Positions 1 to 31,269 of a stretch of DNA of 31,269 nucleotides are shown here, piece after piece (position 1 is the stretch's first letter; each line of letters starts with the position of its first letter). This DNA is from a virus. The stretch spans positions 1 through 31,269 of IMG/VR virus record IMGVR_UViG_3300023116_000208; one strand, written 5' to 3'. Under the pieces are notes generated by a model. The model was not told where the DNA came from. It was given only the letters and a program-made list of their open reading frames with translations, and did no database searches. The position numbers and the translations under genes are program-made.

Positions 1-461
1 CCTTTATCTAGCTTATTTTGTGTATTCTGTCCGTAGTCTACCGTGTAACTAATCTCATATTGATAAGTGCCACTTGTACTAGTGACATTAGCAGATGAGG
101 CAGTGACATACCAGGTAGAAAACTCTAAGGCCGCCGCACTAGATAAGTCTATCTCACGGGGCAAGGGCTCAGCTAATATGGCAGTGGTGCCCACTATCCT
201 TATTACTTTTACACTATACCATGCGTCCCCATCTGTCTTTAAAAAGCATAGCTCTTGATCACGTTCTAAACTAGTACTACTAGCTATAGTAAGTGTACGC
301 CTATCATTAGCTATGGAAGTCACGCTAATATCTGCCCGTGAGTGAGTAAGGTTACTAGTGACAGTACTAGACGCCTTAAAAGTTACACTAGGCGTGCCAC
401 TCACAGGGGCGGGGCTATTCCATGTAAAAGTGTAGTCTTGACTTGTAACGGCTTTTTTCAT
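1..461 (-). CDS. Partial structural protein gene, 3' end outside window
   Basis: An open frame runs on the minus strand from an ATG at 461 to the window edge without a stop (153 complete codons), so the C-terminus is missing. The ATG overlaps the TGA of the MuF-like gene in an ATGA junction, the coupling style seen elsewhere in this operon. The protein begins MKKAVTSQDYTFTW and is rich in Ser, Thr and Val with alternating hydrophobic residues, which suggests a beta-rich structural protein. I recognise no family. Its place directly after the capsid and minor head protein genes fits a head completion, connector or neck protein, but that rests on position only. Confidence 0.7.
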   Translation of the reverse strand, partial: MKKAVTSQDYTFTWNSPAPVSGTPSVTFKASSTVTSNLTHSRADISVTSIANDRRTLTIASSTSLERDQELCFLKTDGDAWYSVKVIRIVGTTAILAEPLPREIDLSSAAALEFSTWYVTASSANVTSTSGTYQYEISYTVDYGQNTQNKLDK

Positions 462-1366
462 TTCCTAGCTCCCTTGTTAGCGTTAGATATATCTTTAGTA
501 GTAGCTTTGTCTAGCTGTGCCGCTTTTATAAAGCCCTCTGTTACGGGACTCCATGAGTGGCGGCAATTATAACCCCCGCCCGCAGTCTTTACGCTAAGAC
601 CTTGCCTATTGTTTAAGCGTCTCATCTGTGAATCACTCACCACCTTATCTACTAGCGGTAAACAAAACTTACGAGTTAATCCATCTATGGGGCCTGTGTA
701 TAAATAATACTTAATACCCGCATCCTCAGCCACCGCCGCAGTCACACTACGCCCATACATACTAAGCTTAGTGTTAATCTCTGTGAGCTGCCTACCTTGT
801 GCTTTCTCCATCTTGAGTGCTAAAGCAGACATGGCAGAGCTAGCGGGTACATCTACGCTTATAGCTGTGAGTGCATCACGCACGCCCGCAGTAATTGTGG
901 GGAGAATGACATCATCAAACACGCCCTCTACCGCTGCGGTCTGCATAATATCTAGCTCATTTTGTATAGTGCTTGTAATGCCTAGACCTGGCTGTATTGT
1001 TCTCATAGTTTTATTAACTGACTGAGTAATCTTATCAGCTTGGTTAATAAAGTCATCTACTGCTATACCCATGCCCCCCTTAAGTATGAAGTCTACTAAC
1101 TGATCTCTACTTAGAGATAGTAGCGTTAAAGGATTAGTGGCATCTATAGCAGTCTCTAAAGTTTTTAGGAAGCTACCCCTAGCACGTGCTAGAGATGCTT
1201 TCATAGTATTCTCAGCTTTGATAATTGTTTTAAGCTCATTTATCTTAGCTTTCGTGATTTCAGCACGTGCCCCACTTTGACTAGATAGCTGCGTTTTTAA
1301 GTCTGCTATTGCTTTCTTATCTGCGTCAACTTCACTTAATAATGTGGGGGTTGCACTATCACACAT
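458..1366 (-). CDS. MuF-like minor head / head morphogenesis protein
   Basis: This 302-residue protein has a helical N-terminal half (residues 10-75 look like coiled coil) and a C-terminal module typical of phage head morphogenesis proteins: TRKFC at 231-235, then a Gly-rich GGGYNCRH at 263-270 followed by WSP. That T-R-x-F-C ... G-x-N-C-R-H pattern is the hallmark of the MuF/SPP1 gp7 C-terminal region; the two Cys and the His may bind metal. Such proteins sit inside or at the portal vertex and help assembly or DNA delivery. In Mu the gene lies between portal and protease; here it follows the capsid gene, 14 bp downstream. The canonical MuF N-terminal half is not obvious. The start at 1366 lacks a strong ribosome-binding site. 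Confidence 0.7.
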   Translation of the reverse strand: MCDSATPTLLSEVDADKKAIADLKTQLSSQSGARAEITKAKINELKTIIKAENTMKASLARARGSFLKTLETAIDATNPLTLLSLSRDQLVDFILKGGMGIAVDDFINQADKITQSVNKTMRTIQPGLGITSTIQNELDIMQTAAVEGVFDDVILPTITAGVRDALTAISVDVPASSAMSALALKMEKAQGRQLTEINTKLSMYGRSVTAAVAEDAGIKYYLYTGPIDGLTRKFCLPLVDKVVSDSQMRRLNNRQGLSVKTAGGGYNCRHSWSPVTEGFIKAAQLDKATTKDISNANKGARK

Positions 1367-1380
1367 GGTTACTCACTACA

Positions 1381-2388
1381 TTAAATGCAAGCTGTTAAGA
1401 TGTAACCAAGGGTAGAGTCAATAGCTTTAAACTGTTGTACTTCCTCTGCGTAGACATAACGGCGGGTAGCGTCTAGTGAATCATATTGACCCGCTACCAT
1501 GTTGCCAAAGTCAAAGTTAAGAGCAGCCACAGGCATACCTTTAACATTGCCGCTTTTTTGTACGATAGCATCACTACCTTTAAGGATACCACAGAAGATA
1601 TAATCATCATTCCAAATCTGAGCCTCTGAGGATGTCGCACCAGGTACCGCAGTTTCACGGCGTGCTTGACCAACATAGACATTAGGAATGTTTAAAACAT
1701 CTCTAATGATTGCTTGTACTGCACTATCATTAAGCACTAAGCTACCGCCAGCCGCGATGCCACTAGGTGTAGCACCTACTGTGAGGTATGATCTAAACTC
1801 AGGGTTACGGGCTAAAGCACGTGCTACACCACGGCCTAAAATAATAGTATCTGGGTTAATGCCATGAGCTGCCACAAATACTAAGTCTTTAAGCTTATCT
1901 AAGCCTGTGAGTGCATCCGTGCCCGCTGCGTCAACTTGACCACCCATAACCGCTGTACATGTAGCGTTAGTAAATGATGCGGTATCAAATAATAAATCAG
2001 CCGCACGCTTCTCCTTAGCTAGCATCATAGTACGTCTTACTTTACGTGCGATGCGTTGCTCTTCACTGCCTGGGTATTGACTATCAATAATATCTTCCAT
2101 AGCGATACTATCTTGAGCACTATAGATTTTAGCTTTGAAAGTTAAAGACGTTCTATCAAATGAGCCAATATTAGCACGGCCCGCACCAGGTGCACGCTCT
2201 AAGTCTAACTCTGGTGAGCCCATGAAATTACGCGTATTTTCTAGTAAGAATGTACCGCTACGCTCTGGGACTTTTACATTCTCAAATACTTGACCCGCGA
2301 TAAGCTGAGCATCACTTGGGATTACTTCACTTACAAGGCTTGTTAAGATCTCGTCTACTGGGTGGATATTGCTATATGAACTTGCCAT
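1381..2388 (-). CDS. Major capsid protein
   Basis: The 335-residue product has features of HK97-fold capsid proteins: an N-terminal region with a strong arm-like segment (VPERSGTFL, then NTRNFMGSPELDLERAPG), a central helix rich in charged residues (residues ~105-130, EEQRIARKVRRTMM), and a C-terminal half with an A-domain-like stretch (ILGRGVARALARNPEF; later QIWNDDYIFC). Length and position, immediately after a small decoration protein and a protease/scaffold gene, are what is expected. The ATG at 2388 is preceded by AAGGAG with 8-nt spacing, one of the best ribosome-binding sites in the operon, as fits a very abundant protein. The N-terminal part shows no obvious cleaved delta domain; scaffolding is supplied by the upstream gene. 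Confidence 0.85.
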   Translation of the reverse strand: MASSYSNIHPVDEILTSLVSEVIPSDAQLIAGQVFENVKVPERSGTFLLENTRNFMGSPELDLERAPGAGRANIGSFDRTSLTFKAKIYSAQDSIAMEDIIDSQYPGSEEQRIARKVRRTMMLAKEKRAADLLFDTASFTNATCTAVMGGQVDAAGTDALTGLDKLKDLVFVAAHGINPDTIILGRGVARALARNPEFRSYLTVGATPSGIAAGGSLVLNDSAVQAIIRDVLNIPNVYVGQARRETAVPGATSSEAQIWNDDYIFCGILKGSDAIVQKSGNVKGMPVAALNFDFGNMVAGQYDSLDATRRYVYAEEVQQFKAIDSTLGYILTACI

Positions 2389-2400
2389 TTATCCTACTCC

Positions 2401-2790
2401 TTATGCTAATGGGATAGATGGGCGTCTAAATTCTACCAAGATTTGATCATTGATAGATGTGCCCGTTTGATTTACGTTAGGAATGACAAAGCATGTAGGG
2501 AAAAACGTAGAGTCTGTAGCCTCTGCGGGTTGTACCTTACCGCCAGCCATCGCAGAGAAGCGAGGGGTGGCACTAAGGTCTGCTACCGCTTCACCTGAGA
2601 TTACTTTAGTTTCACCGCTTGTTACCACGTCCACAGCTTCACCCGCAGATGCGGCACGCTGTGCTACACCAATGCAAGCCACGTCTGTAGGTAAAGCAGT
2701 AATAGCCACTTTGCCGTTACTGTCTACACTTACTAGTGAGTACTCAGTGACAGCACTAGCACAAATAAAAGAATGTACTTGATTATTCAT
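2401..2790 (-). CDS. Capsid decoration / cement protein (DUF2190-like)
   Basis: A 129-residue, Ala/Val/Thr-rich beta protein containing SLVSVDSNGKVAI, CIGVAQRAASAGEAVDVVTS and SGEAVADLS. The order, a 'value now, offset, Gly-x-Ala-V' beta pattern, is typical of small head decoration proteins of the DUF2190 type that stud the capsid surface. It sits between the protease/scaffold and the capsid gene, the usual place. GGAG lies 7 nt upstream of the ATG at 2790. The call is by composition, size and context; no catalytic residues are expected. Confidence 0.65.
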   Translation of the reverse strand: MNNQVHSFICASAVTEYSLVSVDSNGKVAITALPTDVACIGVAQRAASAGEAVDVVTSGETKVISGEAVADLSATPRFSAMAGGKVQPAEATDSTFFPTCFVIPNVNQTGTSINDQILVEFRRPSIPLA

Positions 2791-2792
2791 TA

Positions 2793-3446
2793 TTAAACTC
2801 CATAAGCTTTGCGATAAGATACGGGATCTTGATCACGCACAATGTTTAAAGCTTCACTAAATGTGATTTGTTTCTCAGTAGCTAAAGTCTTGATCTTCTC
2901 ACTTAAAGTAGCTTTAGAGATCTCTTGACCGCTTGCACCGTGGCCCACTTCTTGTAGGGGTACAGCTTGACCGCTGGGGCGTTCGCTAAACATCTGCCAA
3001 AATGTGGGTTGTAGTTCTTTCATGTGCCACGCATCTACAGCAAACTTACGCTCAGCGGGTGTAATCTTGCCCTCACTAAGAAGTTGATTAACCGCTTTAT
3101 CACACTTAATAGCGTTATTCTCTTTAACTACAGTGTTAAGCTGCTCTTTAAGTGCTTGCACTTCATTAAGTAGAGCTACATTGGATGTATTGAATGATTC
3201 AGACATTTTTTTAACTTTGTCCTCATCCTCATTCTCATCCTCTGATTTTTTCTCATTATCATCATGCTCAGCCATCTTAGACTTATCATCATCATAATGC
3301 TCTTTAAGCTCTTCTTTTTTCTCATCCTCAGCCATAAGCTTAGATTCATTCTCAGCTTTCATATCTGCGAGCTGTGCTTCAAGTTGCTTAACTAGGGCAT
3401 CCTTAGCCTCTAGTTTAGCCATGAGCTCTTTTACTTGATCATCCAT
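2793..3446 (-). CDS. Nested in-frame scaffold protein (gpZ-like internal start)
   Basis: Codon 436 of the protease gene is an ATG at 3446 preceded by a perfect GAGGAG at 3453-3458 with 6-nt spacing, a stronger signal than many gene starts here. Initiation there would give a separate 217-residue protein starting MDDQVKELMAKLEAK, exactly at the junction between protease and coiled-coil scaffold. In Mu, genes I and Z have this arrangement, with the scaffold also made alone from an internal start in the protease gene. The function would be internal scaffolding of the procapsid in many copies, with few copies of the protease-fused form. The sequence signal is direct; its use is inferred. Confidence 0.65.
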   Translation of the reverse strand: MDDQVKELMAKLEAKDALVKQLEAQLADMKAENESKLMAEDEKKEELKEHYDDDKSKMAEHDDNEKKSEDENEDEDKVKKMSESFNTSNVALLNEVQALKEQLNTVVKENNAIKCDKAVNQLLSEGKITPAERKFAVDAWHMKELQPTFWQMFSERPSGQAVPLQEVGHGASGQEISKATLSEKIKTLATEKQITFSEALNIVRDQDPVSYRKAYGV

Positions 3447-4751
3447 ATTTAGCTCCTCACTTAATGTAATACGATCAATAGTGTTATGTGACTGTGCGGG
3501 GCGGGGTGTGAGCGTGATAGCTAAAAGCTGGGCCTCACCTAGCTTGCTGCCATCTCCCCTACTGAATATGTCGCCGTGGATATACTCAGGGCTTGACCAC
3601 AAGACTCCGCCCGCATTTTTAACAACCTCTAAGCCCCGCTCATTGTAAGCGGGCACAGCATAAAGGCCATCTTCTTTAATTTCTAAATCTACTATCATGC
3701 CTAGTGCGTTCCCACTTTCGGGCGGGGCGGGTGTGCCCCCTTGAAATGGGCTAGTAGCATGCTGCCAGTCAATAATCACGGGTGACTCTGCTTTATGCTC
3801 ATTGAATACCCGCACTAGCTCTGTTAGTAAATCTTGATCTATGGGCTTGCCTACTTTGTCACCACTGAGCCTGCTTGATACTTGACCCAGTGATAATGTC
3901 TTAAATGGCTTGCCTACTGTTAGTCCCTCTGGCACGTCATAAGATGAGCTATCACTTAAAAGAATAGCCTCACCATACGCTCTAAGGGATTGCGTTTTAT
4001 TATCCGCTGCGTTCATTTGTTTAACTACTTTCTTAGCAAAAGAATAGCCCGCATCACCGCCCCAGCCATCCCACGCCTGGCGGCCCTTGCCGTACTCATC
4101 CCAAGTGCTACCTTGTTTATCCACCTCATGGCGGGTAAAGTATGCAAGCATTCTACGCACTGTATTTGGGGATAGCTCACGGCCGTTAGCTAGATCACGG
4201 GCACGTGCTAAGCCTACTGAGGTCATGCCACGCTGAGAGGGGGGCTTTTCTGCTCTTTTCTTTAGAGCCCTAGCCGCCGCCTCTTGTGCCCCCTTGGGAG
4301 GGGTGAAGTTTATATGTGAATACTTTTGAGGCATAGCTAATGCCGTGGCCTCTGTCTTAGCGTCTGACTTTTGAGGATGGCCAGCGGGTAATAAATCTAA
4401 ATCACCTGTATAGGCTTTTTTTCTCTCACCTGTGCCCACAAGTTTTAGGAATGCTTTAACGCGGGCTAGTGCCCACTGCTCGCGGCTTGTAACATTAGGC
4501 CTATGAGATACACTATAAGCCCCCGCCCCACGTCTATAGACTGCCTTAAGCTTGCCCATGTCTACACGCTTTTTAGGTGACTTATACTTATCGTTATGCT
4601 TATTGCGTAGATTAACCAAGGCTTTCTCTGTGGATTCTGATATTTTAATATCACCACGTGAGCCACTAGCACTACCCTCTGGGTTTTTAGTGCTGCCCTT
4701 AATTCTATCTTTAGGCGGTGCGGGCGTCTGTGCCTGTGTACGCTTAACCAT
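2793..4751 (-). CDS. Mu I-like prohead protease fused to N-terminal DUF5824-type modules and C-terminal scaffold
   Basis: This 652-residue protein has at least four parts. Residues ~62-121 match the DUF5824 pattern (LKAVYRRGAGAYSVSHRP, WALARVKAFL). Residues ~176-247 form a module often seen next to phage proteases (GLARARDLANG, RHEVDKQG, GWGGDAG). Residues ~260-430 are a Mu gpI-like maturation protease, with VIIDWQHAT at 325-333 and WSSPEY at 385-390; the His and Ser there are the likely catalytic residues. Residues ~436-652 are a highly charged coiled coil (Glu/Lys/Asp-rich, ~437-555) plus a tail, as expected of an internal scaffold removed during maturation. The start at 4751 has AGGAGG 7 nt upstream. 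Mu I is normally about 360 residues, so the N-terminal modules are extra. The first ~35 residues are basic and low complexity. Confidence 0.8.
   Translation of the reverse strand: MVKRTQAQTPAPPKDRIKGSTKNPEGSASGSRGDIKISESTEKALVNLRNKHNDKYKSPKKRVDMGKLKAVYRRGAGAYSVSHRPNVTSREQWALARVKAFLKLVGTGERKKAYTGDLDLLPAGHPQKSDAKTEATALAMPQKYSHINFTPPKGAQEAAARALKKRAEKPPSQRGMTSVGLARARDLANGRELSPNTVRRMLAYFTRHEVDKQGSTWDEYGKGRQAWDGWGGDAGYSFAKKVVKQMNAADNKTQSLRAYGEAILLSDSSSYDVPEGLTVGKPFKTLSLGQVSSRLSGDKVGKPIDQDLLTELVRVFNEHKAESPVIIDWQHATSPFQGGTPAPPESGNALGMIVDLEIKEDGLYAVPAYNERGLEVVKNAGGVLWSSPEYIHGDIFSRGDGSKLGEAQLLAITLTPRPAQSHNTIDRITLSEELNMDDQVKELMAKLEAKDALVKQLEAQLADMKAENESKLMAEDEKKEELKEHYDDDKSKMAEHDDNEKKSEDENEDEDKVKKMSESFNTSNVALLNEVQALKEQLNTVVKENNAIKCDKAVNQLLSEGKITPAERKFAVDAWHMKELQPTFWQMFSERPSGQAVPLQEVGHGASGQEISKATLSEKIKTLATEKQITFSEALNIVRDQDPVSYRKAYGV
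3453..3458 (-). promoter_or_regulatory. Internal ribosome-binding site for nested scaffold
   Basis: GAGGAG on the minus strand, 6 nt before an in-frame ATG (3446) within the protease gene. It falls in codons for Glu-Glu-Leu at the protease-scaffold boundary, so the coding sequence could carry it by chance, but the position matches the domain boundary precisely. Confidence 0.6.
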
Positions 4752-4893
4752 TACGCCGCCTCCTAATAAGCTGCTCAGCGAGTAAAGCCGCCCCCCCGCC
4801 TGTGGCGTTAGCTGTGGCAGTTCTCTCTAGTGCTGATCTTTGGGCATCCTCTGGCAAGTCACCCGCCCCTAATCTTTCACGTATAGCCCGCTA
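4744..4893 (-). other. In-frame continuation of the portal frame beyond a TAG
   Basis: After the TAG at 4891-4893 the portal frame stays open for 48 sense codons and ends in TAA at 4744-4746, overlapping the start of the next gene by 8 nt. The first residues after the TAG read RAIRERLGAGDLPEDA, which looks like the normal end of DUF935 portal proteins (an acidic Asp-Asp-x-Leu, then a helical Arg-Glu-Arg-Leu-Gly segment). The rest is Ala/Thr/Gly-rich and ends in LLAEQLIRRRRNG. The codon style matches the surrounding genes. Without it, this would be the only gap of more than 100 bp within the capsid gene cluster. Confidence 0.7.
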
Positions 4894-6147
4894 TAATTCG
4901 TCATCTGGTGTTAATAATCCATATTGAACTAACGGCCCTAACATTCCCAAGGACTCTGCCAAATCATCTGTATCTAGCCCCGTGTGCACTAAGCGGGGTA
5001 ACTTGCTAGCTTCTACCGCACCATAGTTAAACTTAATCAAGCGGCCTATGGTGCCCGCCCCGCTTCTATCTACGCCACTTACTCTACTAGCTACTATGTC
5101 ACATAAGTTAATAGCGGCACGTCTAAACATGGATAAGTGAACTTCACCCACTGAGCGTGAGCCTGTATCTGTTATACCTAGGTTAGCAAACTGTGCTAAG
5201 AATGCTTGACTAATTTGATTGTCACACTCTTTAATAATATCTAGCGGGCCCTGAGAATATAGATAAGGGGTAGTGCTATAGCTATCAAACTTAACGGCGG
5301 CATTCTCTATTAAATATGCTTGCTCAGCGGCTAAGAATGCTTGAGCCTGTGCCTCCGCATCATTTACCATGGCGTCTATATCAGAATCATTAAGCCCTTG
5401 TAGCTCTGCTACTGATCTATCTACAGTTACTTTGGGTGTAGGTATGGCCCATCTATCTAAGCCCACGCACATCATATTACTTACACGTTGCTTAGTACGC
5501 CACCACCACCATACAGGGCGTAACATTCCTACGCCCTCAAAATTAGAGCCCGTCTTATTAAGCGTGAGAAGTAGTAGCTTATTAGCTGGTATGGGCTTAG
5601 GTATCTTAGTGATGCCTACCGTATTTTGAAGCACCCCGTCTAAATGCTGCCCATCTCTACTAAGCCACTCGTTATGTGCTGAGGGTTCACGGTCCGCATA
5701 ATAGTCTAGCCATATCTTTGTACGGCCCTCACTATCAAGCCCCACTTTATAAACTTCCTCAGCATATCTATAGCCTAGTGGTACATATTCAAATAAATAA
5801 GCTAATTGCTCCTCCCATGACATAGACATTTGGCCCGCGTAGCCATCAAAGCCCCACGCCTCATTAGCGTAGCGGGCTAGCTCCTCTGCCATGGGGTCAT
5901 GTTCTATGCCAGGCTCAAAACGCCATGTGGCACTTAGTAAAGTCTGACGTAACATGTGCCATGATCTTCTAACTACGGGGTCAGTCCTAAGCATCTCCTC
6001 AGCTTCATTAACCCAGTTAAGCCCCGTTAACCGTGTATTATTCTCATAGCCTGAAATACTGCCGCCACTTAGCTGTGTGCCCGTGATTCCGTAGGTTCTA
6101 AAATTTGGATAGCGTGCTTTTAAGTGTTTAGTATTTCTATTATTCAT
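4891..6147 (-). CDS. Portal protein (DUF935 / Mu gp29-like), ends at TAG
   Basis: The 418-residue product is a DUF935-type portal: RSWHMLRQTLLSATWRFEPG near residues 60-79, FEYVPLGYRYAEEVYK, VWWWWRTKQR, LAQFANLGITDTGSRSVGEVH and the ending LVQYGLLTPDDEL. Portals form the dodecameric ring for DNA entry and tail attachment. The stop is TAG, and the same frame continues with family-like sequence for 48 codons (see the extension feature), so the complete protein may be about 467 residues. The ATG at 6147 is preceded not by a free ribosome-binding site but by an 8-bp hairpin that contains AAGGG. It is followed by the protease/scaffold gene as in Mu-type heads. Confidence 0.8.
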   Translation of the reverse strand: MNNRNTKHLKARYPNFRTYGITGTQLSGGSISGYENNTRLTGLNWVNEAEEMLRTDPVVRRSWHMLRQTLLSATWRFEPGIEHDPMAEELARYANEAWGFDGYAGQMSMSWEEQLAYLFEYVPLGYRYAEEVYKVGLDSEGRTKIWLDYYADREPSAHNEWLSRDGQHLDGVLQNTVGITKIPKPIPANKLLLLTLNKTGSNFEGVGMLRPVWWWWRTKQRVSNMMCVGLDRWAIPTPKVTVDRSVAELQGLNDSDIDAMVNDAEAQAQAFLAAEQAYLIENAAVKFDSYSTTPYLYSQGPLDIIKECDNQISQAFLAQFANLGITDTGSRSVGEVHLSMFRRAAINLCDIVASRVSGVDRSGAGTIGRLIKFNYGAVEASKLPRLVHTGLDTDDLAESLGMLGPLVQYGLLTPDDEL

Positions 6148-6171
6148 AGTAACCCTTAAACGTGGGTTACT
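6148..6171 (-). promoter_or_regulatory. Hairpin directly in front of the portal start codon
   Basis: On the minus strand AGTAACCC and GGGTTACT form a perfect 8-bp stem with an 8-nt loop, and the 3' arm ends at the base before the portal ATG. The only ribosome-binding-like sequence (AAGGG) lies in the loop end and 3' arm, so folding would hide it. Read on the plus strand the same element is followed by TTTTT. A role in limiting portal translation (12 copies per head) is an inference. Confidence 0.5.
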
Positions 6172-6182
6172 TTTTACCCACT

Positions 6183-6377
6183 CTATTTAAGACTATTATT
6201 ACTATCCTCTAAAGCTTTGTCAATATTAGGGGGTAATAAATTACTCACTATGTCACAAAACAGCTTAACACTGTCTATGTATTCCTCTTGAGTAAAATTA
6301 TCTTTAGCATCTACTAGCATCTTGCGTGCTAGCTCTGTGATAGTGTTAGCTGTGTTAATATTCATGCTTGACCCCAT
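6183..6377 (-). CDS. Small protein of unknown function
   Basis: A 64-residue frame from ATG 6377, or 60 residues from the second Met (ATG 6365), which has GGGG closely upstream. The product is acidic and predicted helical (ITELARKMLVDAKDNFTQEE, LFCDIVSNLLPPNIDKALED), with no membrane segment or known motif. It ends in TAG; two codons later there is a TAA in frame. It sits between the terminator after the sigma-like gene and the portal gene, so it would be the first gene of a capsid transcript. I do not recognise the family. A role related to terminase or portal is possible only from position. Confidence 0.5.
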   Translation of the reverse strand: MGSSMNINTANTITELARKMLVDAKDNFTQEEYIDSVKLFCDIVSNLLPPNIDKALEDSNNSLK

Positions 6378-6435
6378 GCTTTAAGTGTGATAAAAGATAA
6401 TCACATATAAGATTAGGTCTCCCTGTGAGGCGAAA

Positions 6436-6472
6436 GAAAAGAGCTAAACTTCCTACGGTCATGGCTCTTTTT
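6436..6472. terminator. Inverted repeat with T-tract, likely bidirectional terminator
   Basis: The arms AAAAGAGC (6437-6444) and GCTCTTTT (6464-6471) pair around a 19-nt loop, directly after the stop of the sigma-like gene. On the plus strand the 3' arm runs into nine T; on the minus strand, the direction of the genes, the 3' arm reads GCTCTTTTCTTT. The loop is long for an intrinsic terminator, so efficiency is uncertain. If it works it separates the packaging/sigma genes from the portal-capsid genes. Confidence 0.5.
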
Positions 6473-6474
6473 TT

Positions 6475-6927
6475 TTATCCTAAGTTAGCCAGATCTTCAC
6501 GCATCACTCTAGTATGTGAGAATATAGTATTATGATTCATGCCTATAATTTTACTTATATCTTGGGCGGTATATCCTAAAGCTTTAAACTTAAGTATCTC
6601 TTTATATTTACTGCGGGCTATGAGCTGCCTACAATATACATACTGAGTAGCATCATGAATGGGCTCATCTTGTCTAGCCGCATATGTCTCTAACGCTCTA
6701 GCAACTATGCCAACATGACGCACATTATTTAAATGTATACGCCGCATGACTACAGTTACAAAGCCCGTGGGGGTGCCCTTGCTAGCTGTGTACTTATCAG
6801 CATTATCTATAATCTTAATTAGTGTGTCTTGCACCAGGTCATGTGCTTTATCTATGTTCTTAGTAAGTCGCATAGCTTGCTTAAGCATAAACTTGTTTTC
6901 ATATAGTTTTAGTATCTCATCATTCAT
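6475..6927 (-). CDS. ECF-like RNA polymerase sigma factor
   Basis: A 150-residue protein with the two-domain plan of small ECF sigma factors. Residues ~10-70 look like region 2 (AMRLTKNIDKAHDLVQDTLIKI, where DLVQDT is characteristic; then GFVTVVMRRIHLNN). Residues ~100-147 look like region 4, with a helix-turn-helix (ILKFKALGYTAQDISKIIGM followed by NHNTIFSHTRVMREDL). It would direct host RNA polymerase to phage promoters. It overlaps no neighbour but starts 2 bp after the methyltransferase stop, and a terminator-like hairpin follows it. Its place in the packaging operon, before the portal gene, suggests a late-gene switch. It could instead be a sigma-like DNA-binding protein without core binding. 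Confidence 0.75.
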   Translation of the reverse strand: MNDEILKLYENKFMLKQAMRLTKNIDKAHDLVQDTLIKIIDNADKYTASKGTPTGFVTVVMRRIHLNNVRHVGIVARALETYAARQDEPIHDATQYVYCRQLIARSKYKEILKFKALGYTAQDISKIIGMNHNTIFSHTRVMREDLANLG

Positions 6928-6928
6928 T

Positions 6929-8101
6929 TTAAAATAACTCTAGTTGTGTATCTTGTTTATCTTCTTTAACATCACTATAGATAGGCTCATAGTTTAGCGT
7001 CCAATATTTAAGCCTAGCCTCAGCCACCTTAACATATTCTAACTCACGCTCTATGCCTATGCACTCAAAGCCTAGCAAGTTAGCTGCTATAGCCGTGGTG
7101 CCACTGCCTAAGAATGGCTCTAATATTGTGCCACCTGGCGGGGTGATTAGCTTACATAAGTACTTCATTAGCTCAATAGGCTTAACCGTAGGATGGATGT
7201 TAGCTTTAGGTTGCTGCCCGCTTATACCTGCGTAGGGGTTAGCTTTCTTACTACCATCTTTATGTTTCATAACTAAGCCCGCAGATCCCTCTTTTCTGCC
7301 TGTAAGCTCTGCATTTGTTTTTTTTCTAAGCCCATCTAGCCCCGCCTGGCGTTCGTTAGGTTGCGCCTTGGCACAATAAAAGAATCTGTTTACACTAGGG
7401 GCTTGAATATCTAGCAGGTTGCTTGCATGCTCATCTAGTATAATATTCATGGGGTAGCGGCCTTTATTGTTTTGTACATAGTTTGTATGTCGAAATATAT
7501 GATGAGGCTTTGCTTTACCCCCCTCATGTAAAACCTCCCCTGTCTGCTTTCTACAAGCATCTATATTTATGCCCCCTGTACCATGCTTTAAAACATTCTC
7601 AGCTACACTGCCTATAAGTTGCTTGCGTACTAAAAGGATAGGCTCATAAGCGGGTTTTAATGCTGTGCCCCATCCATCATACTTATTAGCCCCTTTAATT
7701 TTATAAATAGCCTTACTAACATCATGAGACTTAGGGAAACCGCTACCATATAGCCACTGTAAAACATCTCTAATCTCAAAGCCCGCAACCCTCAAAGATA
7801 GCCCCATTAAGTCTTGAGTACGTGACCCCGCAAAGATTAGAGCATGTGCCCCAGGCTTCATTACCCTATATACCTCACGCCATAAGGCGGGCGGTGGCAC
7901 GAAGCCATCCCATGATTTACCCATGAAGCCTTTAGCAGCGGGTAAGTAACTATAGTTACCTAGTGCCCACTCTTTAAGACATGACATCAGGGCACTATGT
8001 GAGATATTGGATAATCCATAAGGCGGATCACTCACCACAGCATCTATAGAGTTATCATCTAGCTTAGTAAGCTCATGCAAGCTATCGCCATGTATTATCA
8101 T
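6929..8101 (-). CDS. Beta-class DNA N6-adenine / N4-cytosine methyltransferase
   Basis: The 390-residue protein begins MIIHGDSLHEL and has catalytic motif IV DPPY at residues 25-28 and the SAM-binding motif I EPFLGSGTT at ~328-336. Motif IV before motif I, with a long variable target-recognition region between, is the beta class of amino-methyltransferases. VKPIELMKYL before motif I is the usual motif X. The start ATG at 8101 overlaps the TAA of the large terminase (TAATG), with AGGAG upstream. No restriction partner is adjacent, although a PD-(D/E)XK-like gene lies two genes upstream. It probably modifies phage DNA to evade restriction or to mark DNA for packaging or transcription; the target sequence cannot be read from the protein. 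Confidence 0.9.
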   Translation of the reverse strand: MIIHGDSLHELTKLDDNSIDAVVSDPPYGLSNISHSALMSCLKEWALGNYSYLPAAKGFMGKSWDGFVPPPALWREVYRVMKPGAHALIFAGSRTQDLMGLSLRVAGFEIRDVLQWLYGSGFPKSHDVSKAIYKIKGANKYDGWGTALKPAYEPILLVRKQLIGSVAENVLKHGTGGINIDACRKQTGEVLHEGGKAKPHHIFRHTNYVQNNKGRYPMNIILDEHASNLLDIQAPSVNRFFYCAKAQPNERQAGLDGLRKKTNAELTGRKEGSAGLVMKHKDGSKKANPYAGISGQQPKANIHPTVKPIELMKYLCKLITPPGGTILEPFLGSGTTAIAANLLGFECIGIERELEYVKVAEARLKYWTLNYEPIYSDVKEDKQDTQLELF

Positions 8102-9459
8102 TAAAAGCTCCTAGTCTTAGCTGAGCCTACTTTAACATCTTTGTTAATGCGTTTAGCCCGTGGTGTGTAGCTGCGGTGTGACTCTGTCCAGTGATGAAAT
8201 ATGCAATCATACCGCAAAGCGTCTAAAGGGTCCTCTCGCCCATCTTTCTTAGGTTGCTCTTTAGTATCCCATGCGTAACTTAATAATGCTTTCCTTAAGC
8301 TATTGCCCGTGGCCCGCTCCCCCCGTTCCCACACCTCACGAGTGATAAGATACTTATTACTATTAAATGCCCGCTTTAATCTTTGCACCCCGTTTAAAAT
8401 ATCTATCCTTACAGGGTCAGTCGTAGAGCGTAGGGGCAAGCCTATGCCACCCTCACTAGGCGTTTTACGGATAAGCCTAAAAGCACTAAGCCCCGTATGG
8501 TCCGACCTAGCCCGCCCCGCTTTATCTGCCACGCCCGTATCTATCCATATTCTTTTACCTGGTGCGGATGACTGCATAGACCGTGGCCATGCTACTTGTA
8601 GGATCATTGTACTTAGCTGCTCTATAGTGACCTCTTGCGGGTTAATCTCATGTACCACTATAGATGCTTCCCTAACCTCATCATAGACTATAACTAGTAC
8701 GCTAGGCTTCCTAAAGCCCCAGTCTATAGCGATACGCCCGCCCATGGATGGACTATACTTAAAGTTATCTATCACATGCCTATCTGGGTTAAACTCAGAA
8801 TACACTAGCCCACTAGGCGGCTTAGGTTTATTTAGCACCATGGCCTCACGCTCATCATTAGGTAAAAGCTCAGTGGCCTTAAACCACTCATCTGATAGAT
8901 TATCTTGATTTACGTAAGATGTATAGAGTAATGGTGTGCAGTTAGCTTGCTCAGCAAGCTTACACCACCAGGCATCTATCACGGGCAAGCCTACTAAAAC
9001 CATGATGGGGGATGGCCCGCTACGCAAGCGGCCTAAAGCCTTATATGCCACCTCCGCTGTAAGCGTCTGACATTCATCTATGAATACTACCCCGCTTGTT
9101 ATGTTAAGTCCCTCTAATGGGTTGTGGGTAGCCTCTCGCGTACCTGGCCTATAGTATGATCTACACCATACACTAGACCCCGTATGTGTATCTAGCCACA
9201 CCTTATTAGTGTGATTATAAGACCACCCTAAAGGGGCTAGCCACTTCTCTATTTCTGGCATAAGTACTGAGTTATAGCGGGGCGTGGTATCTGTCACTAT
9301 GAGCGAGCTAGTGCCTGGCCTCATCTTAGCCACTGTGAGTAGTGAAAACACTAAAGCACTAGTCTTGCCACTTCCCCAGCCACAGCGGGCACTAATAACT
9401 TTATCTTCACGCAAAATAGCACTAATGATAGATAATTGTAGCTCATTTAATATTACCAC
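8101..9459 (-). CDS. terL: Terminase large subunit
   Basis: A 452-residue packaging motor. The ATPase domain has a Walker A-type loop RCGWGSGKT at 25-33, in which the usual first Gly is Cys, and Walker B VVFIDE at 124-129. The RNase H-like nuclease domain starts with IAIDWGFRKP (Asp246), with further acids in WIDTGVADKAG and EDPLDALRYD near the C-terminus. It cuts concatemers and pumps DNA through the portal. The start is GTG at 9459: an in-frame TAA lies directly upstream, so no earlier start is possible. It overlaps the end of the upstream nuclease-like gene by 17 bp and is coupled to the methyltransferase by TAATG. Confidence 0.92.
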   Translation of the reverse strand: MVILNELQLSIISAILREDKVISARCGWGSGKTSALVFSLLTVAKMRPGTSSLIVTDTTPRYNSVLMPEIEKWLAPLGWSYNHTNKVWLDTHTGSSVWCRSYYRPGTREATHNPLEGLNITSGVVFIDECQTLTAEVAYKALGRLRSGPSPIMVLVGLPVIDAWWCKLAEQANCTPLLYTSYVNQDNLSDEWFKATELLPNDEREAMVLNKPKPPSGLVYSEFNPDRHVIDNFKYSPSMGGRIAIDWGFRKPSVLVIVYDEVREASIVVHEINPQEVTIEQLSTMILQVAWPRSMQSSAPGKRIWIDTGVADKAGRARSDHTGLSAFRLIRKTPSEGGIGLPLRSTTDPVRIDILNGVQRLKRAFNSNKYLITREVWERGERATGNSLRKALLSYAWDTKEQPKKDGREDPLDALRYDCIFHHWTESHRSYTPRAKRINKDVKVGSAKTRSF

Positions 9460-10435
9460 TTATACTATCCATGTGCTCAGTGAATCGTTTAAAATCATCC
9501 TCATCGGGTATATACTTCTCATTCATAAATATAATTAGTAAGTCAGACTCTTTAAGCATCTCTAAAAAGCTTGGTTTAAAGCCGTATCTAATAGAGCTCT
9601 TATATAGAGTAGCCTCTAGTGTACTTTTATCTAAATCAAACATATCACCCCGCCACTCTATAACTAAGCTCATAGCCCCAGTGCCCACGGCCCCCGCTAA
9701 TGATCTTAAAATATTAGAGGTAGCTCTTTTAGAATTATCATAAAAGCCTGAGTCCATCATAATATCATGTAAATGCTGCCATCCTCTTAAGGGCTTTTGA
9801 TCATATCTAATATAAAAGTATTTGCTCTTAAGTCGTCTTGAAATCATGGGGGGCTTATTGTCCCTCTCTTGAATGGTTTCTAACTGCGGTGTGGGCGGTA
9901 TAATTTCAAGTTTAACACATCGGGGCCTATCTAAGTTATTAAATAAATCGTGAATGCTACCACTATCCTTAATGTCTTCATAATAAGATGCAAGGGGGCG
10001 GGGCTCAGTCCATACCTTAGTATTACTATCACCATAGTACATCATGACTTGAGCGTCTCTAAAATTCCACCCATCACGATTAGTGGCCGTGTACATAAAG
10101 ACGGGCACTATAAAATAATTATTAAATAGCTCACTCTTTAACTCTTTAAGAATAGCACTTTTAACTGAGTCTTTCACATTAACTTGGCTATCTTTAACTA
10201 GCCTAGTCTTAACTTCAATTACTAGCACTTGCTCATACTCATCATAGTATAAAGCATCACATACAGGGATTTCACCGCCTGTGGATTCTCTAAATGTAAA
10301 CGGATTACGCTGCTTATAATAGTTGCCCATATTGCACCGCTTAATCATGGATGCGAATAAAAAGAGGCAGTGATTATGGATATTGAGATTTAAAGCACGT
10401 GCCTCTAAATCTTCTTTACTTAGTTTAGTATTCAT
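9443..10435 (-). CDS. PD-(D/E)XK nuclease-like protein between terminase genes
   Basis: A 330-residue protein I cannot place in a named family. Residues 50-78 contain the core of a PD-(D/E)XK nuclease: acidic residue E55, D60 in GGEIPVCDALYY, then a hydrophobic strand ending in IEVK (E74, K76). The flanks predict alternating helices and strands (YYDEYEQVLVIEVKTRLV, NYFIVPVFMYTA). The C-terminal half (from ~200) has a basic stretch and a helical region but no motif I can name. It lies between the small and large terminase genes and overlaps the latter by 17 bp, so it may process DNA ends, degrade host DNA or resolve branches before packaging. GGAG is 14 nt from the ATG, so initiation may be weak. 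Confidence 0.6.
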   Translation of the reverse strand: MNTKLSKEDLEARALNLNIHNHCLFLFASMIKRCNMGNYYKQRNPFTFRESTGGEIPVCDALYYDEYEQVLVIEVKTRLVKDSQVNVKDSVKSAILKELKSELFNNYFIVPVFMYTATNRDGWNFRDAQVMMYYGDSNTKVWTEPRPLASYYEDIKDSGSIHDLFNNLDRPRCVKLEIIPPTPQLETIQERDNKPPMISRRLKSKYFYIRYDQKPLRGWQHLHDIMMDSGFYDNSKRATSNILRSLAGAVGTGAMSLVIEWRGDMFDLDKSTLEATLYKSSIRYGFKPSFLEMLKESDLLIIFMNEKYIPDEDDFKRFTEHMDSISGNIK

Positions 10436-10484
10436 GATAGCTATGATTTACTCCTATCTTTTTTTAGGGGTGTTTTGTGTTAAG

Positions 10485-10522
10485 ACTAAAAAGCTCAGCT
10501 ATTACCAGTTGAGCTTTTTAGT
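10485..10522. terminator. 13-bp perfect hairpin over the end of terS
   Basis: ACTAAAAAGCTCA (10485-10497) and TGAGCTTTTTAGT (10510-10522) are perfect complements around a 12-nt loop, with an A-rich 5' arm and T-rich 3' arm on either strand. The stop codon of the terminase small subunit (10495-10497) lies in the stem. This is the strongest simple hairpin in the window. It could stop or attenuate transcription entering the nuclease and large terminase genes, or protect the 3' end of a terS transcript. Confidence 0.65.
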
Positions 10523-10965
10523 TTATCCTGTGCTTGCTTAATAAACGATAGCACTTGCTCAGTGCCATCTGTTTTATTGACGTTTAAATCTAATTCTTTG
10601 CGGGCTCCCCATTCTCTAGGATAGCGGCGGTCTAGTATCCATGCCGCCGCCCGCCAGTCATCATGGGCTTGTTGCTTAATGATCTCTAGCATCTGTGCTT
10701 CAAAAGCTGGTCGGGTGCTATTAACCGCTTCATTAAAGTCTGGATACTTTTCCATCCAATTATAATAGGTCTGCTCACTAATGTTAACAATACCACATAC
10801 AGCTTTAATGGATAAGCCCGCTACTAGACCATCGCATATGGCGTCTACTATCTCAGCACAATACTTAGTACGTTTATATGTACGCGTTATACTCAAGTCT
10901 CCTCTAGCACTAGCTGCCTCACGTTTAGCTAGACCCTCTAAAGCTTTGTTATCTATTGATCCCAT
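10495..10965 (-). CDS. terS: Terminase small subunit
   Basis: This 156-residue protein has the pattern of many phage small terminases: a basic N-terminal segment (RTYKRTKYCAEIV), an HTH at ~47-78 (GLVAGLSIKAVCGIVNISEQ, then TYYNWMEKYPDF), and a central helical region with DDWRAAAWILDRRYPREWG, the W-x-A-A-x-W-x-L-x-R-R-x-P motif, before a short charged tail. It binds the packaging site and loads the large subunit. The ATG at 10965 has GGAGG upstream inside the ssb gene and overlaps its end by 13 bp. Its 3' end lies in a strong hairpin. The large subunit follows after one intervening gene rather than directly. Confidence 0.85.
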   Translation of the reverse strand: MGSIDNKALEGLAKREAASARGDLSITRTYKRTKYCAEIVDAICDGLVAGLSIKAVCGIVNISEQTYYNWMEKYPDFNEAVNSTRPAFEAQMLEIIKQQAHDDWRAAAWILDRRYPREWGARKELDLNVNKTDGTEQVLSFIKQAQDKLKSSTGNS

Positions 10966-11366
10966 GGAATAAAGCCTCCATCATTAGTATCTAAGTCTAG
11001 CTCTGGCTTCTTTTCTAAATTAGATGCCCATCTTTCTTTAGCAGTAGTAAGCTTATTAAGGGGCGTAATCTTATCACACATTACATAGTATGCGGTTACT
11101 TTCTTACCCTCTTTGTTTTCGTAGCTATCACTTCTAAATTTACCCTCTATGTAAACCTTAGACCCCTTGCCCAGCTTAAGTGCTTTCTCAGCTACATAGC
11201 CAAAGCATTTAATTTTATGCCAGGTAGTAAGATCTTTAAACTCTCCACTTTCTTTATCTTTAATATATTCAGAAGTGGCTAAATTAAAAGTTACTAGCTT
11301 ACTATAGCTAGGGGATTGCTCAGGATCTGCCCCCACATTACCTATTAACATTATTTTATTAAGCAT
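10953..11366 (-). CDS. ssb: Single-stranded DNA-binding protein
   Basis: A 137-residue OB-fold SSB: MLNKIMLIGNVGADPE, FNLATSEYIKDK, TTWHKIKCFGYVAEKALKLG, KGSKVYIEGKF and YENKEGKKVTAYYVMCDKI follow the bacterial SSB pattern. It coats single strands in replication and recombination. The usual acidic C-terminal tip (Asp-Asp-Ile-Pro-Phe) is changed: after an acidic stretch (ELDLDTNDGG) it ends FIPWDQ. The stop is TAG and lies inside the terS start region. The ATG at 11366 overlaps the regulator's stop, with AAGGGG 7 nt upstream. Being in the same operon as terminase, rather than with the initiator, is unusual. Confidence 0.92.
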   Translation of the reverse strand: MLNKIMLIGNVGADPEQSPSYSKLVTFNLATSEYIKDKESGEFKDLTTWHKIKCFGYVAEKALKLGKGSKVYIEGKFRSDSYENKEGKKVTAYYVMCDKITPLNKLTTAKERWASNLEKKPELDLDTNDGGFIPWDQ

Positions 11367-11622
11367 CTAGCTGCCCCTTTATAGTTGTGATTTGGAAGTC
11401 AAGATCTCTTATAGAGTTAAAAAGCTTATCTCGCTCATTCTCTAAATAAGTTACCCTATCATTTAATGATAAGTTAGTGGGTACGCCCGTGGCCATCATT
11501 TCTTGTATGATCTGCCTAACGGCTTGCCCTCTGCTTATAACTTGGGCACTTGCTATGCTATCTAAATATTCTACTTGCTCTGAAAGTAGGGAGACTGTTA
11601 CTTGTGTTTTATTACTAGACAT
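11359..11622 (-). CDS. Ribbon-helix-helix regulator with coiled-coil tail
   Basis: An 87-residue protein. Residues 5-44 fit a ribbon-helix-helix (CopG/MetJ-like) DNA-binding fold: a short strand TQVTVSLL, then helices SEQVEYLDSIASAQ and SRGQAVRQIIQEMM. Residues ~52-86 form a heptad-like coiled coil (RVTYLENERDKLFNSIRDLD), which would oligomerise dimers. It is the first gene of the minus-strand packaging operon and is transcribed divergently from thyX, with 57 bp between the two ATGs, so it is a good candidate to regulate both. A strong ribosome-binding site (AGAGGTGAT) lies close to the ATG. It overlaps ssb by 8 bp. Confidence 0.7.
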   Translation of the reverse strand: MSSNKTQVTVSLLSEQVEYLDSIASAQVISRGQAVRQIIQEMMATGVPTNLSLNDRVTYLENERDKLFNSIRDLDFQITTIKGQLDA

Positions 11623-11679
11623 ATATCACCTCTAATGTTACTTATAATAAATTACTTTAACTTAATCAAGAGTAAGTTT
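11623..11679. promoter_or_regulatory. Divergent control region between RHH regulator and thyX
   Basis: These 57 bp separate two divergent ATGs. TATAAT at 11643-11648 is a consensus -10 for thyX and, as TTATAATAA is nearly palindromic, could also serve the other strand; I see no good -35. TTACTT occurs at 11638-11643 and 11652-11657 (14-bp period), with a third copy at 11598-11603 inside the regulator gene. These could be half-sites for the adjacent RHH protein, which typically binds short repeats. Confidence 0.4.
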
Positions 11680-12336
11680 ATGAAAAAAAAGATAGATGAC
11701 TTTGGCTTTATAGAGCTAGTGGATACCATGGGCAGTGCTACCAGTGTAGTTAATGCTGCCCGTGTGAGCTTTGGCAAAAGAGTAGAGGGCGGCTTAACAG
11801 ATAAAGATAAGAATTTAATTAAATACTTATGGACGCATAAGCACACCTCCCCCTTTAGACATGCGTTTTTTACATTCCATATTAAGGCCCCTATATTCGT
11901 AATAAGGCAGTGGCAAAAGCACCAGGTAGGCTGTTCATGGAATGAGATAAGCGGGCGGTATGTTAAACTAGATCATAGCATTTATTGCCCTGATGTGTGG
12001 CGTAAGTCCATTAAAGATGTTAAGCAAGGCAGCGGGGGTGCTGTGAATAATCAAGAGGCTATCACAGACTTATACTTATCAGCGTGTGAGTATAGTTATG
12101 CTGCTTATAAAGAGATGCTTAAGCAAGGGGTAGCTCGTGAGCAAGCCCGCATGATATTGCCCTTGGCTCAGTTTACAGAGTGCTATTGGAGTGCCTCACT
12201 GCATGCCGTAATACACTTTTTACAGCTAAGACTAGCTAAGGATGCACAGGCAGAAATCAGATATTATGCCCAGGCTATTAGGGCACTAGTAGAGAATGAC
12301 GAAAGCTTTAAGTTTATAATGGATGTATGCTTATGA
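11680..12336 (+). CDS. thyX: Flavin-dependent thymidylate synthase, divergent
   Basis: The 218-residue protein fits ThyX: SPFRHAFFTFHIKAPIFVIR, then the signature region KHQVGCSWNEISGRY at 80-94, and the C-terminal REQARMILPLAQFTECYWS, HFLQLR and AQAEIRYYAQAI. ThyX makes dTMP from dUMP using FAD, NADPH and methylene-tetrahydrofolate. The canonical R-H-R-x2-S-x-N-E-x-S-x-R-Y is altered: the first Arg is Lys, the second is Gln, and there is one extra residue before N-E. The usual N-x-R before the S-L-x-x-F-L-x-L-R segment reads S-x-H. I chose the ATG at 11680, which lies after the upstream -10-like sequence, over an upstream frame opening into the regulator gene. It overlaps the deaminase gene by ATGA. 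Confidence 0.88.
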   Translation: MKKKIDDFGFIELVDTMGSATSVVNAARVSFGKRVEGGLTDKDKNLIKYLWTHKHTSPFRHAFFTFHIKAPIFVIRQWQKHQVGCSWNEISGRYVKLDHSIYCPDVWRKSIKDVKQGSGGAVNNQEAITDLYLSACEYSYAAYKEMLKQGVAREQARMILPLAQFTECYWSASLHAVIHFLQLRLAKDAQAEIRYYAQAIRALVENDESFKFIMDVCL

Positions 12337-12776
12337 ATAAGTGGCATAAACACTGGCTAGAGCATGCTAAACTATTCGCTAGTGCCTCATACTGCCCACG
12401 TGGTAAAGTAGGGGCCTTTATAATTGATGCTAATAATAATCCCATAAGTGCAGGCTTTAACGGGGCCCCCCGTAAAGCAGTGGGCTTGCTATGCGGTGGG
12501 GAGGCTTGTGATAGGGATAGATACCATATAGAGAGTGGCACCCGTATAGAGTGGGGATGTCATCATGCAGAGCAAAACGCCATAGCTAATGCCGCCCGTG
12601 CGGGCATAGCTTTAGAGGGGTGTACTATGGTGATAAGTACTAATCCATGTTTAGCATGTGCCCGCCTTATTCATCATGCGGGGCTTAAAACAGTGGTAGT
12701 GAGTGCAGATAGTAAATATAATAGAGACGGCTTAGACTATCTTGAGAGGCACCATATAAGCGTTATATCCATCTAG
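12333..12776 (+). CDS. dCMP deaminase
   Basis: A 147-residue (149 from an alternative ATG at 12327) zinc-dependent deaminase. The catalytic zinc site is visible as HAEQN in GCHHAEQNAIANAARAG and PCLAC in TNPCLACARLI; CPRGKVGAFIID and GFNGAPRK are typical of the dCMP deaminase family. It converts dCMP to dUMP, the substrate of ThyX encoded just upstream. ATG 12333 forms an ATGA overlap with thyX and has GGA 9 nt upstream, so I prefer it. It ends in TAG and converges with the helicase loader gene, overlapping it by 14 bp on opposite strands. Confidence 0.9.
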   Translation: MNKWHKHWLEHAKLFASASYCPRGKVGAFIIDANNNPISAGFNGAPRKAVGLLCGGEACDRDRYHIESGTRIEWGCHHAEQNAIANAARAGIALEGCTMVISTNPCLACARLIHHAGLKTVVVSADSKYNRDGLDYLERHHISVISI

Positions 12777-13629
12777 ATACCTCTTGACCCTTAGCACGTC
12801 TATCTGGCCCTATCATGTGCAGTGGGTTACCAAAGATGTTTTGAAGTCTACTAAGTGCCATCTCGTTACGGTCTAAAAGCTTAGTAAAGATTTGCTTAGG
12901 CGTAAGATTGCTAGTTAATATTATGCTTAGCTGCCCTGCTCTGTACTTCTCATACATGATGCCTATAAGCTCTATAGTGGTAGTAGTAAACCATTCACTA
13001 TAATTAGAACGTCCCCCCAGGCCGCCAAATTCATCCAATAAAAGAATATCAACATTATCTAGCATAGAATCTAAGAAGCTATCATTAGTGCCCCATGATT
13101 TCTTTTCATTTTGAAAAGCATGATGATGATGCACATATTTAACTTTATAGCCCGCCATGCTCAAGTGCTTAGCAATGATATAGCTTATAGTGCTTTTACC
13201 ATTACCGCTTTTACCATACATAAAAAGCGAGGGCGGTATATGGGGGAGGTAGCTGCTTAGAATATCACTAATCATAGCTTGCTGTGCGGGGCTATCATAA
13301 ATGTAATTAGCTAAGGAGGCATCATAGGCATCATTAGGCAAGTGTGCCCTCTGTAATCTATTTAGTGCCTGTGCTAGATTAGAACATGTAGGACATGGCA
13401 AAGCCATAGGCTTAAAGCCATCTCGCTTATAAACATAACCGTTAGCACAATTACATGGGACCTCACCCGCTACTAAGTAGCGTGCTTTGCCGCGTTTAAT
13501 TAAATCATATGTATGCAATGAATCTGCATTAACTGTTTTGAGATATTCAGGAGGCGGGGGCGGCTTAGCACCTGGTGCTATGTTGATGCCATCCAATATG
13601 CTTATAAGTGCAGTGCCTAATTTTTCCAT
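12763..13629 (-). CDS. DnaC-like replicative helicase loader
   Basis: A 288-residue AAA+ ATPase: Walker A GKSGNGKST at 139-147, Walker B ILLLDE at 195-200, and sensor-like LTSNLTP. The N-terminal part has a probable zinc site, C59-x-C61 and C79-x2-C82 (PCNCANG ... PCPTC), and a Pro-rich stretch (PPPPPEY). This is the DnaC/DnaI plan: the N-terminal zinc domain contacts the DnaB helicase and the AAA+ domain binds single strands. It starts at ATG 13629 within the last codons of the initiator gene, as lambda P follows O, with AGGGGG upstream. No helicase gene is in the window, so it probably loads the host DnaB. Confidence 0.85.
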   Translation of the reverse strand: MEKLGTALISILDGINIAPGAKPPPPPEYLKTVNADSLHTYDLIKRGKARYLVAGEVPCNCANGYVYKRDGFKPMALPCPTCSNLAQALNRLQRAHLPNDAYDASLANYIYDSPAQQAMISDILSSYLPHIPPSLFMYGKSGNGKSTISYIIAKHLSMAGYKVKYVHHHHAFQNEKKSWGTNDSFLDSMLDNVDILLLDEFGGLGGRSNYSEWFTTTTIELIGIMYEKYRAGQLSIILTSNLTPKQIFTKLLDRNEMALSRLQNIFGNPLHMIGPDRRAKGQEVSRWI

Positions 13630-14363
13630 GTTACCCCCTCGTTAGCAATCTCGTATCTAATAAACTTTTGAGTCTGTGCACCTGGTGTGATGTTAAACCA
13701 TTGGGCACGCTTCAATAGCTCAGCTTTAGCTTGTGAGTAATTAGTAAATTTATTTAGACGCTGCCAAGTAGGCTCCTGTGATAGTCTATATTCTAATACA
13801 TCTGGCCTTAGCTCATCCGCATTACAAGGGCCATCAATATTAAAATTATGACTAGCATAGTAAGCTCTGTAATGTTCATAATCTGAGTTATCCGTATTGT
13901 TATTATTATTGTTAATATTGTTATATATTGTATTGTATGACAATTTGTCACTATCCATAGTGACATTCTGGCATATACCTAGTGACATTTTGTCACTACC
14001 CCTAGTGACATTTTGACATGATGACATTTTGTCATATGACAATTTGTCACTATCATTTACGTTAATTTGTTTTACTTCACTGTGAAAGATTACTAAATGA
14101 TGTACTGTTATGCTTGTGGGTGTGTTCTTAGCTTGAATGCGTTTAGTATCCTTACTTATCCACCCCAGCTGCTCTAACTCATCTAGTGCTCTTAGTACAC
14201 TGCGGTAACTGACTTTAGCAAAATCAGCTATAGACTTTAATGCTATTGTTCTAGTCCATGTGTGCCAGTCTACTTTCATGAGTATAGTTAGCATTACTAC
14301 TTTAACAGTAGGTTTTATATCCGCTTGCATTACTGCATAGCGTAAGTCGTATTCATTAACCAT
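13617..14363 (-). CDS. Replication initiator (lambda O-like), carries origin iterons
   Basis: A 248-residue protein. Residues ~1-95 form a winged-helix DNA-binding domain (LKSIADFAKVSYRSVLRALDEL, then EQLGWISKD). Residues ~104-143 are a low-complexity linker of repeated SDKLS/SDKMS and CQNVT units, encoded by six 13-bp palindromic iterons; residues 144-161 (Asn-rich) are encoded by the adjacent AT-rich stretch. The C-terminal part (~162-248) likely binds the helicase loader. This is the arrangement of lambda O, where origin repeats lie inside the gene. GGAG is 5 nt from the ATG. It stops with TAG inside the start region of the loader gene. It should bind the iterons and recruit the loader and host helicase. 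Confidence 0.82.
   Translation of the reverse strand: MVNEYDLRYAVMQADIKPTVKVVMLTILMKVDWHTWTRTIALKSIADFAKVSYRSVLRALDELEQLGWISKDTKRIQAKNTPTSITVHHLVIFHSEVKQINVNDSDKLSYDKMSSCQNVTRGSDKMSLGICQNVTMDSDKLSYNTIYNNINNNNNNTDNSDYEHYRAYYASHNFNIDGPCNADELRPDVLEYRLSQEPTWQRLNKFTNYSQAKAELLKRAQWFNITPGAQTQKFIRYEIANEGVTWKN
13894..14049. other. Putative replication origin: six iterons and AT-rich unwinding region
   Basis: Six 13-bp palindromes of form TGACAWTTTGTCA (two degenerate in the right half) occupy 13938-14049, next to an almost pure AT stretch at 13894-13937. Both lie inside the initiator gene in frame. Starts are spaced 23, 22, 23, 16 and 15 bp, so the first four lie on nearly the same helix face. Iterons followed by an AT-rich DNA unwinding element match lambda ori. 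The repeats and geometry are visible; origin function is inferred. Confidence 0.75.
13938..14049. repeat. Six 13-bp palindromic iterons
   Basis: Copies: TGACAATTTGTCA at 13938 and 14037; TGACATTTTGTCA at 13983 and 14022; variants TGACATTCTGGCA at 13961 and TGACATTTTGACA at 14006. Four of six are near-perfect palindromes with a central A/T triplet, as expected for the site of a dimeric winged-helix initiator. Most are flanked by TAG on the left and CTA on the right, extending the symmetry. Confidence 0.9.
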
Positions 14364-14397
14364 GCTTTACTCCATGGGTGCGTGTGTTAAGCGTGCT

Positions 14398-14417
14398 ACA
14401 TAGCACATAGTCTATGT
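14398..14417. promoter_or_regulatory. Operator-like repeats at the initiator promoter
   Basis: ACATAG occurs at 14398-14403 and 14405-14410, and its complement CTATGT at 14412-14417, three half-sites at a 7-bp period. The last two form a perfect 6+1+6 palindrome. They begin at the -10 and run over the transcription start of the minus promoter, where a repressor would block the initiator operon. The HTH protein encoded at 15108 is one candidate ligand. Confidence 0.45.
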
Positions 14418-14445
14418 ATATATATATATGTGATTATCGCGTCAA
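14417..14445 (-). promoter_or_regulatory. Promoter for the initiator/helicase loader operon
   Basis: TTGACG (14440-14445) and TATATA (14417-14422) on the minus strand with a 17-bp spacer resemble a sigma-70 promoter. It would start about 45 bp before the initiator ATG. Repeated TA steps around the -10 leave the exact hexamer open. Confidence 0.55.
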
Positions 14446-14490
14446 GAAATATTATTATAAAAAAGTTTTTTATTTTTTTTAAAAAAAGAT

Positions 14491-14520
14491 TTGACATATA
14501 AAAAAGATTATGTTTATAGT
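14491..14520 (+). promoter_or_regulatory. Promoter for the plus-strand early operon
   Basis: A consensus -35 TTGACA (14491-14496) with TATAGT (14515-14520) at 18-bp spacing; a TTATAG shift gives 17 bp. A- and T-tracts at 14459-14488 just upstream resemble an UP element or bent DNA. Transcription would begin near 14527, giving a leader of about 50 nt before the first ATG. Confidence 0.65.
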
Positions 14521-14546
14521 TAATCATCACCAGGCGGCAACGTCAT

Positions 14547-14579
14547 TAACACAAACACTCTAAGGAGAGACAACATGAA
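14547..14579 (+). repeat. Repeated translation leader, copy 1
   Basis: A 33-nt segment holding ACACAAACACT, the ribosome-binding site CTAAGGAGAGACAAC and the ATGAA start, present again at 14854-14886 with one mismatch (T for C). It lies just before the first gene of the early operon. Confidence 0.85.
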
Positions 14580-14856
14580 TAACAGAGAAGCGACACATCA
14601 AGAAGTATCTAGCATGCTTAACTTTCTAAGATCATCAAGACCTACATTCTCATTAAATGATTTTGTTAATCAAGATGTATTACAAGACTTAAGCTTTTTT
14701 TATGATCAAGACTTTACTTGTGACTCTGCTATTGATTTCTTGCTTTCATTTCCAAGTAACGACTGGCTATTCATTGTTAATGAGAGTGGCCTTATCAATA
14801 TTGATAAACTATGCATTTGGGCTAGACTTAGCTTTAGAGATGCACTTACAAAATAA
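14575..14856 (+). CDS. Small protein of unknown function, first gene of early operon
   Basis: A 93-residue protein with no recognised motif. It is neutral to acidic with a polar N-terminus (MNNREATHQEVSSMLNFL) and a helical C-terminal half (SAIDFLLSFPSNDWLFIVNE, KLCIWARLSFRDAL). It has no signal peptide or membrane segment. AAGGAG precedes the ATG at good spacing, and its 33-nt leader is duplicated before the next gene. It is first after a strong promoter, a typical position for small host-takeover proteins, but no function can be assigned. Confidence 0.75.
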   Translation: MNNREATHQEVSSMLNFLRSSRPTFSLNDFVNQDVLQDLSFFYDQDFTCDSAIDFLLSFPSNDWLFIVNESGLINIDKLCIWARLSFRDALTK

Positions 14857-14886
14857 CACAAACACCCTAAGGAGAGACAACATGAA
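14854..14886 (+). repeat. Repeated translation leader, copy 2
   Basis: Second copy of the 33-nt leader (32 of 33 bases identical to 14547-14579). Its first three bases are the TAA stop of the preceding gene, so the repeat is the whole intergenic segment plus the next start codon. Confidence 0.85.
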
Positions 14887-15121
14887 CTTCTCATTAATTG
14901 ATACATTTGAGGACCCAGCAACAAAAGAGATCTTTGAGATTACTCAGATTTTAGAATATAAATTATATAATGGAGATCCAAGTTGCGAAGCAATGACATA
15001 TTTATATGTTCTTTCAGGCAATCATGCCACAGTAAGGGAACTATTTCACTACGAACTCATCCAGCTTATTAACAGTGACAATTTAATCGCTACTAAGGGA
15101 AAACAAAATGTTAAAAAATAA
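14882..15121 (+). CDS. Small acidic protein of unknown function
   Basis: A 79-residue protein starting MNFSLIDTFEDPATKEIFEI, predicted mostly helical and acidic, with a basic Lys-rich end. I recognise no family. I chose ATG 14882 because the duplicated AAGGAG leader lies directly before it. The gene overlaps the following HTH gene by 14 bp. Its sequence is not obviously related to that of its upstream neighbour despite the shared leader. Confidence 0.75.
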   Translation: MNFSLIDTFEDPATKEIFEITQILEYKLYNGDPSCEAMTYLYVLSGNHATVRELFHYELIQLINSDNLIATKGKQNVKK

Positions 15122-15305
15122 AATCAAATCAGAGCTAGCTATTAAAGGCTTAACCATGATTCAGCTAGCAGAGCATATGGGATTAACTTCTAGCGAGTTA
15201 ACTAACTTACTAAAAAGAGATATGAGAATGACTAGTGCGTTAAGACTAGCTAACTCTCACTATGCCTTAACTGGCGTACAGCTTACACTAGGAGACTTTA
15301 AATAA
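15108..15305 (+). CDS. Small helix-turn-helix protein (XRE/Cro-like)
   Basis: A 65-residue protein that is almost entirely one HTH domain: KSELAIKGLTMIQLAEHMGL then TSSELTNLLKRDMRMTSALRL, the pattern of Cro/C1-type repressors and of the plasmid HigA-type family. It could regulate the divergent promoter region about 0.7 kb upstream, where operator-like repeats lie. The start has AAGGG upstream and overlaps the previous gene; its TAA overlaps the next ATG (TAATG). No C-terminal oligomerisation or cleavage domain is present, so it resembles a Cro more than a full repressor. Confidence 0.7.
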   Translation: MLKNKIKSELAIKGLTMIQLAEHMGLTSSELTNLLKRDMRMTSALRLANSHYALTGVQLTLGDFK

Positions 15306-15685
15306 TGCTATATCTTTTAATCATTGCTTTAATAGCCCTAGCTCTTATGAGCTATCAAGATGTTACTGATTATTCTACTATAAAAGTAAGCAAGTATTCT
15401 AAGCAATTACAACATGATGTAGTGCTAGCACTATTTAAAACTATGCAACATTTAGAGCGGGTGCATGATGAGGATATACAGCACCTAATTAACATGAATG
15501 TACTTAATAAAATTAAAATTGAAGAACAAGCAGAGCAGCTACTTTTTACATGGGGTGAATTCCCTGGTGAGAAGCTAGACTTAGATGCCCGTGACTTCTC
15601 ACACCTTGTTAATGTCTATTCTGAATTCGTGCGAGGCACAGATGATGATTACATTAAACACTTAATTAACACACTATACCACTAA
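15305..15685 (+). CDS. Small membrane-anchored protein of unknown function
   Basis: A 126-residue protein with an N-terminal hydrophobic segment (LYLLIIALIALALMS, residues 2-16) that is probably a signal anchor, followed by a soluble helical part rich in His, Glu and Asp (QHLERVHDEDIQHLINMNVL, TDDDYIKHLINTL). The soluble part probably faces the cytoplasm or periplasm; orientation cannot be told. It overlaps the HTH gene by one base. No family recognised. An early membrane protein in this position could be a superinfection-exclusion or host-modifying factor, but nothing in the sequence shows it. Confidence 0.7.
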   Translation: MLYLLIIALIALALMSYQDVTDYSTIKVSKYSKQLQHDVVLALFKTMQHLERVHDEDIQHLINMNVLNKIKIEEQAEQLLFTWGEFPGEKLDLDARDFSHLVNVYSEFVRGTDDDYIKHLINTLYH

Positions 15686-15695
15686 GGAGTAACTT

Positions 15696-16634
15696 ATGTT
15701 TACACAAGATCAAGAGACTTTAATCTCAGCACTATCTAAAAATCAAAAAGACTATCATGATAATAAAGTGGCGTTCGCTACCTTTGGGCACTTTTATAAT
15801 GGTAATGTAGCTATCACGCTAGCCCATACTTATGTAATTAGTGGCAAGCCCGCACTTAATGCAGATGCTATGGCGGGTATCGTACTTGGCTATCGTGATA
15901 ATAACAATACTAAAGTATGTGGCTATATCCGCATTATTGAGCTTAATGATAACGTATGCACACTGGGCACTAAGCGTAGAGATGAACTAGACTTTGATAT
16001 ACCAGAGCATACATGGTCTTTTACTATTGCAGATGCTAAGGCACGCGGCTTATTGAATAATAGGGCATGGAAGACTATGCCTAAAAATATGCTGCATAAG
16101 AGATGCTTAACAGCTTTACTACGTGCTTTTTACTCAGACATCATAGGCCAAACTTATAGCCCTGATGAGCTCGCAGAAATGAATGATAAATTATCAGACG
16201 CAGAGAAAGATAAAATCATATTTCAAAGTGTAGAGGGTGAGCGTGTACCAAGTAACCCGCCGCCGTCTGTGCCACCCGCACCCGCACCCGCACCCGCACA
16301 GCGTCAAGTGATGGCTAAGCCTTACTTCATTAGCGTTACATCTAATGCAGATGATTTAGACGTAGGCACCTTAAGTGAGGATAAACAAATAGCACTAGCT
16401 GAGGAGTTAGACACCATCTTACTAGAAACTGTTTACGCAGATAACACACTAGCACATCTAGAGACTGCTATAGAGCGTATGAGATGCGAGGCATTTTATA
16501 GTACGTGCTTAGCTGCTAAAGGCATTACTAATGCTAATGCGTTAAATGATATTAAAGAATATATCGCTGTGGGTGATCCTAACGACTGGGCACTATTTGA
16601 TTTAATCATGCAGTATCATGCATCTAAGATGTAA
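15696..16634 (+). CDS. RecT-like ssDNA-annealing recombinase (probable)
   Basis: A 312-residue protein. Residues ~40-155 follow a pattern of phage RecT-like annealing proteins: ISGKPALNADAMAGIVLGYR, a Cys-Gly-Tyr strand, then TWSFTIADAKARGLLNNRAW, KTMPKNMLHKRCLTALLRAF and YSDIIGQTYSPDELAEM (aromatic/Gly-Leu, P-x-x-M-L-x-x-R, then D-x-x-G-x-Y-x-P-E-E/D). A Pro/Ala linker (~188-203, encoded by CACCCG repeats) joins it to a separate helical C-terminal domain. It would anneal homologous single strands in replication. No exonuclease partner is in the window. The family call rests on motif memory, not a search. GGAG precedes the ATG. Confidence 0.6.
   Translation: MFTQDQETLISALSKNQKDYHDNKVAFATFGHFYNGNVAITLAHTYVISGKPALNADAMAGIVLGYRDNNNTKVCGYIRIIELNDNVCTLGTKRRDELDFDIPEHTWSFTIADAKARGLLNNRAWKTMPKNMLHKRCLTALLRAFYSDIIGQTYSPDELAEMNDKLSDAEKDKIIFQSVEGERVPSNPPPSVPPAPAPAPAQRQVMAKPYFISVTSNADDLDVGTLSEDKQIALAEELDTILLETVYADNTLAHLETAIERMRCEAFYSTCLAAKGITNANALNDIKEYIAVGDPNDWALFDLIMQYHASKM
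16273..16296 (+). repeat. CACCCG hexanucleotide tandem repeat
   Basis: Four perfect copies of CACCCG in frame, encoding alternating Pro and Ala in the linker of the RecT-like protein. Such a tract can change length by slippage without shifting the frame. Confidence 0.85.
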
Positions 16635-16638
16635 TTAA

Positions 16639-16681
16639 ATAGCGTGGGCTTTCATTACTAAACAACTAGCACCCACGCTAT
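16639..16681. terminator. 10-bp hairpin after the early operon
   Basis: ATAGCGTGGG (16639-16648) and CCCACGCTAT (16672-16681) form a perfect stem around a 23-nt loop, six bases after the RecT-like stop. There is no T-tract, so it may act as a 3'-end stabiliser or as a terminator needing other factors rather than a classic intrinsic one. Confidence 0.45.
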
Positions 16682-16690
16682 GTGTATACT

Positions 16691-16800
16691 AGCCTCCCCC
16701 TGGCTTAATTGCATTATAGTCATAGCAAAATCTAAAAGATAAGGGCCTACCTATGACTAGCTGGGGGCACCTTGCTAAAAGGAGAAACAAGGGCAAAAGG
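16691..16800 (+). other. Structured intergenic segment, possible noncoding RNA
   Basis: This non-coding stretch between two convergent genes holds nested pairings: TAGTCATAG (16717-16725) with CTATGACTA (16751-16759), CCCCC (16696-16700) with GGGGG (16763-16767), a small hairpin AGCC/GGCT whose loop is that C-run (16691-16705), and CCTTG (16770-16774) with CAAGG (16788-16792). The C-run could therefore form a pseudoknot. An AAAAGGAG at 16777-16784 has no ATG near enough to use it. No known riboswitch or ribozyme consensus was recognised. Confidence 0.35.
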
Positions 16801-16833
16801 ACATATCTAATCTTATTGCCATTTATAAACTTA

Positions 16834-16856
16834 TTTTAATTGATTGTCAATTAAAA
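16834..16856. repeat. Inverted repeat over the nrdJ stop codon
   Basis: TTTTAATTGA and TCAATTAAAA are perfect 10-base complements around 3 nt, covering the end of nrdJ. The stem is AT-only apart from one G-C pair per arm and lacks a clear T-tract beyond it, so it is a weak candidate for a terminator. Confidence 0.4.
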
Positions 16857-18866
16857 AGTTAATTCACACTTGCCACCGCTACAAGCGGGCTCTAGTGTAG
16901 GGCTTTCACCCTCCCCCCGCTTATTTAAATCTACCTCATCCCAGTTAATAGCCGCTAGATCATTCCATAGCTTAGCACTATCTGTGCCATCTACTACCGT
17001 CTGATAAGGGGCCATGTTATACATGTGATCACCTACATAGCTAAGCAGTGCCACCCCTCTTAATGACTCTCTATTATTCCATATGAACTGCGTTACCTCT
17101 GGCCATTCATTCTCCTTAACTGTACATGTATTACTAACATTATGCGTGAGGCCCTCTACTCTACTCTGTACACTACCAGGTGCTACCCAGTTTTCATAGA
17201 CTAGCTTAACGCGTTCTAAGTGATTAAGTGCTGTGTCATCTTCTCTAGTGATGCTACCCTCAGGTGCAGAGCATGCAAACTGTACTATACCCGTGTGCTC
17301 ATCTAAATCAACACAAGCCGCAGGCACCTTGGCTAGTAGCTCATCCCAGATAGGATTAACTTTACTAAGACGCATACGCCTTATATATTTCTTAGCGTGA
17401 TGTGGATGGATGCCCGCAGATATACCGCCCGCCACTGTGGATGTATTACCACTGGGCTTTATGCAAGTTGTGCGGCTAGCATAGTTAACTCTAAACACAT
17501 CAGAGTACTGTGTATTAAAAGCATTCACTATAGCAGCCCCCGCCCTTAAAATCTCAGCATCAAATGAAATAGGATTCTCACACATGCCCGTTAGGCTTAC
17601 GCCTATTAGAGCCTCTTGTGCTATGATGCGTCTAGACGTATGTGCTAGATAGCCCGCGTTTAAATAGCTTGCTTGCAATGTACCTATGATGGATGCCGCC
17701 TTACACGCCTCTAAGAAATCATATCTAGTTTTATTTCTAGCCATATTGATCTCAGTTAAGTTACATGCCTGCCACCCGTGGTGATATGAATAGCCTTTTT
17801 TGCTTTGGTAATATTCCATATTCTCAAGCATATCTATAGTTACATCATCTATAAGGTCACCCTTGCCATCTGTAATGCACAGGCCTAAAAGTCCTATCTC
17901 AGCACATGGATTAGTACCATGATGATCTGACTTAAAAAAAGCTATACCAGGCTCACCCCATTCCTTAGCACTCATTAAAATTTTAGTAGCTAGATGTTTA
18001 TCTTCATTGCCATCTGTCTTAATGCCTGCGCTAATATTCGCATAGGCCCGCTGCCCATTATTTTTCCACCATTCCCCCCGCTTAGCGTTAATCATTTCCT
18101 CATCATCTTTATCAAATATAGCTATACTAGCTGAGCGTCTCACGCCCCCGCTAAGCACTGCCTCAGATAAAAACATGGTAATGTCTAAGCAGTCAATAGG
18201 CCTAAATTTCCTATCTCGTTTAACCATCATTTTTAAATGTGCCCGTATCTTTTCTATAGCAGTCTCAAGCGGCTTATAACCTGGTGACCGCCCGCCACTT
18301 GATATTTTAGCACCTTTGGCCCTGAGTTTACTATAATCAAAATGTGGCTCTGTCTCATATCGTATATCATAGTATGAGCCTAGGCAGTAGCTACTAATAA
18401 GCATCTCTATTGCATTAGCCCACCCCTCTATATTATCTGCTATTATATGAGTCTGCGGGGGGCGTTTATTTAATGTCTCCTCTGAGATCATAAAAGGCAA
18501 TTTATTAGTGTGCTTTTTACGTATGCTAAAGCCTGTGCCACATCCGCTAAGTAATAACCAGAATGCCTCTGGAAAAAATCTTATTCTATTACATGTCGAG
18601 TAAGTACAATTATAGATTCTCATGTTGTTACGCTCAATAGCCCGCCCGCCAAATTGCATGGACCGCTGAGAGGGAAACACACGCTTATTATATACGAACT
18701 CAAAAGCCCACTCTATAGACTCCTGTGCCTCATCACTATATTTAAATTTATTCAAGTGCATAGCCTTAACTCTATCCACTGCTTCTGCCCACGTCTCACG
18801 CCCTGTGCTTGTTTCTTTAGCGTACTGAGCCGCAAAAGATACGCGGCCTAAAATCTCATTCTGCAT
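16851..18866 (-). CDS. nrdJ: Adenosylcobalamin-dependent class II ribonucleotide reductase
   Basis: The 671-residue product matches monomeric class II RNR. FPSQRSMQFGG at 64-74 and NCTYSTCN at 86-93 fit the N-terminal part; NPCAE at 319-323 holds the active-site Cys and Glu of the finger loop; the C-terminus has CSGGKC (C662-x4-C667), the mobile redox pair that reloads the active site. It reduces ribonucleotides to deoxyribonucleotides using cobalamin, which the host must supply or import. The ATG at 18866 has GAGG 8 nt upstream. It is transcribed away from the thymidylate genes and alone on its segment, after the membrane-protein genes. Length is slightly below the Lactobacillus enzyme (about 740). 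Confidence 0.93.
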   Translation of the reverse strand: MQNEILGRVSFAAQYAKETSTGRETWAEAVDRVKAMHLNKFKYSDEAQESIEWAFEFVYNKRVFPSQRSMQFGGRAIERNNMRIYNCTYSTCNRIRFFPEAFWLLLSGCGTGFSIRKKHTNKLPFMISEETLNKRPPQTHIIADNIEGWANAIEMLISSYCLGSYYDIRYETEPHFDYSKLRAKGAKISSGGRSPGYKPLETAIEKIRAHLKMMVKRDRKFRPIDCLDITMFLSEAVLSGGVRRSASIAIFDKDDEEMINAKRGEWWKNNGQRAYANISAGIKTDGNEDKHLATKILMSAKEWGEPGIAFFKSDHHGTNPCAEIGLLGLCITDGKGDLIDDVTIDMLENMEYYQSKKGYSYHHGWQACNLTEINMARNKTRYDFLEACKAASIIGTLQASYLNAGYLAHTSRRIIAQEALIGVSLTGMCENPISFDAEILRAGAAIVNAFNTQYSDVFRVNYASRTTCIKPSGNTSTVAGGISAGIHPHHAKKYIRRMRLSKVNPIWDELLAKVPAACVDLDEHTGIVQFACSAPEGSITREDDTALNHLERVKLVYENWVAPGSVQSRVEGLTHNVSNTCTVKENEWPEVTQFIWNNRESLRGVALLSYVGDHMYNMAPYQTVVDGTDSAKLWNDLAAINWDEVDLNKRGEGESPTLEPACSGGKCELTF

Positions 18867-18887
18867 AGTTGATACCTCTGATAGTTA

Positions 18888-18906
18888 TAGGGGTGTCTAG
18901 CTAGAC
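18888..18906. promoter_or_regulatory. Palindrome in the nrdJ leader
   Basis: GTCTAGCTAGAC at 18895-18906 is a perfect 12-bp palindrome 29 bp before the nrdJ ATG. ACACCCCTA (minus strand, 18888-18896) overlaps it and recurs upstream of the nuclease-like gene (10465-10473). The remaining ~75 bp before the next gene show no convincing promoter. Either element could be a binding site, but nothing confirms it. Confidence 0.3.
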
Positions 18907-18940
18907 TATGAGATTAGCACCTTAGATTCAATTATTAAAT

Positions 18941-19177
18941 TTAGTCTTTTTTTAATAGCGTCTCTAATCTAGTTAAAGATTGCTGTATTAAATCTAGCTT
19001 GCTTTCTATCGTTTGGAATCTTGACTCGTTAGCCCTAGCCTGCTCTTCTAAGCTAGCTACCTTTTGTTTTAGCTTGCCTAATTCCTCTGCATTGGCTAAC
19101 TTATCTTTCATAAAAGAAAAGTAAGCTAGTATTACACCTGCTATGCTTGCTATGCTTGCTAAGCTATTATAGTCCAT
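18941..19177 (-). CDS. Small membrane-anchored coiled-coil protein
   Basis: A 78-residue protein with an N-terminal hydrophobic segment (LASIASIAGVILAYFSFM, residues 6-23) and a long amphipathic helix (residues ~24-76) with heptad spacing of Leu and Ala (LGKLKQKVASLEEQARANES; LDLIQQSLTRLETLLKK). This is the plan of small XhlA-like hemolysin/holin accessory and other phage envelope proteins. GGAG precedes the ATG. It is divergent from the Cys-ladder pair and its ATG lies 24 bp from theirs. Function cannot be fixed; a lysis-accessory role fits its neighbours. Confidence 0.65.
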   Translation of the reverse strand: MDYNSLASIASIAGVILAYFSFMKDKLANAEELGKLKQKVASLEEQARANESRFQTIESKLDLIQQSLTRLETLLKKD

Positions 19178-19201
19178 CTTTCTAACTCCATGAGGTTTAT
19201 T

Positions 19202-19537
19202 ATGTCATTAGATACTTTTAGCATATCATCATTAAGCAATAAAATATATATGATAATCGGGGGCGTGTGGCTTCTCTCGTTAATCTTTGCATATAGTATG
19301 GGCGTTAAAGAGGGCTTTATACCTAAGCATATACAGTGTAAAGATAATATGGATATGCTAGCACAGTGTAAAAAAGATAAAGCTGATCAGCAAAAAGTAT
19401 GCACTAGTGATTTAATTAAATGTCAAGCTGAGTGCAAGATAAATACTTGTGAGTCCGTATGTACTGATAAAGTTAAGAATGCACTAGATAGCTATAAGCG
19501 TTTACTCGTAGACTTAAAGTGTGGTAGTGCTAAATGA
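19202..19537 (+). CDS. Cys-rich membrane-anchored protein 1 (possible spanin-type)
   Basis: A 111-residue protein with an N-terminal signal anchor (IYMIIGGVWLLSLIFAYS, residues ~15-32) and a soluble part with eight Cys. Four have spacing C56-x10-C67-x6-C74-x3-C78, identical to the next protein, followed by C83-x3-C87 and C107. The region is helical and charged, so the Cys could lie along a coiled coil and form disulfides in the periplasm. The start at 19202 is preferred over 19190 because GAGG lies 6 nt upstream. It overlaps the next gene by ATGA. Two tiny overlapping envelope genes suggest a spanin pair, but the second lacks a lipobox, so this is tentative. Confidence 0.6.
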   Translation: MSLDTFSISSLSNKIYMIIGGVWLLSLIFAYSMGVKEGFIPKHIQCKDNMDMLAQCKKDKADQQKVCTSDLIKCQAECKINTCESVCTDKVKNALDSYKRLLVDLKCGSAK

Positions 19538-19959
19538 ATGCTATCATGATCCCCATCTTTTTATTTAGTTCACTTGTTACGGGTATACAGGTAGCACCTG
19601 ATAAAGTGATAGATAGTACTGTTATCATGAGCGGCACCAAAGCTGATAATGATTATTTAGCATTTACCGCTGATAAGTTTATTTTGCTTAAGACACTAGT
19701 AGAAGCCAAGGCTAATAACTGCCAAGCTGCTATTAAAGATAGTATAGCAGTGTGTCAATATCAGCTAGATACATGCCACAGTACATGCGATAGTAACCCA
19801 GATTACTATAAGCAGACTATACGCATGCTAAGTGATGAGGTAGAGAGTAAGAAGCGTACTATTAAACGTCTCAATACTAATAACACTATACTTAAATATG
19901 TAGCTATAGCAGCGGGTACTGTAGCACTTAGCACTAGTGCATATATTATTATTAAATAA
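19534..19959 (+). CDS. Cys-rich membrane protein 2, partner of the preceding gene
   Basis: A 141-residue protein with an N-terminal hydrophobic segment (IMIPIFLFSSLVTG), a soluble helical centre and a C-terminal membrane helix (LKYVAIAAGTVALSTSAYII, then IK). Its Cys residues C63, C74, C81 and C85 repeat the C-x10-C-x6-C-x3-C spacing of the preceding protein exactly. The N-terminal segment may be a signal peptide, giving a periplasmic loop anchored by the C-terminal helix. There is no lipobox Cys near the N-terminus. The gene ends at 19959 and directly abuts the stop of the convergent gene at 19960. The pair is likely co-translated. Confidence 0.6.
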   Translation: MNAIMIPIFLFSSLVTGIQVAPDKVIDSTVIMSGTKADNDYLAFTADKFILLKTLVEAKANNCQAAIKDSIAVCQYQLDTCHSTCDSNPDYYKQTIRMLSDEVESKKRTIKRLNTNNTILKYVAIAAGTVALSTSAYIIIK

Positions 19960-20241
19960 TTATTTATCTCTATCTTTAGTGGCTTCTAGTTTTGCTACTT
20001 GCACTTTCATATTATTTACTTCTTCCCATATTTTTACCCGCCCCTCTTTACAGTGATTAGAGCAAGCTACTACCGCATTATGCACTTGATCTAGTTGTTT
20101 ATCTTGCACTGTATTTAATTGCTCAGCATTAGAAAGCTGCCTCTTGATCTCGCTAAGTGTGTTTGATATGTACCACACCACGGCTATAATAGTGCCTACA
20201 AAGCTGCATACTTGTATGATCATATCATTACTTATATTCAT
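19960..20241 (-). CDS. Small membrane-anchored coiled-coil protein with CxxxC
   Basis: A 93-residue protein with an N-terminal membrane segment (MIIQVCSFVGTIIAVVWYIS, residues 7-26) and a heptad-like helix (LSEIKRQLSNAEQLNTVQDK), then C60-x3-C64 and a second helical part. The plan (one N-terminal membrane helix plus coiled coil) is like the protein at 18941-19177. The C-x3-C echoes the ladder of its convergent neighbours. It lies 4 bp downstream of the structural gene at 20246 and ends with no gap against the plus-strand pair. Possible roles are lysis accessory or envelope anchoring; unproven. Confidence 0.65.
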   Translation of the reverse strand: MNISNDMIIQVCSFVGTIIAVVWYISNTLSEIKRQLSNAEQLNTVQDKQLDQVHNAVVACSNHCKEGRVKIWEEVNNMKVQVAKLEATKDRDK

Positions 20242-20245
20242 AGCA

Positions 20246-20605
20246 TTATCTCAGTGTAATAGTTACCAGGTCACCTGCTACCCGTGGTGATGCGTCTATA
20301 AAATTATGCCAAATGATGCCGCACGAACTCATGTTATTATCAACATAAACGCCGCCATTTTCTACGGCAATAAAGCCGCCATTCTCTACTATGTCGCGTG
20401 AAGCTTTAGCTAATACTTGCCCCTGTACTTGACCTTTTACATAGTAAGTGCCAGGTGCGTTAGCATTCTCTATAGCATCATTCATAGCTACATAAACGGG
20501 GGTATTCATATTGCTAGCTTTAATATAATAATTTGAGTTAGCATCATATGCTAATACATCACCCTTTAAGATGTCACTAGCACATTTTAATTTAATCCAA
20601 GACAT
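20246..20605 (-). CDS. Beta-rich structural protein, decoration-like
   Basis: A 119-residue protein with patterns resembling small decoration proteins: LKGDVLAYDANSNYYIKAS, then VYVAMNDAIENANAPGTYYV and VQGQVLAKASRDI. The K-G-D-V-L ... P-V-x-V-A repeat resembles the decoration protein at 2401 and a domain within the large fibre (SKGDVVYISGVSGGVPVV). It is not recognised by name. GAGG precedes the ATG. It lies in the fibre region, so it may sit on fibres or virion surface rather than the capsid. Confidence 0.55.
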   Translation of the reverse strand: MSWIKLKCASDILKGDVLAYDANSNYYIKASNMNTPVYVAMNDAIENANAPGTYYVKGQVQGQVLAKASRDIVENGGFIAVENGGVYVDNNMSSCGIIWHNFIDASPRVAGDLVTITLR

Positions 20606-20620
20606 TTTTTAACCTCTTTT

Positions 20621-21262
20621 CTAAGATAATTTTATGACGTGTACAGATAGAGCCCTGTGGGGCACATTGTCAGGTAGTGTGCTTGCTGTTGACTGATCTT
20701 TAACAACTATTCTAACTGTGTTAGTAGTCGCTGTAGTTAATACTCCTACAACAAGTGAGCCACTCCTAGTGTTATTATTTCCATAGACATGTACATAGTT
20801 ACTAAACCCCCCCGCATCTGACTCCCAGCGTGCTCTCATATCAGCACTATTCCCCTCTATTGCTAAGGTACATATGCATAAAAAAGTACCCGCTGGTATA
20901 TCAATAGATTCTAGCCAGTTGCTATTGCTTTTAATTGTATTAGTGGCAGTGGCGGCATTTAGTGTTATATCAGTGTCCTCTATTTTATTTACTCTTGACC
21001 CCGCTTTTTGAATCATTAAATAATTGCCAATGGAATAGCTACCGCTACCCGCAAAGCTGGCCGTCTCATTTAGATACACTGAGGCTTTAGCCTTAAAGCC
21101 TGTGCCCGCTGGGTCCGCAGCATTAACCCATGATGCCCCATCAAACTTAATCACTTGATTAGTGGATGGGCTAGACTCTGTAATATAGCTAGAAAGATTA
21201 ACGGGCACATCCCCTGTGCTATTAGGTGCTAGATTATCCACTGTAATTTTATTATGGCTCAT
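20621..21262 (-). CDS. Virion fibre/adhesin-type protein, paralogue A
   Basis: A 213-residue protein starting MSHNKITVDNLAPNSTGDV, followed by a short linker (VIKFDGASWVNAADP) and a C-terminal beta domain (from ~residue 60; LMIQKAGSRVNKIED ... RSGSLVVGVLTT). It closely resembles the next gene upstream in layout and N-terminus, so the two are duplicates with different tips. The C-terminal domain has the look of a trimeric, C1q/TNF-like head fibre module. It stops at TAG, with TAA three codons later in frame. AAGGT precedes the ATG. Confidence 0.6.
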   Translation of the reverse strand: MSHNKITVDNLAPNSTGDVPVNLSSYITESSPSTNQVIKFDGASWVNAADPAGTGFKAKASVYLNETASFAGSGSYSIGNYLMIQKAGSRVNKIEDTDITLNAATATNTIKSNSNWLESIDIPAGTFLCICTLAIEGNSADMRARWESDAGGFSNYVHVYGNNNTRSGSLVVGVLTTATTNTVRIVVKDQSTASTLPDNVPHRALSVHVIKLS

Positions 21263-21263
21263 A

Positions 21264-21923
21264 TCAATCTACCTTTTGAATATAAATAAAGGTATTCTCA
21301 GCTATAAAATTAGTAGAAGTAGCGGGAGTGGTTACAGTGCCATCCACGTTAGATGCGTTAGTTATTTGTAACTCTATAGTCTCACTACCCGATAGCTCAA
21401 ATAAGCCCGTGATAGATGTAGATGCACCATCGAGGAGGTTGCCCGCATTATCCCCTACTACAGCTCTAATGCTTCTCCATTGACTAGAGTTATTGATTAG
21501 CTGAGCAGCGATGTAACCACTAGCACTAAACTCTACATTAAACTGTGATAGCACAAAATACTTGCCCGCTGGCAGGCTAAAAGATGTATACCAGTCGCTA
21601 GTAGAATACTGTGTTAATGTCGCACCCGTAATAGTGTTAAGAGGTGAAGTGTCATAAATTCGCAAAGCTGAGCCGCTATTTAAATTACTTGCCCCACTAT
21701 TGCTATATAAATCACTCTCGCCTTGGCCTATTCTAATATATTCAACATTAGCACCAGGTGCGGTGCTATTGACCCATCCCGCCCCATCATATTTTATTAC
21801 CTCATTACTTGCCGCCGATGTAATAGTGACATTATTAAGATCATCAATATTAAGCGAGCTAAGCGAGATGTTACCCGCCGCATCAGGTGCTTGATTTTGT
21901 ACTGTTAATTTATTATGACTCAT
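21264..21923 (-). CDS. Virion fibre/adhesin-type protein, paralogue B
   Basis: A 219-residue protein starting MSHNKLTVQNQAPDAAGNI, with the linker VIKYDGAGWVNSTAP and a C-terminal beta domain (WYTSFSLPAGKYFVLSQFN ... FELSGSETIELQITN). It matches paralogue A in the first ~15 residues and the linker (VIK[FY]DGA[SG]WVN), while the C-terminal domains differ. A duplicated anchor with different tips suggests two receptor-binding specificities or positions. The start overlaps the stop of the large fibre by TAATG, with GGGAG upstream. Function is inferred from composition and neighbours. Confidence 0.6.
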   Translation of the reverse strand: MSHNKLTVQNQAPDAAGNISLSSLNIDDLNNVTITSAASNEVIKYDGAGWVNSTAPGANVEYIRIGQGESDLYSNSGASNLNSGSALRIYDTSPLNTITGATLTQYSTSDWYTSFSLPAGKYFVLSQFNVEFSASGYIAAQLINNSSQWRSIRAVVGDNAGNLLDGASTSITGLFELSGSETIELQITNASNVDGTVTTPATSTNFIAENTFIYIQKVD

Positions 21924-24016
21924 TAAACAATCTCCCAGCCTGTGCTGCCATTATCTACTAGCGTAATGGATTGATTAGCCACACTTAAAGTAGTAGTGCC
22001 GTTAGTAGTAGTATCTAGCGTCTCGCCAGTTTGCACAGCTACAATAACAGAGTGAGTAGCATCTAAAAGTTTAACTCTAATCTCACTACCCCCACTAGAT
22101 GCGGCGGGCAATGTCATAGTAATATTACCCGCTGCCCCGCTTGTATCTATTGCATAGTGATAGCTGAGCACGGCATTAAATGAAGCCGCCCCCTGTGTGC
22201 CATCATAAGTAAAGCCCCCACCCCCGCCGCTAGCTGCTACCGCTTCCCATCTGCTATTAGCATTTACATATGTTAATACATAGCCATCTATGGGAGCCCC
22301 CGCTGTGTAACTTACATCACTTAAATCATTAGCGGTAGCAAGTGCTATGCGTGCGTCTACTCTCGCATCTGTATGATATAAGTTAACGCCCTCTGTAAGG
22401 TCTGAGGTAGTCTTAGTGGCTAGGCGTGTGTCAAATCTCGCATCTGTATAGTAGAGATTAGTGCCCTCGCTTACATTTGTAGTAGTTAAGTCTTGATTAA
22501 ATGAGCTTAGATTCACGCTTGATAATGCAGTACTCACAGCTTGATTAGAGCCGTTACCTAAGAATATCTTATTACTATCTAGATTAGGAGTAGCAGCAGT
22601 ACGCCCCGCCCCGCCTACTTTATAAATGCCGCTATTGCCCGTGCCATCTACTTTAACTACTTTAGCTATATTCTGTATTAAGTTACTTTCACCTGTAGGA
22701 GCTGAGTTAGTCAAGGCCCCCGCTGTGGTTTCACTTACATATAGCGTATTCCCTAAAGTAAATGAGCCCGTGTTAATGCTGTCTAAATTACCCAGTGTGA
22801 CTATCTGCACATCTGCATTTAATGACGCACTAGCATAACATAAGCCAAAGGCAGGCATGGTGCTAGCACTGTTAGCCTGTGCTTTTTGTACTACGGGCAC
22901 GCCCCCGCTTACACCGCTTATATAGACGACATCACCCTTACTAAGTGCCACGCCCGCTTTAGCTTTGAATCTAACAGCCCCGTTTAAATCTGCGTGAGCT
23001 GTGATAAATCTATTAGTCTCATCTCCTATGGTGCGGGTCAATACACCATCCGCTAAGAGGTCACCACCCATAGTAACTTGAGCTACACTAATATTAGTGG
23101 TAGTAGTAGAGCCTTGGTCTGTAACTTGTTGTAATGTACCTACCGCACCGCCCGCCGCCGCCGCCGCTTCCCAGTTACCCGTAGTGTTATTATAAGTCAT
23201 AACATAGCCGTCTATGCCCGCACCCGCTGTGTAATCCACATCACTTAAATCATTAGCGGTAGCTAGTGCTATACGTGCGTCCACTCTCGCTGAGGTATGA
23301 TATAAGTTAGCCCCCTCTGTCAAGTCTGAGGTAGTCTTAGTGGCTAGGCGTGTGTCAAATCTTGCATCCGTATAATATAGATTAGTGCCCTCATTTACAT
23401 TTGTAGTAGTTAAAACTACTGCGGGGCCACTATCACCATTAACACTAGTTACGCCCGCAGATTCTGCTTGAGCTTCCCAGTTACCCGTAGTGTTATTATA
23501 TTTCATGACGTAGCCATCAATACCCGCCCCCGCTGTGTAACTTACATCACTTAAATCATTAGCGGTAGCCGCCGCTATACGTGCGTCTACTCTCGCATCT
23601 GTATGATATAAGTTAACGCCCTCGCTTAGATCCGTGGTGGTCTTAGTGCCAAGCTCTGTGTCAAATCTCGCAGACGTGAAATATAAATTAGTGGAGCCCT
23701 CTGCGATATTGTCACTATCTAAAACGACTACGCCAGTTTGAGAGTTGACGCTAGCCACCGCATCAGTATTATCAATTACATCAAACATAGCACTAGTGAT
23801 AGGGCTAGATGCATTTTGATTAAATACTATATGATCACCCACGTTAAGGGGGATAGTAGCAAGTGCCCCCGCTACGCTTACTATATAGAAGTCACCTTTT
23901 AAAGATGTTGTTAAATTAGGGGATTGCGTGGCGGCATCATATGAGCCTTTATAAACTAAGCCGCCTGTGGGTGCTGAGCCCCCGCCAGTTTTAAACGTAT
24001 CAAATTTAATAGCCAT
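21923..24016 (-). CDS. Large tail fibre protein with three ~80-residue repeats
   Basis: A 697-residue fibre. Three copies of an ~80-residue repeat (starts near residues 108, 210 and 535) contain NLYYTDARFDTRLATKTT, then DLTEGVNLYHTDARVDARI, ANDLSDVSYTAGAGIDGY and a Trp-Glu-Ala end. N-L-Y-x-T-x-A-R is a common phage fibre repeat. Between copies two and three lies a decoration-like beta domain (SKGDVVYISG, LGNTLYVSE). The C-terminus ends WEIV after Gly- and Ser-rich sequence. The TTG at 24019 is rejected: ATG 24016 has AGGGG upstream. It likely trimerises and binds the host surface; no enzymatic domain or chaperone is visible. Confidence 0.75.
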   Translation of the reverse strand: MAIKFDTFKTGGGSAPTGGLVYKGSYDAATQSPNLTTSLKGDFYIVSVAGALATIPLNVGDHIVFNQNASSPITSAMFDVIDNTDAVASVNSQTGVVVLDSDNIAEGSTNLYFTSARFDTELGTKTTTDLSEGVNLYHTDARVDARIAAATANDLSDVSYTAGAGIDGYVMKYNNTTGNWEAQAESAGVTSVNGDSGPAVVLTTTNVNEGTNLYYTDARFDTRLATKTTSDLTEGANLYHTSARVDARIALATANDLSDVDYTAGAGIDGYVMTYNNTTGNWEAAAAAGGAVGTLQQVTDQGSTTTTNISVAQVTMGGDLLADGVLTRTIGDETNRFITAHADLNGAVRFKAKAGVALSKGDVVYISGVSGGVPVVQKAQANSASTMPAFGLCYASASLNADVQIVTLGNLDSINTGSFTLGNTLYVSETTAGALTNSAPTGESNLIQNIAKVVKVDGTGNSGIYKVGGAGRTAATPNLDSNKIFLGNGSNQAVSTALSSVNLSSFNQDLTTTNVSEGTNLYYTDARFDTRLATKTTSDLTEGVNLYHTDARVDARIALATANDLSDVSYTAGAPIDGYVLTYVNANSRWEAVAASGGGGGFTYDGTQGAASFNAVLSYHYAIDTSGAAGNITMTLPAASSGGSEIRVKLLDATHSVIVAVQTGETLDTTTNGTTTLSVANQSITLVDNGSTGWEIV
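22244..22490 (-). repeat. Fibre repeat, copy 3
   Basis: About 245 bp coding for the third ~80-residue repeat of the large fibre. Nearly the same DNA as copy 2 over long stretches, for example the segment encoding FDTRLATKTTSDL. Confidence 0.8.
23167..23412 (-). repeat. Fibre repeat, copy 2
   Basis: Second repeat unit, encoding EGTNLYYTDARFDTRLATKT and the YTAGAGIDGYVMTYNNTT segment. It lies about 60 bp from copy 1. Confidence 0.8.
23473..23705 (-). repeat. Fibre repeat, copy 1
   Basis: First and most divergent repeat unit at the N-terminal side (EGSTNLYFTSARFDTELGTK), sharing the ANDLSDVSYTAGAGIDGYVM part with the others. Confidence 0.75.
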
Positions 24017-24025
24017 CAAGCACCC

Positions 24026-24409
24026 CTATCTATTAAAGCCACAGTATAAAACTACAATATCTGAGCCCGCAGCCTTTTTATAAGCTATGCTTGTCACATT
24101 AGAGTTAGCTAGTGCTTGACTATCTACATTAAAAGTGGATAGCACAGGGATAACGCCGCCGCTATTAGCTGTGCTATCACCTGCCCCTGAAGCCGCACGT
24201 AACTTAATAAATGTTTTAGCTGTGGTGTTATCACTAGCTACACCCACAAAAGCGAATTTAAGCCCCGCGTCTAGCTGTGTGCCCGTGGTAGTATCGTAAA
24301 AGTCATCACTTGCTAGGCTATGCCAGTCTGTATCTGCTTGTGATGTCGCATCATAAGTAGCGAATACTTGACCCGCTGAGGCGGGGTTACTAACTAAATA
24401 TTTACCCAT
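24026..24409 (-). CDS. Small beta-rich structural protein of unknown function
   Basis: A 127-residue protein (start ATG 24409, with AAGGAG 9 nt upstream; a longer frame to 24457 lacks such a signal). It is Ala-, Ser- and Thr-rich with strands (GLKFAFVGVASDNTTAKTFI, DIVVLYCGFNR). No family recognised. It lies between the holin and the large fibre. It ends in TAG, and the frame continues for three codons into the ATG of the fibre gene, so readthrough would fuse the two. A role in the tail tip or fibre base is likely from position. Confidence 0.65.
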   Translation of the reverse strand: MGKYLVSNPASAGQVFATYDATSQADTDWHSLASDDFYDTTTGTQLDAGLKFAFVGVASDNTTAKTFIKLRAASGAGDSTANSGGVIPVLSTFNVDSQALANSNVTSIAYKKAAGSDIVVLYCGFNR

Positions 24410-24596
24410 CTTCTTTAACTCCTTGTTTCTTTTTAGCAGATACATTGGCACCCGCATAGACTAGATAGAGCGTATCTATAAGCCCTAAGATTTCAGTATT
24501 AGCTTTATTAAATATAGCAAGCATAACACTTGCTAGCAATGTTAGCACAAACATAGCAGACTTACGCCCGCCCAATGACTTAATTATATTACTCAT
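24402..24596 (-). CDS. Holin-like small membrane protein
   Basis: A 64-residue protein (start at ATG 24596, with GAGG upstream; ATG 24599 is the other option). It has one clear hydrophobic stretch (AMFVLTLLASVMLAIF, about residues 14-29) preceded by IIKSLGGRKS, and a second weaker one (ILGLIDTLYLVYAGANV), ending in a basic tail (AKKKQGVKEDG). The G-G-R-K start, two hydrophobic segments and charged C-terminus fit phage holins. The gene overlaps the endolysin upstream and the next structural gene downstream, the normal order endolysin then holin in many phages. It would time lysis by forming membrane holes. Confidence 0.65.
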   Translation of the reverse strand: MSNIIKSLGGRKSAMFVLTLLASVMLAIFNKANTEILGLIDTLYLVYAGANVSAKKKQGVKEDG

Positions 24597-25269
24597 CATA
24601 ATCCTCACTAGCTAATCTATAAATATGTGCCACATCTTTAATGTTACGAGTGCGTTTAGATACGCCCTCTCTATAGCTACCATTAGGGCCATAGCCCTTA
24701 GCGTTCCCTTCTATAGTTTCAAAAAAGCCCTCTTTATCTGGCGGGCTTAGTGCTATAGTAATATGATTACCGTATGTGGGGCTTCTCTCACTTGAAGTGT
24801 AAACTACTACTATATCACCCGTGTATATTTCTTTAACTTTACGGTTAGTGCCGCCCCATGCGTTATACATTCTGTAACAAGATGGAAAAACTTTATGGCG
24901 TATGCTATAGCGTGCTGAGTTATAACAGAATGCGGCAAAAGCACCACACCAGGCAAATTGGCCATTATGTGTGTAGTCATCTTCCCAGGTCCACCCTATG
25001 CCCTCTACGCTTTTAATATATGCGTTAATGCGTGAGCTATCACCGCCACCCCCTGGCTCAGTAACATTTAAATTATATTCACTTTCACCACGTTTAAGCA
25101 CTTCATTAACTTTATCATTAAAAGTAGTCTCATGATCGAAGTCTTTAACAATAAAATCATGTGGCTCTAAATCTATTCTTAATTGATTGATAGCTCTATT
25201 AGATCTTCTCAAGTCATCACTCACATCATTTAAACGCTCTATAAGCTGTGCTTTAGTAAGATGTTTCAT
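24589..25269 (-). CDS. Endolysin-like cysteine peptidoglycan hydrolase (CHAP/NlpC-type)
   Basis: A 226-residue protein. The first ~35 residues form a polar helix (coiled coil). The catalytic part has FAWCGAFAAFCYN with Cys108, GNHITIAL with His169, and IEGNAKG with Glu187/Asn189, the Cys-His-polar triad of CHAP/NlpC-type papain-like hydrolases. It would cut peptide cross-links or the sugar-peptide amide in murein. The start follows the TAG of the large tail protein with no base between, and GGAG lies 8 nt upstream. The following gene is holin-like. It could alternatively be a tail-associated murein hydrolase used at infection, given its position after a tail-tip gene. Confidence 0.8.
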   Translation of the reverse strand: MKHLTKAQLIERLNDVSDDLRRSNRAINQLRIDLEPHDFIVKDFDHETTFNDKVNEVLKRGESEYNLNVTEPGGGGDSSRINAYIKSVEGIGWTWEDDYTHNGQFAWCGAFAAFCYNSARYSIRHKVFPSCYRMYNAWGGTNRKVKEIYTGDIVVVYTSSERSPTYGNHITIALSPPDKEGFFETIEGNAKGYGPNGSYREGVSKRTRNIKDVAHIYRLASEDYDE

Positions 25270-28200
25270 CTAGTTATACTCCTGTGCATCATCTGCTATG
25301 CCTAGTATACCATTATCCGCTAGGTAAGCATCTTTTTTATGTGCATCACTCGCAGATGTGTAGACCGTAGGCTCTAGTGTGCCTAATGTACTCACGCCAT
25401 GGGGGCTAGTAAAAGTTACAAGTGACCCTACTATAGTTAAAATTTTAAGTCCCGTTATTGCCGCATCTTCATTGCCATAGGGTAAGAAGTCTACCACATC
25501 ACCCACGTTAAAAAAGCTTGTATCATCATTGCTAAATTCATTAGTAGATACTGTTAACTCTGTAGTAGATGTGACAGAAGTTACTTTTAAAGTGCTATTC
25601 CAGTTAACAGATATGATGCCAGTTTTAATAATTTCTAAACTGCATCCCTCAGACATAAGCTCTTGATTGATACTTTTTATCATGCCCACCTCATCTGTTA
25701 TGCCATACTCATCACTCATGCCCTTTAGATGGGGTGAAGTGCATTTAACATATGACCCCACATCTAAATAGATGCTTTTACCCGTTCCTATGTCACCCGT
25801 CCACAGCCTCATAGGATTAGAAAGCACATTAAACACACGGGCAGCTATGGGGAGGAAGTAGTTATAGGCATCACCCGCCCCTGCCCCTATCTCTTCAATA
25901 CTAACACCGTAGAGCTCTAAGCTTATCTTGCTTTTCTCTCCACCATATCTGTTAATAGCATCTTGATTATTATAAATAACGCTATCCTTAAATTCATTCT
26001 CATCATTATCCCACCCGTATTTAATCTCTATCTGTGTTACTATATCCTCATAGATAGACCATGTGGGCGGTCTATCGCTAAGGAAGTCCCCCGCATCTAT
26101 GGTGGCACTAACAAACTTATCATTCTCAGATGCTAGCGGGCTTAGTGTGATCTTAGGCAAGCCCCCCGCCGTACGCTTCATAGTAATCATACAGCCTAAT
26201 GATTTTAACAAGCTATCCATAAAGTCACGGGGGTTAAAATCATCTATAGAAAAATTAGTATTAAGTGCACCTACTGTGCTTGTGCCGTTAATTAGAAATG
26301 AATTAACGTCTATATTATCTTCATGTATAGATAAGCCTACCCCTAGTGTATCATAATCACCATTATTACCGCCGCCTCCACTTTGTAAGATCATAAGCAT
26401 GATCTCGCCTGGTGTAACTTGATAAGCTAGCACCCCCCTGGTAACTTGCGTTCTATCTTCACCTTGCCAGTCTCCAAAATGCCCGTTATCCTTATTCACG
26501 CTAAAATTTCTTAACCTCACTAAATAACCTACTACGCTGCCCCCGTAGCTAATAGCCTCCTCATGAGTGGCTTGATAGTGTAAAGTCTTAGTACGCTTAT
26601 GATAATAATCATATGTTTGTACTTGAATGCTAAAATAAACATTAGGGGTGCTAGATGTGGGCAAGCCTAAGGACTGCTCTAATAAAATACTCAGCTCATT
26701 AGCTTGATGATAAGCACGCGCTATGTTAACGGGTATCTCTTCACTAGCATAGCGTCTATTGGGTAGCTCAATAGTACGCACTTTTAATGAGTTCCCCGCA
26801 TAATTAGGCTTAGAGCCATCCATCCAATAATCAAGCGGATAAAATAATCTATGAGTATTCCTTAGCGGTCTAGTGTTTTCAATCTCATCACTAGGCCAGT
26901 GTGCATAATGATAGTTAGGGCTTGAGTTATACCAATATGAACTATACCATAAATGTACTTTTCCATCATGAGGCGTGTGCCGTGGGCTTAATGCTAAGTG
27001 ATTAGCTAGTGGCGTAGCTCTTAATGTAGCACTTGAATAGCTACCGCCAAATGATAAAGCATGATTAACACCATCTATGCCCGTGTTAGAGCTAGTAGAT
27101 ACTTGAGTAGATAATGCCTCATTCAAACACTCAGGCCATAGCTTTAGCTCACGGCGGCCCACAGTTACCCGCTTAATCTCACCCCGTTTAGGAATGCGGC
27201 CATAAACAATATCTACACCTACAAAGTAGTTTAATAAAGCTGCTTGACTAACTGAGCCATCTACTGTGTGATCTATTGTAATTGTAGGGGGGCTACCCGC
27301 ACTATATGAAATAGGAAAAGCCACATAGTCTACCCGCCCTATAATTATAAGAGGGTAGCGAGGATGGGCATTAATAAAGCCCTCTCCATTAGGGCGGTTA
27401 ATATCAAATATTTGATCTAAATAGAACCCCTCCGCATCTAGTGTAGTTTGCCCCACACTTGCCACAGGGTTACTAAGCTCTATATAGTAATCATTACCCC
27501 ATGCACTGCCATACTCAAAAGTGTTAGACAGATTATCAAAATAATGATAATCCTGTAATAAATACGAGATACCTTTTTTAGAGTCCGCAAGCTCACTATC
27601 TATTAAGCTCACGAGTGGCAAGATGCTTAAAGCTACCGCATTACCATCTTCTATGCTAGGTGATGACTCTATAAAACCATTGATAATACATTCATAATCC
27701 GATACATTACCCGCGCTGTCTTGATACGCTATAAATAGTTTACACCGCCGCCCTCTAAATATAGTTATCTCCGTGGATAAGATAGGCACGCTAGACCCTT
27801 GTAAGCTTATCGCGTGATATTGGTACTCACTACCGCCTACCGCCCTCTCATCTACAGTAACTGTGCTAGATGTAAATGCACTAGCTCTAAATGTCTCGCT
27901 CCCTATGTGTATTAAGCGTGGGGTAGATAATGACGATAAATCTTTATCTATATCTATTGTCTGTGGTAGTGCATCAAAATTAAGCACCTCATCTAAATTA
28001 CACTGTGTTACTCCGCTAGACCTTTTACCCACACGCCCAAATATAACGCCAGGGTCACTAGATGAGCCATCCTTATTTATAGATAGCTCTATAGATAGTG
28101 GTGAGTAACTAGCTAGACCCCCGCTAGGATCTATAGAACTATTAAAAGCTCCTACACTTATAATGCCCTGTACGTCTGTATAGGCTAGACCCGTGGCTAT

Positions 28201-28308
28201 ATTAGCATCTAAATTAGTGCTAGCGGGCGGGGTGATGCTATGATAACGATATGGCAAGCCCGCCACTTGTAAGCAAAATACCCGCCGCCCTAAATCATTA
28301 GTTATCAT
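25270..28308 (-). CDS. Large tail-tip/baseplate structural protein
   Basis: A 1012-residue protein and the largest in the window. The sequence is beta-rich with few charged stretches (MITNDLGRRVFCLQVAGLPY at the start; many Ser/Thr/Tyr strands; FNPRDFMDSLLKSLGCMITM at about 700; LRLWTGDIGTGKSI near 850, where the GTGKS is not a Walker motif in context). This size and position between small tail genes and the endolysin fit a tail hub or host-contact protein. I do not recognise a named family. ATG 28308 overlaps the TGA of the preceding gene. Its stop is TAG, directly followed by the endolysin ATG in the same frame. Confidence 0.6.
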   Translation of the reverse strand: MITNDLGRRVFCLQVAGLPYRYHSITPPASTNLDANIATGLAYTDVQGIISVGAFNSSIDPSGGLASYSPLSIELSINKDGSSSDPGVIFGRVGKRSSGVTQCNLDEVLNFDALPQTIDIDKDLSSLSTPRLIHIGSETFRASAFTSSTVTVDERAVGGSEYQYHAISLQGSSVPILSTEITIFRGRRCKLFIAYQDSAGNVSDYECIINGFIESSPSIEDGNAVALSILPLVSLIDSELADSKKGISYLLQDYHYFDNLSNTFEYGSAWGNDYYIELSNPVASVGQTTLDAEGFYLDQIFDINRPNGEGFINAHPRYPLIIIGRVDYVAFPISYSAGSPPTITIDHTVDGSVSQAALLNYFVGVDIVYGRIPKRGEIKRVTVGRRELKLWPECLNEALSTQVSTSSNTGIDGVNHALSFGGSYSSATLRATPLANHLALSPRHTPHDGKVHLWYSSYWYNSSPNYHYAHWPSDEIENTRPLRNTHRLFYPLDYWMDGSKPNYAGNSLKVRTIELPNRRYASEEIPVNIARAYHQANELSILLEQSLGLPTSSTPNVYFSIQVQTYDYYHKRTKTLHYQATHEEAISYGGSVVGYLVRLRNFSVNKDNGHFGDWQGEDRTQVTRGVLAYQVTPGEIMLMILQSGGGGNNGDYDTLGVGLSIHEDNIDVNSFLINGTSTVGALNTNFSIDDFNPRDFMDSLLKSLGCMITMKRTAGGLPKITLSPLASENDKFVSATIDAGDFLSDRPPTWSIYEDIVTQIEIKYGWDNDENEFKDSVIYNNQDAINRYGGEKSKISLELYGVSIEEIGAGAGDAYNYFLPIAARVFNVLSNPMRLWTGDIGTGKSIYLDVGSYVKCTSPHLKGMSDEYGITDEVGMIKSINQELMSEGCSLEIIKTGIISVNWNSTLKVTSVTSTTELTVSTNEFSNDDTSFFNVGDVVDFLPYGNEDAAITGLKILTIVGSLVTFTSPHGVSTLGTLEPTVYTSASDAHKKDAYLADNGILGIADDAQEYN

Positions 28309-29012
28309 GGTGCCACCTCTGGTATATAAACATCTAATAGCGTAATGTTTTTAATCTTGCAGTCCTCAGCATCTACATTTATAGCTACCACCTCCCCTCT
28401 AACGTCATAGCCTCCCGCTGTGGGTGGTAAATAGAGGGGGCGGGGTGGCTCTAAGGCTGTGCTTGTAGGAGGCACACGGGGTACAGTTATGCCCGTATCT
28501 GCATAGTAAGTGTGACTATGCCGCCCAGCGTCATATAAGGCACTTTGTAATAAAAGGCTATTGCCACTATTCATGCTAATACCATAGTCCGCAGTGGCTA
28601 CCTCCGTATATCCGCTACCGCTATCATTAAGAGCTTTCACTACTATATCTATACGGGGTGAGTATTCGCTAGCCGTAGGGTCACTATCGTTAGTGCCTGA
28701 CTCATAAATAACAATAGCACATAAATAGGTACTAATAGGCGTGCTAGCATAAAATAATTTATGGCTCTCAGTATACCCCTTAGGCATAGTAATTAGGCTA
28801 GATGGATATGCTACGCCCACTTGATAAGGGGAGGAGGTATAAGCATTAAATGTGCTACGCATAATGGGATAGTTGGCCATCCCTAAAAACTTAACATGTG
28901 TTAATTGAGATAGGGCGGCACACATGCTAGACACTGAGGAGCCCATTAGGACTGCTCCGTTATTACATGCCAGCTTGCTAGGTAAAGGATTAAAAGCTGT
29001 CTGTATTAACAT
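28305..29012 (-). CDS. Tail structural protein of unknown family
   Basis: A 235-residue beta-rich protein (MLIQTAFNPLPSKLACNNGA ... TSTALEPPRPLYLPPTAGGY near the C-terminus). It shows no catalytic motif or membrane segment. TGGGGG precedes the ATG, which follows the TAA of the previous gene without a gap; the TGA overlaps the next ATG. In tightly packed late operons with ATGA overlaps, such proteins usually build the tail tip. No function can be assigned beyond structural. Confidence 0.6.
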   Translation of the reverse strand: MLIQTAFNPLPSKLACNNGAVLMGSSVSSMCAALSQLTHVKFLGMANYPIMRSTFNAYTSSPYQVGVAYPSSLITMPKGYTESHKLFYASTPISTYLCAIVIYESGTNDSDPTASEYSPRIDIVVKALNDSGSGYTEVATADYGISMNSGNSLLLQSALYDAGRHSHTYYADTGITVPRVPPTSTALEPPRPLYLPPTAGGYDVRGEVVAINVDAEDCKIKNITLLDVYIPEVAP

Positions 29013-30158
29013 TTATACCCCCATTAGACTAACGCTAATTATAAAGCCATGGTTACTACTGTTTATGCTAGGATAACGCACGCTAGGCACATTAGCTAAG
29101 CTGCCTAGTGTATTTGTATTATTATTAGTATTGTTTAGCTTAGCAACATAATAAGATAAGTTAGTATCCCCTGTCTCTGCTAAAGCATCATAATCTAATT
29201 CTAGTGTGTATTCATCCCACCGCACCGCCCCGCCTGCACCTGTGACTAGCTCAATATCATTACTAAAAAAGTCTATGCTTTTATCCACCGCCGCTGTTAT
29301 ATATTTAATGTGTAGCTCTAGTTTTCTACTCGTTATATTATCCCACCCTTGGCTTATTAATACATGACTTAATAAGTTATCTATATGCCCCACGCTTAAG
29401 TAAGCCTCAGGGGCGGCCCCATCTAAGGGGTTAGTAAATATGGATGATGAAACATTATAAACAGATGACCACGTTAAATAAGTTTTTAAGCGAGTTCTTA
29501 ATAGTTCTATATTGTCTATTACCTGGTGCCCGTATCTGGATGTGAGTGCTTGGTTATGCCCTGTGCGGGTAGTGCCCTTGGGTATGTAAGCCGTAGCATT
29601 ATCATACTGATATAAAAAGCCCGTAGATAGTGGTGAAGTTAAGGGCTTCCATCTTGCCATGATACTTTTAATTTCTACTTCTGAATTATTAGCAGCGTCC
29701 GCTTGCACTTCACATGTAAGAGTACCGTAGTAGACCTGTGTAGCACTAGGGCTAGGCATAGTGATAGTTAAATCATCATTAGCTATGCCGTTGCTAGAGT
29801 TAGGCAGATTGATAGTTACACTTGAGGTGCCCCCATCCACATCTAATGTAAATTTAATATTAGAGGTTAAGCCTACCGCTGTACCATGTATTTTATAATT
29901 AACCACTATCTCTAGTGTGCTATGCTGTAATGATGCTAGCGGTATACGCCACTCACTCATCTCTGTAAATGAGCTGCTATCCTGTATAAATGTAATATCT
30001 GCGTATGACTGACTAAGCACATTATGACAAGCCCCCACGCCAAAGCTATAGTTATTAGCATTAGCTATACGTTGGATAGTTTCATAATCTACTTGTCTAC
30101 CAGCTACCACGCTAGAGGGATCCGCTAAAATAGTACTTGAATTATAGCTATTACTCAT
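29013..30158 (-). CDS. Tail structural protein of unknown family
   Basis: A 381-residue protein, Ser/Asn/Thr-rich and beta-sheet-like (SNSYNSSTILADPSSVVAGR ... YYVAKLNNTNNNTNTLGSLA). A middle region (residues ~200-235) is helical (HQVIDNIELLRTRLKTYLTW). I recognise no family. The ATG overlaps the TGA of the preceding gene by ATGA. It probably belongs to the distal tail with its neighbours; low-complexity Asn repeats near the end are encoded by an A/T-rich stretch. Confidence 0.6.
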   Translation of the reverse strand: MSNSYNSSTILADPSSVVAGRQVDYETIQRIANANNYSFGVGACHNVLSQSYADITFIQDSSSFTEMSEWRIPLASLQHSTLEIVVNYKIHGTAVGLTSNIKFTLDVDGGTSSVTINLPNSSNGIANDDLTITMPSPSATQVYYGTLTCEVQADAANNSEVEIKSIMARWKPLTSPLSTGFLYQYDNATAYIPKGTTRTGHNQALTSRYGHQVIDNIELLRTRLKTYLTWSSVYNVSSSIFTNPLDGAAPEAYLSVGHIDNLLSHVLISQGWDNITSRKLELHIKYITAAVDKSIDFFSNDIELVTGAGGAVRWDEYTLELDYDALAETGDTNLSYYVAKLNNTNNNTNTLGSLANVPSVRYPSINSSNHGFIISVSLMGV

Positions 30159-31237
30159 AAGTGCTCTAATCTCATTCTTACGGGTACCCGCCGCCGCAGA
30201 TTACTTGGGTATGCTAGCTCATATTCTTTAGTAATCAAGCTAGCTCTTATGCGTCCCTCATATCCGTTACGAGATGAAGTATAAACTAAATCATGGGCGG
30301 GTTGATCACTGTTAACATCTTCACTAATGAGCGTGCGTCTTGAATCACCCCACACTTGGTAAAAGTTAATTCTCTCACCCTCACTAATAAAGTTAATAAA
30401 TTTATCTGTAAAGTGTCTATATAAGTCTACTGTGTCTAGCCTAGCGTCTAAGTCAAACAGTAAGCTAGTGGTGATGTATGTACCTACATAATTAGCTGTA
30501 TAGCCCCCGCTTATTTTGCGTCTAGCTTGGCTCACATTCTCTACTGATAAATGAGATGCTTGATAAGGCCGCGTAGGTTTTAGCACACCAGGGGCGGGAT
30601 GTGTCGCTGTGATCACAGAATAAAAGTTAACTGTCTCTACTGTCTCACTACCCGTAAAGCCTAGGCGGTTCCTAAAATCGTCATTGTTCCATGTTATATC
30701 TGGTGCTATTACATATGAGCATTTAACGTGCCCGTTATTATCTAAATACCATCTTATGTCTGATCCCGCATGCTTAAATAAATCCTCAGACTCTAAACAC
30801 TCTGCACTATCATCTATATCCGCATTACCCCTAGCTCTACATGCTACGATTAAATCTTGAGCCCCGCCCGCAAAATTCCAAGTAAAAGAGGCCGCACCCC
30901 CGCCCACTTCCTCTATAATATATGAAAAGCTAATCATCTCACCCCTTAGCCAGTCATTAGGGGCTGTAATTGCATATGTTAAAAGCGGGTTGCCTATTGT
31001 CGCACTGCTACCGCTGTACGCTACAAAGCTAGTGCCAATGCCTAAAACATCTGTTAAGCCATCCGCGGTAGATGCACTATTAAATTTTATTCTAAAATTA
31101 TGCGTGCTACTTATTTCCACTTTATCATTAGCATCTATGCCTACATGCCAGTCTGTGCCAAAGTTAGAGGAAGCTAAAAGTAACGCGGGCAAATCATTGC
31201 CGCTTGACATGCCACGGCCATTAAGGAATGTGATCAT
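30155..31237 (-). CDS. Tail structural protein, 5' end uncertain
   Basis: A frame of 360 residues from ATG 31237, ending in a basic tail (YPSNLRRRVPVRMRLEHL). It contains LLLASSNFGTDWHVGIDAND, a Trp- and Phe-rich beta region, and two helical segments (HLSVENVSQARRKI; DLYRHFTDKFINFISEGERI). No family recognised. The frame is open upstream to the window end, and the only ribosome-binding-like GAGG is just 2 nt from ATG 31237, so the true start may lie beyond the window. It heads the block of tail genes transcribed toward lysis genes. Confidence 0.6.
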   Translation of the reverse strand: MITFLNGRGMSSGNDLPALLLASSNFGTDWHVGIDANDKVEISSTHNFRIKFNSASTADGLTDVLGIGTSFVAYSGSSATIGNPLLTYAITAPNDWLRGEMISFSYIIEEVGGGAASFTWNFAGGAQDLIVACRARGNADIDDSAECLESEDLFKHAGSDIRWYLDNNGHVKCSYVIAPDITWNNDDFRNRLGFTGSETVETVNFYSVITATHPAPGVLKPTRPYQASHLSVENVSQARRKISGGYTANYVGTYITTSLLFDLDARLDTVDLYRHFTDKFINFISEGERINFYQVWGDSRRTLISEDVNSDQPAHDLVYTSSRNGYEGRIRASLITKEYELAYPSNLRRRVPVRMRLEHL

Positions 31238-31269
31238 ATCCTCATATACTTTTTTAGTAAATAGACCCG
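31234..31269 (-). CDS. Possible 3' end of an upstream gene (12 codons)
   Basis: In the frame that gives RVYLLKKYMRI and a TGA at 31234, the stop overlaps ATG 31237 (ATGA), as is common between genes here. This competes with the reading in which the 360-residue protein extends upstream across the same bases, so only one need be real. Confidence 0.3.
   Translation of the reverse strand, partial: RVYLLKKYMRI

What the first reader, a model, noticed from the sequence alone, without database searches (positions are those of the whole stretch)
4744..4893. Portal gene interrupted by a TAG 48 codons before its natural end
Seen: TAG at 4891-4893, then 48 sense codons in the same frame to TAA at 4744, overlapping the next start. 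The continuation (RAIRERLG...) reads like a normal DUF935 C-terminus after PDDEL. Other phage genes here also stop at TAG, where the frame soon closes, so genome-wide recoding is unlikely. Options: programmed readthrough giving a few long portal subunits, a nonsense mutation, suppression by a host/phage tRNA, or assembly error. A portal ring with mixed C-termini would be novel.
Basis: partly seen in the sequence, partly recalled or inferred. Interest (0 to 1): 0.72.

Follow-up and report, generated by a model that had tools for sequence, protein, structure and literature searches.

The report
Stray stop codon in one portal gene
In this one assembled phage sequence a single-base change (a chance mutation or a sequencing error) puts a stop near the end of the gene for the DNA-entry ring of the head; every relative has an ordinary uninterrupted gene, so nothing points to a new mechanism.

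Summary
In detail: a TAG at 4891-4893 (minus strand) interrupts a Mu-type (Portal_Mu, PF06074) portal frame 48 sense codons before a TAA at 4744-4746 that overlaps the next gene's ATG. The 48-codon tail is genuine portal C-terminus, constrained in relatives. In 145 of 145 aligned IMG/VR loci the interrupted codon encodes glutamate (GAG 113, GAA 32; some loci are overlapping stretches of one contig). This Glu is invariant even in a Gordonia phage portal only 26% identical. A degenerate search of IMG/VR found no stop at that codon, against at least 120 stretches with Glu. The closest record is identical to the window over about 15.6 kb except for three substitutions, one of which is this TAG (G to T); the other 466 portal residues match. 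The stop is therefore a private single-base substitution: a fresh nonsense allele or a consensus error. Nothing supports programmed readthrough, TAG reassignment, or mixed portal rings. TAG is an ordinary terminator in this family (37 of 144 relatives end the portal with it), and no tRNA gene was found. Read data, not available here, would separate mutation from error. Low interest.

The parts
4891..6147 (-). Mu-type portal gene, codons 1-418 plus the premature TAG
   Evidence: ORF; Portal_Mu PF06074 E=3.9e-23; phrog_113 portal protein E=1e-29
4891..4893 (-). Premature TAG at codon 419; Glu (GAG/GAA) in all 145 aligned relatives; one G-to-T change relative to the closest record
   Evidence: no stop at this codon in the IMG/VR motif scans
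4747..4890 (-). Portal C-terminal tail, codons 420-467, conserved in relatives but cut off here
   Evidence: mainly synonymous change among relatives; identical to the closest record
4744..4746 (-). Natural TAA end of the portal gene, overlapping the next gene's start (ATG 4751-4749), with an AGGAGG ribosome-binding site inside the tail codons
   Evidence: sequence; an ATG at or beside the portal stop in 139 of 144 relatives
2793..4751 (-). Next gene: Mu-like protease I (C-terminal part) with an N-terminal extension; its start overlaps the portal end
   Evidence: Mu-like_Pro PF10123 E=2.9e-14

Best explanation
The TAG is an isolated point substitution (Glu419 codon GAG to TAG) private to this one assembled contig. 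It is either a recent nonsense allele captured in the assembly or a wrong base in the metagenomic consensus. It has no dedicated function. The normal product in this phage group is a single uninterrupted portal protein of about 467 aa. If the TAG is real, that genome copy would make a portal lacking its last 49 residues (inferred to be defective) and translation of the overlapping next gene would probably be weakened; it would survive only through leaky readthrough, a host suppressor tRNA, or complementation by intact co-infecting phages. Shown: the position, the conservation and the privacy of the change. Inferred: the effect on the protein, and whether it is mutation or error.
For: 145 of 145 aligned relatives have GAG or GAA at this codon. 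Glu419 is invariant in a 33-protein alignment that includes a 26%-identical Gordonia phage portal, and a 60%-identical portal in a Rhodospirillaceae MAG continues the same way, EDDLERSIRQRIGAG. Degenerate motif scans of IMG/VR gave 0 matches with TAA/TAG, 0 with TGA and at least 120 with Glu; the TAA/TAG pattern does match the window, as a positive control. The nearest record, IMGVR_UViG_3300023180_000244, has only three substitutions against the window between about 2,700 and 18,390: this one and two synonymous ones in the same gene. The 144 bases after the TAG show no decay. About 4.5% of random point changes in these genes would be nonsense, so one nonsense change among the 158 differences in the aligned 19.5 kb is not remarkable.
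Against: No read coverage was available, so mutation and error cannot be separated. The portal region is not merely a clonal copy plus one error: GCC at codon 234 is shared with other relatives, so real strain variation is present too. A very recently acquired functional readthrough in this lineage alone cannot be excluded by comparison.
Confidence: 0.95

Rival explanations
1. Programmed stop-codon readthrough of the TAG, giving portal rings with a minority of long subunits.
For: The tail is open, in frame and conserved, and a leaky stop would yield a normal-length protein.
Against: A programmed signal should be conserved, but every relative has a sense Glu codon and none has a stop. The nearest relative's portal protein differs at this position alone, so the surrounding sequence has not adapted.
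Confidence: 0.01
2. The TAG is real and tolerated because the host carries an amber suppressor tRNA.
For: Amber suppression is well known in bacteria (own knowledge). The window is a fragment and the host is unknown, so a tRNA elsewhere cannot be excluded.
Against: No tRNA in the window or in nine related stretches scanned. TAG is used as an ordinary terminator by several other genes here.
Confidence: 0.03
3. TAG is reassigned to a sense codon in this phage (as in genetic code 15).
For: Reassignment of TAG to glutamine is reported for crAss-like phages (PMC9523058, abstract as listed).
Against: Only this gene was found to have a conserved protein continuing past a TAG. Other genes here end at TAG with short tails or at the start of the next gene. 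37 of 144 related portals use TAG as their final stop. The residue in relatives is Glu, not the Gln of code 15.
Confidence: 0.005
4. The natural portal ends at PDDEL and the tail is a remnant or a separate small gene.
For: None found.
Against: All aligned relatives run on through the tail. A Gordonia phage portal continues for a similar length, its CDS ending 57 codons (stop included) beyond the last aligned residue. Synonymous changes exceed non-synonymous ones in the tail among relatives.
Confidence: 0.005

Closest known systems
Portal_Mu family (PF06074 / DUF935; phage Mu portal), phrog_113
   Same: The protein matches, and the match continues across the stop when it is read through. It lies in a head gene block next to a Mu-like protease.
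   Different: Only the private TAG; no family-level difference.
IMGVR_UViG_3300023180_000244 (L002/G001)
   Same: 466 of 467 portal residues identical; about 15.6 kb of nearly identical DNA.
   Different: Has Glu at codon 419; the flanks diverge (103 substitutions in roughly the first 2.7 kb of the window).
Amber (nonsense) alleles of phage head genes
   Same: A single base change creating TAG in a structural gene (own knowledge of classical amber mutants).
   Different: Found in an uncultured assembly, so it may be an error and its phenotype is unknown.

Membership tests
Mu-type portal protein (PF06074) | Significant match to the family profile above its curated cut-off | tested here: met
   82.8 bits against a cut-off of 23.9
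Mu-type portal protein (PF06074) | Gene lies among terminase, protease and major head genes | tested here: met
   Terminase small subunit, terminase large subunit (partial match), Mu-like protease and major head protein matches around it
Programmed stop-codon readthrough gene | Stop codon conserved at the same place in relatives | tested here: not met
   0 of 145 relatives; 0 motif matches in IMG/VR
Programmed stop-codon readthrough gene | Both short and long products made | not testable with these tools
   Needs virion proteomics
TAG-reassigned phage (code 15) | In-frame TAG in many conserved genes | tested here: not met
   Only the portal shows a conserved continuation; other TAGs end genes; TAG ends 37 of 144 related portals
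TAG-reassigned phage (code 15) | Suppressor tRNA (CUA anticodon) in the phage | tested here: inconclusive
   None in the window or nine related stretches, but the window is a fragment

The most novel reading that the evidence does not exclude
A very recently arisen TAG in this one lineage is fixed and read through often enough, by a host suppressor or leaky decoding, to assemble working portal rings from short and long subunits.
Probability: 0.02. Interest if true: 0.5.

Novelty: not a real feature. Interest (0 to 1): 0.05.

Why it matters
It mainly matters as a caution: an in-frame stop with a conserved downstream tail in a single metagenomic contig looks like recoding until relatives are aligned. 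If the allele were real and fixed, it would be a natural test of whether mixed portal rings can assemble, but nothing here suggests that.

Tried and rejected
Reading TAG as sense genome-wide: rejected, since other TAG-terminated genes have only short tails or abut the next gene. The in-frame TAG-ATG junction at 25267-25272 looked like a second readthrough candidate; relatives have TAG-ATG and TAA-TTG there, so it looks like two adjacent genes. The AlphaFold model of the intact relative came out at mean pLDDT 48.6, too poor to say what the lost tail does structurally, so no fold search was run. Solved portals (9mt4, 9c39, 11bp) align by sequence through profile positions 447, 435 and 429, past codon 419, which agrees with the tail belonging to the fold. 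Literature: no report of portal readthrough was found with the terms used; the single hit describes the P2 E/E' frameshift in tail genes. The G-to-T class is also the class made by guanine oxidation during DNA shearing (PMC5521083). A second difference at 5443, absent from the closest relatives, is of the same class, but two changes are too few to decide, and ATA at that codon also occurs in a more distant relative.

Full report
Observation. On the minus strand the ORF 6147-4891 encodes 418 residues ending PDDEL and stops at TAG 4891-4893. The same frame runs 48 codons further to TAA 4744-4746, which overlaps the start of the next gene. Openness alone would be weak evidence, because two other genes in the window have 39 and 43 open codons after their stops.

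Identity. The protein is a Mu-type portal (PF06074, 82.8 bits; phrog_113, 104.4 bits). Reading through the stop lengthens both matches and raises both scores (84.9 and 110.9 bits). Neighbours include a terminase small subunit, a partly matched terminase large subunit, a Mu-like protease and a major head protein.

What relatives show. IMG/VR holds hundreds of relatives of the whole protein and of the 48-residue tail alone. In 145 loci with an aligned codon 419, all encode Glu: GAG in 113 and GAA in 32. Some loci are overlapping stretches of one contig, so the number of independent records is smaller. In an alignment of 33 proteins Glu419 is invariant, including a Gordonia phage portal of only 26% identity. 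A 60%-identical portal in a Rhodospirillaceae MAG also has Glu and the tail. Solved portal structures align by sequence past this point as well. Among ten relatives compared with the intact nearest homologue, synonymous changes outnumber non-synonymous ones in the tail as in the body. The tail is therefore ordinary, constrained portal sequence.

Search for the stop elsewhere. The TAA/TAG pattern matches the window itself. The collection may leave out records very near the window, so this shows absence in other records, not in the same population.

The nearest record. IMGVR_UViG_3300023180_000244 aligns to the window over 19.5 kb at 99.08%. Between about 2,700 and 18,390 there are only three differences: 4893 (the TAG), 5443 and 5446, the last two synonymous in portal codons 235 and 234. 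The 144 bases after the TAG are identical, so there is no sign of relaxed constraint after the stop. Outgroups share the sense base at 4893, so the window carries the derived base. About 4.5% of random point changes in these genes would create a stop.

Recoding and readthrough. Other genes in the window end at TAG, and 37 of 144 related portals end with TAG. No tRNA gene was found in the window or in nine related stretches. A reassigned TAG would be expected in many conserved genes, and here only one shows a conserved continuation. A programmed readthrough stop should be conserved in relatives, and it is in none of those examined.

Mechanism, if the allele is real (inferred). The product would lack the last 49 residues, a conserved region. 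The natural portal stop overlaps the start of the protease gene, and an AGGAGG ribosome-binding site lies within the last tail codons; an ATG sits at or beside the portal stop in 139 of 144 relatives. A premature stop would probably weaken coupled translation of the protease, though its own ribosome-binding site remains. Such a genome would probably be defective unless suppressed or complemented. The structure model was too uncertain to add detail.

Mutation or error. This cannot be settled without reads. G-to-T is also the signature of guanine oxidation during DNA shearing (PMC5521083), and the difference at 5443 is of the same C:G-to-A:T class. On the other hand the codon-234 variant is shared with other relatives, so real strain variation is present. 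I put the two at roughly even odds.

Verdict. The stop itself is an isolated, private single-base change with no evidence of function.

Noticed in passing
window 2700-18390: About 15.6 kb is identical, apart from three bases in the portal gene, to IMGVR_UViG_3300023180_000244, while both flanks diverge sharply (103 substitutions in roughly the first 2.7 kb). This suggests recent recombination or a strain-mixed assembly.
   Followed up: partly
window 25267-25272: A 1012-aa gene ends in TAG directly followed, in frame, by the ATG of a 226-aa gene. The abutting in-frame arrangement is kept in two relatives (TAG-ATG and TAA-TTG), so it looks like adjacent genes rather than readthrough.
   Followed up: partly
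window 14547-14579 and 14854-14886: A 33-base leader containing a ribosome-binding site and an ATG is repeated 307 bases apart (97% identical), each before a small ORF.
   Followed up: no
window 22224-23719: Three copies of a 266-base repeat inside the 698-aa, possibly tail-fibre-like gene; a related record has similar repeats.
   Followed up: no
window 2793-4751: The protease gene carries an N-terminal extension matching phrog_2859 and DUF5824 ahead of the Mu-like protease region; a similar N-terminal extension occurs downstream of the portal in the Rhodospirillaceae MAG locus L155.
   Followed up: no
window 6475-6927: A small protein with sigma-70 region 2 (PF04542, E=5.2e-11) lies between the portal and a DNA methylase gene.
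   Followed up: no
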